In this document: one piece after another, positions 1-53,492 of the stretch
Position numbering within the stretch: the stretch's first letter is position 1
How the letters are laid out: each line of letters opens with the position of its first letter
Assembly: GCA_903845115.1 (NCBI GenBank)
Contig: CAIMWE010000111.1
Span: 1-53,492 of the forward strand
DNA length: 53,492 nucleotides
Direction of reading: 5' to 3'
Source: an uncultured Acidobacteriota bacterium
Lineage (GTDB): Bacteria > Acidobacteriota > Thermoanaerobaculia > UBA5066
Position numbers and translations under genes: made by a program
Notes under the pieces: generated by a model
The model's database searches: none
The model's input: the letters and a program-made list of their open reading frames with translations, nothing else
Told to the model about the DNA's origin: nothing

Positions 1-56
1 GAATCTATGCCGAGGGCCTCTCGCACCGCAACGGTGATCCGGCTCGAAATGCTCAA
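1..56 (-). CDS. possible 5' end of a small gene leaving the window
   Basis: On the minus strand a TTG at 56-54 opens a frame that reads SISSRITVAVREALGI and leaves the window at its left edge. The short helical pattern ending in L-G-I-D resembles the first helix of acyl carrier proteins, which would suit the acyl-adenylate ligase upstream at 732-2276, but only 18 codons are visible and no ribosome binding site precedes the TTG. It could equally be chance reading of high-GC DNA. Confidence 0.15.
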   Translation of the reverse strand, partial: MSISSRITVAVREALGID

Positions 57-101
57 AGGCAACGCACGGTTTTCTTACAGGAATCCGAAAAGAATCCGAC
101 A

Positions 102-125
102 GGCGCCCGCCGGCCGGCGGGCGCC
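102..125 (-). terminator. 24-bp perfect GC palindrome, terminator-like
   Basis: A perfect inverted repeat (GGCGCCCGCCGG and its mirror) lies 21 bp beyond the stop of the minus-strand remnant at 147-605. On the minus strand it is followed by a T-rich stretch (TTCTTTTC) rather than a clean T tract, so it may act as an intrinsic terminator for leftward transcription. The perfect palindrome could also be a protein-binding site. Confidence 0.4.
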
Positions 126-146
126 CGAGTCGAAGCGTCCTCGCCG

Positions 147-605
147 TCAGCGCACGACGACGGGAGCCGTGAACGCGTACCCGAGGCCGCGCTGGGCGCT
201 CTCGTCCTCGCTCGGGTAGATCTCCCGCTGCATCTCTGCCCGGTCGACCGTCTCGCCCGGGGCTTTCGCCAGGATCTCGAAACTGGAACTGCCGCTCCGC
301 TCGCCGCCGCTCGTCTCGCAGCGAACGGTAGCGGGTCCCGATCGCCACGTGCAGGGTCAGCACGCTCCCGAGAGCGACGAAGCTCGGGCTGTAGAGGAGG
401 ACCCACTGGCTCGAGATCGCCCCGATCCCCTCGAGGACGAGAGCCGCGACCCCCACGTGGCTGACCAGGATCGCGGCGAGGAGGGCGCCCGCGCCCGGCA
501 GCCGCCGCCTCCAGAGCCGGAAGGCCAGCGGAATGACCAGGATCGCCGTGGCGAGGACGAGGGACTGGACGATCCGCTGCGCCTCCGGCCGGTATCCTAT
601 CCCTG
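147..605 (-). pseudogene. frameshifted remnant of a membrane protein
   Basis: Read leftward from about 605, the frame encodes three hydrophobic stretches (beginning IVQSLVLATAILVIPLAF, then GALLAAILVSHVGVAALVL and a third around WVLLYSPSFVALGSVLTLHV) followed by a basic segment RYRSLRDERRRAERQ. Near position 283 coding character moves to the next frame, which continues FEILAKAPGETVDRAEMQ and ends at a clean TGA at 149-147. No start codon precedes the first segment and stops lie just upstream of 605. The parent was probably an integral membrane protein with a cytosolic tail; the family is not recognisable. Lack of a start plus the frame change argue for a decayed gene, although a sequencing error could explain the frame change alone. 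Confidence 0.5.
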
Positions 606-731
606 ATCCGCTTCCTGCGCCTCAGTCCCGTCAGGTGTTGCCTCTGCCCCCTCCGCCCTCACCACGGTCCTGTGTGACCCCGCGTCCTCGCAGCCAGCCG
701 TATTCGTGGCGGTCTCTGCATCTGTCTTCGA

Positions 732-2276
732 TCATTCGGGTCTTGCCAGATCGAGTACCTCACGAATTTCACGACGGTCGGGTTTCCCCTGTTCCGTGAC
801 CGGGACACGGTCGGCCACCGCAAGAACTCGGGGGACGAGATGCGGCCCATACCGGGTTCGGATGTCGGCGCGCAGTTCGTCCACGGTCAGCTTCGCCGCG
901 GGTTCGAGCAGCACGAGCGCGTCGAAGCCGTCGCCTTGAATCGCCGCCGGGATCGTGACCGCGTAGCGAACGGCCGGATGCGAGCAGAGGGCCTCCTGCA
1001 CGTCGAGTGGCATGACGGCAACCCCGTCTACGTCGCGGCGGTCCCTGGCCCGTCCGCGTACGTGGAGGAAGCCGTCGACGTCGAGGCAGCCAAGGTCGCC
1101 CGTGGCATACCAGCCGTCGGGTCGGAACGCGGACTGGTCGGCGCTCCCCACGTAACCGCCCGCGCGACGGATCGAATGGACGACGATCAGGCCCTCTTCA
1201 CCCGCGGCGGCGGCCGTGCCATCGGCGCGCTCGATGCGCACGTCCACCCCGTCGAGCGGCCGCCCGCACGTGTCGAGGCGGTCGGGCTCGGTAACCTGGT
1301 AGTGCCGGGAATCGAGAAGGCTGATGATCCCGACCTCGCTCGCGCCGTACGCGTGGGCGGGCCGGACGCCGAGGCGGCCGAGCAGCCGGCGGCAGAGGCT
1401 TGCGGAGGCGTCGGCGCCGATGTGGCTGATCGCGACGAGGGACGATAGGTCGCGGTGCTCGACATCGGGGTGGTCAGCCAGTTTCACCAGGAGCGGTTCG
1501 ACCAGACAGAGGTGGGTAATCCGCTCCGCTCCGATGGTCCGCAGTACGTCACCGGGAGAGAAGTGCTCGAGCAGCACGATGCGGCCGCCGCCAAGCAGGG
1601 TCTGGTCGACGTGGGCCTGGGAGACATGGGCCAGACTCGTGCAGATGAGCTGCCTGCGCTCCGGACACGGTCCCGTGTCGACGGTGTGTGTCCACTGTTC
1701 GAACGTGAAGTGACTGGCCTTCACACCGCCGGTGGTGCCGCCCGAGGTGACCAGCGCCGCCCGCGCGGCCGCGGCTACCGGGTAGTCCGTTGCGTCACGC
1801 CCCTCATCGCTTGCGTGCCCCGCGAGGTCCTCGGGGGTGAGTGGCTCCACGTGAAGGAGCGCCGGCATCCCGGCCTGAACGCTGGCCGCTTCGGCTGCGG
1901 TTCGGGCCCCGGGGAAGCAGATCAGGACGTCCGCTTCGACTAGTTGGAGAAACTCCGCGAGACGGTCCGGCACCGTCGGGTTCGGGCACAGGGTGGTGAT
2001 GCAGCCGAGCAGGGTGGCGGCGTAGCGCGCGACGATGGCCTCGATCGAGACCGGGGCTGCCAGGGCAACCACGCAACCGGCCTGGACGCCTTCGGCGGCG
2101 AACCGATGCGCCATCCCGCGTACTGCGTGATCCAGCTGGCGGGCGGTGATCTGGCGCTGACCGTCCTGGAGTACGACCCGGGTCGGCTGAGCGACGGCGT
2201 GGTCGAGGATGCGTTGCGCGTGCGAGCGAAACCCCGGCGCGGGACGATGGATGGGGGTCGTGTTCGTGATGGACAT
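732..2276 (-). CDS. acyl/aryl-adenylate-forming ligase (AMP-binding family)
   Basis: Class I adenylate-forming enzyme of about 514 residues, a normal length for acyl-CoA synthetases and stand-alone adenylation enzymes. Visible core motifs: the ATP-loop TSGGTTGG (about residues 177-184), YGASEVG in the middle, GWYATGDLG before the hinge, and EQGKPDRRE near the end with the catalytic Lys expected in the C-terminal subdomain. It should activate a carboxylic acid with ATP and pass it to CoA or a carrier protein; the acid cannot be told from sequence. The ATG at 2276 is preferred over the one two codons upstream because GGAGAG sits six bases before it, whereas it abuts the upstream ATG. It stands alone among remnant genes, so lateral arrival is likely. 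Style of sequence (His/Arg-rich N-terminus) recalls actinobacterial homologs; that is an impression. Confidence 0.85.
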   Translation of the reverse strand: MSITNTTPIHRPAPGFRSHAQRILDHAVAQPTRVVLQDGQRQITARQLDHAVRGMAHRFAAEGVQAGCVVALAAPVSIEAIVARYAATLLGCITTLCPNPTVPDRLAEFLQLVEADVLICFPGARTAAEAASVQAGMPALLHVEPLTPEDLAGHASDEGRDATDYPVAAAARAALVTSGGTTGGVKASHFTFEQWTHTVDTGPCPERRQLICTSLAHVSQAHVDQTLLGGGRIVLLEHFSPGDVLRTIGAERITHLCLVEPLLVKLADHPDVEHRDLSSLVAISHIGADASASLCRRLLGRLGVRPAHAYGASEVGIISLLDSRHYQVTEPDRLDTCGRPLDGVDVRIERADGTAAAAGEEGLIVVHSIRRAGGYVGSADQSAFRPDGWYATGDLGCLDVDGFLHVRGRARDRRDVDGVAVMPLDVQEALCSHPAVRYAVTIPAAIQGDGFDALVLLEPAAKLTVDELRADIRTRYGPHLVPRVLAVADRVPVTEQGKPDRREIREVLDLARPE

Positions 2277-2507
2277 GATCATCTCTCCAACTGAATAGGA
2301 CTGCCCCGCTGCACGTGCCCCGCCTTCGAAGATGCGTCCCGCCGAAACCGTATCGTCTCCCAGAACTCGGTTGCGGTAGCGGTGGCTCCGAATACGTATA
2401 GAAGGCGTCTCTCGTCAGGGGCCGGCGACAGAACTCGATCTGGGCCGGCCGGCACCCTCGCAAGATTCTGCGATGGGGGCTCTTCCCCGCCGGAAGGCAT
2501 TCGCCTC

Positions 2508-2702
2508 CTACGCGAAGGGGTTCCTGACGAGTAGCCCCTCGAACCGCTGCCCTGCGTTGAGGTCCTCGGACCAGACGACCTCGCACCCGAGGCGGCGGGC
2601 GCTCTGCAGAATCAGTGCGTCCCGGAGGGAAACCCGCGCCGTCGCATGGATCTGAATGGCCGCCAGCAGGTCCTCCCGTTTCGGCTCGTGGAGGGTCCAG
2701 AT
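2508..2702 (-). pseudogene. 3' remnant of a PIN-domain toxin nuclease
   Basis: The last 60 or so codons before TGA-type stop at 2510-2508 read as the C-terminal third of a VapC-like PIN domain: RVSLRDALILQSARRLGC, then VVWSEDLNAGQRFEG and a final VRNPF. The acidic residues of DAL and SED, and the NPF ending, are typical of the family. The N-terminal half with the first catalytic Asp is missing; the frame runs upstream into sequence that belongs to a different remnant (2717-3685). No antitoxin gene is present. It is therefore the broken end of a toxin gene cut by rearrangement. Confidence 0.55.
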
Positions 2703-2716
2703 GGCCCCGAAATACG

Positions 2717-3685
2717 TCACCGAACTTGAAGTCCAGGGTCCGTCGCTTCGGAGAGAGCCGCGGCTGACCTTCCACCGGTCGCCGTCCCCGTCCCGAAGAA
2801 GCAGTCGTGCCAGGCGGCGAGGTTCAGCCTCCGGAGGCCGTACGGGACCGAGGCCGGGAAGCCGAGCGCCTCGCTCTTCAGGCCCCTCAGGAACGCGCTC
2901 GACGACACGATCGACTCCGCCCAGCCCGCGAGCGGCCCGTCGAGCCAGTTCCGCTCGGGCATCGTCCAGCCCACCTTGTCCCTCCTCCAGACGATCGCGT
3001 CCGGGAGCCTGCCGCTGAAGGCCAGCCTGCAGGCGAGAGCAAGGTCGATGACCCCGCTCGCCCCCATCGTCGCGCGGAGCCGGAGCCCTTCCCGCAGCAC
3101 CCGGGCCACCGGGAGGCGCTGGAGGTGGGCGAACCGGTGGTAGGTGTACCGGGTCTGCTGCTCGTCGGCCCCCTGCCCGTCGAGCACCACGCTGCAGCCG
3201 GCCGCGCGGGCGAGCCGGTAGGTGGCGAGCCCGCCGACACCGGTCGTGTCGGGCGGATCCTCGAAGGAGCGGATGACCGCCGGGTGCCGGAGGAGCCTCT
3301 TGATCTCGGAAGAAAAGAGGAGGAGGTCCCCGGCGAGGCGGTAGAGGACGCGCCCCTCGACGAGCCCTTGGGACGTCGTCTCCACGACGGCGTCGTCGTC
3401 TCCGTGCTCGACCATCCGCGCGAGGTACCCGTGCAGGTCGAAAGGGCGCGGCGTCGTGACGTGGGCCCCCGTGTCGAGACGCTCCTTCCCGATCGCCGCG
3501 CCGACCGACGTCACCATGCCGACGCCGTGGCCGGCCGCACGGAGGATCGCGCGAACGAAGGCAGCCGTCGTCGTCCTGCCGTCGGTGCCGGTGACGCCGA
3601 CGACGCGAAGCTTCAGCGCGGGGCGGGCGAAGAAGCTCGCCGACCTGACGCCCGGGATGACGCGCGAGGCGATCAAGAAGCTCAT
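2717..3685 (-). pseudogene. chimeric remnant: MurE-like fragment joined to AsnB-type amidotransferase pieces
   Basis: A single open frame from ATG 3685 joins two unrelated folds. The first ~110 residues match the ATP-binding domain of the MurE-like protein at 7650-9206, including LRVVGVTGTDG, DTGAHVTTP and LVEGRVL, but the P-loop Lys is Arg (GTDGRTTT). From there it turns into asparagine-synthase-type sequence: LLLFSSEIKRLL, then after a large internal gap the pieces SVVLDGQGADE and IVWRRDKVGWTMPERNWL. The SGGLDSS pyrophosphatase loop and most of the synthetase core are absent, so neither activity can survive. MurE lacks its N-terminal domain here. The terminal 25 residues look out of frame. 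It is probably the scar of two deletions; a misassembled contig is the alternative. Confidence 0.6.
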
Positions 3686-3909
3686 CGCCCGACGCCAGCA
3701 GCGCACGGTCGTCGACGCCCGCCTCGGCGGCCCGGGCACGGAAGGGATCCGCCGCGTGCACCCTTCGCCGAGGAGTCCGTTTCGAGCGGGAGAAGCGCGC
3801 GAAGAGCCACGGCTGGCTTCCGGCGGCGTCACCGGCCACAATAGTTGCCGCAGTTGCCTGGGAACGGCTGCGGCGGCCGCTCCGGCCCCGGGACGCATGG
3901 GGGGACTCG

Positions 3910-5331
3910 ATGAGCGACGGGGGCAGCGCGGGCCATTCCACAAGCCACGGTGCGAGCCAGGCGGGCGCGGGACGCCTCGAGGAGCTGCGACAGCTCGTCC
4001 AGGACGGCAGCGTGGACACCGTGATCGTCGCCTTCGCGGACATGCAGGGCCGCCTCCTGGGCAAGCGGGTCCAGGCCGAGGCCTTCCGGGAGGGCGTCGT
4101 CGATCACGGGATCCACTTCTGCACCTACCTTCTCGGCACCGACATGGAGATGAACACGCCGGGCGGCTTCGGGCTGACGAGCTGGAAGACCGGCTACGGC
4201 GACTGGATCGCCCGCCCGGACTGGAGCACGATGCGAGTCCTGCCCTGGCTCGAAGGCTCGGCCATCGTGCTCTGCGACGCGGTGGACGGCGAGACGGGCG
4301 TCGAGATCCCGGTCTCGCCGCGGACGGTGCTCAGGCGCCAGGTGGAACGCGCCTCGGCTCTCGGCTACCGCGTCATGGCCGGAACCGAGCTCGAGTTCTA
4401 CGTCCTGTCGGACACCTTCGAGGGCCTGGCCGCGAAGGGCTGGAACGACGTCGGCCGGGTGGGCTACTACAACGAGGACTACCACATCCTCCAGGCCACC
4501 AAGCTCGAGCCGCTCTACCGCCAGATCCGCAACCAGTTCACTTCGGCCCGGATCCCGGTCGAGTTCAGCAAGGGCGAGGCCGCCGCGTCGCAGCACGAAA
4601 TCAACATCCGCTACGACGACGTGCTGGAGACGGCCGACCGGGGTGTCCTCTTCAAGAACGGAGCCAAGGAGATCGCCTGGCAGAACGGCTACGGCCTGAC
4701 CTTCATGGCCAAGCCCCACGGCGGCTGGAGCGGCTCGAGCGGCCACCTGCACCTCTCGCTGTGGGATCCGGAGGGCGAGAGGCCGCTCTTCCCGGAGGAC
4801 GGCGCGCACCCGCACGGGATGAGCCGGACGATGCGCTGGTTCCTCGGCGGGATGATGAAGCTACAGCGCGAGCTGGCCCTCTTCGTCGCCCCGAACGTCA
4901 ACTCGTACAAGCGCTATGCCGTCGCCAGCTGGGCCCCCGTCTACGTGGTCTGGGGGCGTGACAACCGGACCACCGGCTTCCGGATCGTGGGCGAGGGGGC
5001 GAGCCTGCGCATCGAGAACCGCTTTCCCGGCGGTGACATGAACCCCTACCTGGCCTATGCGGCGACGATCGGGGCGGGGCTGTGGGGGATCGAGAACGAG
5101 GTCGAGCCGCCGGCCGAGCTCGAGGGCAACGGCTACGAGGCGAACGGCTGCGACCGGATGCCGCGGGCGCTGTACGAGGCGATCGACCTGCTGGCCGGCA
5201 GCGAGGCCGCGGCCTCGATCCTCGGCAGGGACGTCGTCGACCACTACCTCAACGCGGGCCGGGTGGAGCAGGCCGCGTACGACTCGGCCGTCAACGCCTG
5301 GGAGCGCGAGCGCTACCTCGAGCGGGGGTAG
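3910..5331 (+). CDS. glutamine-synthetase-family ligase (type III-like / gamma-glutamyl ligase)
   Basis: A 473-residue glutamine synthetase fold protein. The beta-grasp N-domain is seen in VIVAFADMQGRLLGKRV; the catalytic domain has the metal/glutamate loop TELEFYV, SQHEINIRY, the ATP-binding KPHGGWSGSSGHLHLS and the ammonium/product region NRTTGFRIVG followed by RIENRFPGGDMNPYLAYA. The C-terminal adenylylation loop of housekeeping GlnA is not evident, so this is more like the GlnA3/PuuA-type enzymes that ligate ammonia or an amine to glutamate or a related acid. ATG 3910 follows a G-rich stretch. The next genes are murT and gatD, 35 bp on and co-directional; GatD consumes glutamine, so a supply role is plausible. 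Which substrate it uses is unknown. Confidence 0.85.
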   Translation: MSDGGSAGHSTSHGASQAGAGRLEELRQLVQDGSVDTVIVAFADMQGRLLGKRVQAEAFREGVVDHGIHFCTYLLGTDMEMNTPGGFGLTSWKTGYGDWIARPDWSTMRVLPWLEGSAIVLCDAVDGETGVEIPVSPRTVLRRQVERASALGYRVMAGTELEFYVLSDTFEGLAAKGWNDVGRVGYYNEDYHILQATKLEPLYRQIRNQFTSARIPVEFSKGEAAASQHEINIRYDDVLETADRGVLFKNGAKEIAWQNGYGLTFMAKPHGGWSGSSGHLHLSLWDPEGERPLFPEDGAHPHGMSRTMRWFLGGMMKLQRELALFVAPNVNSYKRYAVASWAPVYVVWGRDNRTTGFRIVGEGASLRIENRFPGGDMNPYLAYAATIGAGLWGIENEVEPPAELEGNGYEANGCDRMPRALYEAIDLLAGSEAAASILGRDVVDHYLNAGRVEQAAYDSAVNAWERERYLERG

Positions 5332-5366
5332 GGCCGGGGCGATCGGGCGTCTACACTGCGTCCGCG

Positions 5367-6797
5367 ATGAGGATCGAGCCCGAGCCGTCCGCCCCGACGG
5401 GCCCCGGCACCAGGTCGCCCCGCGTCCTTTTCGCCCTGGCCGCCGGCAAGACCGCGGCCTGGGCCACCCGTGCGCTGGGCCGGGGCGGCGGCACCTCGGT
5501 CACCGGCATGGTCGCCCGCTGGGTGGACCCGCGCATCCTCGAGCGGCTCGTCCTGCGCAACGGCATGCCGGCCGTGGCCATCACCGGCAGCAACGGCAAG
5601 ACGACCACCACCCGCTTCACCGCCGCCCTCCTGCGCGGCGAGGGCGTGGGCGTCGTGTACAACTCGGCCGGCGCGAACCTGGTCCAGGGCGTGACGAGCC
5701 TGGCGGTCAACGCTTCCGACTGGCGCGGCCGGATGCCGGAGGCCGTCTTCGTAGCCGAGGTGGACGAGGCGGCGCTGCGATTCGTCGTCCCGGAGATCGC
5801 GCCGCGGGCCCTCTTGGTCACGGACCTCTTCCGCGACCAGCTCGACCGCTACGGCGAGACCTACGCCGTCGCGGACGCGATCGAGGCCGTCGCCTCGAGC
5901 CTCCCTCCCGAAGCGGCCCTCGTCGTCAACGCGGACGACCCGGTCGTGGCCACGCTGGCCGGCAAGCGCGCCGGCCGGAGGCTCACCTTCGGGCTGGCCC
6001 TTTCGCACTCGACCGACCGGATTACACGCGCGGCCGACACGATCCGCTGCCCGCGCTGCCGGGCGGACCTGAGGTACCGCCACGTCTACCTGAGCCACAT
6101 GGGCGACTACAGCTGCCCCTCCTGCGGCTTTGCCCGTCCCGAGCCGGACGTGGCGGTCACCTCGGTGGAGGTCGCAGGCCTCGACCGGACGCGCGTCGTC
6201 CTTGCGACCCCGGCCGGACTCCTCGACCTGGACATCCCGCAGGCGGGAATTCACATCGCCTACGACGCGGCCGCGGCCGTGGCCGTCGTCGTCGCCCTGG
6301 GCCTCCCGCTCGAGCACGCCGCCGCCTCGATGGCCGCGGCGAGCCCCGCCTTCGGCCGGCTCGAGAGGATCGACGCCTGCGGCACCTCCGTGGTGCTGGC
6401 CTTCGCCAAGAACCCCACGTCGTACAACACCACCCTCAGAGCCCTCGCGACCGAGGGCGAGCCTCGCCAGCTGCTCGTCGCGGCCTCCAACACCCTCGTG
6501 GACGGGGAGGACTTCGGCTGGCTCTGGGACGTGGAGTTCGAGTCGATGGCGCCGGGAATCGAGCGGGCCGTGGTCTCGGGGACGCGCGCCGACGAGCTGG
6601 CCAACCGGCTCCGCTACGCCGGCGTGCCGTCGGGGCGCCTGACCGTGATCGAGGACCGCCGGGCCGCCCTGGACGCGGCTCTTGGAGGCCTGCCGCCGGG
6701 GGCCCGCCTGGTCGTGCTGTCCGGCTACACGCCGCTGATCGAGCTGCGCGAAGAAATGCGCAGGCGCGGCTGGACGGGGAGGTACTGGGCCGTATGA
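5367..6797 (+). CDS. murT: lipid II isoglutaminyl synthase, MurT-type subunit
   Basis: 476-residue Mur-ligase-family protein lacking the usual UDP-binding N-domain, as in MurT. P-loop GSNGKTT at residues 74-80; a four-cysteine zinc ribbon insert in the middle domain (Cys228, Cys231, Cys250, Cys253, as CPRC and CPSC), the hallmark separating MurT from other Mur ligases; KNPTSYN near 348 and DGEDFGWLWD near 379, the region that carries the catalytic Asp in the S. aureus protein. With GatD it amidates the alpha-carboxyl of D-Glu in the peptidoglycan stem. The start ATG at 5367 lies 35 bp after the GS-like gene. Its stop overlaps the gatD start as ATGA. MurT/GatD is best known from Gram-positive bacteria; its presence beside Gram-negative outer-membrane genes is notable. 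Confidence 0.9.
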   Translation: MRIEPEPSAPTGPGTRSPRVLFALAAGKTAAWATRALGRGGGTSVTGMVARWVDPRILERLVLRNGMPAVAITGSNGKTTTTRFTAALLRGEGVGVVYNSAGANLVQGVTSLAVNASDWRGRMPEAVFVAEVDEAALRFVVPEIAPRALLVTDLFRDQLDRYGETYAVADAIEAVASSLPPEAALVVNADDPVVATLAGKRAGRRLTFGLALSHSTDRITRAADTIRCPRCRADLRYRHVYLSHMGDYSCPSCGFARPEPDVAVTSVEVAGLDRTRVVLATPAGLLDLDIPQAGIHIAYDAAAAVAVVVALGLPLEHAAASMAAASPAFGRLERIDACGTSVVLAFAKNPTSYNTTLRALATEGEPRQLLVAASNTLVDGEDFGWLWDVEFESMAPGIERAVVSGTRADELANRLRYAGVPSGRLTVIEDRRAALDAALGGLPPGARLVVLSGYTPLIELREEMRRRGWTGRYWAV

Positions 6798-7639
6798 GCG
6801 CGTCGAGAAAGCCCGGAGAGGCGGCGTCCGCCGCCCCGGCCCGGCCGCTGCGCATCGCCCACCTCTACCCATCGCTCCTCAACGTGGCGGGCGACGGGGG
6901 CAACCTCATCGCCCTCGAACGGCGGGCCCGGTGGCGCGGCCTCCTCGTCGAGACGGTCCCGGTGGAGAGGGGAGAGCAGCCGGATCTCCGCCGCTTCGAC
7001 GTCATCCTGTTCCACGGCGGGCAGGACGTGGAGATGGCGGTGGCCGCAGCGGATCTCCCCCTCAAGACGCCCTCGCTGCGAGCGGCGGCGGAGGAGGGGG
7101 TGATCGTCTTCGCCGTCTGCGCGGGTCTCCAGCTGCTCGGTCGTCGCTACGTTTCCAGCGCGGGCGAGGAGCTGCCGGGCGCCGGGATCCTGGACCTTAC
7201 GACCCGCGCCGGGTCCCAGCGGTTCATGCAGCACGCCGCCTGCGAGGTCACCATCGACGGCCAGACCGGGACGGTCGTGGGGTTCGAGAACCACTCGGGC
7301 CTGACCGTGCTGGGGCCGGACTGCCCGGCCTTCGGGCGGGTCGTGGCCGGGGCCGGCAACAACGGCCGCGACGGCCAGGAGGGCGCGCGCTGGCGCAACG
7401 TCTTCGCCACGTACCTGCACGGGCCCTGCCTGCCGAAGAACCCCTGGCTGGCCGACCAGCTGCTGCGCCTGGCCCTGGCCCGGGCCGAGGGCGTGCCGCC
7501 CCACGAGGTCCGCCTCGCCCCGCTGGACGACACGCTGGAGAATCGCAGCCACGACGTGGCCCTGGCCCTGGCGATGGCCAACCGCGGCCGGCGGACCGCG
7601 CTCGAGCCGGCGAGGCTCAACCGGGGACGCGAGGTGTAG
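6794..7639 (+). CDS. gatD: lipid II isoglutaminyl synthase, GatD glutaminase subunit
   Basis: 281-residue class I glutamine amidotransferase of the CobB/CobQ type. The nucleophile elbow is AVCAGLQLLG with Cys109; FENHSG sits mid-protein, and the catalytic His209 lies in YLHGPCLPKNPWLAD. It releases ammonia from glutamine for the MurT active site. The ATG overlaps the murT stop (ATGA), so the two subunits are translationally coupled, as expected for a 1:1 complex. About 18 N-terminal residues before RIAHLYPSLLN are extra and low-complexity. It ends only 10 bp from the end of the opposing MurE-like gene, leaving no room for a separate terminator. Confidence 0.92.
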   Translation: MSASRKPGEAASAAPARPLRIAHLYPSLLNVAGDGGNLIALERRARWRGLLVETVPVERGEQPDLRRFDVILFHGGQDVEMAVAAADLPLKTPSLRAAAEEGVIVFAVCAGLQLLGRRYVSSAGEELPGAGILDLTTRAGSQRFMQHAACEVTIDGQTGTVVGFENHSGLTVLGPDCPAFGRVVAGAGNNGRDGQEGARWRNVFATYLHGPCLPKNPWLADQLLRLALARAEGVPPHEVRLAPLDDTLENRSHDVALALAMANRGRRTALEPARLNRGREV

Positions 7640-7649
7640 GCCCCGGGGC

Positions 7650-9206
7650 TCATCCGAACCGGGAGGCGAGCGCGTCGCGCACCTCCCGGGCCTCGTCCCA
7701 CGGTCCGTCGACGCCGGCGACCGCCAGCGTCCGCTCGTGCCCCTTCCCCGTGACGAGGACGAGGTCTCCCGGCTCGGCCAGCTCCACGGCGAAGCGGATC
7801 CCCTCGCTGCGGTCGCGAACGCGCCAGAAATCGATCCCTTCCCTCAGTCCCGCCCGGGCGCAGCCGGCCGCCTCGTCCCCAATGATGTGGTCGGCATCCT
7901 CCTCGTACCAGCAATCAACCGTGATCACCACCTTGTCCGCGAGCCGTCCCGCGATCTCGCCCATGAGGGGGCGTTTCGCCCGGTCCCGGCGTCCCGGCTC
8001 GCCGAACAGGAGGATGACCCGCTTCCTGGCGAAGGACCGGGCCATCCGGAGGAGCCCCTCGAGCGCGTTGGGCGTGTGGGCGTAGTCGACGTAGACATCG
8101 ATCCCCCGGCCGCCGTCGATCCTCTCGAACCTTCCCCGGATGCCGCGGACCGAGGCGATCCCCGCCGCGGCCTCCTCGGGCGAGACCCCCTGCGAGTGGC
8201 CGACCGCCATCGCCGCCAGCGCATTCGCGACGTTGGCGTCTCCGGGAAGCGCCGTCCGGACCTCCACGCGCCCGGTCGGCGTCCTGGCCGTGAACGTCGT
8301 CCCTTCGCCCGCATGGACGATCTTCTCGGCGCCGAAGTCGGCGGGTTGCGCGAGCCCGTAGGTCAGCGTCACGTCCGCCCGTATCCCGCGGAGGCGCTCG
8401 AACGACGGGTCGTCCCGGTTGAGGACGGCGACCTTCGGGACGCCGGCCTTGGCGGCGGGGCCTTCCGCCAGGCTCCGGAAGAGGAGCGCCTTCGCCTCGA
8501 GGTACGCCTCCGGCGAGCCGTGAAAGTCGAGGTGCTCGTGCGTGACGTTGGTGATCACCGCCACGTCGAAGGAGGCGTCGAGGACCCGTCCCTCGACGAG
8601 GCCGTGGGAGGTCGCCTCCAGGACGGCGTAGGCGTCGCCGTTCCCGACCATCCGCGCCAGCAGCGCGTGGAGCTCGAAGGGCCAGGGGGTCGTGACGTGA
8701 GGGCCGGTGTCGAAGAGGTCGCTCCCGATCGTGGCGCCGAGCGTCGTGATCATCCCGGCCCCGCGGCCGGCACGCGAGAGAAGAGCCCGGGTGAACGTGG
8801 CCGTCGTGGTCTTTCCGTCCGTCCCCGTGACCCCGACGACGCGCAGCTTGCGGGCCGGGTGGCCGAAGTAAGCCGCCGCCAGGGCCGAGAGGGCGGCGCG
8901 GGAGTCCGGCACGCGGACGTACGGGACCTTCCCCGGCAGGGCCAGTCCCGGCAGCTCGCCGACGACGGCGCAGGCCCCGCGCGCCACGGCGTCTGCGGCG
9001 TACCGATGGCCGTCCAGGTGGCGACCGGGGACCGCCACGAACAGCTCTCCCGGAAGGAGCAGCCTCGAGTTGTTGGCGATGCCCGTCGCTTCGACGTCGG
9101 GCAGCGAGGGGACGACCGCTCCGGGCAGGGCGGTGAGGAGCGCGGCGAGCCTCACGCGCGGCGGCGCCCCTCCGGGAAAGGCCAGGGGGACGGGAGCCGT
9201 CGGCAC
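7650..9206 (-). CDS. MurE-family UDP-MurNAc-dipeptide:amino-acid ligase, atypical specificity loop
   Basis: 518 residues with the full three-domain MurE layout. P-loop GTDGKTTT at 128-135; THEHLDFHGS then the carbamylated-Lys position in AKALLF (Lys239); GRFERID; VDYAHTPNALE; a dinucleotide-loop GEPGRRDRAKRP; and the C-terminal GKGHE (488-491). The loop that reads DNPR in meso-diaminopimelate enzymes reads Asp-Cys-Trp-Tyr at 431-434 (positions 7916-7905), so the third amino acid or even the substrate may differ. Start is a GTG at 9206, one base after the TAG of the C39-like gene, with no clear ribosome binding site, suggesting coupling. A housekeeping murE would normally sit in a division/cell-wall cluster; here its partners are an exporter and modifying enzymes. 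It may be a second copy. An inactive fragment of a close relative lies at 2717-3685. Confidence 0.85.
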   Translation of the reverse strand: MPTAPVPLAFPGGAPPRVRLAALLTALPGAVVPSLPDVEATGIANNSRLLLPGELFVAVPGRHLDGHRYAADAVARGACAVVGELPGLALPGKVPYVRVPDSRAALSALAAAYFGHPARKLRVVGVTGTDGKTTTATFTRALLSRAGRGAGMITTLGATIGSDLFDTGPHVTTPWPFELHALLARMVGNGDAYAVLEATSHGLVEGRVLDASFDVAVITNVTHEHLDFHGSPEAYLEAKALLFRSLAEGPAAKAGVPKVAVLNRDDPSFERLRGIRADVTLTYGLAQPADFGAEKIVHAGEGTTFTARTPTGRVEVRTALPGDANVANALAAMAVGHSQGVSPEEAAAGIASVRGIRGRFERIDGGRGIDVYVDYAHTPNALEGLLRMARSFARKRVILLFGEPGRRDRAKRPLMGEIAGRLADKVVITVDCWYEEDADHIIGDEAAGCARAGLREGIDFWRVRDRSEGIRFAVELAEPGDLVLVTGKGHERTLAVAGVDGPWDEAREVRDALASRFG

Positions 9207-9207
9207 G

Positions 9208-9768
9208 CTAGTCGAACCCCGGGGCCTTCGGCCGTCCCCGAAAGCGCCCGACCCAGCGCCACCGGGCCCGGTGCCCGACGAAGTGCGCGGAGAAGCTGAT
9301 GCTCCCGTACGTCGCGAGGAGCCGGATCGTCGACGCCGTCTTCGGGTCGAACGCCTCGTAGTCCCCGCCCGTCTCGTCGTACCGGATCGGAAGGACCCAG
9401 TGGGAGTTCCCCGCCACCGCCAGGACGACGCTCCGGCGCAGGGGGTCGTCGGGGCGAGGGAGGTAGGCCCTGACCAGGGAGTCGTCCGGGCCACCGCCGC
9501 CGGGCCCGCGTCCGCCCTCCAGCCAGCGGAGCGAGAAGCCAGGCAGGTCGAGCCGGCGCCACCGGAGCAGACCGTCCGTGGTGAAGAGGCGCGCGTCGGC
9601 CGCCAGCGCGTCCGGTGTGAGGCCGTGGCCGTAGTACCACGTGAGCATCGCGATGCAGGTGACGAGGCACCCGTCGCTCCCGACGGTGCAGGAGCTCCTG
9701 CCGATCCGCTGGGCGGACCACCGGGGGTCCCTCTGTCCCAGGAGGGGAATCCGGTCGATCGCGCTCAA
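9208..9768 (-). CDS. stand-alone C39-like (papain-fold) peptidase
   Basis: 186-residue protein resembling the Peptidase_C39_2 family. Catalytic set in order: a Gln before the nucleophile (LLGQRDPRW), Cys34 in GSDGCLVTCIAML, His123 in GNSHWVLPI and Asp141 in AFDPKTAST. No signal peptide or membrane segment. It begins with TTG at 9768, overlapping the TGA of the GNAT gene (TTGA), and its stop nearly touches the MurE-like start. Family members cleave peptides or amide bonds after Gly-type sites. Because the first ABC exporter subunit in this run has no C39 domain of its own, this protein may supply leader-peptide cleavage in trans; that is inference. A role on peptidoglycan stem peptides is an alternative. 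Confidence 0.7.
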   Translation of the reverse strand: MSAIDRIPLLGQRDPRWSAQRIGRSSCTVGSDGCLVTCIAMLTWYYGHGLTPDALAADARLFTTDGLLRWRRLDLPGFSLRWLEGGRGPGGGGPDDSLVRAYLPRPDDPLRRSVVLAVAGNSHWVLPIRYDETGGDYEAFDPKTASTIRLLATYGSISFSAHFVGHRARWRWVGRFRGRPKAPGFD

Positions 9769-10682
9769 GCCGCCCCCCCGGGCTCCCTCCGGTGGAAGAC
9801 GACGTCCTGGAACGGACGGAACCCGAGGGAGCGGTAGAGGGCGAGGGCCGCCGCGTTCCCGGCGTCGACCTCCACGAGGACCTCTCGCGCGCCGCGCCGA
9901 AGAAGCCGCCGGACACACTCCGCCACGATCGCCCTGCCGAGCCCGCGGCCGCGCTCCTCGTGCAGGACCCCCACCGGCTCCACCTGGCCCGTTCCGCTCG
10001 GGGCGTCGTACCAGCCGAGGCAAAGGCCGGCGAGGCGTCCGCCGCGGGCAACGGCGACGACGTCGAGCGCCGGGTCGTAGGCAGGGTGACGGAGCAGCCG
10101 GAGCCGCCACGGCAGCGTCATGTTGCTCGTCTCGAAGAAGGAGCGCTGCAGCTCGACGGCCAGGGGCGCCTCGGCCTCCCCGGCGAGGGGCCGGATCGCG
10201 AAGCCCGGTGGCGGCACGCGATCCGGCGGCCCCTCCACGGCGCGCATCCAGACCCTCGACCAGGAGCCGCTTCCCGAGACCGGGACCGCGGCAAACCCCG
10301 CCCTCTCGAGGGCCTGCCGGCCTTCCTCGTCCTCCGGGCGGGCCTCGACGAACCAGGACGGCCTGCCGTACGGCGTGCCGGCCACCTGCCGCGCCCGTTC
10401 GGCCCCCCAGCCGAGGATCTCGTCGAGGAGGCCGCTCCGGGCCTTCGGGTGGCAGCCGTACTCGATCAGCCAGAACGGCGTCTGCAGGGCTCCCCACGCG
10501 AGGAGTCGCCCCGCGCCGTCGAGCCAGAGACGGCAGTTCTCCGGCTCGTCGAGGGCCCACGAGCCCAGGCGATACGGCAGGTCGACGACGTGCGGGTGCT
10601 CCGCCGGGAAGGCGCGGGCCAGCGCGGAAAACGCCTCGATCCCGGGGCGTCCCCCGGGGTCGGCCGGGGAGAGGCGGCTCAT
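9765..10682 (-). CDS. GNAT-family N-acetyltransferase, two-lobed
   Basis: 305 residues. The C-terminal half is a clear GNAT domain with the acetyl-CoA pyrophosphate loop GVLHEERGRGLGRAIV and the late strand VDAGNAAALALYRSLGF. The N-terminal half, with WLDGAGRLLAWGALQ, looks like a degenerate second GNAT lobe, an arrangement like mycothiol synthase or other tandem acetyltransferases. It would acetylate an amine on a small molecule or peptide; the acceptor is not known. ATG 10682 overlaps the end of the glycosidase-like gene (10679) by four bases, and its stop overlaps the C39-like start, so it is coupled on both sides. Confidence 0.75.
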   Translation of the reverse strand: MSRLSPADPGGRPGIEAFSALARAFPAEHPHVVDLPYRLGSWALDEPENCRLWLDGAGRLLAWGALQTPFWLIEYGCHPKARSGLLDEILGWGAERARQVAGTPYGRPSWFVEARPEDEEGRQALERAGFAAVPVSGSGSWSRVWMRAVEGPPDRVPPPGFAIRPLAGEAEAPLAVELQRSFFETSNMTLPWRLRLLRHPAYDPALDVVAVARGGRLAGLCLGWYDAPSGTGQVEPVGVLHEERGRGLGRAIVAECVRRLLRRGAREVLVEVDAGNAAALALYRSLGFRPFQDVVFHRREPGGAA

Positions 10683-11515
10683 GGCGTCCGGCGCTCCTTC
10701 GAGAGGGCGATGATCGTCGCCAGGGGGGGAGTCTCCCAGCCGACGAAACGACCCAGCTGCGGGAGGTACATCCGGGCGGCCCTGCTGCCGTCCAGGTACA
10801 GGGCGTCGGGGCAGCCGAGGCGATCCCGGAAGAGGGTCGCGAGATCGTGGAAGCAGGTGATCCCGTCCGAGATCGCGAAGAGGACGGCCCCCCCGCGGTC
10901 CACGCCGACGGCACTTCTCACGCAGCGGTCCCTGCAGCCAGGAAGGAGGCGGGGGTGGAGGAGGCCGCCGAGGACGAGCATCGGGCCCGACTGGACGGCG
11001 AGCCGGATGGGATGGTCCGGGCGGTAGGCGGCCGTCTCGACCACCCGGGCCTGCGAATCCGCCACGAAGAAGACGCCGTTGGGATGGAGGAAGTAGTTCT
11101 CTACCCCGGTCCCCTCGTTCAGCGGGGAGAGGACGACGCCCTCCTCGACGAGGAGACCGAGCGGCGTCCAGGCGCGCGTGTACATCCCCCCGTTGACCGC
11201 GAAAAGGAGATCGAGGCCCCGCGCCGCAAGGCCCTGGCGCAGGGTCTCGATCCGGGCGTAGGGGCGTCCGTCGGGGCGCTTCCAGTGGACCCGCAGCGCC
11301 GGCACCTCTTCCGGCTCGACGCGGCAGACGTCGTACCGTCCCCCGACGTGGTCGACGGAGAAGGCCTGGACCGCCTCCGGGAGCGCCGGGGGCGTCGCGC
11401 CCCTGCCGGAGGAAAGCCCCCTCAGGACGCGGTCGGCCCGGGCGTGGGCGGCATGCAGGGCGGACGAGAGCCGCTCGCGAAGGAGGACCAGGACCGGCTC
11501 CGCGCGCTCAGGCAA
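10679..11515 (-). CDS. phosphodiester glycosidase-like protein (NAGPA domain)
   Basis: 278 residues matching the NAGPA/YigE-like phosphodiester glycosidase family: FAVNGGMYT with LGLLVEEG, HPNGVFFVAD, CVRSAVGVDRGG, and DALYLDGSRAARMYLP. Animal relatives uncover mannose-6-phosphate by removing GlcNAc from a phosphodiester; bacterial members act on sugar phosphodiesters, often extracellularly. No signal peptide is evident; the first 35 residues are charged and helical. The frame begins with TTG 11515, inside the last codons of the second ABC subunit (ends 11508), with GGGG/GGAG-rich sequence upstream. Its place directly after exporter genes suggests it modifies the exported product or a teichoic-acid-like polymer, which is inference. 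Confidence 0.75.
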   Translation of the reverse strand: MPERAEPVLVLLRERLSSALHAAHARADRVLRGLSSGRGATPPALPEAVQAFSVDHVGGRYDVCRVEPEEVPALRVHWKRPDGRPYARIETLRQGLAARGLDLLFAVNGGMYTRAWTPLGLLVEEGVVLSPLNEGTGVENYFLHPNGVFFVADSQARVVETAAYRPDHPIRLAVQSGPMLVLGGLLHPRLLPGCRDRCVRSAVGVDRGGAVLFAISDGITCFHDLATLFRDRLGCPDALYLDGSRAARMYLPQLGRFVGWETPPLATIIALSKERRTP

Positions 11516-14483
11516 AGGAGCCCCTCTCCTGGTCGGACTGGAGCAGCTGGCGCGTGACGAGGTCGTGGAACCTCCCCTTGCGCTGGAGCAGCTCCCTGTA
11601 CGTGCCCGACTCGACGATGCGTCCCCCGTCCAGCACCACGATCCGGTCGGCGTTCTTCACCGTCGAGAGCCGGTGGGCGACGACCACCCGGGTGGCCCGC
11701 AGCTCGTCGAGCGCGCGCGTGACTAGCTCCTGGGTCCGGTTGTCGAGCGCGGACGTCGCCTCGTCGAGGAGGAGGATGGCCGGCTTTCCCGCCAGGGCAC
11801 GGGCGATGGCGATGCGCTGTCTCTGTCCCGTCGAAAAGGTCGCGCCCCCGGGCCCGACAGGGGTGTGGAGCCCCGCCGGCATCCGCCGGACGTCGTCCGC
11901 GAGCCCGGCGACGCGCGCCGCCTCCCACGCGTCCTCCTCCGTCAGGTCTCTCGAGCCGACGATGTTGGAGAGGATGGTCCCCGGCAGGAGGCCGGAGTCC
12001 TGCAGGACCACCCCGAGGTTCCGGCGGCGGAGCTTCTCGACGTTCAGGTCCGCGAGGTTCCGGTCGTCGTAGCGAACCGTGCCCGATGTCGGCGTCTCGA
12101 AGCCGAGGAGGAGCCGCAGGATGGTCGACTTCCCCGAGCCCGAGGGGCCGACGAGCGCCACGAACTCGCCGGGCGCGATCGAGAGGTCGACCCCGTCCAG
12201 GATCACGGGCCCCTCGGGCGCGTAGCCGAAGCGGACCTGGGAGAGCTCGATGCGTCCTTGCAGCCGGCCGGGGTCCGCCTTGCCGTAGTGGTCCTCCGGC
12301 ACCGTCTCGAGGATGGGCTTCAGCCTCTGGTAGAGCGGGAGGTTGGCCGACAGCTTCACGGCGGAGCCCGTCATGGCGAGGAGCGCCGTCTGGAGGGCGG
12401 TGTAAGCGGTGAGGAACGCGAGGAACGACCCCGTGTCCATCGTCGGGCGGGACCCGTCGGCAACGAGGAAGAAGAGGAGCATCGTCGCCGCGACCGGGAA
12501 GAGCTGGTTGAAGACGAGGAGGCGGTTCTGCTCCCGGCCGGTTCGCAGGCTCAGCCTCTCCATGCTCGAGAACGAGCGGGCCCAGAGGCCGAAGATCTCG
12601 TCCTCCGACCCGGACATCCGGATCTTGGGGATGCCCGAGAAGAACTGGACCACCATGCTCGTGAGGCGCCCGTGCAACGCGTGGTACTGGCGCCAGCTCA
12701 CCACCTGCCTCAGGTTGATCACGGCTCCGGCCACGGCGCCGAGCAGCAGCACGCCGATCGCGGGGAGCGCGAGCCGCGGGCCGTAGAAGAAGAGCATGAC
12801 GACGTTGACCGAGGCGACGACGGCGGAGAGGAACGTCGTGAGGAAGGCGTCGCAGAAGCTGACGCGGACGATGTTCAGCCCGTCGATCCGGTCGGCGAGC
12901 TCGCCGGGTCCCTCCCGGCGGTGGAAACCTGTCGGGAGCCTGACCAGCCGCTCCCACATGGCGGGCTCGAGCTGGAAGTCCATCCGCCCGACCATCCGCT
13001 GGAGGGCCGCGAGCCGGACGAGGCTGATGGAGAACGCCGACAGCGACACGACGGCGAGCACGGTCACGACCTGGGCCAGGAGGGAGCGATCGGCCGTCGG
13101 GACGGCGTCCGAGAAGATCGTCTTCACCACGACGGGAGGGATGACCGCGAGGCCTGCCTGGGCGAGGCCACAGGCGAGGATCCGCAGGAAATCGCTCCGC
13201 GTGCCGAACGCCGTGTAGCGGACGAGGTCCACGAGACCCAGGGGCGTCCGGGGAAGGGGCCGGTAGAACGAGATCGCACGGGGCGACACCCTCTCCGCGT
13301 TCTCGCGAGAGACCCGGAGGCTCGTCCCCGTCTCCGGGTCGTGCACGTCGTAGCGTCCCGGCCGGGACTGGAGCAAAGCGACGGGCCGGGACCGCCCCTG
13401 GCCTTCGCCCCCCTCCAGCAGGAATCCCAGGAGAGGCCCCCCGTCCTTCGTCCACCACCCGTCGCCGAGCGTGACCGGCCGCTGCCTCACCCCCCACGCG
13501 TCGGCGATGTCGACGACTCGCTCGTCGCCGGCGAGGGGGACGTCGGGGATCCGGATGCCGGTGGCGCGGGCGACGACGGCGCACGCCCGGGCCAGCGGCT
13601 GGGCCTGGTCCGCTCCGGACCTCCTCCGCTCCTCGCTCAGCACCGCGTCGAGGCGCCCCAGGCCGGTGGCCCTCGCCCGGGCGGCCGCGCTGTTCTTGGT
13701 GTGCATGGCGCCGTAGACGTCCGCGTCGGCGAGCCGCAGCTCGGTGCCCAGGCAGCGGAAGTAGAGGTCGGCGAAGCGGTCGAACGCCTCCACGAGCTCT
13801 CCGTGCGACAGGACGGCGGCGGTGTCGAGGACGTCCAGCGTGAAGGGGCCTTCCGGCCCGCACGCCTCGATCCACGTCTGCGGCGTCAGGACGACGCTGG
13901 GCCCGGACGAAACGGCCGCGACCTCCTCGACGCCGAGGTAGAGCAACGAGGCGGCCGGGCCGGACGGCGCGGCGCTCCGCAGCCACCAGACGCCCTGGCG
14001 CGGCCGGACCACGGTGGTCCCTTCGAAGGGGATCGCCTGGCCCGGGGAGAGGTCCTGGCGCAGGCTCGGCTTCGGGACGACGTCCCGGGTCAGCCCCTCG
14101 CAGAGGCCGAGGAGGAACCGGTCGACGAGCCGCGCGGCAGCTGCGGCATCGGCGGCCTCGGCACCCCCCCGGGGACGGCCGAGGAGGCGGTCCGCCTCCA
14201 GTGCGGTCACCCGCGTCCCGGGCAGGCCCACCGCCTGCAGGACGAGCCCCGTGGCGCCCTGTCCCAGCCCGGGCAGCACCTCGCCGGCGAAGGCGGTGAA
14301 CTGATGCCGGCGAGGGCCGACCGGGGCGCCGTCGCGGAGCCTGACCGAGTAGACCTCCACGCGCCCTTCCAGGACCGCCCAGACGACGGAGCGGTCGTCG
14401 AGGAGGAGAGGGGTCTTGCCGCTCAGCTGCCGCGGCTTCCCGCCGCCGCCGACGATCCGGTCCTGCCAGAAGGAGTGCGACAC
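11508..14483 (-). CDS. NHLP-type export ABC transporter, second permease/ATPase subunit
   Basis: About 991 residues. The first ~400 residues form a soluble region with no transporter motifs, as in the NHLM_micro_ABC2 class, which carries a long N-terminal extension. A six-helix exporter membrane domain follows (about 430-720: VVTVLAVVSLSAFSISLV, FLSAVVASVNVVMLFFYG, VAATMLLFFLV). The ATPase has Walker A GPSGSGKST, signature STGQRQRIAIARAL in place of the usual SGGQ, Walker B ILLLDEATSALD and VVVAHRLSTV. It works with the ABC subunit at 14492-16270 and the HlyD-type adaptor to move a leader-bearing peptide across the envelope. Start chosen as GTG 14483, nine bases after the preceding stop; a CTG a few codons upstream is possible. 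The signature Gly-to-Thr change is visible and may be tolerated. Confidence 0.85.
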   Translation of the reverse strand: MSHSFWQDRIVGGGGKPRQLSGKTPLLLDDRSVVWAVLEGRVEVYSVRLRDGAPVGPRRHQFTAFAGEVLPGLGQGATGLVLQAVGLPGTRVTALEADRLLGRPRGGAEAADAAAAARLVDRFLLGLCEGLTRDVVPKPSLRQDLSPGQAIPFEGTTVVRPRQGVWWLRSAAPSGPAASLLYLGVEEVAAVSSGPSVVLTPQTWIEACGPEGPFTLDVLDTAAVLSHGELVEAFDRFADLYFRCLGTELRLADADVYGAMHTKNSAAARARATGLGRLDAVLSEERRRSGADQAQPLARACAVVARATGIRIPDVPLAGDERVVDIADAWGVRQRPVTLGDGWWTKDGGPLLGFLLEGGEGQGRSRPVALLQSRPGRYDVHDPETGTSLRVSRENAERVSPRAISFYRPLPRTPLGLVDLVRYTAFGTRSDFLRILACGLAQAGLAVIPPVVVKTIFSDAVPTADRSLLAQVVTVLAVVSLSAFSISLVRLAALQRMVGRMDFQLEPAMWERLVRLPTGFHRREGPGELADRIDGLNIVRVSFCDAFLTTFLSAVVASVNVVMLFFYGPRLALPAIGVLLLGAVAGAVINLRQVVSWRQYHALHGRLTSMVVQFFSGIPKIRMSGSEDEIFGLWARSFSSMERLSLRTGREQNRLLVFNQLFPVAATMLLFFLVADGSRPTMDTGSFLAFLTAYTALQTALLAMTGSAVKLSANLPLYQRLKPILETVPEDHYGKADPGRLQGRIELSQVRFGYAPEGPVILDGVDLSIAPGEFVALVGPSGSGKSTILRLLLGFETPTSGTVRYDDRNLADLNVEKLRRRNLGVVLQDSGLLPGTILSNIVGSRDLTEEDAWEAARVAGLADDVRRMPAGLHTPVGPGGATFSTGQRQRIAIARALAGKPAILLLDEATSALDNRTQELVTRALDELRATRVVVAHRLSTVKNADRIVVLDGGRIVESGTYRELLQRKGRFHDLVTRQLLQSDQERGSFA

Positions 14484-14491
14484 GCCTCTGC

Positions 14492-16270
14492 TCAGCTCAT
14501 CAGGAGTCGCGCGTAGCGCCCGCCGCCGGCCATCAGCTCCTCGTGCGTGCCGCGCTCCACGATGCACCCCTGGTCCATGACGATGATCTCGTCCGCGTCC
14601 CGGATCGTGGAGAGCCGGTGGGCCACGATCAGGCAGGTCACGCCCCGTCTCCTGAGGGACGCGTCGACCCGCTCCTCGGTCTCGGAGTCGAGGGCGGAGG
14701 TGGCCTCGTCCAGGATCACGATCGACGGGTTGGTCGCCAGGGCGCGCGCGATCTCGAGGCGCTGCCGCTGGCCGCCGCTGAAGTTGGCGCCGCCCGTCAG
14801 CACCCGGGAGGCGGTCCCTCCGGGCCGGCCGGCGATCACCTCGTGGATCTCGGCGTCCCTGGTCGCCTGCACGAGGTCGCTCTCGGGGATCGCCGGGTTC
14901 CACATGGTCACGTTGTCGCGGACGTTCCCCTCGAAGAGGAAGACCTCCTGGTCGACGAAGGAGACCGAGTTCGCGAAGACGGCCTGCGGGATCTCCGCGC
15001 GGGGGACGGAGTCGAAGAGGATCTCCCCGGACCAGGGCCTGTAGAGCTGGGCGATCAGCCGGACCACGGTCGACTTGCCGGACCCCGAGGCGCCCACCAG
15101 GGCCACCCGCGAGCCGGGCGAGACCTTCAGGGAGAAGCCCCGGATGAGAGGCGGCTCTCCCGGCGTGAAGCCGAAGGTGACGTCGCGCAGCTCGAAGTCC
15201 CCCGAGAGCCGCACCCCCACCCCGGGGAGCACGAAGCGGTCCTCGCGGCCCTCCGCGAAGAGCGGGTCGGGCGGGTGCTCCGTCACCTCCTCGATCCCCC
15301 CGAGGTAGGCGCCGAGGCTCAGCACGCTCGCGCTCGAGGTGACGAACTGCCGCACCGGGGCGAGGAACGCGACGATGAGCACCTGGAACGCCGCGAGCGC
15401 GCCGATGGTCATGCTCCCCTCCATCACCCGGAGCGCGCCGAGCCCGAGGACGGCGGCCATGAGGAGGTCGGTGAGGAGGACGGGGACCTGCTCGAGGCCG
15501 AGCATCCAGAGCGAGTACCGCTGCCCGATGTTCTGCGCCCGGGCCTTGACGCCGGCGAGGTGCGTGAAGAACTCGTGCTCCCAGCCGGACGCCTTGACCT
15601 GCTCGACGTGCTGCAGCCCCTGGAGACCGACGGCCCAGACCTTCCGGTACTCGGCGATATAGCGCGTCAGGAGCTCCTTCCCCCGCGTCGCGCCCCCCTT
15701 CATCGCGGCGAGGTTGAGGAGGGCCGCGCCGACCGCCAGGAGTGTCAGTGCGACGTCGTACTGCAGCATGAGGAGGGCATAGAGGGCGATGCCGAGGATG
15801 CTGACCGCGGCGGACGTCGAGTCCTCGACGAGGATCCGGGAGACCGTCTCGATGTACTGGCCGCGCATCCCGACCTCGCCGCCGTGGAGCCGAGTGAAGA
15901 ACGAGTAAGGGAGCCGCAGCGCCCGGGAGACGAACCGGGCGTTTCCCGCCACCGTGCTCCTCACGACCTGCCGGAGGTACGTGCGGCGCTGGAGGGTGGC
16001 GAGAACGCCGATGGCCAGGAGCGACGCCGCCATGGCGGCGAGCAGAGGCCGAAGCCAGTCCCTCCGGCCCGGGCCGAGGATGTCGTCGATGAAGATCTTC
16101 GTGAAGCCGGGCTGGGCGAGGGCCGGGACGATCAGGAGGACGCCCGCGAGGAGCGCGGCGCCGAGGGACGGGGAGAGCCCCCCGAGCCGCGCCAGGACCG
16201 AGGCGAGGGCCCCCCCCGTCTCCGCGGCCTCCCGGACGGGCGTGCCCGGGCGTGACGTCGCCATTCCCAC
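14492..16270 (-). CDS. NHLP-type export ABC transporter, first subunit lacking its peptidase domain
   Basis: 592 residues, about 120 shorter than usual peptidase/permease/ATPase subunits of NHLP bacteriocin exporters. The protein opens straight into the membrane domain (ALLAGVLLIVPALAQPGFTKIF, then FIDDILGPGRRDWL, a typical motif of this class), so the N-terminal C39 domain that cuts leaders after Gly-Gly is missing. ATPase motifs are complete: GASGSGKST, NFSGGQRQRLEIARAL, IVILDEATSALD, IVAHRLST. The GTG at 16270 has GGAAGG seven bases before it; an in-frame ATG follows at 16264. No peptidase-like coding sequence lies in any frame between it and the adaptor gene, so the domain is absent rather than frameshifted. 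The C39-like protein at 9208-9768 may replace it. Confidence 0.85.
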   Translation of the reverse strand: MGMATSRPGTPVREAAETGGALASVLARLGGLSPSLGAALLAGVLLIVPALAQPGFTKIFIDDILGPGRRDWLRPLLAAMAASLLAIGVLATLQRRTYLRQVVRSTVAGNARFVSRALRLPYSFFTRLHGGEVGMRGQYIETVSRILVEDSTSAAVSILGIALYALLMLQYDVALTLLAVGAALLNLAAMKGGATRGKELLTRYIAEYRKVWAVGLQGLQHVEQVKASGWEHEFFTHLAGVKARAQNIGQRYSLWMLGLEQVPVLLTDLLMAAVLGLGALRVMEGSMTIGALAAFQVLIVAFLAPVRQFVTSSASVLSLGAYLGGIEEVTEHPPDPLFAEGREDRFVLPGVGVRLSGDFELRDVTFGFTPGEPPLIRGFSLKVSPGSRVALVGASGSGKSTVVRLIAQLYRPWSGEILFDSVPRAEIPQAVFANSVSFVDQEVFLFEGNVRDNVTMWNPAIPESDLVQATRDAEIHEVIAGRPGGTASRVLTGGANFSGGQRQRLEIARALATNPSIVILDEATSALDSETEERVDASLRRRGVTCLIVAHRLSTIRDADEIIVMDQGCIVERGTHEELMAGGGRYARLLMS

Positions 16271-16274
16271 GGCG

Positions 16275-17570
16275 TCACCTTCCGGCCGGAGGGCGGTCGA
16301 TGCCGGCTCCCAGGAAGCGCCGCCTGAGCTCGGGGACGATCAGCTCGATGGGGGCCCGGCGGCGGGCGATGATCCGGACGACGCACTGCGCTCCAGACTT
16401 GACGGTCGTCGGCGGGCCCTTCCCGGAGGACCAGCGGTAGCCGGAGGGGGTGCCGGCGTCCTTCTTCAGCCCGATCCGGACCATGACCGGCGCGCCGTCC
16501 CGGGTCAGGACCTGCACGAGCTCCGAGTTGTCGAGCACCCTCATGAGGCCTTTCGGGGAGACGGGATACGGCGAGATGGAGAGCACCTCGCCGAGCATCA
16601 CGCCGTACTCCTCGTCCCGAACGCTCTCGGGGATGACATGGGCCTGCATCCCGGCCCGAAGCGCCAGGCCCTGGAACGGCGCGACGTACGCGACCACCAC
16701 CGGCTCGTTCTCCGCCCCGGATTCCCCGGAGGAGGTCATCTCCAGCGTCGCGATCGAGTCGCCCTGCTGCAGCATGGTCCCGGGGTTCCTGTGGAGCTCG
16801 ACGACGACCCCGCCCTCGAGACTCCGGACCTCGGAGTGGCTCCTCATGCGCTCCCGGAGCGAGACGACCCGCTCCTCGACGGGGACGACCTGCGTCGTCA
16901 ACTCCACGAACCGCTGGTGCACCTCGTACGCGGTCTTCTGCGCGAGGACGTCCAGCCCGGCCAGGCTCTGCTCGTCCTGCAGCTTCTGGAGCTGCGCCCG
17001 GCGGAGCTCGTTGTGCTGCTTCTCGAGGTCCCACGTGCTCACGAGGCCCTGCCGGTGCAGGCTCTCGAGCGACGTCAGGATGGCCTCCGTCTCCTCCATG
17101 AAGAGGCCGCCGAGCCGGATCGACTCGCGCAGGGCCCGGCGCTGCTTCTCGAGGTGCTGCTCCGTCAGCACGTCGTTCTTCTTCTCGAAGAGCTCGACGA
17201 GGTGCCGCTCCTCGTTCAGCTTCTGGAGGAGGCTCTCGGCCTCCCGCAGCTCGGCCCGGAGCGTCGGCTGGTCGAGCCGCGCGACGACCGCCCCCTTCTG
17301 CACGGCCTGCCCCTCCTTCACGTCGAGCTCCAGCAGCTGTCCGGACGAGATCGCCACGATGGGGAAGAGCGTGCCGCTCCGGATCAGGAGCCCCTTGCCG
17401 GTGACCTGCGTCCCCACGCTCCCCGCGAAGGCCCAGGTCACGGCGCCGGCGAGGAGGAGACCGACGGTGAGGAGGGCCACCCAGGTCCCGGTCCCGACCA
17501 CGTAGCGGACCTCGTCCAGCTCCGTCCCGGGCGCCGGGTCGGGAGCCGGCTGGATCGTGCGGCTCGACAT
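16275..17570 (-). CDS. HlyD-family periplasmic adaptor of the NHLP export system
   Basis: 431 residues: short cytosolic N-terminus, one membrane anchor (about 30-52, WVALLTVGLLLAGAVTWAFAG), a lipoyl-like half-domain (ISSGQLLELDVKEGQAVQKG), a long coiled coil from about 115 to 215 rich in Glu/Leu/Arg, then the second lipoyl half (LEGGVVVELHRNPGTMLQQG) and a beta-barrel tail. It bridges an inner-membrane ABC exporter and the outer membrane. Its stop lies four bases before the first ABC subunit, and it follows the methyltransferase by nine bases. A TolC-type outer-membrane channel is not encoded here and must be elsewhere if used. Confidence 0.88.
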   Translation of the reverse strand: MSSRTIQPAPDPAPGTELDEVRYVVGTGTWVALLTVGLLLAGAVTWAFAGSVGTQVTGKGLLIRSGTLFPIVAISSGQLLELDVKEGQAVQKGAVVARLDQPTLRAELREAESLLQKLNEERHLVELFEKKNDVLTEQHLEKQRRALRESIRLGGLFMEETEAILTSLESLHRQGLVSTWDLEKQHNELRRAQLQKLQDEQSLAGLDVLAQKTAYEVHQRFVELTTQVVPVEERVVSLRERMRSHSEVRSLEGGVVVELHRNPGTMLQQGDSIATLEMTSSGESGAENEPVVVAYVAPFQGLALRAGMQAHVIPESVRDEEYGVMLGEVLSISPYPVSPKGLMRVLDNSELVQVLTRDGAPVMVRIGLKKDAGTPSGYRWSSGKGPPTTVKSGAQCVVRIIARRRAPIELIVPELRRRFLGAGIDRPPAGR

Positions 17571-17579
17571 CGGTATAGC

Positions 17580-18569
17580 TCAGGCGGCCCGGGCCGGCCG
17601 GGCGTCCCACGCCCCGGTCCGGCGGATGTAGAAGGAGTTCGGGAAGACCGGGGAGAGGCCCGGCAGGATCCCCTTCGGATGCGTCTTCAGGATCGGGAGG
17701 GCCTCGGCCAGGGCCCCGTGGTGCTCCTCGGCGAGCATGTTGGCGGAGAGGAGGACCTGCCAGCCGGGGTTGTCCGAGAGGAGGCTCTCGAGAAGGTACT
17801 GCTCCGTCCAGAGGACCCGCGCTTCGAGCACCCAGGAGCTCGGGTAGTCCCGCGGGGTGAAGATGTCGTGGAAGTGAACGACCACGCCGGGAGCGAGACG
17901 GGGCAGGAGCTCCTGGAAGATGAACAGGACGTCCCCCTGCGGCTTCACGACGTGGGAGGAGTCGACGAAGAGGAGGTCCCCCGCGCCGAGGGAGCCGGCG
18001 AGCGGGGCGGGGTCCATCCGCTCGATCGGCTCGCGGAGCACGCGCACCGGCAGCTCCTCGAGCCAGGGCTGCTCGAAGGGCTCGATGCAGACGTGGTCGC
18101 ACGGGGCGCCGCCGCGCTCCAGGGCGCGCCGGATGACGAGCGTCGACATGCCGCACCCCACCTCGACGACACGTCGCGGCCGCAGGTGGCGAACCATGTG
18201 GTGGAGGAGTCCGGCGTCGACCGGCCCGAAGGTCCGGTTGCGATAGCCGTAGCGGAGCGGCTCCGGTTCCATCGGGATGTCGGACAGCTCGTCCGTCCCG
18301 GCGAAGGAGCGGAGGAGCTCGAGCTGGGCCCCGGTGCAGAGGTCGAGACCGGGGAGCGGGCGGGGATCCTCCAGCCTCCGGCGAAGGCCGGACTCCCGGA
18401 CGTAAGGCTCGTAGTAGTGGTCGCGAACGGGGAGGAGCCCCATCCGGGCGAGCACCTCGCTCGTGCGCGGCAGGCGCATCAGCCCCTCGGACCTGACGTG
18501 GCGCAGCAACCACGCACAGGGCCTCACCAGGAGCGACAGGAGGTGATCGGACGGGAAAGCAACGGTCAT
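17580..18569 (-). CDS. class I SAM-dependent methyltransferase (Methyltransf_24-like)
   Basis: About 329 residues from ATG 18569, which has GAGGTG nine bases upstream; an open frame continues further upstream but lacks coding character. Motif I is VVEVGCGMSTLVIRRALE, followed by an acidic strand end CIEPF, then LLFVDSSHVVKPQGDV and GVVVHFHDIFTPRDYPSSWV with the acid/His pair common to the Methyltransf_24 group that includes sugar and small-molecule O-methyltransferases. It is the first gene of the leftward run, nine bases from the HlyD gene. It may methylate the exported product; substrate unknown. Confidence 0.8.
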   Translation of the reverse strand: MTVAFPSDHLLSLLVRPCAWLLRHVRSEGLMRLPRTSEVLARMGLLPVRDHYYEPYVRESGLRRRLEDPRPLPGLDLCTGAQLELLRSFAGTDELSDIPMEPEPLRYGYRNRTFGPVDAGLLHHMVRHLRPRRVVEVGCGMSTLVIRRALERGGAPCDHVCIEPFEQPWLEELPVRVLREPIERMDPAPLAGSLGAGDLLFVDSSHVVKPQGDVLFIFQELLPRLAPGVVVHFHDIFTPRDYPSSWVLEARVLWTEQYLLESLLSDNPGWQVLLSANMLAEEHHGALAEALPILKTHPKGILPGLSPVFPNSFYIRRTGAWDARPARAA

Positions 18570-18765
18570 TTCGGGTGGCACCTCGGTCGTTGGAAAAGAG
18601 CCCCTGTGCCCCGAGGCGTCGCCCCCCACGGTCCGGTTCGCCTGCGGGAAGATCCCGGGGCGCCCCTCCGCCCCCGCAGAAGAATACGGTTCCCGGGTTC
18701 CCGCGTGCAAGGAGAGCGGCGCGGCCCCCTCGAGACCATGAAACGGATCCCCCGGGACCCGTCCC

Positions 18766-20598
18766 CTACTTCCCCAGGATCGCGAAGACGCCTTCGATCC
18801 TGCCCATCGGCGCGGCGAGCTGGATTCCGGCGACCGAGCCCTTGATCTGCTCGTAGGTCTCCCTGGCGATCTTCACGCCCTCGGCGAATCCCTCCTCCTT
18901 CGTCGTCGTCCGCCTCATCCGGTCCAGGACCTCCGCCGGCACGCTCGCGCCGGGGACCTCGTTGTTCATGAACTCGGCGTTCCGGTACGACACGAGGGGC
19001 CAGATGCCCGCCACGATCGGCAGCTTCACGTGCTCGATCCTGCGGAGGCACCGCTCCAGGATCCTCGGGTCGAACATCGGCTGCGTCACGATGTACTCCG
19101 CCCCCGCCTCGATCTTCCAGTCGAGCCGGCTCAGCTCCTCGTCCAGGTTGATCGCGCCCGGGTTCAGCCCGACGCCGATGCAGAAGCCGGTCGGGTCCCC
19201 GATCGGGTTGCCGGCCAGGTCGAGCCCGTGGTTCAGGCGCTTGATGATGTTGGTGAGGCCGACGGCGTCGACGTCGAAGACGGCCGTCGCGTCCGGGTAG
19301 TTGCCGAGCTTCGGCGGGTCGCCCGTCACCGCGATGAGGTTGCGGATCCCGAGCGCCCACGCGCCGAGGAGGTCGGACTGCATCCCGATGACGTTCCGGT
19401 CCCGGCAGGCGATGTGCAGCACCGGCTCGATGCCCACCTCCCGCTGGATCGTCGCGGCCATCGCGAGCGCCGACATCCGCGCCGAGGCCCTCGGTCCGTC
19501 GGGGATGTTGATGGCGTCGACCCCGAAGTGGAACAGCTTCCTGGCCTTCTCGATCTCCCTGGCGGGCGAGACTCCCCTGGGCGAGACCAGCTCGACGAGC
19601 GTGACGAATTCCTTCCGCCTGAGCCTGTTCGACAGGCGGGACTTCTCGCTCATCTCGTAGACCTTCACCGCCTCGGGAGCGGTCACCTGCAGGCTCGCGG
19701 CCGTCACGTCCAGCCGCCTCGCCGGCTGGAGCGCCTTCACGGCCCGCCGCATCCCCTTGATGTGCTCGGGGTTGGTCCCGCAGCACCCGCCGACGATGGA
19801 AGCGCCCGTCTGGACGAACCGCTTCGCGTACTCGGCGATGTACTCCGGCGACGTCATGTAGATGTTCCGGCCGCCGATGTTCTGCGGGAGGCCCGCGTTC
19901 GGCTGCACGGAGATCGGCAGCGTCGTCAGCGTCCGGAGGTGCTCCAGGGCGTCCAGCATCGTCTTCGGGCCGACCGAGCAGTTCATCCCGACGGCGTCCG
20001 GCGCGAACGGCAGGATCTCCGACACGAAGCTCTCCAGGGAGGCCCCGCTCAGCAGGTTCCCGTCGTCGTTCATCGTCACCTGGGCGATGAACGGGAAGTC
20101 GGGAGCCAGCTCCTTCAGCGCCCGGACGGCCTGGACCAGCTCGGCCACGAGGGAGAACGTCTCGAAGATGACCAGGTCCGCCCCTCCGTCGATCAGGCCG
20201 CGGATCGGCTCCTTGAACGCGTCCTTCGCCTCGTCGTACGACAGCTTTCCCAGTGGTTCGATCTGGACTCCCAGCGGCCCGACCGAGCCCGCCACCAGGA
20301 CCGAGTCGCCTCCGGCCTTCCTGGCGATCCGCGCCCCCGCGACGTTCACGTCGTACACGCGCGGCTCCAGTCCGTGGGCGGCGAGCTTGAAGCGATTGGC
20401 CCCGAACGTGTTCGTCTCGACGGCGTCGGCGCCCGCGTTCACGTAGTCCCGGTGGACCTCGCCGACGATGTCGGGGTTGACGAGGTTCAGCTCGTCGAAG
20501 CAGGTGTTGATGAAGATCCCCTTCTCGTACAGGTACGTGCCGACGCCGCCGTCGAATACGAGGATCTCTTTTCCCACGCGTTCCCTGAATGATTTCAT
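18766..20598 (-). CDS. bifunctional homocysteine S-methyltransferase / methylenetetrahydrofolate reductase
   Basis: 610 residues combining two methionine-cycle activities. The N-terminal ~300 residues are a homocysteine S-methyltransferase barrel with the zinc ligands Cys in GMNCSVGP and the pair in GGCCGTNPEHI. The C-terminal ~290 residues are an MTHFR barrel (LVELVSPRGVSPAREIEKA, LIAVTGDPPKLGNYPDA, EAGAEYIVTQPMFDP). Such fusions make methyl-THF and use a methyl donor to form methionine. ATG 20598 follows AGAGG nine bases upstream. It is transcribed away from the nucleotidyltransferase-like gene across a 150-bp spacer. It may also feed SAM for the methyltransferase downstream, but a 196-bp spacer separates them and no coupling is seen. 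No riboswitch was recognised in the leader. Confidence 0.92.
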   Translation of the reverse strand: MKSFRERVGKEILVFDGGVGTYLYEKGIFINTCFDELNLVNPDIVGEVHRDYVNAGADAVETNTFGANRFKLAAHGLEPRVYDVNVAGARIARKAGGDSVLVAGSVGPLGVQIEPLGKLSYDEAKDAFKEPIRGLIDGGADLVIFETFSLVAELVQAVRALKELAPDFPFIAQVTMNDDGNLLSGASLESFVSEILPFAPDAVGMNCSVGPKTMLDALEHLRTLTTLPISVQPNAGLPQNIGGRNIYMTSPEYIAEYAKRFVQTGASIVGGCCGTNPEHIKGMRRAVKALQPARRLDVTAASLQVTAPEAVKVYEMSEKSRLSNRLRRKEFVTLVELVSPRGVSPAREIEKARKLFHFGVDAINIPDGPRASARMSALAMAATIQREVGIEPVLHIACRDRNVIGMQSDLLGAWALGIRNLIAVTGDPPKLGNYPDATAVFDVDAVGLTNIIKRLNHGLDLAGNPIGDPTGFCIGVGLNPGAINLDEELSRLDWKIEAGAEYIVTQPMFDPRILERCLRRIEHVKLPIVAGIWPLVSYRNAEFMNNEVPGASVPAEVLDRMRRTTTKEEGFAEGVKIARETYEQIKGSVAGIQLAAPMGRIEGVFAILGK

Positions 20599-20749
20599 CT
20601 CTTGGCCTCTGAAGCGTCGATCTACCCGGGGCTTCGTGGACCGATGGTAACCGGGCGTCCGCGATTCCAGTAGGCGGGGCGCAGCCTCGGGGGTCCCTCG
20701 GGCCGCAAACGGCGTTCCTGTACGATGGGCCGAGGCGACCCCACCCCCG

Positions 20750-21373
20750 ATGAACGAACATGCGGCCCCGCTGACCTCCCTCGAGTCGACCGTCCGGCAG
20801 ATCGCGGCAGCCCTCGACGAGGAGGGCCGGAAGTGGGCCTTCGTCGGGGCCCTCGCCATCTCCGCCCGGGCCGGGCTCCGGGCCTCGAGGGACGTCGAGA
20901 TCGCCATTTCCGTCAGCGACGACCAGGATGCCAGGGGCCTCGTCTTCGACCTCCAGGCGGGAGGGTTTCAGGTCGCGGGCGCCATCGCGAAGGACGCGGC
21001 CGGGAGAACCGCCGCCGTCCGCCTCCGGTCGGTCGGCGAGACGCACCGGAAGGGCATCGTCGTCGACCTTCTCTTCGCGTCGTCGGGCGTCGAGGACGAG
21101 ATCGCCTCGGCGGCCGAGAGGATCCCCGTCCTGCCCGGTCTCGTCGTCCCCGTCGCGCTGCCGGCGCACTTGATCGCGCTGAACGTGCTTTCCCGCGGCG
21201 ACGTCAAGCACCCGCGGGAGGCCGAGGATCTCCGGAGCCTGCTGGCCCGGGCTTCCGCCGGGGACCTCGCCCTGGCCAGGGACCTCCTCCGCCTCGTGAT
21301 CCGGCGAGGGTCCGACCGGGGGAAGGACCTGGAAAGGGAGCTGGACCGGGCCGTCACCGACTTCGGTCCCTGA
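20750..21373 (+). CDS. nucleotidyltransferase-like protein (AbiEii/MNT fold), altered active site
   Basis: 207 residues with the layout of small nucleotidyltransferases used in AbiEii-type systems: W-A-F-V-G-A-L-A then SRDVEIAISV, and later a third acidic strand KGIVVDLLFAS. In active members the first motif is usually GG(L/I)A and the metal pair is D-x-D; here it is G-A and D-x-E, so activity may be reduced or lost. The C-terminal half (LNVLSRGDVKHPREAEDL) matches the helical tail of the family. No antitoxin partner is adjacent. Start ATG 20750 has no clear ribosome binding site. Convergent with the next gene, 27 bp between stops. Confidence 0.6.
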   Translation: MNEHAAPLTSLESTVRQIAAALDEEGRKWAFVGALAISARAGLRASRDVEIAISVSDDQDARGLVFDLQAGGFQVAGAIAKDAAGRTAAVRLRSVGETHRKGIVVDLLFASSGVEDEIASAAERIPVLPGLVVPVALPAHLIALNVLSRGDVKHPREAEDLRSLLARASAGDLALARDLLRLVIRRGSDRGKDLERELDRAVTDFGP

Positions 21374-21400
21374 AGAGCCCTCTCTCCGCCGGCGCCCCTC

Positions 21401-22033
21401 CTACCTGATCCACCCCGGCAAGCACCCCGCCTTCCGGCACGCCTCCGACAGACCTTCCAGCTCGGTGCGCGCGGCATCCACCTCCAGCTGGTACGGGGTG
21501 AGGATCGCGTTCCGGGAGCCGAGAGCGGAGGCCGAGACTCCGCCTCCCTGGAGATACACGACCGGGTTCGCGGCGCTGACCTTGTCGTAGTCGTCCTGAG
21601 CCTTCGCAAGCCGGGCGCGGGCCGCGGCGGCCCTCTCCTTCCACCCCTGCTCCTGGGCCGCCTGGGCCTTCATCAACGCCACGGTCTCGGCCGGGATGTC
21701 CGGCTTGGCGGCGCTCGCGGCCCCGTCTGCCGGTCGATCGACCGGGCGGACGCGGGGCGGAGGCGCTTCCGCCTGCTCCTTTTCGAAATAGCTGGCCGGG
21801 ACGCTCGCGGGCTCCTCCTGGACGAGCGGGCTCTTCCTCGCTTCGGCCGGTGGCTTCGCGGTCTCGGCCGGGGCACCGTCCTTGCGCCCGGCCCGGTACG
21901 CTCCCCAGCCCACCAGCGCAACGGCGACGACGATCAGGAACGGGTGATCCCAGACGCTTCGCTCCCGCTCCCGCTCCCGGCCCCTTCCAGGAGGGCGGGA
22001 GACCGGCGCGGGTGGACGGGTCATCGTTCCCAT
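21401..22033 (-). CDS. single-pass membrane protein of unknown function
   Basis: 210 residues. Start ATG 22033 has a perfect AGGAGG five bases upstream. The N-terminus is Pro/Arg-rich with an arginine/glutamate run (RGRERERERSVW), followed by one membrane segment (about 33-50, FLIVVAVALVGWGAYRAG), a Pro/Ala-rich linker and a C-terminal helical region of about 80 residues (ETVALMKAQAAQEQGWKERA onward) likely to form a coiled coil; two cysteines near the end (EACRKAGCLPGW) could pair. Orientation with a cytosolic N-terminus is likely from the positive charges. No family recognised. Confidence 0.7.
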   Translation of the reverse strand: MGTMTRPPAPVSRPPGRGRERERERSVWDHPFLIVVAVALVGWGAYRAGRKDGAPAETAKPPAEARKSPLVQEEPASVPASYFEKEQAEAPPPRVRPVDRPADGAASAAKPDIPAETVALMKAQAAQEQGWKERAAAARARLAKAQDDYDKVSAANPVVYLQGGGVSASALGSRNAILTPYQLEVDAARTELEGLSEACRKAGCLPGWIR

Positions 22034-22231
22034 GCTGTCCTCCTGCCAGGACTCCGGTCGAAGAGCACCGGCCGTTCTGGAGAAGCTTACTCCGCACCCG
22101 ACTCCCCCCGGCCTTGTATTCCACGGCTCGCGGCCCCACATTACCTATGGCCACGGCAACCGGCACAGCCAAGCACCCAGGGCGCGACGGCGCACAAGGG
22201 CCAGACGGCACAGCCAGAAACAGACCGTGGC

Positions 22232-22260
22232 AAGGGACCGGGACTAGCCTCCCGGTCCTT
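22232..22260 (-). terminator. intrinsic terminator-like hairpin downstream of the kinase gene
   Basis: GGACCGGGA at 22235-22243 pairs with TCCCGGTCC at 22250-22258 around a six-base loop; outer A/T and G/T pairs extend the stem. It lies about 145 bp beyond the stop of the minus-strand kinase and before the promoter region of the membrane-protein gene, so it separates the two units. No strong T tract follows on the minus strand. Confidence 0.45.
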
Positions 22261-22290
22261 CCGTTTCCGGGCGAACCCCGCCAGCCGCGG

Positions 22291-22404
22291 TCAATGACGG
22301 GGGAGAATCACGGCGATTCCGCCCAGCTCCTCCAGCACGGCCGCGAACCCCTCGGGGTCCGACAGCCGTTCCCGGAGCATCGCCAGGGCCAGTTCCCTGG
22401 GGTA
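22291..22404 (-). other. coding-like in-frame extension after the kinase stop codon
   Basis: Directly after the TAG of the kinase (22407-22405) the same frame stays open for 37 codons to TGA at 22293-22291, reading RELALAMLRERLSDPEGF then AAVLEELGGIAVILP. Composition is that of a helical protein rather than noise, and an internal ATG could start a 29-residue peptide. The kinase already ends at the normal place for its family, so this may be the tail of another, deleted gene. The rest of 22034-22290 holds the hairpin at 22232-22260 and the ribosome binding site region of the membrane-protein gene, and nothing else I can name. Confidence 0.3.
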
Positions 22405-24345
22405 CTAGGGGCTCGTCCCGCGCGCCCGGGCGGGCGGTGCGAGCGTGAAGTAGAAGGTCGCGCCCTCGCCGATGGCCCCCTCGGCCCAGACGCGCCCCCC
22501 GTGTCTCTCGACGATCCTCTTCACGAGCGCCAGCCCGATGCCGGTGTGGCCCACCTGGGGCGGGCCGTCCAGCCTCTCGAAGACCCGGAAGAGCCTGTCC
22601 GCGTAGAGGCCGTCGAAGCCGATGCCGTTGTCCCGGACGAAGTAGGCGTCGCCGTCCGGCCCGGCGTCGAACCCGACCTCCACCGCCGGCTCGGGCCGTC
22701 CCGAGCTGAACTTGATCGCGTTGGACAGGAGATGCCTCAGGACCGTGGCGGACAGGCCGCGGTCCGCGTGCGCGGGCGGGAGGTTCCCGACCACGGTCTT
22801 GACGTGCTCCCGCCCGGGGGTCGACACGAGGTCGACGACGACCTCCTCCGCGAGCTGCTTCATGTCCAGGGGGACCCGTTTCAGGTCCCTGCTCCGCGCC
22901 CGGGTGAAGTCGAGCAATCCGTCCACGAGGGAGCCCATCAGGAGGCCGTTGTCGCCGATGGTCCGGAGGAACCTCGAGCCTTCCTCGTCGAGGCCCCCGG
23001 CGAGGTGCCGGGAGAGGAGGGCGGTGAAGCCGTTGATGGCGCGCAGGGGAGCCCTCAGGTCGTGAGAGACGGAGTAGGAGAAGGACTCCAGCTCCTGGTT
23101 GGCCTCCGTCAGCGCAGAGGTCCTCTCCGTCACCCGTTGCTCCAGGTCGGCGTTCAGCCTCAGGATCTCCTGCTCGGCCTTCACACGCTCCGTGATGTCC
23201 CGCGTGACGCCGAGGACCTCGACGATCCGCCCGTCGTCGTCGGTGATCAGCTTCGTGACGACCTCCGTCGGAACGATCGAACCGTCCCGGCGGGGCTGGT
23301 CGACCCGTGCGAGGTGGACCAGCGGGGGGTACCCCTTGGCCGCGACTGCCTCTGCCACGGTCGCTCGGCCTCGGAAGACCGTCTCGACCGAGACCTCCGC
23401 GAGGGCCGCCTTCACGGGCTCGGCCATCACCTCCTCGGGGGTGTATCCCCGCAGCTGCTCGACGGACGGGCTGACGTAGGTGAACCGTCCCGTGTTCGGG
23501 TCGAGGGCCCAGACGACGTCCACCATGTTCTCGGCGAGGAAACGGTAGCGGGCCTCGCTCGCCCGCAGCAGCTCCTCGGCCCTTTTCCTGTCCGTGACGT
23601 CGACGACGTGGGAGATGAAGTGGACCGGCCCGCCCTGGGCGTCCCGGACCAGCGAGCTGGAGACCCGCCCCCAGACGAGGCTGCCGTCCTTGTGAATGTA
23701 GGCCTTCTCGAACTCGGCACGGTCGACCTCTCCGGCCTCGGCCCTCCCGATGAAGGCCGGGCTCACCTCCAGGTAGTCGGGATGCGCGATGTCGTTCACG
23801 CTCGTCCCTTCGAGCTCCTCCTTGGAGTAGCCGAAGATCGCGGACATCTCCCGGTTCACCCGGACGAGACGTCCCCCGGTATCCACCATGCAGATGCCGA
23901 AGTTGGCGTTCTCGAAGGCGAGCCGGAAGGTCTCCTCGCTCGCACGAAGCGCCTCCTCTGCCCTCTTGCGGTCGGTGATGTCGGCACTGAGGACGAAGAT
24001 CCCCTCGGGTACCGGCGACACGCTGAGGTCGTACCAGCGCGTGGCACCGTCGACGTGAGTGAGCTCGGCCTCGAAGCCCTCGTGGATCCGCTCCTCCATG
24101 CAGCGCCGGTAGCGGGCATGGACGGTGCTGCCATCGACGCCGCTGCCGAGCGCCAGCACGCTCTGGCCCAGCAGGCTCTCGCGCTCCCGCTGGAGCTGTC
24201 GGGCGGCCGCCTCGTTGACATAGAGGTAGGTCCAGTCGAAGCCGATGACCGCGCAGCCCTCGAGCAGGCCGTCCAGGAGCTGCGGGGAGATTCCGGAGGG
24301 CGAGCCGTCCCGGGCGTCGGCTGATTTCCACGGTTCGTCCCGCAT
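22405..24345 (-). CDS. orphan PAS-domain sensor histidine kinase
   Basis: 646 residues, no membrane segments. Three PAS domains in series (about 20-130, 140-255, 265-390), two of them ending with the PAC signature D-(I/V)-T-D-R-K-R-A-E and the third with DITERVKAE. A short coiled coil leads to the dimerisation domain SYSVSHDLRAPLRAING with phospho-acceptor His428. The ATPase domain has the N box HLLSNAIKFS, DNGIGFD and TGIGLALVKRIVERHGG. This is the bacteriophytochrome-type HisKA subgroup. ATG 24345 has GGAGG six bases upstream and follows the stop of a small frame at 24347. No response regulator is nearby. Its kinase core is closely similar to that of the divergent kinase at 26071-29373. Ligand of the PAS domains is unknown; no cofactor motif is obvious. 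Confidence 0.9.
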   Translation of the reverse strand: MRDEPWKSADARDGSPSGISPQLLDGLLEGCAVIGFDWTYLYVNEAAARQLQRERESLLGQSVLALGSGVDGSTVHARYRRCMEERIHEGFEAELTHVDGATRWYDLSVSPVPEGIFVLSADITDRKRAEEALRASEETFRLAFENANFGICMVDTGGRLVRVNREMSAIFGYSKEELEGTSVNDIAHPDYLEVSPAFIGRAEAGEVDRAEFEKAYIHKDGSLVWGRVSSSLVRDAQGGPVHFISHVVDVTDRKRAEELLRASEARYRFLAENMVDVVWALDPNTGRFTYVSPSVEQLRGYTPEEVMAEPVKAALAEVSVETVFRGRATVAEAVAAKGYPPLVHLARVDQPRRDGSIVPTEVVTKLITDDDGRIVEVLGVTRDITERVKAEQEILRLNADLEQRVTERTSALTEANQELESFSYSVSHDLRAPLRAINGFTALLSRHLAGGLDEEGSRFLRTIGDNGLLMGSLVDGLLDFTRARSRDLKRVPLDMKQLAEEVVVDLVSTPGREHVKTVVGNLPPAHADRGLSATVLRHLLSNAIKFSSGRPEPAVEVGFDAGPDGDAYFVRDNGIGFDGLYADRLFRVFERLDGPPQVGHTGIGLALVKRIVERHGGRVWAEGAIGEGATFYFTLAPPARARGTSP

Positions 24346-24346
24346 G

Positions 24347-24604
24347 TCACCCCTCCTCGCGGTCTCTTCGCCTGGAGCGCATTCTATTCGGATCATCAGG
24401 CACTCGGGACGGGACCGACCTGGCGGGCCTGGCGAGGAGGGGGAAGCCGGGCCGCTCGGCGAGCGTGTCGGTCCCGTCCGGACCCCACTTCCAGGCGAAG
24501 CTGTGGTCGATCCACGCCCGATCGACCAGCGTCGGCGTGAGGTAGCGCATCCGCTTGCCGTCGACCGGAGAGAGGTACGCGTGGCCCACGACGAAGTCCG
24601 ACAC
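24347..24604 (-). CDS. small hypothetical protein coupled to the kinase
   Basis: A frame from GTG 24604 reads SDFVVGHAYLSPVDGKRMRY, then a TLVDRAWIDHSFAWKW stretch and a basic tail; 85 residues. Its TGA lies one base before the kinase ATG, the spacing expected of coupled genes. Coding character is fair for the first 60 residues, weak in the Arg-rich tail. A stop occurs a few codons upstream of the GTG and the start has no good ribosome binding site, so it may instead be the 3' remnant of a longer gene. No family recognised. Confidence 0.35.
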   Translation of the reverse strand: MSDFVVGHAYLSPVDGKRMRYLTPTLVDRAWIDHSFAWKWGPDGTDTLAERPGFPLLARPARSVPSRVPDDPNRMRSRRRDREEG

Positions 24605-24642
24605 CAGGAGGGAGGTGCCCTGCTAGAACCAGCATGCCTAGC

Positions 24643-24716
24643 GGTGCCGGAGCCGGGACTTGAACACGGATTTTCGCTGGGTTCCTTCCGAATCCCAGAT
24701 TTTTCAGTCTCGCCTG
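24643..24716 (-). pseudogene. degenerate class II tRNA (Leu/Ser-like) copy
   Basis: The minus strand here ends with a tRNA 3' end (GGCTCCGGCACC) preceded by a T arm with TTCAAGT in the loop and one broken stem pair, then a long variable arm and an anticodon-arm-like stretch GACTGAAAAATC. The 5' acceptor half is missing. It begins immediately after the stop codon of the ParE-type toxin. The first 28 bases (24643-24670) repeat those at 25308-25335 with few mismatches, so the pair looks like the two boundaries of an integrated segment. Confidence 0.5.
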
Positions 24717-25025
24717 TCAGGTCGCATGTGGAATGAAATAGCTTGGCTCTCGGCGATGGTGCGCAACGGCCGCGATCCGGATCCGATCTGGCTCGATCGC
24801 ATAGAAGAGCGTGTCGAACGGCTTTCTCAGCGTCTTTCGCCTGAGATTGCCGATCGAGATGGGGGCCGCCTCGGGAAATCGTTCGATAAAGGCGACGGCG
24901 CGAGTCACCTCGGCGTGAAACGCCTCGGCGATGTCCTTTGCCTCATCAGCGTAGTGCTTTCGGATGACGCGAAACTCGCCCTCCGCCGGCCGTGCGAAAT
25001 AGGCCTTACGAGCGGGAGGCGTCAC
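24717..25025 (-). CDS. ParE/RelE-family toxin
   Basis: 102 residues, a typical length. The family pattern is clear: a helical N-terminal half (AKDIAEAFHAEVTRAVAFIE, FPEAAP), then the basic strands RRKTLRKPFDTLFYAIEPDR and IRIAAVAHHRREPSYF. Such toxins poison gyrase (ParE) or cut mRNA on the ribosome (RelE); the C-terminal His-Arg-Arg-x-P-x-Y/F ending is more ParE-like. The GTG start at 25025 overlaps the antitoxin end by 20 bp, the usual coupled order antitoxin then toxin. The gene ends at the edge of a tRNA-like repeat (24643-24716). Confidence 0.82.
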   Translation of the reverse strand: MTPPARKAYFARPAEGEFRVIRKHYADEAKDIAEAFHAEVTRAVAFIERFPEAAPISIGNLRRKTLRKPFDTLFYAIEPDRIRIAAVAHHRREPSYFIPHAT

Positions 25026-25218
25026 GGAAGACTTCTTCGGCCGGTCTTTCCGTCATCCGTCCGGCCCGCACTTCTGCGAGACGCCGTTCGGATTCGGTGG
25101 CCCACTTCGCTTCCCACTCAGACTCCGGCAACTCGTCCAGGCTCCTCAGTAGGCGCCCGGCCAGTTCGGCACGCTGCTTCTCAGGGAGCGAAAGGGCTGC
25201 GGCGACCAAGTCTTCCAT
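25006..25218 (-). CDS. antitoxin of the addiction-module component family
   Basis: 70 residues, matching the short helical antitoxins often paired with ParE/RelE-like toxins: MEDLVAAALSLPEKQRAELA followed by GRLLRSLDELPESEWEAKWA and a charged tail. The LP-x-x-x-R-A-E-L-A motif is characteristic. It binds its toxin through the C-terminal tail and normally represses its own promoter. ATG 25218 is preferred since upstream sequence in frame runs toward the tRNA region without coding character. It lies between the tRNA-derived repeats at 24643 and 25307. Confidence 0.8.
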   Translation of the reverse strand: MEDLVAAALSLPEKQRAELAGRLLRSLDELPESEWEAKWATESERRLAEVRAGRMTERPAEEVFRDASRS

Positions 25219-25290
25219 CGTCACGGCTGGAATTCTAGTTCTTCTCCGCACGATCTCAAGCCTGGCCGTTTCCCTCGAGTGACCCGGTGA

Positions 25291-25443
25291 CAGCCCATCA
25301 GGGGACTGGTGCCGGAGCCGGGGGTCGAACCCGGACATCCCTTGCGGGGCTGGGGATTTTGGGACTGCGTGTAGAGCCCAGCAGGGGGCTGGTGCCGGAG
25401 GAGGGATTTGAACCCTCACTCCCCTTGCGGGGCTGGGGATTTT
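25291..25443 (-). repeat. 83-bp-period tandem repeat built from a tRNA-Leu 3' end
   Basis: The segment 25291-25360 and the segment 25374-25443 are near copies offset by 83 bp. The right copy is the 3' part of the intact tRNA-Leu plus flank; the left copy (25307-25360) is a truncated tRNA with its own fully paired T arm (CCGGG, loop TTCGACC, CCCGG), the shared variable-arm bases CTTGCGGGGCTGGGGATTTT and an encoded CCA. The left copy has no 5' half, so it cannot be a tRNA. Such a partial copy next to the whole gene is what repeated site-specific integration leaves. Confidence 0.7.
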
Positions 25444-25478
25444 AAGTCCCCTGCGTCTGCCAGTTCCGCCACTCCGGC
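25390..25478 (-). tRNA. tRNA-Leu, anticodon UAA
   Basis: 89 nt with encoded CCA. Acceptor stem GCCGGAG pairs with CTCCGGC; D arm GTGGCGGAACTGGCAGAC; anticodon arm GGGGA-CTTAAAA-TCCCC gives anticodon TAA; long class II variable arm; T arm GAGGG-TTCAAAT-CCCTC. All stems pair fully, so this copy is the functional one. It lies beside two partial tRNA copies and an integrase remnant. Confidence 0.95.
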
Positions 25479-25534
25479 CCGGGGACAGGATAGACGAACC
25501 TCACCTTTCCAATGACTTACGAATCCGCTGTTTT

Positions 25535-25738
25535 TCGGCAGGTCTCCGGATTCATGACCTTCGTCGCCGGTTCGGCCTCGACAACGCCCGGTCCTCCGGG
25601 CCCCACATGGCCAGCAAACTCTTCGGACACTCGTCGGTCACCGTCACCGAGACCCACTGCGTCCCGCTCCAGATCGACCTCCTCCGGGATGCCGTCGAGA
25701 AGCTCGCCGAGGTAGTCCCCTTCCTGTCCGCCTCGTAG
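25535..25738 (+). pseudogene. C-terminal remnant of a tyrosine recombinase
   Basis: A 67-codon frame ending in TAG at 25736 reads GLRIHDLRRRFG, then MASKLFGHSSVTVTETH, then a helix LLRDAVEKLAEVV. HDLR carries the box II H-x-x-R of phage-type integrases and LFGHSS the following His/Trp box. Around a dozen residues are lost between the boxes, no Tyr occupies the nucleophile position (the sequence there reads T-E-T-H-C), and the first catalytic Arg domain is gone. It cannot recombine DNA. Placed 57 bp from the intact tRNA-Leu, it is the expected scar of an element that once used that tRNA as its attachment site. Confidence 0.65.
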
Positions 25739-26070
25739 CCACGGCCCGAGGCCTCGAGAGTCCAGCCCGAGGCCCCGTCTTTCGAGACGCTGTTCGTTGG
25801 GAGGGGGAGGGTCCCCACGCTGGGTCGGGCACGTCGCCGAGGCTGGCCGCCTGCCGCCGGGTGGCCTGCACGAGGACGCGCCCGGCCCAGGCCGCGTCCA
25901 CGGTCGTCTGCAAGGTCCCGGCGACCTCCTCGAACGCGGCCACCTCGGCCTTCACATCCGCCATCCCGGTCACGGCGACGACGAAGCAGCTCTCCACCAG
26001 CAACACGGCCTGCTCGACGATGTCGGCGTCGGCGAGGGGAGGCGCCGAGCGCAGGGGTGTGTGTCCGCAT
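25739..26070. other. 332-bp stretch without a confident gene
   Basis: Between the integrase remnant and the right-hand kinase no gene can be called. The minus strand keeps a helical, coding-like stretch (LADADIVEQAVLLVESCFVV, DVKAEVAAFEEVAGTLQ) over roughly 25800-26060 but with no ATG and no sensible C-terminus, so it is probably another fragment. The kinase promoter must lie here; no -35/-10 pair stood out. Confidence 0.4.
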
Positions 26071-29000
26071 ATGCTTACCTCCTCCCCGGGCGAAGGGAGG
26101 AGCCGTGTCCAACAATTTGCGGGGCCTTCGGCAAAGGCCGCCCCCAGCGGGCCTGACAGCCTCGTCCCCGGGGTCGACATCGGTGTGGAATACGCCGCCT
26201 CCGCCCTCGCGGCTCTCTCCGAGGGAGTCGTCGTGCAGGTCGCCAGTGGCGAGATCGTGTCCTGCAACCCGGCGGCCGAACGCATCCTCGGCCTCTCCCG
26301 CGACCAGCTGAAGGGACGGACATCGGTCGATCCCGGCTGGCGGGCGATCCACGAGGACGGCTCGCCGTTCCCGGGCGAGACCCACCCGGCGATGGTGACG
26401 CTCCGGACGGGCGAGCCCCTCCGAGGGGTAGTCATGGGGGTCCACACGCCGGAGGGGTCCCTTCGCTGGATCTCGATCAACTCGGGGCCGGTACCCGGAT
26501 CGGGTGCGCACCCCGCCTCTGTCGTCACGACGTTCGTGGACATCACGGACCGGCGCGTGGCGGACGAGGCCGCCCGGAGGGGCGCAGAAGCGATCCGCCG
26601 GAGCGAGGAGAAGTACCGCCGGATCGTGGACACGGCGAACGAGGGCATCTGGCAGATCGACGCGAAGTCGAACCTGACGTTCGTCAATCAGCAGATGGCG
26701 GACATGCTGGGGTACACGCCGGAGGAGCTGCTCGGCAGGAATCCCGTCGACTTCGTCGTCTCCGAAGAAAGAGCCGATGCCGGACGGAGGATCGCCGAGG
26801 CAGCGCAGGGACTCCCCGAGTCACACGAGCGACGATTCGTGAGGAAGGACGGCTCCGAGGTCTGGGTCCAGCTGGCGCGGAGTCCGATCCTCTCGCCGGA
26901 GGGTACCTTCTCCGGGGTCCTCGCCATGGCCACCGACATCACCGAGCGGAAGAGGGTCGAGGTAGCCCTGCGGAAGAGCGAGGACGACTTCCGGTGGATC
27001 TTCGAGAGGTCCATCATCGGGAAGACGATCACGTTCCCCTCCGGGGAGAGCCACGTCAACGATGCCTTCGCCCGGATGCTCGGCTACGGGCGGGAGGAGC
27101 TTGAACGTCTCGGCCAGCGCGGCATCACACATCCGGACGACCTCGGCGAGAGCCACCGTATCGTGGCGTCCTTCCTCTCGGGCGAGAGCAACGAGGCCCA
27201 CTTCACCAAGCGGTACATACACCGGGACGGCAGCGTCGTCTGGGCCGAGATCAGCACCAACGTCCGGCGGGGTGCCGACGGCCGTCCTCTCTACTTCGTC
27301 TCGGTCGCCAACGAGATCTCCGAACGGCGGCGTCTGGAGGCGGCGCTCGAGGAAAGCGAGGCGAAGTACAGGCTCCTCGCGGAGAACTCGACCGATGTCA
27401 TCGGCATCCTCGGCACGGATGGCATCGTCAAGTACGCCTCCCCATCGTGCCTCGCGCTGACCGGATACGGGCAGCAGGAGATGATCGGTCGTCGGGTCTC
27501 CGACATCTTCCTGCCCGAAGAATGGCCGGTCGTGGAAGAGGCCATGGCGCGACACGCGGCGGGCGACGACGTAGTCAGGGTCCGCTACCGCGTCCGCCAC
27601 AAGGACGGGAGCCTGATCTGGGTGGAGCGAATCTCGCGGGCGCTCCGGGAGTCCGGGACCGGGAAGGTCGCCGAGTTCCACTTCTCCGTCCGGGACGTCA
27701 CGGAGACGAAGCTGGCCGAGGACGAGGTCAAGCGGCACCGGGATCATCTGGAGGAAGTCGTCGTGGAACGGACGGCCTCGCTCCAGAAGACCAACGCGGC
27801 CCTGACGGAAGTGATCGCCGTTCAACGCCGGACCGAGGGCGAGCTACGCGAGAGCGAGGAGCGGCTCCACCTCGCGCAGGAGGCCAGTCAGAGCGGCGCC
27901 TACGAATGGGATGTCCGGACCGACGAGGTCCTCTGGACCCCCGAGCTCGAGCGGCTCTACGGCCTACCGGAGGGAGGGTTCGCCGGGCGGTACGGATCGT
28001 GGGAAGCGTTCGTTCACCCCGAGGACCTCCCGAGGATCAACGCGCTCGTCCAGAAGGCCGTCGAGGAGAAGACCGGTTTCCAGAGCCAGTTCCGGATCAC
28101 CCGGGGAGATGGTGAGACGTGCTGGATGGAGTTGTTTGGCCGGGTCTTCTGCGACGAGACCGGCCAGCCCCTCAGGGTCATCGGCGTCAACCGGGACATC
28201 ACCGAAAGGAAGCGCGCCGAGGAGGTCCACGCCGCAAGTCGGCGGGCGGCGGACCGGAAGACCGAGGAACTCCGCGCTCTATTCGAGAGCACGGCGGTCG
28301 GGATGGCGCTCTACGACGCGACGCCACCGTTCCGGCTCTTGTCGTGTAACCAGCGTTTTCAAGAGAGCTATCCGGAGCCCCTGCGGACGGCAGGGATGGT
28401 CGGCCTCACCCTCCCGGAGTTCGCCCCGGAGGCTGTCACGGGTGGCGTCCTGGACGCATTCCAGAGGGTCGTGGACACCGGGGCCGCGATCTCGTTCAGG
28501 GAGTTCCCCTACGAAGGCTTCGCGGGGGGGCGAAGCTGGTGGGACTGGCACGTCGCTCCCGTGGTTTCGAAGGGGAAAGTCGTCGCGCTGGCGTTCGGGA
28601 GAGTCGATGTCAGTCTGGCCGTGAGAGCCCGCAAGCGGATCGAGACGGAGATGTACCACGTCAAGGAGGCCAACCGGGACCTGGAGGCTTTCTCCTACTC
28701 GGTGTCCCACGACCTGCGGGCTCCCCTCCGCGCCATCAATGGCTTCACCAGCCTCCTCGAAAGACGCCTCGGCGACGCGCTCGACGAGGAGAGCCACCGT
28801 CTCGTCGACGTCGTCAAGGAGAACAGCCGCCTGATGGGCGCTCTCGTCGATGGCCTCCTCGAATACACGCGGATTCGTCACATACACTTGGCCCGGACCC
28901 GGCTGGACATGAAGCGAATAGCGGAGAGCGTCGTCACCGAGCTCGTGGCGGATGCTCAGCGCCAGCAGGTCGAGGTCAGGGTGGCGGAACTGCCGTCGGC

Positions 29001-29373
29001 CTATGCCGACCCCGGCCTCACCGTCGCCATCCTGAAGCACTTGCTGTCCAACGCCTTCAAGTTCAGCGCCTGTCGGCCCAAGCCCGTGGTCGAGGTTGGA
29101 TTCGAGGCGGGGCCTGACGGTCCGGTCTACTTCGTCAAGGACAACGGGGTGGGTTTTGACCCGAAGTACATGGAGAAGTTGTTTGGCGTCTTCCACCGGC
29201 TGGACGGACCCCCCGAGGCGAGAGGGACCGGGATCGGGCTGGCGCTGGTGAGGCGGATCGTGGAGCGGCACGGCGGGTGGATCAGGGCCGAGGGAGCGGT
29301 CAATGGCGGGGCCAAATTCCGCTTCTCGCTCGTCCCGGCGAGCACGGAACCCGATGTGACGCTGCCTGTGTAG
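26071..29373 (+). CDS. orphan multi-PAS sensor histidine kinase
   Basis: 1,100 residues, soluble, with six PAS-type domains in series before the kinase core. The first starts near residue 35 (ALSEGVVVQVASGEIVSCNP); others begin at about 185, 310, 430, 590 and 740. PAC ends are DITDRR, DITERKRVE, EISERRRLE, DVTETKLAE and DITERKRAEE. A coiled coil of about 40 residues lies between PAS4 and PAS5. Dimerisation motif SYSVSHDLRAPLRAING holds the phospho-acceptor His880; the ATPase domain has HLLSNAFKFS, DNGVGFD and TGIGLALVRRIVERHGG. ATG 26071 lacks a clear ribosome binding site; the frame is open upstream, but that part is antisense-like and rejected. No receiver domain or adjacent regulator. A hairpin at 29410-29434 follows. 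Core nearly duplicates that of the kinase at 22405-24345. Confidence 0.9.
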   Translation: MLTSSPGEGRSRVQQFAGPSAKAAPSGPDSLVPGVDIGVEYAASALAALSEGVVVQVASGEIVSCNPAAERILGLSRDQLKGRTSVDPGWRAIHEDGSPFPGETHPAMVTLRTGEPLRGVVMGVHTPEGSLRWISINSGPVPGSGAHPASVVTTFVDITDRRVADEAARRGAEAIRRSEEKYRRIVDTANEGIWQIDAKSNLTFVNQQMADMLGYTPEELLGRNPVDFVVSEERADAGRRIAEAAQGLPESHERRFVRKDGSEVWVQLARSPILSPEGTFSGVLAMATDITERKRVEVALRKSEDDFRWIFERSIIGKTITFPSGESHVNDAFARMLGYGREELERLGQRGITHPDDLGESHRIVASFLSGESNEAHFTKRYIHRDGSVVWAEISTNVRRGADGRPLYFVSVANEISERRRLEAALEESEAKYRLLAENSTDVIGILGTDGIVKYASPSCLALTGYGQQEMIGRRVSDIFLPEEWPVVEEAMARHAAGDDVVRVRYRVRHKDGSLIWVERISRALRESGTGKVAEFHFSVRDVTETKLAEDEVKRHRDHLEEVVVERTASLQKTNAALTEVIAVQRRTEGELRESEERLHLAQEASQSGAYEWDVRTDEVLWTPELERLYGLPEGGFAGRYGSWEAFVHPEDLPRINALVQKAVEEKTGFQSQFRITRGDGETCWMELFGRVFCDETGQPLRVIGVNRDITERKRAEEVHAASRRAADRKTEELRALFESTAVGMALYDATPPFRLLSCNQRFQESYPEPLRTAGMVGLTLPEFAPEAVTGGVLDAFQRVVDTGAAISFREFPYEGFAGGRSWWDWHVAPVVSKGKVVALAFGRVDVSLAVRARKRIETEMYHVKEANRDLEAFSYSVSHDLRAPLRAINGFTSLLERRLGDALDEESHRLVDVVKENSRLMGALVDGLLEYTRIRHIHLARTRLDMKRIAESVVTELVADAQRQQVEVRVAELPSAYADPGLTVAILKHLLSNAFKFSACRPKPVVEVGFEAGPDGPVYFVKDNGVGFDPKYMEKLFGVFHRLDGPPEARGTGIGLALVRRIVERHGGWIRAEGAVNGGAKFRFSLVPASTEPDVTLPV

Positions 29374-29409
29374 GTCGGCACCCCCGGAATCCCGAGGGCC
29401 TCACGTGGA

Positions 29410-29434
29410 GAGCGGCCGGGGATACCGGCCGCTC
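29410..29434. terminator. bidirectional GC hairpin between kinase and tRNA-Cys
   Basis: GAGCGGCCGG and CCGGCCGCTC form a perfect 10-bp stem with a five-base loop (GGATA). It sits 37 bp after the rightward kinase and 14 bp after the leftward tRNA-Cys, so it can stop both. No T tract on either side. Confidence 0.6.
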
Positions 29435-29447
29435 GGAGATTTCGAGA

Positions 29448-29523
29448 TGGAGGCGACGGTCGGATTCGAACCGACGAATGAGGCTTTTGCAGAGCCTTCC
29501 CTTAACCACTTGGGTACGTCGCC
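29448..29523 (-). tRNA. tRNA-Cys, anticodon GCA
   Basis: 76 nt with encoded CCA. Acceptor stem GGCGACG pairs with CGTCGCC; anticodon arm GGGCT-CTGCAAA-AGCCT gives GCA; T arm GTCGG-TTCGAAT-CCGAC. All arms pair. No repeat of its 3' end is seen nearby. Confidence 0.95.
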
Positions 29524-29559
29524 CCGATGGAGGGGGCGAGATGATACCGCATCCCGGGA

Positions 29560-30744
29560 TCAGGGGATCTCGCGGCGGAGGACCTCCTTCGCGATCGTCC
29601 CGAGCTGCATGAAGGAGGTCCCCTCGTAGATCTTCCCGATCTTGCAGTCCCGGTAGAGCTTCTCGAGCGGGTAGTCCTTGACGTAGCCGTAGCCGCCCAG
29701 GAGCTCGAGCCCGCGCGACGCGCACATCTCCGCGACCTCGGACGACTTCAGCTTCGCGATGGCGGCTTCCCTCAGGAACGGACGGCCGGACTCCTTCATC
29801 CGGGCCGCGTTGTAGACGGCCAGGCGCGCGCACTCCAGCTCCATGTCCATCCGCGCCAGCTCGTGCTGGATCGCCTGGAACTCCGCGAGGGGCTTGCCGA
29901 ACTGGACCCGCTGCTTCACGTACTTCGTCGAGTAGTCGAGGGCGGCCCGGGCGATGCCGAGCATCTGGGCCCCGATCCCGATGCGTCCCTCGTTCAGGGT
30001 CTCGATCGCGATCTTGTAGCCCTCGCCGACCTTGCCGACGACGTTCTCCTCGGGGACCTCCAGGTCCTCGAAGGAGAGGGCGAGCGTGGAGGAGGCACGG
30101 ATACCGAGCTTGTCCTCCTTCTTCCCCTTCGTGAACCCCTTCCAGGAAGATTCCACGAAGAAGGCGGTGATTCCCTTGTACCCCTTCGACTTGTCGGCGT
30201 TCGCGAAGACGAGGAACAGCTCGGCCTCGAGGCCGTTCGTGATCCAGAGCTTCTCGCCGTTGAGGACCCACTTGTCGCCCTTCTTCGCGGCGGTGGTGGC
30301 CAGCGCGAAGGCGTCGGAGCCGGAGCCGGCCTCGGAGAGCGCGTACGAGGCGACCTTCGACTTCGCGAGCTGCGGGAGGTACTTCTTCTTCAGCTCGGGC
30401 GAGCCCCACCTCAGGATCGCGTTCGCCACCAGCGTGTTCTGGACGTCGACGACGACGGCGCAGGCGGCGTCGACCCGGGCGAGGGCCTCGATGACGGCGA
30501 TCGCCGTGCCGAAGTTCTGCCCCAGGCCCCCGAACTCCTCGGGGATCTCGATCCCCATCAGGTCCAGGTCGAAGAACTGCTTCACGAGGTCGGGGTCGAT
30601 GTGGTTGTCGCGGTCCATCTGGGCCGACTTCGGCCCTATCGTCTCGACGGCGAACTGGTACACGCCTTCGGCGATGTCGCGTTCGTTCTCCGTCAGGATC
30701 GTCAGCGGGGGGACCGTCGGGGCCATCGTCTCTGTGGAAGCCAT
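29560..30744 (-). CDS. acyl-CoA dehydrogenase (short/branched-chain type)
   Basis: 394 residues. Complete ACAD fold: N-terminal helical domain, FAD-contact ASYALSEAGSGSDAFALATT, WITNGLEAELFLVFA, C-terminal helical domain with RVQFGKPLAEFQAIQ, GLELLGGYGYVKDYPLEKLYRD, and the catalytic base Glu374 in KIYEGTSFMQL. Sequence is closest in feel to short- and branched-chain enzymes that oxidise butyryl- or isovaleryl-type CoA esters; exact substrate is open. Electrons would pass to ETF, not encoded here. AGGAGG stands four bases before ATG 30744; an adjacent ATG at 30747 is too close to it. Single gene between the tRNA-Cys and the propeller gene. Confidence 0.9.
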   Translation of the reverse strand: MASTETMAPTVPPLTILTENERDIAEGVYQFAVETIGPKSAQMDRDNHIDPDLVKQFFDLDLMGIEIPEEFGGLGQNFGTAIAVIEALARVDAACAVVVDVQNTLVANAILRWGSPELKKKYLPQLAKSKVASYALSEAGSGSDAFALATTAAKKGDKWVLNGEKLWITNGLEAELFLVFANADKSKGYKGITAFFVESSWKGFTKGKKEDKLGIRASSTLALSFEDLEVPEENVVGKVGEGYKIAIETLNEGRIGIGAQMLGIARAALDYSTKYVKQRVQFGKPLAEFQAIQHELARMDMELECARLAVYNAARMKESGRPFLREAAIAKLKSSEVAEMCASRGLELLGGYGYVKDYPLEKLYRDCKIGKIYEGTSFMQLGTIAKEVLRREIP

Positions 30745-30789
30745 CATTCCTCCTGTACGGGGGGCGAATATACCCCGGGAACGCCGGAC

Positions 30790-33552
30790 CTAGCGCCGGT
30801 ACCGTATCCGCCAGACGCCGCGGCCGAACGTGCCGGCCAGGAGGTACCCGGTCTTCCGGTTGAGGTCGAGGCCGGTGACGGCGACGAGCGGCATTTTTCC
30901 GCGCGCCGACCTCCAGGTTCCGCCTCCGTCCCGCGTCTCGAAGACGCCGAGGTCGGTTCCTGCGAAGAGCCTTCTTTCGTCTTCGGGGTCCTGGGCCAGA
31001 GCCGAGACGGGGACGTCCAGCCCGTTCTCTCCGGTGAGGTTCCCGCTGGCGTCGTCCCACGTCTCGCCCCGGTCACGGCTCCGGAAGACCCGTCCGGCGT
31101 TCCCGTTGCCCCCGTGCGACCGGTCGGTCGACGTCGCGTCGTAGCCGCTGAAGGCGATGACGACCCGGTCCACGTCGCGGGCCGAGGGGACGATGGCGCT
31201 CACCCACCGGTTCGGAAGGAAGTTGCCGGTCAGGTCCGTCACGCGCCCCTTCTTCGTGTCGAAGAGGTAGACGTGGCCGGTGCTGGTCCCGGCCCAGACG
31301 TACCGCGGGTTCTTCGGCGAGACGGCGAGGGCCGTGACCTGTCCGTCGGTCGGGTTGACGTTGAGCCGCTCGGCCCAGTGGTCGCCCCGGTCGGTGGAGC
31401 GATAGACGCCGGTCAGGCTCCCGACGTAGACGGTGCTCGTCTTCACCGGGTCGATGTCGAAGATGACGACGAAGGGGAAGCCGTCGCCGAGGCCGATCGA
31501 TCCGTCGAACAGCTTCTTCCACCCTTTCGCGGACGGGTTTCCCCCGTGGTCGTGCCGCGCCAGCGCGTATTGCCAGCCGACGTAGACGTGCCGCGGCGCC
31601 TTCGGGTCCCACCGGGCCACCGTCCCGTCGCTCTCGTGCCAGTCCCAGGACTGCCACGCCTCGCCATCCCAGACCGCGGTCGCGTTGTCCTGCGTCCCGA
31701 CGATCACCCGGTCGGGGTCGGTCGGGTGGGAGCCGAGCTGAAAGACCTGCAGCGTGGCGACGTTCCCGTTGAGGGGCTTCCAGTGGTAGTCGTGAAGCGA
31801 GTCGGTCCCGTCCCCGGTGACGGAGCAGACCGCAAGGCCCCCGTCGTTGGCGATGTAGAGGAGGCGGTTCTTCCAGTCGAACGCCGCGGCGTGGGTGTCG
31901 GGGTGGGTCCCCTTCTCCGCCGCCTGCTGCGCGCACCTGTAGAGCGGCAGCCCACCGACCGGCTTCTTGTCAGGGTCCAGCTCGTAGGCGAGGCAGACGG
32001 GGGTCGTGTCGACCCAGGAGGCGCCGCCGTCGAGCGAGCGGAAGACGGTCCCGGTCCAGGGGACCTCGAGGAGGCGCGTGGGGGCCGCTACCGGGTCCGG
32101 CCAGAGGCCCGTGTAGTTCGCGTTCCCGGCCACGACCACGTCGTCCGGGTTCTCCGGGTTCACGTCGACGGTATTGTCGTAGAGGGCGTTCTCCGAACCG
32201 CCCGGGGCCGGGTCGCAGTAGTGCGGGACGCCGCTCCGGAGGAGGTCGCCCAGCCACTTCCAGGTCTGCCCGCCGTCGGTGGACTTGAAAAGGAGCGCCA
32301 CCGGGACGGTGAGGTCGGCCGACGAGTCGAAGACCCCGTCGCCGTCGGCGTCGAGCTGGAGGAGGGCGCCGTAGCTCGCGTAGAGGACGGTCGTCCGCCA
32401 GTCCGAGGTGACCCTCCCTCCCGCCTGCCCCAGCCCGAGCTCGATCCGGTTGAACTCGGGGACCCTCCGCGCCCGCTTCAGGACGGGATAGGCGGTGAAG
32501 GTCCCGGTCTCGTTCACGTAAGTCCCGAAGCTGGTCACCGGGGCCGGGAAGGCGCCGCCACTCGCCTCCCCCGCCCCGGGGTTCTTCTGCGGCGTCGCGA
32601 GCGTCCAGCTCTCGCCCCCGTCGGTCGTCCGGTAGATCCCCCCGGAGCGCTCGACGGCGAAGAGGACCTTCGGATCGGCCGCGAAGAGCGCGAGGTCGAC
32701 GAAACCGTACCCGGAGGCGAGGTACGGGTCGTAGGCCGCGTAGTCGTTCGCTCGGTAATCGACCGCCGTCTTCAGCCGGCGCCACGTCGCGCCGCCGTCC
32801 GTCGACCTGAAGATCCCCGGCTCAGCAGCGGAGGGGGGCGCCTCGAACGCGTCGACCCGGTCCTGGAGCACGTCCGCGGTCGTCACCCACAGCGTCTTCG
32901 GGTCCTTCGGGTGGACCTCGAGGCCGCTCACGGCGAGGTAGCGGAAGTCCCACTCCTTTCCGCTCGCCGGGAGCGCCCCCCAGGTGGCTCCCCCGTCGGT
33001 CGACCGGAAGACGCCCATCCCCCAGATGCTCGTCTTCGAGTGAGGCTCCCCCGAGCCGGCGTAGACGATCGACGGGTCCGACGGGGCGAAGCGAATCACC
33101 TTGATCGCCAGCGAGGGGAGGCCGTCGCCGACGGCCTTCCAGCTCGCGCCGGAGTCGGTGGAGCGCCAGATCCCTCCCTGGGCCGCCCCCATCAGGAGGG
33201 TCCCCTGCCGCGCCGGATCGAGGGCGATCGCGAGCGCCCGGCCGCCGTAGTCGGACGGACCGCCCCCCGACCACGTGGCGCCGCGGATCGGGTCGGGGCC
33301 GATCGGCTCCCAGGGGACGTCGGCCGCTTCCTGGGCTGGCGCGGCCGCGAGCGCCCGCCGCTCGGCCGTTCGCCGGAGACTCTCGACCGGGAGGCGCCCC
33401 GTCGGGCCGGTCCTCTGCTGCAGGATCCAGGTTGCCCGCCCGTCCTTGTCCTCCCGGGGCGCGGGGCGTGTCTGCTCCCCGACACCTCGTGCGGAGAAGG
33501 AGACGCCCAGGGACGAGGTGACGAGGAGAACTGTCAACAGGGGGACTTTCAT
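30790..33552 (-). CDS. secreted BNR/sortilin-type beta-propeller protein
   Basis: 920 residues with a signal peptide (MKVPLLTVLLVTSSLGVSFS). At least seven Asp-box-like repeats of the form (F/Y)-R-S-T-D-G-G-x-(S/T)-W are spread through the protein: IWRSTDSGASW, VFRSTDGGATW, IFRSTDGGATW, IYRTTDGGESW, LFKSTDGGQTW, VFRSLDGGASW, VYRSTDRGDHW and a late VFRSRDRGETW. This is the VPS10/WD40-like glycosyl-hydrolase superfamily, probably two stacked propellers. Despite the name, sialidase residues are not evident, so binding rather than hydrolysis is possible. GGAGGAG precedes ATG 33552. Common in Acidobacteriota-like secretomes; function uncertain. Confidence 0.85.
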   Translation of the reverse strand: MKVPLLTVLLVTSSLGVSFSARGVGEQTRPAPREDKDGRATWILQQRTGPTGRLPVESLRRTAERRALAAAPAQEAADVPWEPIGPDPIRGATWSGGGPSDYGGRALAIALDPARQGTLLMGAAQGGIWRSTDSGASWKAVGDGLPSLAIKVIRFAPSDPSIVYAGSGEPHSKTSIWGMGVFRSTDGGATWGALPASGKEWDFRYLAVSGLEVHPKDPKTLWVTTADVLQDRVDAFEAPPSAAEPGIFRSTDGGATWRRLKTAVDYRANDYAAYDPYLASGYGFVDLALFAADPKVLFAVERSGGIYRTTDGGESWTLATPQKNPGAGEASGGAFPAPVTSFGTYVNETGTFTAYPVLKRARRVPEFNRIELGLGQAGGRVTSDWRTTVLYASYGALLQLDADGDGVFDSSADLTVPVALLFKSTDGGQTWKWLGDLLRSGVPHYCDPAPGGSENALYDNTVDVNPENPDDVVVAGNANYTGLWPDPVAAPTRLLEVPWTGTVFRSLDGGASWVDTTPVCLAYELDPDKKPVGGLPLYRCAQQAAEKGTHPDTHAAAFDWKNRLLYIANDGGLAVCSVTGDGTDSLHDYHWKPLNGNVATLQVFQLGSHPTDPDRVIVGTQDNATAVWDGEAWQSWDWHESDGTVARWDPKAPRHVYVGWQYALARHDHGGNPSAKGWKKLFDGSIGLGDGFPFVVIFDIDPVKTSTVYVGSLTGVYRSTDRGDHWAERLNVNPTDGQVTALAVSPKNPRYVWAGTSTGHVYLFDTKKGRVTDLTGNFLPNRWVSAIVPSARDVDRVVIAFSGYDATSTDRSHGGNGNAGRVFRSRDRGETWDDASGNLTGENGLDVPVSALAQDPEDERRLFAGTDLGVFETRDGGGTWRSARGKMPLVAVTGLDLNRKTGYLLAGTFGRGVWRIRYRR

Positions 33553-33746
33553 GTGGCTCCTCCTTCCGGTCGTCGGCGCCGAGCAGGCTCACGCTCCCAG
33601 AGAGCGTCCTTCCCGCGGCCAGTTCTGCTCGGCCCTACGTACGCCGAATCTTATTCGAGCTTCCGCCCTTGCGCTTCGCTCGGGTTGGTTTGACCTCCTT
33701 CCCACGGGTGCTCCCCCCGCTGGCGGTGGCTCGTGCTGAGCATACG

Positions 33747-33770
33747 AAAAAAGGGGGGCCGAAGCCCCCC
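33747..33770 (-). terminator. Rho-independent terminator of the TonB receptor gene
   Basis: On the minus strand GGGGGGC-TTCG-GCCCCCC is followed at once by TTTTTT: a seven-pair GC stem closed by a UUCG tetraloop and a six-T tract, 26 bp beyond the receptor's stop. It is the only textbook intrinsic terminator in the window. The 194 bp on to the propeller gene carry no other feature I can name. Confidence 0.93.
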
Positions 33771-33795
33771 ATTCCCAGGACGTTGCCGGAATTCG

Positions 33796-36700
33796 CTAGA
33801 ACGAAAGGCGCGCGCCGAGCTTGAGCTGGTAGCGCGAGCGGAGGTCCGCCGTGCTGTACTGCTTGTTGTCGGCAATCGAGGCCGCGGAGACCGTGTAGAT
33901 CGGCTTGCCGGTGGCCGCGTCGACGCCGCCATAAGAAACGGCGGTGAAGGTCTGGTTCGGCACGTAGCGGATGAGGCCCGAGTTGCTGTCGATCAGGTTG
34001 AAGAGGTTCAGGACGTCGAAGGTGAGCTGGACGTCGACCACCTTGATCGGCAGGGTGATGTCGTAGTGGAAGTCGAGCGAGTGGATCCAGGGGGCGTCGG
34101 ACGAGTTCCGATCCACCACCCGGCCCCGGTACTTGTCGAGGCCTGCCCTCGAGATGAAGTCGTTCCACTCCGCTTCGGTCGGAGCCGCTCCCGAGGACCC
34201 CGCCTTCCAGACGACGTCGCTGTAGGCGTAGGGGACGAAGAGGAGGTCGTTGCTCGTGCCGCCGTCCTTGTTCGCGTCGCCGCCCATCAGGATCGAGTAG
34301 GGCTGCCCCGACTGGGCGGTCCAGATGAAGGCGACGTTGTGGTTCAGGGGCCCGGTCTTGAAGGCCTGCGACACGACGGCCTGGAAGCGGTTCGGGACTT
34401 CGTAGAGCGAGCGGGTGAGCTGCTCGGTGTAGATGTTGCCGTTGGTCGTCTCGAACTGCCAGTTCGAGTAGGCGACGCTGGAGGTGGCATCGAACGCGGT
34501 CTTGGACTTCATGTAGGCGTAGGACCCGCTGAAGTAGAGGCCGAAGGGGAAGCGCTTCTCCAGCTGGACGATCAGGTTCTGCTGCTCGCCCCTGGAGGTG
34601 TTGGTGAGGTAGGTGACGTCGGAGAACGAGGCGCTGGAGTTCTTGTAGATCGGTCCGCCCCAGGGGGTGGTCGTTCCGGACTCGACCTTGTTCTTGTTGT
34701 AGTACATGACGTCTTCGAGGGTCTTGGTGAACATGAACTCGACCGTCCCGCGGATCCCGAACGGGAGCTCGCGGTCATAGGCCAGGTTGGACCGGAGGAT
34801 CTGGGGAAACTTGAAGTTGGGGTCGACGGTGTCGACGGAGATGGCGGACGTCCCGGGGGCGAAGTTCTTGGGAGGGTTGTTCGGGTCCCCGTTGAACGGG
34901 ACGTTCGTGGAGCTCAGGCCCGTGATCTCGATCCCGGTGCCGCCGTAGGCGTTCGAGATCCAGACGAACGGCGTGCGGCCGGCGAAGACGCCGACGCCGC
35001 CGCGCACCTGGTCCTTGCCCGAGGCGCTCGGGGCCCAGTTGAAGCCGAGGCGGGGGGAGATCATGAGATTGTTGTTTGGCACGGTGCTCGTGTCGATCCC
35101 GAACGTGTTGTAGACGAGCGGGTTGAAGGACGGGTTGTCCGTGAGGCGCGGCAGGTCGGCCCGGATGCCGAAATTCACCGACAGCCGGTCGCTCACCCGC
35201 CACTGGTCGCCCGCGTAGAGGCCCCACTGCTGCGCGCCGAACTGGGTCGCCCGGTACGGGTCGGCCCCGTTGGCGAACTTGACCTGGTACCGGGTGGCGA
35301 TCGGGTTCGCGACGTCGAACTGGGCGACCGAGTTGAAGAAGTAGGTCCCGGTGATGTCCTGGATGAAGAGGTTCTTGAAGCGGAAGAACTCGTTGTGGGT
35401 CCCGACGGTGATCGTGTGGTTCCCCTGGACGAGGGTGAAGTCGTCCGTGACCTCGAGGACCTTCTGGTCCAGCGAGTTCCCTCCGGAGGAGCGTTCGGTC
35501 CCGGCCAGCAGGGTGAAGGCCCCGCTTCCGGTACAGGCCGAGTTCTGGTTGTTCGAGCCGCAGATGTAGACCGTCGGGAAGTTCGTCGGCACGACGCGGT
35601 TGTCCTTGATCGTCTGGTAGCCGACCCGGCCCTGGTTGAACGCGTCGGCGCCGAAGACGCTGTTGACCTGCACGACTCCCGAGTTCGTCTTGTCGGTGAT
35701 CGTGTACCCGCCCCCCTCGAACGTGTACGTGCTCGAGTTCCGCGACCCGTAGACGTCCTGAAGGGCGTTGACGTAGTTGTACCGGGCCGTGATGTTGGTG
35801 GAAGCCGACGCGTTGAAGTCGAGGCGTCCGAACAGCAGGTCGCTGTTCGTCCGGACGTTGTAGTCGCCGAGCCCGCCCGGGTTGTAGCCCCACCTGTTGA
35901 TCAGGGCCTGCTGGAACTGGGCGGCGAGGGCCGGGTTGTTATAGGTGTTGCTCGTCGAGCCGTCCGCCGACCCGCTGGTCGGCGTCGACAGCCTGTTCCC
36001 CTCGGCGGCGCCGAAGAAGAAGAGCTGGTCCTTCAGGATCGGGCCCCCGATGCGGGCGCCGTACTGGTCCGACTTGAAGGTGGCGTACGGCTTGTCGAGG
36101 GCGTCCCCAGAGACCTGCGGGACCTTGCTGCTGATGTATTTCTCGTTGCGCGTCGAGCCGTAGACCGACCCGTGGAAGTCGTTCGACCCGCTGCGGGTGA
36201 TGGCGTTGATGGCGCCGCCCGTGAATCCCCCCTGTTTGACGTCGTAAGGGGAGACGACGACCTGGAGCTCCTGGATGGCGTCGAGGGAGATCGGCTGCGT
36301 GTCGGTCTGGCCGCCCGGGGTGCCGGTGGGGGCTAGCCCGAACAGGTCGTTGTTGACCGCGCCGTCGATCTGGATCGTGTTGTACCGGTTGTTCTTCCCG
36401 CCGACTGAGATGCTGGTCTGCGTCGAATCGCTCGCCGACACGTTGACGTAGGGGTTTGTCTTCGCGAAGTCCTGGAACTGCCGGCGGATCGTCGGCAGGA
36501 CCTTGATCTCGGCCTCGGGCACCGCCGAGCCGGACCCCATCCGGTCCGGGCTGATCAGCGGCATCGCCTCACCCGTCACCTCGACGGACTGCGCCACGCC
36601 TTCGAGGTCCAGCTCGAAGGCCAGGGACCGCCTGTCTCCAAGACGGATTTCGATGTCCTTCTGGGTCTGGGTCTTGAAGCCCGGGATCTTGGCGGACACG

Positions 36701-36957
36701 GTGTACGGGGTACCGACCCGGATGTTCATGATCGTGAAGCGCCCGCTCGCCCCCGTGATCGCGGTGTAGTGTGTGCCGGTGGGGATGTGGACGGCCTCCA
36801 CCGCGACGCCGGGGAGGGGGCTCTTGTCCGATCTCATCGTCACGAGCCCCTGCAGGGCACCGCTGGTCTCCTGGCCCAGGGCGACGGTCGAGGTCCCGAG
36901 GGCGCAGAGGACGGCCAGGGCGGTCAGAGCACCAAGCAACTTCGGTCGATGTCGCAT
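33796..36957 (-). CDS. Oar-like TonB-dependent outer-membrane receptor
   Basis: 1,053 residues. Signal peptide MRHRPKLLGALTALAVLCAL, cleaved near VALGQET. A carboxypeptidase-regulatory-like domain follows (about 25-110: GLVTMRSDKSPLPGVAVEA, GRFTIMNIRVGTPYTV), then the plug (ISVGGKNNRYNTIQIDGAVN, VSPYDVKQGGFTGGAINAIT) and a beta-barrel ending LKLGARLSF with terminal Phe, the outer-membrane insertion signal. Oar-like receptors take up or move large ligands such as peptides or polysaccharides with TonB/ExbBD energy. ATG 36957 is preferred over the one 15 bp upstream because GGGAG lies eight bases before it. Followed by a strong terminator, so it is a single-gene unit. Confidence 0.93.
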   Translation of the reverse strand: MRHRPKLLGALTALAVLCALGTSTVALGQETSGALQGLVTMRSDKSPLPGVAVEAVHIPTGTHYTAITGASGRFTIMNIRVGTPYTVSAKIPGFKTQTQKDIEIRLGDRRSLAFELDLEGVAQSVEVTGEAMPLISPDRMGSGSAVPEAEIKVLPTIRRQFQDFAKTNPYVNVSASDSTQTSISVGGKNNRYNTIQIDGAVNNDLFGLAPTGTPGGQTDTQPISLDAIQELQVVVSPYDVKQGGFTGGAINAITRSGSNDFHGSVYGSTRNEKYISSKVPQVSGDALDKPYATFKSDQYGARIGGPILKDQLFFFGAAEGNRLSTPTSGSADGSTSNTYNNPALAAQFQQALINRWGYNPGGLGDYNVRTNSDLLFGRLDFNASASTNITARYNYVNALQDVYGSRNSSTYTFEGGGYTITDKTNSGVVQVNSVFGADAFNQGRVGYQTIKDNRVVPTNFPTVYICGSNNQNSACTGSGAFTLLAGTERSSGGNSLDQKVLEVTDDFTLVQGNHTITVGTHNEFFRFKNLFIQDITGTYFFNSVAQFDVANPIATRYQVKFANGADPYRATQFGAQQWGLYAGDQWRVSDRLSVNFGIRADLPRLTDNPSFNPLVYNTFGIDTSTVPNNNLMISPRLGFNWAPSASGKDQVRGGVGVFAGRTPFVWISNAYGGTGIEITGLSSTNVPFNGDPNNPPKNFAPGTSAISVDTVDPNFKFPQILRSNLAYDRELPFGIRGTVEFMFTKTLEDVMYYNKNKVESGTTTPWGGPIYKNSSASFSDVTYLTNTSRGEQQNLIVQLEKRFPFGLYFSGSYAYMKSKTAFDATSSVAYSNWQFETTNGNIYTEQLTRSLYEVPNRFQAVVSQAFKTGPLNHNVAFIWTAQSGQPYSILMGGDANKDGGTSNDLLFVPYAYSDVVWKAGSSGAAPTEAEWNDFISRAGLDKYRGRVVDRNSSDAPWIHSLDFHYDITLPIKVVDVQLTFDVLNLFNLIDSNSGLIRYVPNQTFTAVSYGGVDAATGKPIYTVSAASIADNKQYSTADLRSRYQLKLGARLSF

Positions 36958-36980
36958 ACTCACTTCTCCCATCGAAAAAA

Positions 36981-37011
36981 ATTATCCCGGATCGCCCGGG
37001 TTAGGTCGCAA
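36981..37011 (-). promoter_or_regulatory. candidate sigma70-type promoter of the TonB receptor
   Basis: On the minus strand TTGCGA (37011-37006) and GATAAT (36986-36981) are separated by 19 bases, 24 bp before the start codon. The -10 matches five of six consensus bases, the -35 four of six; the spacer is two bases long. An A/T-rich run follows the -10, unusual in this GC-rich DNA. It overlaps the end of the cupin gene. Confidence 0.4.
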
Positions 37012-37537
37012 CCCCCGGATTCTCGTTCGTTCCAGTGAAATCCGCATGAACCGTTCGTATCATTCCCTGCCACGACCGTTCCAGGTCCCGGGCAGCCTCC
37101 TCCCCCTCCGCCGGGGCCCATTCCGCCAGGTCCTCGGGGGGCGGAGAGACGTACGGGCCGGCCTTCACCTCGAAGAAGACCGTCCCGGATTCCAGGGAGA
37201 CGAAGGAGTGCCAGACCCCGGCCCGGACATCGGCCAGGAACGGGCCGGGAGCCGGTTTCAGGATTTCCGTCCGCGTGACCGCCCCGCTCTCGTCGAAGAG
37301 CAGCAGCCCGAGCGCCCCCGAGACCACGACCACCGTCTCGTCCCTCGGCGCCGACCTGTGACGGTGCGGGCGGATGTAGGAGCCGGGCTCGACCGCGTTC
37401 AGGAGGCGGTGGACGGGGTCGGCCATCTCGTGGACGTTCCGGTTCGCCCGGAGCCGGGGCCGCCGGCGCGCCTCCTCGGACAGCGCCGCCAGGTCCGCTC
37501 CCAGCAGGATCGAAGCCCGGCCCTGGACTCCCGCCAC
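37001..37537 (-). CDS. WbuC-like cupin-fold protein
   Basis: 178 residues. Cupin metal-site pattern IRPHRHRSAPRDETVVVVSG with the later ADVRAGVWHSFVSLESGTVF; NRNVHEMADPVHRLLNA upstream and FFEVKAGPYVSPPPEDLAEW at the end are typical of the WbuC family, seen in polysaccharide clusters but also as single genes. Role unknown; a metal-bound sugar isomerase or binding protein is possible. The GTG at 37537 overlaps the TAG of the upstream gene by one base (TAGTG) and has GGAGG four bases before it, so the two are coupled. Confidence 0.8.
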   Translation of the reverse strand: MAGVQGRASILLGADLAALSEEARRRPRLRANRNVHEMADPVHRLLNAVEPGSYIRPHRHRSAPRDETVVVVSGALGLLLFDESGAVTRTEILKPAPGPFLADVRAGVWHSFVSLESGTVFFEVKAGPYVSPPPEDLAEWAPAEGEEAARDLERSWQGMIRTVHADFTGTNENPGVAT

Positions 37538-40299
37538 TAGACCTCCGGCTGGCCCGGGGAACGCTTCTTCAGGAGGAGGGGGCGCGCGGCGTCCGTGACC
37601 GCCCCGATCTTCCCGGCGTGCCCGGCCTGCTTCCGGATGTCGTCGTCGCTGACGATCTCGACGTCGAGGAGTCCCTCGAGCCGGAGCCCGGTCCGGAGGA
37701 AGTTCGCCTCGGCCAAACAGAGGCTCCACCCTTCCAGCCACAGGTCGAGGTCGTGGCGCATCTCGGGTGTGCCCCGGAAATGGACAAGGAGGTCGATGTC
37801 CGCGTCAGGGCCCGCGGTCCCGTTCTTCGTGCTCCCGAAGACGTAGATCCCCCGGATCCCGAAGCGGTCCGCGTCGGCCTCCGCCGCGACGCGCTCGGCC
37901 ATCCTGAGACGCCACCGGGCATGGTCGTCGCCCTGGGCCTCCAGCGTCCGCCTCCGGGCGTCGTGTCCCGGCCGGTCCGCGAGCTCTCCGGGGGGGCCGA
38001 ACACGGCCGCGGCCTCCTCCTGCTCGGCGTTGAGGAGCAGCCGCAGGACCTGCCCGCCCGTCGCCGCCGGGACGTCGATGGCGCGGATCACGCCTTCGAG
38101 GTCCGCGAATTCCGGGACGAGCGAGGCGAGGAGGTCCGGGGCGTTCCGCAGGAACCCCTCGTTGAAGACGTTTCCCTCCTCGTCGGGAAAGAGCGGGAGG
38201 TAGCGGATCGACGCCTCCACGAGGTCCTGGAAGAAGTGGGTCCCGAACGAGAGGTCCGGGACGTAGTTCCCCTTCTTTCGCGCGACCTCGACGAGGGCGG
38301 CGGTGTTGTTGATGTCCGAGTAGGTCACGTTCACGCCGAGCCTGATGTCCCCTCGGCTCCCCCACCGGCCAGGGCCGATCAGGATGAACTTCCGCTTCGG
38401 CAGCACCTTGTTGAGGCGGCTCACCGCCCGGCCGACGCGCCGGAGGGCCTCCGCGTCCGGAAGGGCCGCGTACCGGTCCGGGTCGACGTAGACGACGTGG
38501 GTCAGGTCCGGGACTCTCCCGTTGGAGACGTACTTGTGGGCCGAGAAGAGGATCCGCTCCGGAGGCAGGTCCCGCGGGACCGGGACCGGGATCGCGTCGT
38601 CGGAGAAGCTCTGCGGCCGGCACTGGAGGAGGTAGAGCTCCTTGCCGTCCGAGGCGAACTCGATGTCGACCGGACAGCCCATCTTCTCGCGCAGGACGCG
38701 CAGGATCGTCTTCATCTGCTGGAGGAACGGCGTCCCGCTCACGAGCCCGTCGAAGGTGACGATCAGCTGGCCGGAGTTCTCCATGAGGTCGAGGAGCAGC
38801 GGGCGGTGAATCCCGTCCTGGTCGCAGACCGATACGATCTGACGGAACCCGGGGATGTCCGGGCCGCATTCCTTCAGGAGGTCGGAGGCGGCGACCGTCT
38901 CGAACTTCCTCGACTCCAGGTTGATGACGTCGAGGTACCGCGGCGCGTAGCGGATCACCTCTTCCTTGGTGACGTTCACGCGCAGCCCCGGCTGGCCGGG
39001 AGCCATGAGAACGGGGTAGTCGTCCCCGACGCGGTCCACGGCGCGGGTGCCGAGCCCAGGGACGAGCCGGACCAGGCCGTCCTCCCGGCGGATCCGCGGC
39101 GACCAGCGGAATTCGTTGTTCGAGAAGGCGACGCCGGCCCAGGAGGGAAAGAAGTACTTGCCGACCTTCGTCCCGACGACCTCCTGGATGAGGATTCCCA
39201 TCTCCTCGTGGACGTCGAGCAGCCCCTTCTCGGACCGGTACTCGATCGGGTCGGGGCCGAAGACCGAGGCGTAGACCTCGGCGATGGCGTCCATCACGGC
39301 GAGGAGGCGCTCGCGCTTCGTCCCCTGGTTCGCCAGGAAGAGGCTCTTGTACTTCCCGGAGAACGCGGAGCCGAGCCGGTCCTCGAGGAGGCTCGAGCTG
39401 CGCACGATGATGGGGCGCTCCTCGAAGTCGTCCATGGCGAGGGAGAGCCCCCGCACGATCTCCGGCGAGAAGTGGGAGCTCTTGAAGACCTGGACGAGGT
39501 GGGGATACTCCTCGCGGACCTGGTCGATCTGCAGGTACTTCCGGTTGTAGACGTCCTCCAGGTTGTTGTACTGGAGGAAGTCGAGGACGCCGTCCGAGGT
39601 GACGTACCAGGTCTTCGGCGTCCTGATCGTCCCGAGCTCCTGCGCGACCTCCGGCGAGCGCCGCAGGATCCGGGCCGCCAGGAACAGCCCCGCCCCCTTC
39701 CCGCCCAGCTTCCCGTGGCTGGAGGGCGGGCTGATCACGTGCCGGACGAGGTCGTAGAAGTCGCCGACCGCGATCGCGTTCTTGGCGACGTCGATGAAGT
39801 CGAGCTCCTCGGTCAGGAACCGGCGGACCAGGGAGACCCGGAGGCCGACCTGGATCCCGCGCGACAGCTCGCGGTCGTCGATCGCCATGTCCTCGTACCG
39901 CTCGAGGAACTGGGTGATCTCCGACAGCGAGGTCCCCTGGTTCTCCACCGCCTCGACCAGGAACCCCGACTTGTCGTCCTTGATCCACTTCTGGACGTTC
40001 CGGAGGATCTCGTCCGGGGTCATGTGCTCCCGGGCGATCTGGAAGATCTGGTCGGTCATCCGGAGCAGCTCGGGACCCTTCTTCGTCTCCGACGGGAGGT
40101 TCTCGCTCTCTTCCCCCGTCCGGCGGCTCGGCGAGAAGAACTGGAGGAGGTCCTGGGCCTCCCGGACTCCGCTCCAGGAGAGGTAGTTGATGAGGCGGCG
40201 CGCGATCCTGACGAGGAGGTGCTGGTCGATCTTCCGGAGGAAGCCGATGATGACGTCCAGCTCGCGCCGCTCCTGGACCGCGGCCGCGTCGGTCCTCAT
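37537..40299 (-). CDS. PEP/pyruvate-binding-domain protein fused to a C-terminal nucleotidyltransferase
   Basis: 920 residues. About residues 195-620 are the ATP-binding half of PEP synthase/pyruvate phosphate dikinase (GGKGAGLFLAARIL, PIIVRSSSLLEDRLG, SAFSGKYKSLFLANQG, then CPVDIEFASDGKELYLLQCRPQS). The swivelling phospho-histidine domain and the PEP-binding barrel are absent, so it is not a full PEP synthase. A middle region with FILIGPGRWGSRGDIRLGV is conserved in this class. From about 810 the chain becomes a minimal nucleotidyltransferase: GIYVFGSTKNGTAGPDADID, with Phe821 starting the G-S motif and the D-A-D metal pair intact. It may phosphorylate or nucleotidylate a protein or small molecule. 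Upstream 80 bp to glutamate dehydrogenase; no ribosome binding site at ATG 40299. Confidence 0.75.
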   Translation of the reverse strand: MRTDAAAVQERRELDVIIGFLRKIDQHLLVRIARRLINYLSWSGVREAQDLLQFFSPSRRTGEESENLPSETKKGPELLRMTDQIFQIAREHMTPDEILRNVQKWIKDDKSGFLVEAVENQGTSLSEITQFLERYEDMAIDDRELSRGIQVGLRVSLVRRFLTEELDFIDVAKNAIAVGDFYDLVRHVISPPSSHGKLGGKGAGLFLAARILRRSPEVAQELGTIRTPKTWYVTSDGVLDFLQYNNLEDVYNRKYLQIDQVREEYPHLVQVFKSSHFSPEIVRGLSLAMDDFEERPIIVRSSSLLEDRLGSAFSGKYKSLFLANQGTKRERLLAVMDAIAEVYASVFGPDPIEYRSEKGLLDVHEEMGILIQEVVGTKVGKYFFPSWAGVAFSNNEFRWSPRIRREDGLVRLVPGLGTRAVDRVGDDYPVLMAPGQPGLRVNVTKEEVIRYAPRYLDVINLESRKFETVAASDLLKECGPDIPGFRQIVSVCDQDGIHRPLLLDLMENSGQLIVTFDGLVSGTPFLQQMKTILRVLREKMGCPVDIEFASDGKELYLLQCRPQSFSDDAIPVPVPRDLPPERILFSAHKYVSNGRVPDLTHVVYVDPDRYAALPDAEALRRVGRAVSRLNKVLPKRKFILIGPGRWGSRGDIRLGVNVTYSDINNTAALVEVARKKGNYVPDLSFGTHFFQDLVEASIRYLPLFPDEEGNVFNEGFLRNAPDLLASLVPEFADLEGVIRAIDVPAATGGQVLRLLLNAEQEEAAAVFGPPGELADRPGHDARRRTLEAQGDDHARWRLRMAERVAAEADADRFGIRGIYVFGSTKNGTAGPDADIDLLVHFRGTPEMRHDLDLWLEGWSLCLAEANFLRTGLRLEGLLDVEIVSDDDIRKQAGHAGKIGAVTDAARPLLLKKRSPGQPEV

Positions 40300-40381
40300 C
40301 GCGGGGCCCCGGAGGACGTTCCCTCGCGGACCTCCCAGGCCCGCGAGAGAACTCCTGTCGACGAGTCTCGCTCCAGAACGC

Positions 40382-41665
40382 TCAGACCCAGCCGCGGTCG
40401 CGGCAAGCCTTCGCCACCCGGCTGACCGAGATGACGTAGGCGGCGTCCCGCATGTACAGCTTCCGCTTCTTCGCGAGCTCGGCCACCGCGTGGAAGGCGG
40501 CCGTCATCTTCTCGTCGAGCTTCTGCAGCGTCTCGGCCTGGGTCCAGTAGTAGTTCATGTTGCACTGGACCTGCTCGAAGTAGCTGCAGGTGACTCCGCC
40601 GGCGTTGGCCAGGAAGTCCGGGATGACGAAGATCCCCTTCTGCTTGATCACCTTGTCCGCCTCGGGGGTCACGGGGCCGTTCGCGCCTTCGGCGATCACC
40701 TTCACCCGCGGCGCGATCTTGCCGACGTTGTCCCCCGTCACCTGGTTCTCGAGGGCCGCCGGGATCAGGATGTCCACGTCCTGCTCGATCCAGGCCCCGC
40801 CCGGGAGCACCTCGTAGCCGAGCCCGGCCGCCTTCGCCTTGTCGATCCCCCCGAAGTGGTCGGTGATCGCGAGGAGGGCGTCGACGTCGACGCCCTCCTC
40901 CTTCCGGAACGTGTACGAGGTCTGGTCGGACTGGTCCCACGACGAGACGCAGACGACCTTCCCGCCGAGCTGCTGGTAGAGGCGGACCGCGTACTGCGAG
41001 ACGTTCCCGAATCCCTGGACGGCGGCCGAGGTCTTCTGGATGTCGACCCCGATCAGCTTCAGCGCCTCCCGGAGGGTGTAGACGACGCCGTACCCGGTGG
41101 CCTCGGTCCGTCCGAGGGAGCCGCCCATGCCGACCGGCTTGCCGGTGATGAACCCGGGATACCGGCCGCCGTGGATCGTCTCGAACTCGTCGAGCATCCA
41201 GAGCATGTGCTGCGGGTTCGTCATGACGTCGGGCGCCGGGACGTCGTTGATCGGCCCGACGTTCCTCGCGACCTGACGGACCCAGCCGCGGCAGATCGCT
41301 TCCTGCTCGCGGGCGCTCAGGTTGTGCGGGTCGCAGATGACGCCGCCCTTGGCCCCTCCCAGCGGGATGTCGACGACCGCGCACTTCCAGGTCATCCACA
41401 TCGAGAGTGCCTTGACGGTGTCGACTGTTTCCTGCGGGTGGAAGCGAATGCCGCCCTTGCAGGGGCCGCGGGAATCGTTGTGCTGGATCCGGAACCCGCG
41501 GAAGACGCGGAACTTGCCGTCGTCCATCCGGACCGGAATGTTGAAGTGGTACTCCCGGAGCGGGTTGCGGAGAAGCTCTCGGGTCGCCTGGTCGAGCTCG
41601 AGGACGTCGGCAGCCTTGTCGAACTGCTGCTGGGCCATCTCGAACGGGTTGAAGGAGCTTTTCAT
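40382..41665 (-). CDS. gdhA: glutamate dehydrogenase
   Basis: 427 residues, the length of hexameric Glu/Leu/Phe/Val dehydrogenases. Substrate pocket RGPCKGGIRFHP and WKCAVVDIPLGGAKGGV with the catalytic Lys; INDVPAPDVMTNPQHMLWM; NAD(P) fold GFGNVSQYAVRLYQQLG; GANGPVTPEAD and PDFLANAGGVTCSYFE. Interconverts glutamate and 2-oxoglutarate plus ammonia. GAGGGAAA lies eleven bases before ATG 41665. Its product pool (glutamate) links to the glutamine-using genes at 3.9-7.6 kb only in a general way. Confidence 0.95.
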   Translation of the reverse strand: MKSSFNPFEMAQQQFDKAADVLELDQATRELLRNPLREYHFNIPVRMDDGKFRVFRGFRIQHNDSRGPCKGGIRFHPQETVDTVKALSMWMTWKCAVVDIPLGGAKGGVICDPHNLSAREQEAICRGWVRQVARNVGPINDVPAPDVMTNPQHMLWMLDEFETIHGGRYPGFITGKPVGMGGSLGRTEATGYGVVYTLREALKLIGVDIQKTSAAVQGFGNVSQYAVRLYQQLGGKVVCVSSWDQSDQTSYTFRKEEGVDVDALLAITDHFGGIDKAKAAGLGYEVLPGGAWIEQDVDILIPAALENQVTGDNVGKIAPRVKVIAEGANGPVTPEADKVIKQKGIFVIPDFLANAGGVTCSYFEQVQCNMNYYWTQAETLQKLDEKMTAAFHAVAELAKKRKLYMRDAAYVISVSRVAKACRDRGWV

Positions 41666-41720
41666 GGTCGATTTCCCTCTTTCTCCATCTCGGGCAGCTC
41701 GCGGATTCCCTGGTGTCTCA

Positions 41721-41735
41721 CCCCCTGCCAGGGGG
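41721..41735. other. short GC hairpin in the gdhA leader region
   Basis: CCCCCT-GCC-AGGGGG forms a compact six-pair stem about 55 bp upstream of the gdhA start and 185 bp after prfC. It could end prfC transcription or sit in the gdhA leader; no T tract supports a terminator call. Confidence 0.25.
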
Positions 41736-41921
41736 ACGGAGGCCGATCGTCAGGGGAATCGAACCGGGCGGAAGATCAGGGGGAAGTGCGGCCTTTCCGG
41801 ATCCCCGGGACAGGCCGCCGCGAGTCCGCGGCGCATCGCAAAATGGTACACCCGAATTCGACGGAACGGGCGGGCCGACGACCCCCGGATTCGCGTCCAG
41901 CGGCGCTATCTCGCTGCCACG

Positions 41922-43541
41922 CTACCAGGCCCGGGCGCGGCCCGGCTGAACCGCGGCCACGAACCGGAGCCGCGGGTTGTCCTTCAGGACCCGCTGCAGC
42001 CACCATTCGCTCTCGAAGAGGACGAGGGACCGGCCCTCGATGTCCCGGAGGCACTCGACCTTGCCGGGCTCGGAGAGGCGGGCGGGGTCGACCCCCTCTC
42101 CCTCGACCCACCGGGCGATCTGGAACGGAAGGGCCGCGTACCCGACCTCCGCGCCGTACTCGGCCCGGAGACGGTACTGGATCACCTCGAACTGCAGGAT
42201 TCCCACGGCGCCGAGGACCGGGTCGCGCTCGAGGCGGACCGGGTCGTGGAAGACCTGGACGGCCCCTTCCTCGGAGAGCTGGTCCAGGCCCCGCTTCAGC
42301 TGCTTTCGCTTCAGGGGGTCGAAGAGGGCCACCCGGACGAAGTGCTCCGGGGAGAAGCGGGGGATCCCCTCGAACTCCACGTCCGGGCCGGGACCGGGCT
42401 CCACGAGCGTGTCGCCGATCCGGAGCGAACCGGAGTCCCAGAGCCCCAGGATGTCCCCGGCCCAGGCCTCCTCGATCATCGTCCGCTCCTGCGCCAGGAA
42501 CAGGAGGGGCTTCGTCAGCCTCGAGGTCCGCCCGGTCCGGGCGTTCCGGGCCTCCATGCCGCGCGTGAACTTCCCCGAGACCACGCGCAGGAACGCGACC
42601 CGGTCGCGGTGGGCCGGATCCATGTTCGCCTGGATCTTGAAGACGAAGCCCGAGAAGCGCGCGGCCGACGGGTCGACCGTTCCGCCCGAGGTCTCGCGGG
42701 GCGTGGGCGGCGGCGCCAGGTCGAGGAAGCGCTTCAGGAACAGCTCGACGCCGAAGTCGTTGACGGCGCTCCCGAAGAAGACCGGCGTCACCCTTCCCGC
42801 GAGGAACGCCTCGCGGTCGAACTCCCCCCCGGCGGCGTCGAGGAGATCCAGCTCCTCGGTCATCTGCCGGTGGGCCTCCTCGCCGAGGGAGGCCACGAGG
42901 GCCGGGTCGCCGGCCTCGACGGCCAGGGTCTCCGAACGGACGTCCTTTCCGGCCCCCCGCTTGTAGCGCAGGAGCTGCCGGGACCAGCGGTCGAAGATCC
43001 CCTGGAAATCCGAGCCGGAGCCGATCGGCCAGGTGACCGGCACCGCCGGGATCCCCAGCACCTTCTCGATCTCGTCGAGGATGTCGAACGGGTCGCGCCC
43101 GCTCCGGTCGAGCTTGTTCACGAACGTCACGATCGGCAGGCGCCGCATCCGGCAGACCTCGAACAGCTTGACCGTCTGCGGCTCCACCCCCTTGGCGATG
43201 TCGATGAGCATCACCGCGCTGTCGGCGGCCGCCAGGGTTCGGTACGTGTCCTCGCTGAAGTCGTTGTGCCCCGGGGTGTCGAGCAGGTTCACGTGGTGGC
43301 CGGCGTACGTGAACTGCAGGACGCTCGTCGTGATGGAGATCCCGCGCTGGCGCTCCAGCTCCATCCAGTCGCTCGTCGTGTGGCGGGCGGCGTGCCGCAT
43401 CTTCACCGAGCCGGCCAAGTGGATCGCCCCGCCGTAGAGGAGGAGCTTCTCCGTCAGCGTCGTCTTCCCGGCGTCCGGGTGCGAGATGATGGCGAACGTG
43501 CGCCGACGGGCGATTTCCGCCCTGAGAATCCGGTCGTTCAT
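41922..43541 (-). CDS. prfC: peptide chain release factor 3
   Basis: 539 residues, a translational GTPase. G1 SHPDAGKTTLTEKLL near residue 20; switch/G2 region ERQRGISITTSVLQF; G3 LLDTPGHNDFSEDTYRTL, where S-E-D-T-Y-R is diagnostic for RF3 rather than EF-G; G4 FVNKLDRSGRDP; and PFQIARWVEG near the end. It recycles RF1/RF2 from the ribosome after peptide release using GTP. ATG 43541 has no clear ribosome binding site. Single gene. Confidence 0.95.
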   Translation of the reverse strand: MNDRILRAEIARRRTFAIISHPDAGKTTLTEKLLLYGGAIHLAGSVKMRHAARHTTSDWMELERQRGISITTSVLQFTYAGHHVNLLDTPGHNDFSEDTYRTLAAADSAVMLIDIAKGVEPQTVKLFEVCRMRRLPIVTFVNKLDRSGRDPFDILDEIEKVLGIPAVPVTWPIGSGSDFQGIFDRWSRQLLRYKRGAGKDVRSETLAVEAGDPALVASLGEEAHRQMTEELDLLDAAGGEFDREAFLAGRVTPVFFGSAVNDFGVELFLKRFLDLAPPPTPRETSGGTVDPSAARFSGFVFKIQANMDPAHRDRVAFLRVVSGKFTRGMEARNARTGRTSRLTKPLLFLAQERTMIEEAWAGDILGLWDSGSLRIGDTLVEPGPGPDVEFEGIPRFSPEHFVRVALFDPLKRKQLKRGLDQLSEEGAVQVFHDPVRLERDPVLGAVGILQFEVIQYRLRAEYGAEVGYAALPFQIARWVEGEGVDPARLSEPGKVECLRDIEGRSLVLFESEWWLQRVLKDNPRLRFVAAVQPGRARAW

Positions 43542-43620
43542 CGCGTCATGTCATCTTGGGAGAGCCGCGAAAGTCCCCGGTCGGGGCTTCCGGCCACGCC
43601 GAGCAGCACAGATTAGCACG

Positions 43621-43642
43621 GGCGGCAGGAGGCGCCTCCCGC
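43621..43642 (-). terminator. GC hairpin after the phosphatase gene
   Basis: A perfect 12-bp palindrome GGAGGCGCCTCC inside a longer GGCGG...CCGCC stem lies about 75 bp beyond the stop of the leftward phosphatase gene. No T tract. Confidence 0.35.
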
Positions 43643-43717
43643 CGGTCTCCCGGGCGCGCCGCAAGCCGTCCCCGATGGCACGTGCAGCCTGGAAGGAGAG
43701 TCCATCTCGGGTCTTCT

Positions 43718-44806
43718 TCAGGGTTCCTTGACCGGGGGAACGTCGTGCCTGAGACCGGCCAGGGGGATCCTGAACAGGAGGGGCACGGTGCCGCCCTCCT
43801 CCCGCAATTCGATCGTGAGCCTGGGCTCCGGGCGCTCCCACTCGATCAGCAAGGTTCCGAAGTTATTCGTGCGGACGGAGTTCTCGATCCGGTACCGGTT
43901 CTTCGCGGTGGTGAGCGGGTTGTATGCCGCCTGGTTGAGGCCGCTCGCGGTCGCATCCAGGAGCGGGTACCCGAGGCCGGCGTCCATTTCTGACAATTCA
44001 GCCAAATGGCGCTCCCCGCTCAGGAACACCACTCCGGTCGCCCTCGTCTCGTGGATCAGCGCGAAGAGGCGTTCGCGCTCCAGCGGGAAGTTGGCCCATT
44101 TCTCGAAATTTCCCTCGTCCACCACGACCTGGATATCCGAGACGATCAGGCGGAGCTCGGCGGGCTTCCTGAGCTGCTCTCCGAGGAAGGCCCACTGCTC
44201 CGCGCCGAGATAGGTGGCTGCCGGATCGCGCTTCGGGGCGTAGGGACCGTCGGCACGGGAGAGGAGGCTCCTCTTCTTCAGCGGCGTCCGGTTGAAGCGC
44301 GTGTCCAGGAGAATCACCTGGAGACGCTTGCCCGGCGGCCCCAGGATGACCGCGTCCCAGATCCCGGAGCGGGTCCGGCGGGGCGAATCGGCGGGGACCC
44401 CGAAGAAGTCGAGGAAGATCCTCCGGACCGCTTCCCTCTTCCCGGGCTCGGCCGCCGGCTCGTCGATCCCGAAGTCCTCGTCCCCCCACGTCGCGAGGAT
44501 GGGGGTGGCTCGCCGGAGCTTCTGGAAGGCCGGGTTGGCACCCAGCTTCGCGATGTCCCGCTCCCTCTGCTCCATGTCCCCCGGCTCCTCCGGGTAGTAG
44601 GCGTCCCCCGCGAAGATGAAGAGGTCCGGACGGAACCGCAGGACGGCGTCCCACACCGGCTGGCGCTTGTTCTGGTCGACGCACGAGCCGAACGCCACCC
44701 GGCGAACCACGGGGGTCTCCTCGGCGGGACCGGAAGGCGCGGGGGCTGCCGAAAGGAGAACGACCCCCGCCAGGGAGACGAGCGCGAGCCTCCGGATTCC
44801 TCTCAT
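43718..44806 (-). CDS. secreted PhoD-like metallophosphatase
   Basis: About 362 residues from ATG 44806 with a signal peptide (MRGIRRLALVSLAGVVLLSA); an upstream ATG at 44824 adds six residues before the signal and fits less well. Alkaline-phosphatase-D features: VRRVAFGSCVDQ, DLFIFAGDAYYPEE with the metal Asp, ATWGDEDFGIDEPAA in place of the common W-D-D-H-D-Y-G, and SGERHLAEL near the end where S-G-D-x-H is usual. It would hydrolyse phosphate esters in the periplasm or outside; changes at two metal-motif positions (D to G, D to E) may alter activity. 26 bp downstream of the nuclease gene, same strand. Confidence 0.8.
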   Translation of the reverse strand: MRGIRRLALVSLAGVVLLSAAPAPSGPAEETPVVRRVAFGSCVDQNKRQPVWDAVLRFRPDLFIFAGDAYYPEEPGDMEQRERDIAKLGANPAFQKLRRATPILATWGDEDFGIDEPAAEPGKREAVRRIFLDFFGVPADSPRRTRSGIWDAVILGPPGKRLQVILLDTRFNRTPLKKRSLLSRADGPYAPKRDPAATYLGAEQWAFLGEQLRKPAELRLIVSDIQVVVDEGNFEKWANFPLERERLFALIHETRATGVVFLSGERHLAELSEMDAGLGYPLLDATASGLNQAAYNPLTTAKNRYRIENSVRTNNFGTLLIEWERPEPRLTIELREEGGTVPLLFRIPLAGLRHDVPPVKEP

Positions 44807-44834
44807 CGATCTCGATTCTCCCATTCCGCCTGGT

Positions 44835-45308
44835 CTACGAAGGGACCCGTCTCTTCAGTTTCCTCCAGGACCACGGGGGGACCGGATCGGGGTCGGCCCA
44901 CAGGCCCTTCCGCGCCCGTCTCGCGTCGCGCTCCCCCGTGGCGAGATCGAGCGCCTTCGGGGCGAACGAGTAGTACCACCAGGCCAGCCCCTCCTGCACG
45001 AGAGCCGAGTTCAGGCTCCGGCCGTCCGCGAGCCGGACGATCGCCAGGGCCCTGCCGTAGCGGTCCTTCCCTCGCTCCTCCAGCGCCACCGCCTTTCCGA
45101 AACAGGCTTCCGAGGTGAAGTGCTTCGCGGCCTTTCCGAACGGTTGACCCATCTCCGGACAGTCGATCCCCCACAGCCTGACCCGCGTGGTCGCCCTTCC
45201 GGCGATCACGTCGATGGTGTCCCCGTCGACCACGCCGACGACGCGCCCGCCCGTCTCGGCACGCGCCGCCCCCGCCGCCACGAGTAGCACCAGGATCGCC
45301 TTCCACAT
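44835..45308 (-). CDS. secreted thermonuclease-family (SNase-like) nuclease
   Basis: 157 residues. Signal peptide MWKAILVLLVAAGAARA, then the OB-fold core: VVGVVDGDTIDVI with the metal Asp, VRLWGIDCPEMGQPFG with catalytic Arg and Asp, and EERGKDRYGRALAIVRLADG with the second catalytic Arg. SALVQEGLAWWYYSF closes the fold. All three catalytic residues are present. Likely periplasmic or extracellular DNA/RNA hydrolysis. Paired with the PhoD-like gene downstream, suggesting phosphate or nucleotide scavenging. Divergent from the membrane-protein gene. Confidence 0.88.
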   Translation of the reverse strand: MWKAILVLLVAAGAARAETGGRVVGVVDGDTIDVIAGRATTRVRLWGIDCPEMGQPFGKAAKHFTSEACFGKAVALEERGKDRYGRALAIVRLADGRSLNSALVQEGLAWWYYSFAPKALDLATGERDARRARKGLWADPDPVPPWSWRKLKRRVPS

Positions 45309-45380
45309 CGCCGGCGGGAGACTACCTTCCTCCTCCGGTTCCGGCGCAGGCCGCCCGATACAATCGCCGGCGTGGAGATC

Positions 45381-46979
45381 ATGGGAGAGCGGACCGCCGA
45401 CCGTCTCTCGCCCCTGGCGGTCGTCCTCCTATGCATCGCGGTCCCGGCGCTGCTCCGCCTCGCCCTCCTCCCCGTCCTCCCGATTCCCGCCCCCGGCGTC
45501 GAGGACGAGTTCAGCTACCTCCTGGCCGCCGACACCTTCGCTCAAGGCCGGCTGGCGAATCCGGCACTTCCCCTGGGGGCCTTCTTCGAGTCGTTCCACG
45601 TGCTGGTCCGGCCGGCCTACGCCTCGATGTACCAGCCGGGACAGGGAGCCTTCCTCGCGGTCGGTCAGGTCCTGTTCGGCCATCCCTGGTGGGGGGTCTT
45701 CCTCTCCTCCGCCCTGATGCGAGGCGCCGTGGCCTGGCTCCTCCTCGCCTGGGCGCCCCGGCGCTGGGCCCTCGCTGGCGGCCTCTCGTTCGGCCTGCTC
45801 TTCGGGCTCGAGTCCTACTGGATCAACTCGTACTGGGGCGGGGCGGTCCCTGCCCTCGGAGGCGCGCTGGCCGCGGGGGCCGCCTCCAGGCTCTGCTTTC
45901 CCGGACGGAGGCCGAGCGGCCGGCCGGCGGCGAACGGGGCCCTCCTCGGTCTCGGCGGCGCGATCCTCCTCTTCACGAGGCCCTGGGAAGGGGCCTGCCT
46001 CGGCGCTGCGCTGGCCGCCTGGGCCCTCTGGCGGATCGTGCGGCGCGACGGCGAAGAGGCGCGGCGCGCGCTCCTCCGGGCGGCCGTGCCGGCTGCCTGC
46101 GTCCTCGCCGGCGCCGCCCTCCTCCTCCTGCGATACGACCAGCGCATCACCGGGAATCCGTGGCTCCCCCCCTACCTCCTCGACCTCAGGACCTACTACG
46201 TCGCTCCGCTCTTCCTCTGGCAGGACGAGAAGCCGGCCCCGGAGTACCCGACGGAGATCATGCGGCGCTTCTACACCGGCTGGAGAGTCTCGGAGGGCTC
46301 CCTCCGGAAGGCCCAGGGGACGAGGAGCCCGATCGTCGGTCTCTGGATGTGGATCTGGGGGTTCAAGCTGGCCGCCGGCACCGTCGCCGCCGCCCTGATC
46401 GCCGCCCGCCTCCTGCGAAGCTCTCGATCGAGAGAGCTGCTCCTGCCGCTCGCGATCGTCCTGGCCGCCCTTTCGGTGCAGAGCGTGCGGCAGCTCCACT
46501 ACCTCGCCCCAGCTGTCGGGCTCTTCGTCGCGGTCCAGGTGACCGGCCTCCGCGCGCTCGCCACGGTCCGGGCCGGGGGCCGCCGACTCTTCCGCCACCT
46601 CCCGCTGGTCGTCCTCCTGGCGGCGGCGGTCGGCTCCGGCCGCAACGTGATCCTGGCTCTGAAGAAGGACCCTCTCGACCTCGGCGAGAGGCGCGCTCGC
46701 CTCGTCGAACGGCTGAACGGAGAGCCCGGCCGGCACCTCGTGCTGGTCCGGTACGGCCCGGACCACAGCGTCCACGAGGAGTGGGTCTACAACGGCGCCG
46801 ACCTGGACGGCGCGAAGATCGTCTTCGCCCACGAGCGGACGCCGGAGGAGAACACCCTCCTCCTCGGCCACTTCGGCAGCCGCCGGCCCTGGCTGCTCGC
46901 CCCGGACGGCGGGGATTCCCTGATTCCCGTTGCCGGAGCCGCTCCTGTACGATCCCGGGAAAGGGGAACCGCGCGATGA
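45381..46979 (+). CDS. polytopic membrane protein, glycosyltransferase-like (GT39/ArnT-type layout)
   Basis: 532 residues with about ten membrane helices. The first periplasmic loop after helix 1 holds the acidic GVEDEFSYLLAADTFAQG, the place of the catalytic Asp/Glu in GT-C dolichyl- or undecaprenyl-phosphate-sugar transferases, followed by FHVLVRPAYASMYQPGQG, a pattern seen in bacterial homologs. A ~90-residue soluble C-terminal tail follows the last helix. It may transfer a sugar from a lipid carrier to lipid or protein. ATG 45381 chosen (GGAG three bases upstream); a GTG at 45372 is in frame. Its stop overlaps the STAS gene start as ATGA. Confidence 0.65.
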   Translation: MGERTADRLSPLAVVLLCIAVPALLRLALLPVLPIPAPGVEDEFSYLLAADTFAQGRLANPALPLGAFFESFHVLVRPAYASMYQPGQGAFLAVGQVLFGHPWWGVFLSSALMRGAVAWLLLAWAPRRWALAGGLSFGLLFGLESYWINSYWGGAVPALGGALAAGAASRLCFPGRRPSGRPAANGALLGLGGAILLFTRPWEGACLGAALAAWALWRIVRRDGEEARRALLRAAVPAACVLAGAALLLLRYDQRITGNPWLPPYLLDLRTYYVAPLFLWQDEKPAPEYPTEIMRRFYTGWRVSEGSLRKAQGTRSPIVGLWMWIWGFKLAAGTVAAALIAARLLRSSRSRELLLPLAIVLAALSVQSVRQLHYLAPAVGLFVAVQVTGLRALATVRAGGRRLFRHLPLVVLLAAAVGSGRNVILALKKDPLDLGERRARLVERLNGEPGRHLVLVRYGPDHSVHEEWVYNGADLDGAKIVFAHERTPEENTLLLGHFGSRRPWLLAPDGGDSLIPVAGAAPVRSRERGTAR

Positions 46980-47308
46980 ACGTCACACGGGTCAATCACG
47001 GGTCTCACTCGGTCGTGACCCTCACCGGCCGCCTGGACACCGAGACGGCCCCCGCGTTCGAGGAGACCTGCGGCCGCTGGATCGACGAGGGGTCGGCCAG
47101 GCTCCTGCTCGACTTCTCCACCCTCTTCTACGTCAGCAGCGCGGGTCTCCGCGCGCTGTTCACGGTCGCGAAGAAAGCGACCGGAGCGGGAGGCGGCGTG
47201 GCCGGGTACGGCGCCACCGGGACCGTCCAGGATGTCTTCCACTTCGCGACCTTCGAAGAGATCGTCCCCCTCGGAGAAGACGCCGCTTCCGCGCTCGCGA
47301 AGATCTGA
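46976..47308 (+). CDS. STAS-domain anti-sigma-factor antagonist
   Basis: 110 residues, a single STAS domain: VVTLTGRLDTETAPAFEETC, then LLLDFSTLFYVSSAGLRALF with the phosphorylatable Ser in S-S-A-G-L-R, and FHFATFEEIVPLGED at the end. Such proteins bind anti-sigma kinases when unphosphorylated. No anti-sigma kinase or PP2C phosphatase is in view. It overlaps the membrane-protein stop by four bases (ATGA), so it is coupled to a glycosyltransferase-like gene, an uncommon pairing. Confidence 0.88.
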   Translation: MNVTRVNHGSHSVVTLTGRLDTETAPAFEETCGRWIDEGSARLLLDFSTLFYVSSAGLRALFTVAKKATGAGGGVAGYGATGTVQDVFHFATFEEIVPLGEDAASALAKI

Positions 47309-47331
47309 GACGGTAGGGAGGCCGGACCGTC
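47309..47331. terminator. hairpin between convergent STAS and macroglobulin genes
   Basis: GACGGT (47309-47314) and ACCGTC (47326-47331) flank an 11-base loop in the 21-bp gap between two convergent stop codons. A weak bidirectional terminator is plausible; the stem is short and no T tract follows. Confidence 0.35.
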
Positions 47332-50300
47332 ACTCCCCCTTCACGACGAGGACCTGGCCCGTGGAGTAGGCGTTGAACTCCGGGGCGTACATCGACTGGA
47401 CCGTGGCCGGCCCGGCGCGGAACGTTCCGGCCGTCGCCGCGCGGACCCGGTAGCGGAACGAGTACTCCCCCGCCGGGAGGCGCTCGAAGAAGAAGTTGGT
47501 CCCGCTGTCCCGGATCTCCTCGTACCAGGAGATTCCCAGGTCCCACCGGTACCGGGAGACCGGGTTCTCCGGCTCGAAGCCCGCCCCCCGCGGATCGCGG
47601 AGGTGGACGTACTCGGCCTCGTGCTTGGTCCGGAGCGAGAGGAGGACCTCCACCTGATCCCCCACGCTCACGGCGGTCCCCTCCGCCAGCGGGCGGAGGA
47701 CCCATTCCTTCCCCTCCAGCTCCCGCCGGAAATAGGTCCGTGACACGCGGAAGAAGTCGCCCCGGTCCTCCGTCGGCAGCCGGTCCGTCGCGAAGTGCCA
47801 CGCCGCCGAGGCGAAGGCGAATCCCTGGCCCTGCTTCTCGACCACCACGGTGGACATGGTCTTCGGGTCGACCTTCGCGCCCGGGACGACGACCTGGTTC
47901 TTCTTCCCCGAGTAGACGTCGGGCTCGAAGGTGAACGTCACCTTCTCGGGGCCGACGGTCACGGTGGCGTCCTCGCGGACTCCGAGCGCCCCTTCCTTCT
48001 TCAGGTAATGGGCGAGGGCGTAGAGGACCTCGGCCGTCGCCCGGGTCGACTTCCACTGGTTGAGCTTCTTGTTCAGGAGCAGCCACTGGACGAGGCCCTC
48101 GCGGCGCGGGTCCTCGGGCCGCAGCTCGTCCAGGGTCCGGAGCGCGTACGCCTGGGTCTCGATGGTGTCGTTGTACCAGAGCCACGACCGGTCCTCCGGG
48201 GCCCAGAAGGTCCCCTGGTCCTCCGTCGTCTTCGACGAGTCCATCACGCTGTCCCAGACGAGCTTCGCGTCGCCGGGGCGGCCCATCCTCTTCAGGGTCA
48301 GGGCGAGGAACCCCTTGAGGTAGGGCGAGTGCTGCTTCCAGTGACGGAAGGAGAAGTCGAGGATCTCCTTCCGGTCGGCCGGGGTGAGGGCGTCGCCCGT
48401 GTAGCTCGCGTCGGGATAGCTCGAGGCGACGAAGTTCAGGAACGTCAGGAACTCCCAGCAGCAGTCGTCCGCCTTCATCTTCCGGAGGTCGTCCCGGTAG
48501 TGGCTCGCGAGATATTGCCATCCGCGCCGGACCATCTCCTTCGGGACCTCCACGCCGAACTCCGCCGCGTGCGCGAACCCGTTCATCAGGTAGAGCGTCA
48601 TGTAGGGGGACGGCGGGCCGCCCGGCCACCACGGGAACGACCCGTTCGCGTTCTGGGCCTTCCGGAGCTTCGTCAGCGAGGCCTCGCGGTCGGCCTTCGC
48701 GGCTCTCGGGTCGAGCACGTTCGTCAGGCCGTGCCCGGCGTCCTTCCCTCCCCGGGCCTGGACGAGCCACGGGGATTCCTCCAGGACCATCTTCCGGTTC
48801 GGGTCGGCGGCGTCCCAGGTCTCCAGCGGGGTGGTCCTCTTCGACATCTCGGCCGCCATCCGGGCCACCGCCGGGAAGCGGTCGTAGAGGCTCGTGACGA
48901 TGCCGGTCGAGACGAACCGGTTCAGGGTCTGCTCCGTGCACTCGTAGGGGAAGTCGACCAGGTAGGGAAGCGCCTGCAGGACGGAGTAGAAGAGCTGCGC
49001 GTCGACCGTGACGACCAGCTGCTCCTGCGTGAGGGTCGGGTCGTCGGCCCGCGCCATGTCGGCGAAGGTCATCTTCTTCAGGTCCCGGTTCCTGAGCGTG
49101 ACGAACCGGGACTGGACGAGGTGGAGGCGGCCCGGAAGGACCGGGACCGGGCGCAGCTCCCCGTCGCTGACGGCTCCCGAGACCGCGGTCACCCGGAAGG
49201 CCGCCGTCACCAGGCTCTTCGGCGCCTTCACCGGGAAGGTCACGTTCGAGCCGCCGCCGGCGGCCGCCCGGAAGGGCCGGGTCGACGCGGGCAGGCCGAA
49301 CGCCTCGGAGAGGCTCTCGTTCGTTTCGGGGTCGATCACCTCCAGCTTCACCGTCCCCGCCATCTCGGCGTCCGAGGCGTTGTTGACGACCACCTTCAGG
49401 TCGGCGCTGTCCCCTTCCCGGAAGAAGCGCGGAAGGTAGGGCCGGACCATCAGCTCCTTCACGCTCCGGGTCTCCCTGCGGATCGACCCGCCCCGCAGGT
49501 CCTTCGTCACGGCGTGCACCCAGACGTTCCAGGACGTCACCGAGTCCGGGACCGTGAACTCGATGACCGCCGTCCCGTCGGGACCCGTCAGGAGGTTGGG
49601 CCGCCAGAAGGCGGTCTCGGAGAAATCGCTCCGGAGGGCCACCGGCGCCTCGGCCGGGGAAACCTGGGCCGGAGGGGCCGCGGGAGCCTCGGCCTGCTGG
49701 AGAGCGTCGGCCGGCGCGTTGCTTTCCATCGCCGCGGCCTTCCGCATCGGTGACGCGGGAGCGGGTGGCGGGGGAGCCGACTGGAGCATCATCGCCTGAG
49801 GAGGCATCGCCCCTCCAGGGGGGCCCCCCCTCCGGCCCGGCCCGCCGATGCCGTAGCTGTCGTAGAACTTCAGGCGGTCGGGCTGGAACGACGGCGAACC
49901 CGGCAGCGCGCGGCTCGTTCCCTGGACCCAGAACGTCCTGGCCTGGGCGAGACTGGCCCGGACCTGGCCGACCGACGTCCGGACCGGGTAGAGCGGAGGG
50001 ACGGACGGAGGGCGGTGGGGGCCGAAGAGGTCGAGGCTCCGATCGTACATGTAGGCGAGCAGCTCGGCGGCCCCCGCCTCGGCCGCCTTCCCGTCGGGCG
50101 TCTTCACCGTGACGGAGAAGGTCTCCTTCGCCCCCGGCCGGAGGCGGTCACGGAAGGTGGCGAACTGGACCGCGAGCTGCTTGTCGTCCCACGGGACCAT
50201 GACGGTCGCCGTGGACCGGAAGAACTGGTGGTCCCTCAGCCCGCTCAGGGCGAGCCCGAAGCCCCCCCGCTCCTTCTCCGTCACCGGGATCTCGATCACC

Positions 50301-53300
50301 CCGCCCCGCCCGGCCTCGACCTCGCGCCGCTCGTCGAGCCGGCCCTTTCGCCAGATCTCCAGGGTGAGGAGCTGCCCTTCCAGGCCCGACGCCGCGAGGA
50401 TCCGCGCGGTTCCGCCCGGAGCGACCGAGCCGGTCTCGACCCGGAGGACCATCGGGAGCGCCAGGGAGGTCTGCTTTCCCGCCACCAGGAACTCCTGGAA
50501 CGTCTCGCATCTCGCGCCGAAGTCGTCCAGCGTCTCGTACCGGAGCCGGTAGGCCCCCGGGGAGAGCGGGCCGAACGCCACCCCGGCGTCGCCCTTGGCC
50601 CCGTGCTCCACGCGTCCCCGGATCACCTCCGCGCCGTCCGGCCATTCCCGCATCAGCGCTTCGGACCGGAAGTCCGTCTCCCACCGCGGCCTGAGCCGGT
50701 CCCCCGGCGTCTCGAAGTCGCCGGAAACTTCGTCGCCCCCGTCGTCCGTCTCGAGAGCGGCCGGAGGCCTCGTCACCGGAAGCTCCGAAGGCACCACCGC
50801 CCGCGCGGGCTGGACCAGCCGGAGGAGCCGGTAGGTGCCGGTTCCCGGGCGAGGGACCCCGTCCAGGTTCGAACGGGTGATCCGGAGCTCGGTCTTCGAT
50901 CCCTCGGGGTAGAACCCCTTCTCCACCTCGATCCGGGGCTCGATCGACACCGCGCCGAGCCTGGCCGAGCGGGTCGCGCTCCTCGTCTCCCCCCCTTCGT
51001 CGGTGACGTCGGCCGTCACCGCGAACCGGAACGAGACCTCCTGCCCCGCTCCCTGCGCCCGCTCGTCCGCTTCGGGGTGGAACGCCACCTCGAAGGTGCC
51101 GTCCTCCTTCAGCGGCGCGGCTCCCGAGGCGATCGTCTGGGACCGCGTCCGGCCGCCTCCCCATCCCCCGTACCAGCCCCACCACCAGGGGTAGACCGGC
51201 TCGCGCGTGACGCGCCACTTCACGGTGCCGGAGGTGACGGGCAGCCCGAAGTAGTAGCGGGCCTCGCCGGTCAGGACCGCGGCACGGTTCAGCCGCAGGG
51301 GGGCCTTCGACTCCCTGAACGAGGCCTCGAACGTCGGCCGCTTGTACTCCTCGACCCGGACCGACGCGGTCCCGTTGAGCGAGCTCTGGACCCGCCAGTT
51401 CCCGAGGAGCCGGCCGGCGGGGATCCGGAACTCGCCCGAGGCGCTCCCGTAGCCGTTCGTCTTCACGATCTTCGACTCGACCGTCTCGCCGTTCGGGTCG
51501 ACCAGCGTCACGGTCGCCGCGGCCTCGGGGTAGACCGCGAATCGGGCCTCGGACGCCTTCCCGCGGTACGCGAGGACCTTCCAGAACACGGTCTGCCGGG
51601 GCCGGTAGACGCTCCGATCGGTGTAGACCAGGGACGCCGTCGCCGGCCCTTCCTTCGCCGGCTGGCTGAACGAGAGATAGGAGTCGTCGAGCGCCACGTC
51701 GGCGCCGTCCCTCGCCAGGAGGAAGCAGTTGCCTCCCGCGAGCCGGGGCTCGAAGGGAAAGCGGGCCTCGCCGTCCGGCCCGCTCGACCGGACCTCGAGC
51801 TTCTGGTGCCGCTCGCGCCAGTTCTTCTTCCAGAGGGCGACCGCCACGCCCGGCTTCGGCCTCCCCGAGGCGCCCGACATCGTGCGGACCACGACGCCGC
51901 CGTCGTCGTCGGGCCGGACCGTCAGGACGAGGTCGGTCACGACGAAGTTCACTCCGATCACCTGGTTGCCGGATTCCCCGAAGCCCTCCTGCCTCGAGGC
52001 GGCCACGACCCAGAGGCCCGGGCTCTTCAGCGGCGGGAGCACGTAGGTCCGGTGGTCCTTGAAGTCCGGGGTCGGGGGGAGCTCGCTCTTCCACTCGACG
52101 TCGGCCCGCCGCGAGCCGAGGAGCGCGAGGACCTCCTTCTGGTCCGGGAGGAGGTTGTAGTCCGTCGCCGCCGACACGCGCGCCTCGAGGTCGACCGCGA
52201 AGGCCCGGAAGTGAAGGGCCGTCAGGTTGCGGTGCGTCACCCGGATCGACCGCTTCCCGGCGGCGTCGCTCGCCATCGACTCGATCCTCCAGGAGGGCTC
52301 CTCGATCGACGCCACGATGGACCGGCACCGCTTGCCGCCAGGGGAATCGGGGTAGGCCTTCACCCCCTCCCCGGCGATCGACCGGGCGCGGACGAGATTG
52401 CCCGGGACGCTCGCGCCCCTCACCAGGTCCGCCAGCTCCGCCTGCCCCATCGCCCACCAGGAGACGGAGCGGAACGGACCCAGCTGCCGCTCGAGCTCCT
52501 TCCGCACCACCTTGCGGTCGTGTCCGTCCGTGAACGCCGCGTTCAGCCTCCGCGTCCGTTCGAGCAGCGCCTCCAGCTCGGCCTCTTTCCTGCCGGCGTC
52601 CCGGTGCCAGCTGGCGAGGTCGACCAGGACCGCGGTCACCTTCCGCAGCGGGTGGACCGCCGGGTCGTCCAGCTTGCCCGGGTCCGCGCCACCCTCCCCC
52701 TTCGCCAGCTGGCCGGCGTCCAGCCGGTAGACCTCGTTGGACTCCTCCGGACGCCACCCGCTCGTGTCGGCGAGGAAGTCGGCGAACAGGTACGTCACCG
52801 AGTCGCGGAGCGTCGGCCGCACCCCGGCCGGGTAGGTGTTCGGCTGGATGAAGTCGGGCAGGCGGGAGGCCGGCTCGCCCCCGAACGCCTCCCGGCGGCT
52901 CCAGACGTCGACGAAGGCCCGTCCCGCTTCCGCCCAGATCTGGTCGCGCGTCCACGCCTTCAGGTCCACGACCCCCTTCGTCTCGACCCGCTCCCGCTTG
53001 CCGATCTCCCAGCCGTAGGTCCTGACGTAGTTGACGAGCGACTGAGCATAGAAGAGGTCGAGCGCCGCCCGGTTCAGGGCCCCCTCCGGCCACGGCTCGT
53101 CCTTCAGGAACCGGACCGACGTCTCGTACCCGTGGAGGGCGGTCCGGAGCTGGACCTCTCGGATCAGGGCCTTCGTCCACTCTTCCCCGTTCCCCGCCGC
53201 CCGGGCCGCCTTCCTGATCCCCTCGAGGGCCGCGCGAGCCTCCTCGAGCTTCTGTTCACCCTCGAGCCGATCGACCTCTTTCCACGCCGGCGTCTTCACG

Positions 53301-53440
53301 GCAACCACTCCTTTGGCCTCGGGCCCCTTCGGGGAACCGACCTTCTGTTCCATCCCCGCGCCGGCACCGGCCAGGAGCGTCGCGGCGGTCAACGTCACAA
53401 GGGCGGCAAATGCGACAAGAAGGCGCGAAGGGCTCTTCAT
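47330..53440 (-). CDS. bacterial alpha-2-macroglobulin-family protein
   Basis: 2,036 residues with a signal peptide (MKSPSRLLVAFAALVTLTAA) and no lipobox Cys, unlike the lipoprotein form in enterobacteria. Repeated MG beta-sandwich domains fill the first 1,150 residues (for example LVYTDRSVYRPRQTVFWKVL, the MG2-type signature). A Pro/Ala/Met-rich low-complexity insert at about 1190-1260 corresponds to the bait region. SVTSWNVWVHAVTKDLRGG leads into the thioester domain, where the motif C-T-E-Q is intact with Cys1501 in PYECTEQTLNRF. A receptor-binding-like domain ends the chain. It should trap attacking proteases in the periplasm. A PbpC-type glycosyltransferase, the common partner, is not in view. 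A GTG at 53458 could add six residues. Largest gene of the window. Confidence 0.92.
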   Translation of the reverse strand: MKSPSRLLVAFAALVTLTAATLLAGAGAGMEQKVGSPKGPEAKGVVAVKTPAWKEVDRLEGEQKLEEARAALEGIRKAARAAGNGEEWTKALIREVQLRTALHGYETSVRFLKDEPWPEGALNRAALDLFYAQSLVNYVRTYGWEIGKRERVETKGVVDLKAWTRDQIWAEAGRAFVDVWSRREAFGGEPASRLPDFIQPNTYPAGVRPTLRDSVTYLFADFLADTSGWRPEESNEVYRLDAGQLAKGEGGADPGKLDDPAVHPLRKVTAVLVDLASWHRDAGRKEAELEALLERTRRLNAAFTDGHDRKVVRKELERQLGPFRSVSWWAMGQAELADLVRGASVPGNLVRARSIAGEGVKAYPDSPGGKRCRSIVASIEEPSWRIESMASDAAGKRSIRVTHRNLTALHFRAFAVDLEARVSAATDYNLLPDQKEVLALLGSRRADVEWKSELPPTPDFKDHRTYVLPPLKSPGLWVVAASRQEGFGESGNQVIGVNFVVTDLVLTVRPDDDGGVVVRTMSGASGRPKPGVAVALWKKNWRERHQKLEVRSSGPDGEARFPFEPRLAGGNCFLLARDGADVALDDSYLSFSQPAKEGPATASLVYTDRSVYRPRQTVFWKVLAYRGKASEARFAVYPEAAATVTLVDPNGETVESKIVKTNGYGSASGEFRIPAGRLLGNWRVQSSLNGTASVRVEEYKRPTFEASFRESKAPLRLNRAAVLTGEARYYFGLPVTSGTVKWRVTREPVYPWWWGWYGGWGGGRTRSQTIASGAAPLKEDGTFEVAFHPEADERAQGAGQEVSFRFAVTADVTDEGGETRSATRSARLGAVSIEPRIEVEKGFYPEGSKTELRITRSNLDGVPRPGTGTYRLLRLVQPARAVVPSELPVTRPPAALETDDGGDEVSGDFETPGDRLRPRWETDFRSEALMREWPDGAEVIRGRVEHGAKGDAGVAFGPLSPGAYRLRYETLDDFGARCETFQEFLVAGKQTSLALPMVLRVETGSVAPGGTARILAASGLEGQLLTLEIWRKGRLDERREVEAGRGGVIEIPVTEKERGGFGLALSGLRDHQFFRSTATVMVPWDDKQLAVQFATFRDRLRPGAKETFSVTVKTPDGKAAEAGAAELLAYMYDRSLDLFGPHRPPSVPPLYPVRTSVGQVRASLAQARTFWVQGTSRALPGSPSFQPDRLKFYDSYGIGGPGRRGGPPGGAMPPQAMMLQSAPPPPAPASPMRKAAAMESNAPADALQQAEAPAAPPAQVSPAEAPVALRSDFSETAFWRPNLLTGPDGTAVIEFTVPDSVTSWNVWVHAVTKDLRGGSIRRETRSVKELMVRPYLPRFFREGDSADLKVVVNNASDAEMAGTVKLEVIDPETNESLSEAFGLPASTRPFRAAAGGGSNVTFPVKAPKSLVTAAFRVTAVSGAVSDGELRPVPVLPGRLHLVQSRFVTLRNRDLKKMTFADMARADDPTLTQEQLVVTVDAQLFYSVLQALPYLVDFPYECTEQTLNRFVSTGIVTSLYDRFPAVARMAAEMSKRTTPLETWDAADPNRKMVLEESPWLVQARGGKDAGHGLTNVLDPRAAKADREASLTKLRKAQNANGSFPWWPGGPPSPYMTLYLMNGFAHAAEFGVEVPKEMVRRGWQYLASHYRDDLRKMKADDCCWEFLTFLNFVASSYPDASYTGDALTPADRKEILDFSFRHWKQHSPYLKGFLALTLKRMGRPGDAKLVWDSVMDSSKTTEDQGTFWAPEDRSWLWYNDTIETQAYALRTLDELRPEDPRREGLVQWLLLNKKLNQWKSTRATAEVLYALAHYLKKEGALGVREDATVTVGPEKVTFTFEPDVYSGKKNQVVVPGAKVDPKTMSTVVVEKQGQGFAFASAAWHFATDRLPTEDRGDFFRVSRTYFRRELEGKEWVLRPLAEGTAVSVGDQVEVLLSLRTKHEAEYVHLRDPRGAGFEPENPVSRYRWDLGISWYEEIRDSGTNFFFERLPAGEYSFRYRVRAATAGTFRAGPATVQSMYAPEFNAYSTGQVLVVKGE

Positions 53441-53492
53441 GTCCGAAGCATATGGCACCTTCTTTTCGCTCTGGCGTTAACCACGCACGACC

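Follow-up and report, generated by a model that had tools for sequence, protein, structure and literature searches.

Organization of the locus

The window, that is, the whole stretch of 53,492 nucleotides analysed here, corresponds to an entire contig (C111) of an assembly of 5.85 Mb in 305 contigs that is 96% complete. On its minus strand, running from 18569 to 7650, a codon-usage gene finder places eight adjacent genes with intact reading frames, which profile searches assign, in order, to Methyltransf_24, the NHLP HlyD adaptor, ABC1, ABC2, NAGPA, GNAT, and C39_2-like and MurE-like proteins (Table 1). Both the leftward run and the gene names given in the original prediction are thus borne out. 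That prediction also held that no gap exceeds about ten bases. This is correct for the six junctions from Methyltransf_24 to the C39-like gene (+9, +10, +8, -8, -4 and -4 bp, in order), but the C39-like/MurE-like junction measures +52 bp with the gene finder's start, and 1 bp if the MurE-like gene begins instead at an in-frame GTG (9206) one base past the C39-like stop. RBS-like sequences precede several of the operon starts, and overlapping start/stop junctions span the passage from the exporter into the tail genes. Since the junctions, the last one excepted, overlap or measure at most 10 bp and several starts carry these RBS-like sequences, co-transcription of the tail with the exporter is very likely on sequence grounds. 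No promoter-like site was found in the region, terminator-like sites occur there at chance level, and the search for RNA elements returned two tRNAs and nothing else.

On the plus strand, genes for a glutamine synthetase, MurT and GatD converge on the operon, and the GatD stop lies 10 bp from that of the MurE-like gene.

Table 1. Genes of the minus-strand operon and of the convergent plus-strand group.
Feature	Position	Strand	Evidence
Methyltransf_24, class I SAM methyltransferase, first operon gene	17580..18569	-	PF13578 50 bits, cut-off 26; ATG at 18569
NHLP-type HlyD adaptor	16275..17570	-	TIGR03794 266.3 bits, cut-off 156.2
ABC1 permease/ATPase without C39 leader-peptidase domain	14492..16264	-	TIGR03796 659.6 bits, cut-off 853.3
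ABC2 permease/ATPase	11508..14483	-	TIGR03797 754 bits, cut-off 709.4
NAGPA/DUF2233-type phosphodiester glycosidase-like protein	10679..11515	-	PF09992 74.9 bits, cut-off 25
GNAT protein, 305 aa	9765..10682	-	PF00583 56 bits, C-terminal half
Free-standing C39_2-like cysteine peptidase homologue	9208..9768	-	PF13529 20.6 bits, below cut-off 24
MurE-like ligase	7650..9155 (alternative GTG start 9206)	-	TIGR01085 437.9 bits, cut-off 257.3
Glutamine synthetase family protein	3910..5331	+	PF00120 317 bits
MurT-like ligase	5367..6797	+	PF08353 and PF08245; alignment to 6gs2/6fqb
GatD-like glutamine amidotransferase	6794..7639	+	PF07685 112 bits; Cys and HGP motif aligned to GatD

An NHLP exporter without a leader peptidase

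Both the HlyD adaptor and ABC2 score above the cut-offs of their NHLP families. TIGR03796 has been described as the transporter with a peptidase and TIGR03797 as the one without it (Haft et al. 2010, PMC2887384). The match of the window ABC1 to TIGR03796 begins at position 127 of the 710 of the model, leaving positions 1-126 unmatched; the lack of the C39 peptidase domain accounts for this and for a score below the cut-off. No C39 motif was found in this ABC1; the motif is present in all 14 other ABC1 loci compared, namely those of the three other NHLP exporters of this genome, nine further loci of the phylum and two plasmid loci. As only 10 bp separate the end of HlyD from the start of ABC1, there is no space for a lost frame between them. 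A leader-peptidase domain is carried by neither ABC subunit and, judging by this domain content, the exporter would be unable to cleave a leader by itself. The HlyD protein is at most 34% identical to any full-length match in 297 phylum genomes, values of 36-41% belonging to partial matches.

Three further NHLP exporters, all with C39 domains, are encoded in the genome, on contigs C94, C222 and C2. Those of C94 and C2 adjoin outer-membrane-efflux-like genes, and that of C222 adjoins a gene for a 752-aa protein.

Precursor peptides and the C39-like protein

Profile searches detected no NHLP or Nif11 leader on the contig, and inspection of the intergenic stretches in its first 26 kb revealed no small ORF resembling a leader, in agreement with the earlier statement that no precursor lies in the run or its flanks. 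On the other hand, the premise that NHLP exporters sit with precursors was too strong. The exporters on Azospirillum oryzae and Bradyrhizobium sp. plasmids have no precursor or modifying enzyme annotated nearby, albeit in an incomplete gene table, and exporters without a linked precursor are therefore not rare. Elsewhere in the genome, a whole-genome profile search recovered five NHLP leaders that exceed the TIGR03793 cut-off (contigs C280, C259 and C16) together with four Nif11 leaders (contigs C117, C101, C196 and C120). By sequence reading, without a profile, the NHLP precursors of C280 and C16 are paired and have radical-SAM-like neighbours; that of C259 has a Cys-rich core, KACCCGGGPNASCSG. 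No exporter was seen near the NHLP leaders of these three contigs in the stretches read.

The free-standing C39-like protein scores below the curated cut-offs of both peptidase families (PF03412, 11.8 versus 22 bits; for PF13529, see Table 1). Its Q, C, H and D residues are conserved in an alignment of six sequences comprising the window protein and five relatives from other phylum genomes. The five relatives have an N-terminal hydrophobic segment and are encoded by stand-alone genes, and the window protein shows no evident signal or membrane anchor.

This protein could replace the lost domain, which counts against the interpretation that we favor below. It has thus to be considered that the operon serves a RiPP, with the C39_2-like protein as a leader peptidase acting in trans on an unlinked NHLP or Nif11 precursor, and with the methyltransferase and the GNAT protein as tailoring enzymes. 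In favor of this reading, the operon itself includes a free-standing C39-like gene whose product has the Q/C/H/D set conserved and, unlike its anchored relatives, no evident signal, and the genome has the NHLP and Nif11 leaders, the former with no exporter seen around them. However, the C39-like protein is nearer to Peptidase_C39_2 than to the bacteriocin C39 family while passing neither cut-off, the genome already has its three C39-bearing NHLP exporters, and the MurE, NAGPA and MurT/GatD proteins are left unexplained. Altogether, we regard this alternative as rather unlikely, but still a serious competitor.

The NAGPA-like protein has no evident N-terminal signal and, relative to two homologues, carries DGS in place of the DGG motif; two alphaproteobacterial homologues occur in unrelated contexts, and the N-terminus of one is clearly signal-like. 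The GNAT match is confined to the C-terminal half of the protein and, in 60 relatives, also covers the C-terminal part only; a relative in Deinococcus ficus (32% identity) lies in an unrelated context. The predicted structures of the C39-like and NAGPA-like proteins have a pLDDT of 35, too low to be informative.

Conservation and origin of the gene combination

None of the genomes examined conserves the gene order of the operon: there was no other instance in about 400 genomes of one phylum and in plasmid records. The combination is real and unusual, and was seen nowhere else in the phylum genomes and plasmid records searched. The original prediction regarded separate occurrence of the exporter half and the tail half, or a standard precursor with its own peptidase elsewhere, as evidence against itself, and each was found in part. 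Elsewhere, the exporter half and single tail genes have homologues that occur separately, those of single tail genes in unrelated contexts, and the NHLP and Nif11 precursors of the genome coexist with three C39-bearing NHLP exporters. With a single known instance, a shared pathway thus receives no backing from conservation.

Other origins were also considered. A defense system was rejected, as PADLOC gave generic ABC ATPases and nothing further, and so was a phage origin, as PHROGs gave generic acetyltransferase matches only and the C39-like protein had no match in phage records. Mis-binning of the contig as a whole was rejected because its RF3 is 87% identical to that of the same genus and 70-77% to those of the same family. 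The RF3 gene (41922-43541) occurs throughout the sampled genus and in most genomes of the family; at E<=1e-60 no match appeared in the other families sampled of the order and class, and the gene may be family-restricted here. An HMT-MTHFR neighbor shows 41-45% identity within both family and order and gives no clear guide to ancestry. Near the contig edge, an AMP-binding enzyme (732-2282), whose closest PDB entries are fatty-acyl-CoA synthases, has poorer codon usage than its neighbors.

Gene debris lies at 2508-3685 of the window: a MurE-like remnant that shares about 61-62% identity with the intact copy is fused to asparagine-synthetase pieces (2717-3685, minus strand) and runs together with a PIN-like end, which suggests a decayed relative of the cluster. 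At 24717-25738, ParE/antitoxin-like small genes accompany a tRNA-Leu, the middle part of which (23 bases) is repeated at 25339-25361, and a 43-aa ORF reads like an integrase C-terminus; this is a possible insertion site.

The operon might accordingly be a chance assembly at a recombination hotspot, in which unrelated acquired genes are read through from an exporter promoter and have no joint function. The second MurE and asparagine synthetase debris 4 kb away, the toxin-antitoxin-like genes, duplicated tRNA-Leu stretch and integrase-like ORF at 24.7-25.7 kb, and a gene order conserved nowhere seen are consistent with this possibility, as is the normal ancestry of RF3, by which the foreign-looking part is limited to some of the contig. 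Eight intact frames, joined by overlaps and preceded by RBS-like sequences, suggest selection instead. We consider a chance assembly rather unlikely, on a par with a trans-acting peptidase.

A MurE paralogue with an altered substrate motif

The last gene of the operon belongs to the MurE family by profile, exceeding the cut-off of NF001126 (409.8 versus 373) in addition to that of TIGR01085. When it is aligned with dcw-type MurE proteins, four features prove to be retained (the TGT-GKT loop, the AK motif with its Lys, the DYAHTP region and GKGHE), but the DAP motif DNPR is replaced by DCWY. A complete dcw cluster elsewhere in the genome contains a DNPR-bearing MurE beside MurF, MraY, MurD and others, gene names that, except for MurE, come from sequence reading and order. 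The window ligase is a second, non-housekeeping MurE paralogue. It has been shown that DNPR contacts the DAP carboxylate in the E. coli and M. tuberculosis enzymes, and that the lysine-using S. aureus MurE has DNPA (PMC3829189). Given this role of DNPR and its replacement by DCWY, DAP is an unlikely substrate of the window protein. Its best match among 396 phylum genomes is 45% identical, and the two best phylum matches (L118 and L119) carry DNPR. A scan of 84,980 genomes with two narrow MurE peptide patterns yielded MurE matches alone, at 40% identity or less.

The convergent glutamine synthetase-MurT-GatD genes

The catalytic residues of the neighboring amidation pair are in place. In alignments to 6gs2 and 6fqb, the MurT protein retains the Asp of the triad together with the four Cys of a zinc ribbon, and the active Cys and the His of the HGP motif are present in GatD. 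The Cys and His of GatD and the Asp of MurT are required in S. aureus MurT/GatD (PMC6113224), and the window residues align with them. At E<=1e-20, MurT was found in this genome alone of 396, with none in the 395 other phylum genomes. The one tie between these genes and the operon is adjacency on opposite strands; a functional link is putative, and the group may be unrelated to the operon.

The exporter, converted from a peptide-cleaving one by losing its C39 domain, might carry a product built by the Mur ligase: an amide of non-ribosomal or cell-wall-derived character, made by UDP-MurNAc-peptide-like chemistry, that contains a residue other than DAP and is amidated by GatD/MurT. We consider this specific proposal unlikely as it stands. 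Even less probable is that the MurE-like protein and MurT/GatD remodel lipid II for self-protection, altering the third residue and the D-iGlu amidation of the stem peptide and thereby making the cell resistant to the wall-active product that it exports: MurT/GatD do amidate lipid II in Gram-positives (PMC6113224) with key residues that are kept here, and the MurE-like protein retains most substrate-site motifs apart from that for DAP, but no wall-active product was identified, neither a dedicated MurF nor an enzyme of a later step lies alongside, and a housekeeping MurE is present. The self-protection and trans-peptidase readings can overlap.

A tentative model for the exporter and its cargo

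The operon encodes an NHLP-type type I exporter whose built-in leader peptidase has been lost, along with a small enzyme set of its own, and the cargo would most likely be mature or leaderless already in the cytosol. As the best overall explanation, held tentatively and with the chances still somewhat against it, we favor an exporter whose product lacks a leader or has matured beforehand and which is coupled to re-specialized Mur-ligase chemistry. According to this model, the MurE-like ligase would add a non-DAP nucleophile to UDP-MurNAc-dipeptide or a similar carboxylate, and GatD/MurT, with glutamine supplied by the synthetase encoded next to them, would amidate the same kind of substrate. 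The GNAT, methyltransferase, NAGPA-like and C39-like proteins would then tailor or trim the product, to be exported through HlyD-ABC1-ABC2.

The idea of a non-standard, perhaps cell-wall-like cargo in the original prediction gains from the C39 loss, the lack of a nearby precursor, the MurE paralogue without the DAP motif and the glutamine synthetase-MurT-GatD genes 10 bp away. That prediction had not included the C39 loss, the changed motif of the MurE-like ligase or the convergent gene group. The same idea loses ground with the separate homologues, and with the standard NHLP and Nif11 precursors and three C39-bearing exporters elsewhere in the genome. That the ligase makes the cargo is a putative role. 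Against the favored model also stand the one known instance, the stand-alone occurrence of single tail-gene homologues and the unlinked precursors; with a single instance, we make no firm choice among the readings. Should the coupling prove functional, the locus would represent an NHLP exporter freed from the leader-peptide rule and a MurE paralogue re-specialized away from ordinary peptidoglycan, and would help to learn what orphan NHLP exporters can carry. It would also place MurT/GatD amidation genes of the Gram-positive type in a lineage where the sampled phylum is otherwise without them.

Relationship to known systems

Like NHLP bacteriocin exporters, the window system has HlyD and ABC2 over their cut-offs, paired ABC subunits and the order HlyD-ABC1-ABC2 (PMC2887384). 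It differs in an ABC1 without a peptidase domain, in a locus without a linked precursor, and in an operon that runs on into NAGPA, GNAT, C39-like and MurE-like genes. Because one defining feature, the peptidase, is missing and no precursor is linked, we file the exporter as a variant working like an NHLP exporter and not as a standard member. The C39-like protein shares the Q/C/H/D pattern and a DP motif with Peptidase_C39_2 proteins; unlike the N-terminally anchored, stand-alone phylum relatives, it has no evident anchor and belongs to an exporter operon. Compared with PF09992 phosphodiester glycosidases, the NAGPA-like protein has the domain over the cut-off and is 41-46% identical to plasmid-borne proteins of rhizobia and relatives, but it has DGS for DGG and no evident signal peptide. 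The MurE-like ligase is of the same family as MurE, the UDP-MurNAc-L-Ala-D-Glu:meso-DAP ligase, with the ATP-site, Lys and GKGHE motifs kept, and departs from it by DCWY for DNPR, a position outside dcw and at most 45% identity in the 396 phylum genomes. Finally, MurT and GatD resemble lipid II isoglutaminyl synthase as an adjacent, overlapping pair with a zinc ribbon and aligned Cys, His and Asp residues, and their activity is predicted from these sequence features. In contrast to the known enzyme, the window pair resides in a host whose sampled phylum is otherwise without MurT, and it is preceded by a glutamine synthetase gene.
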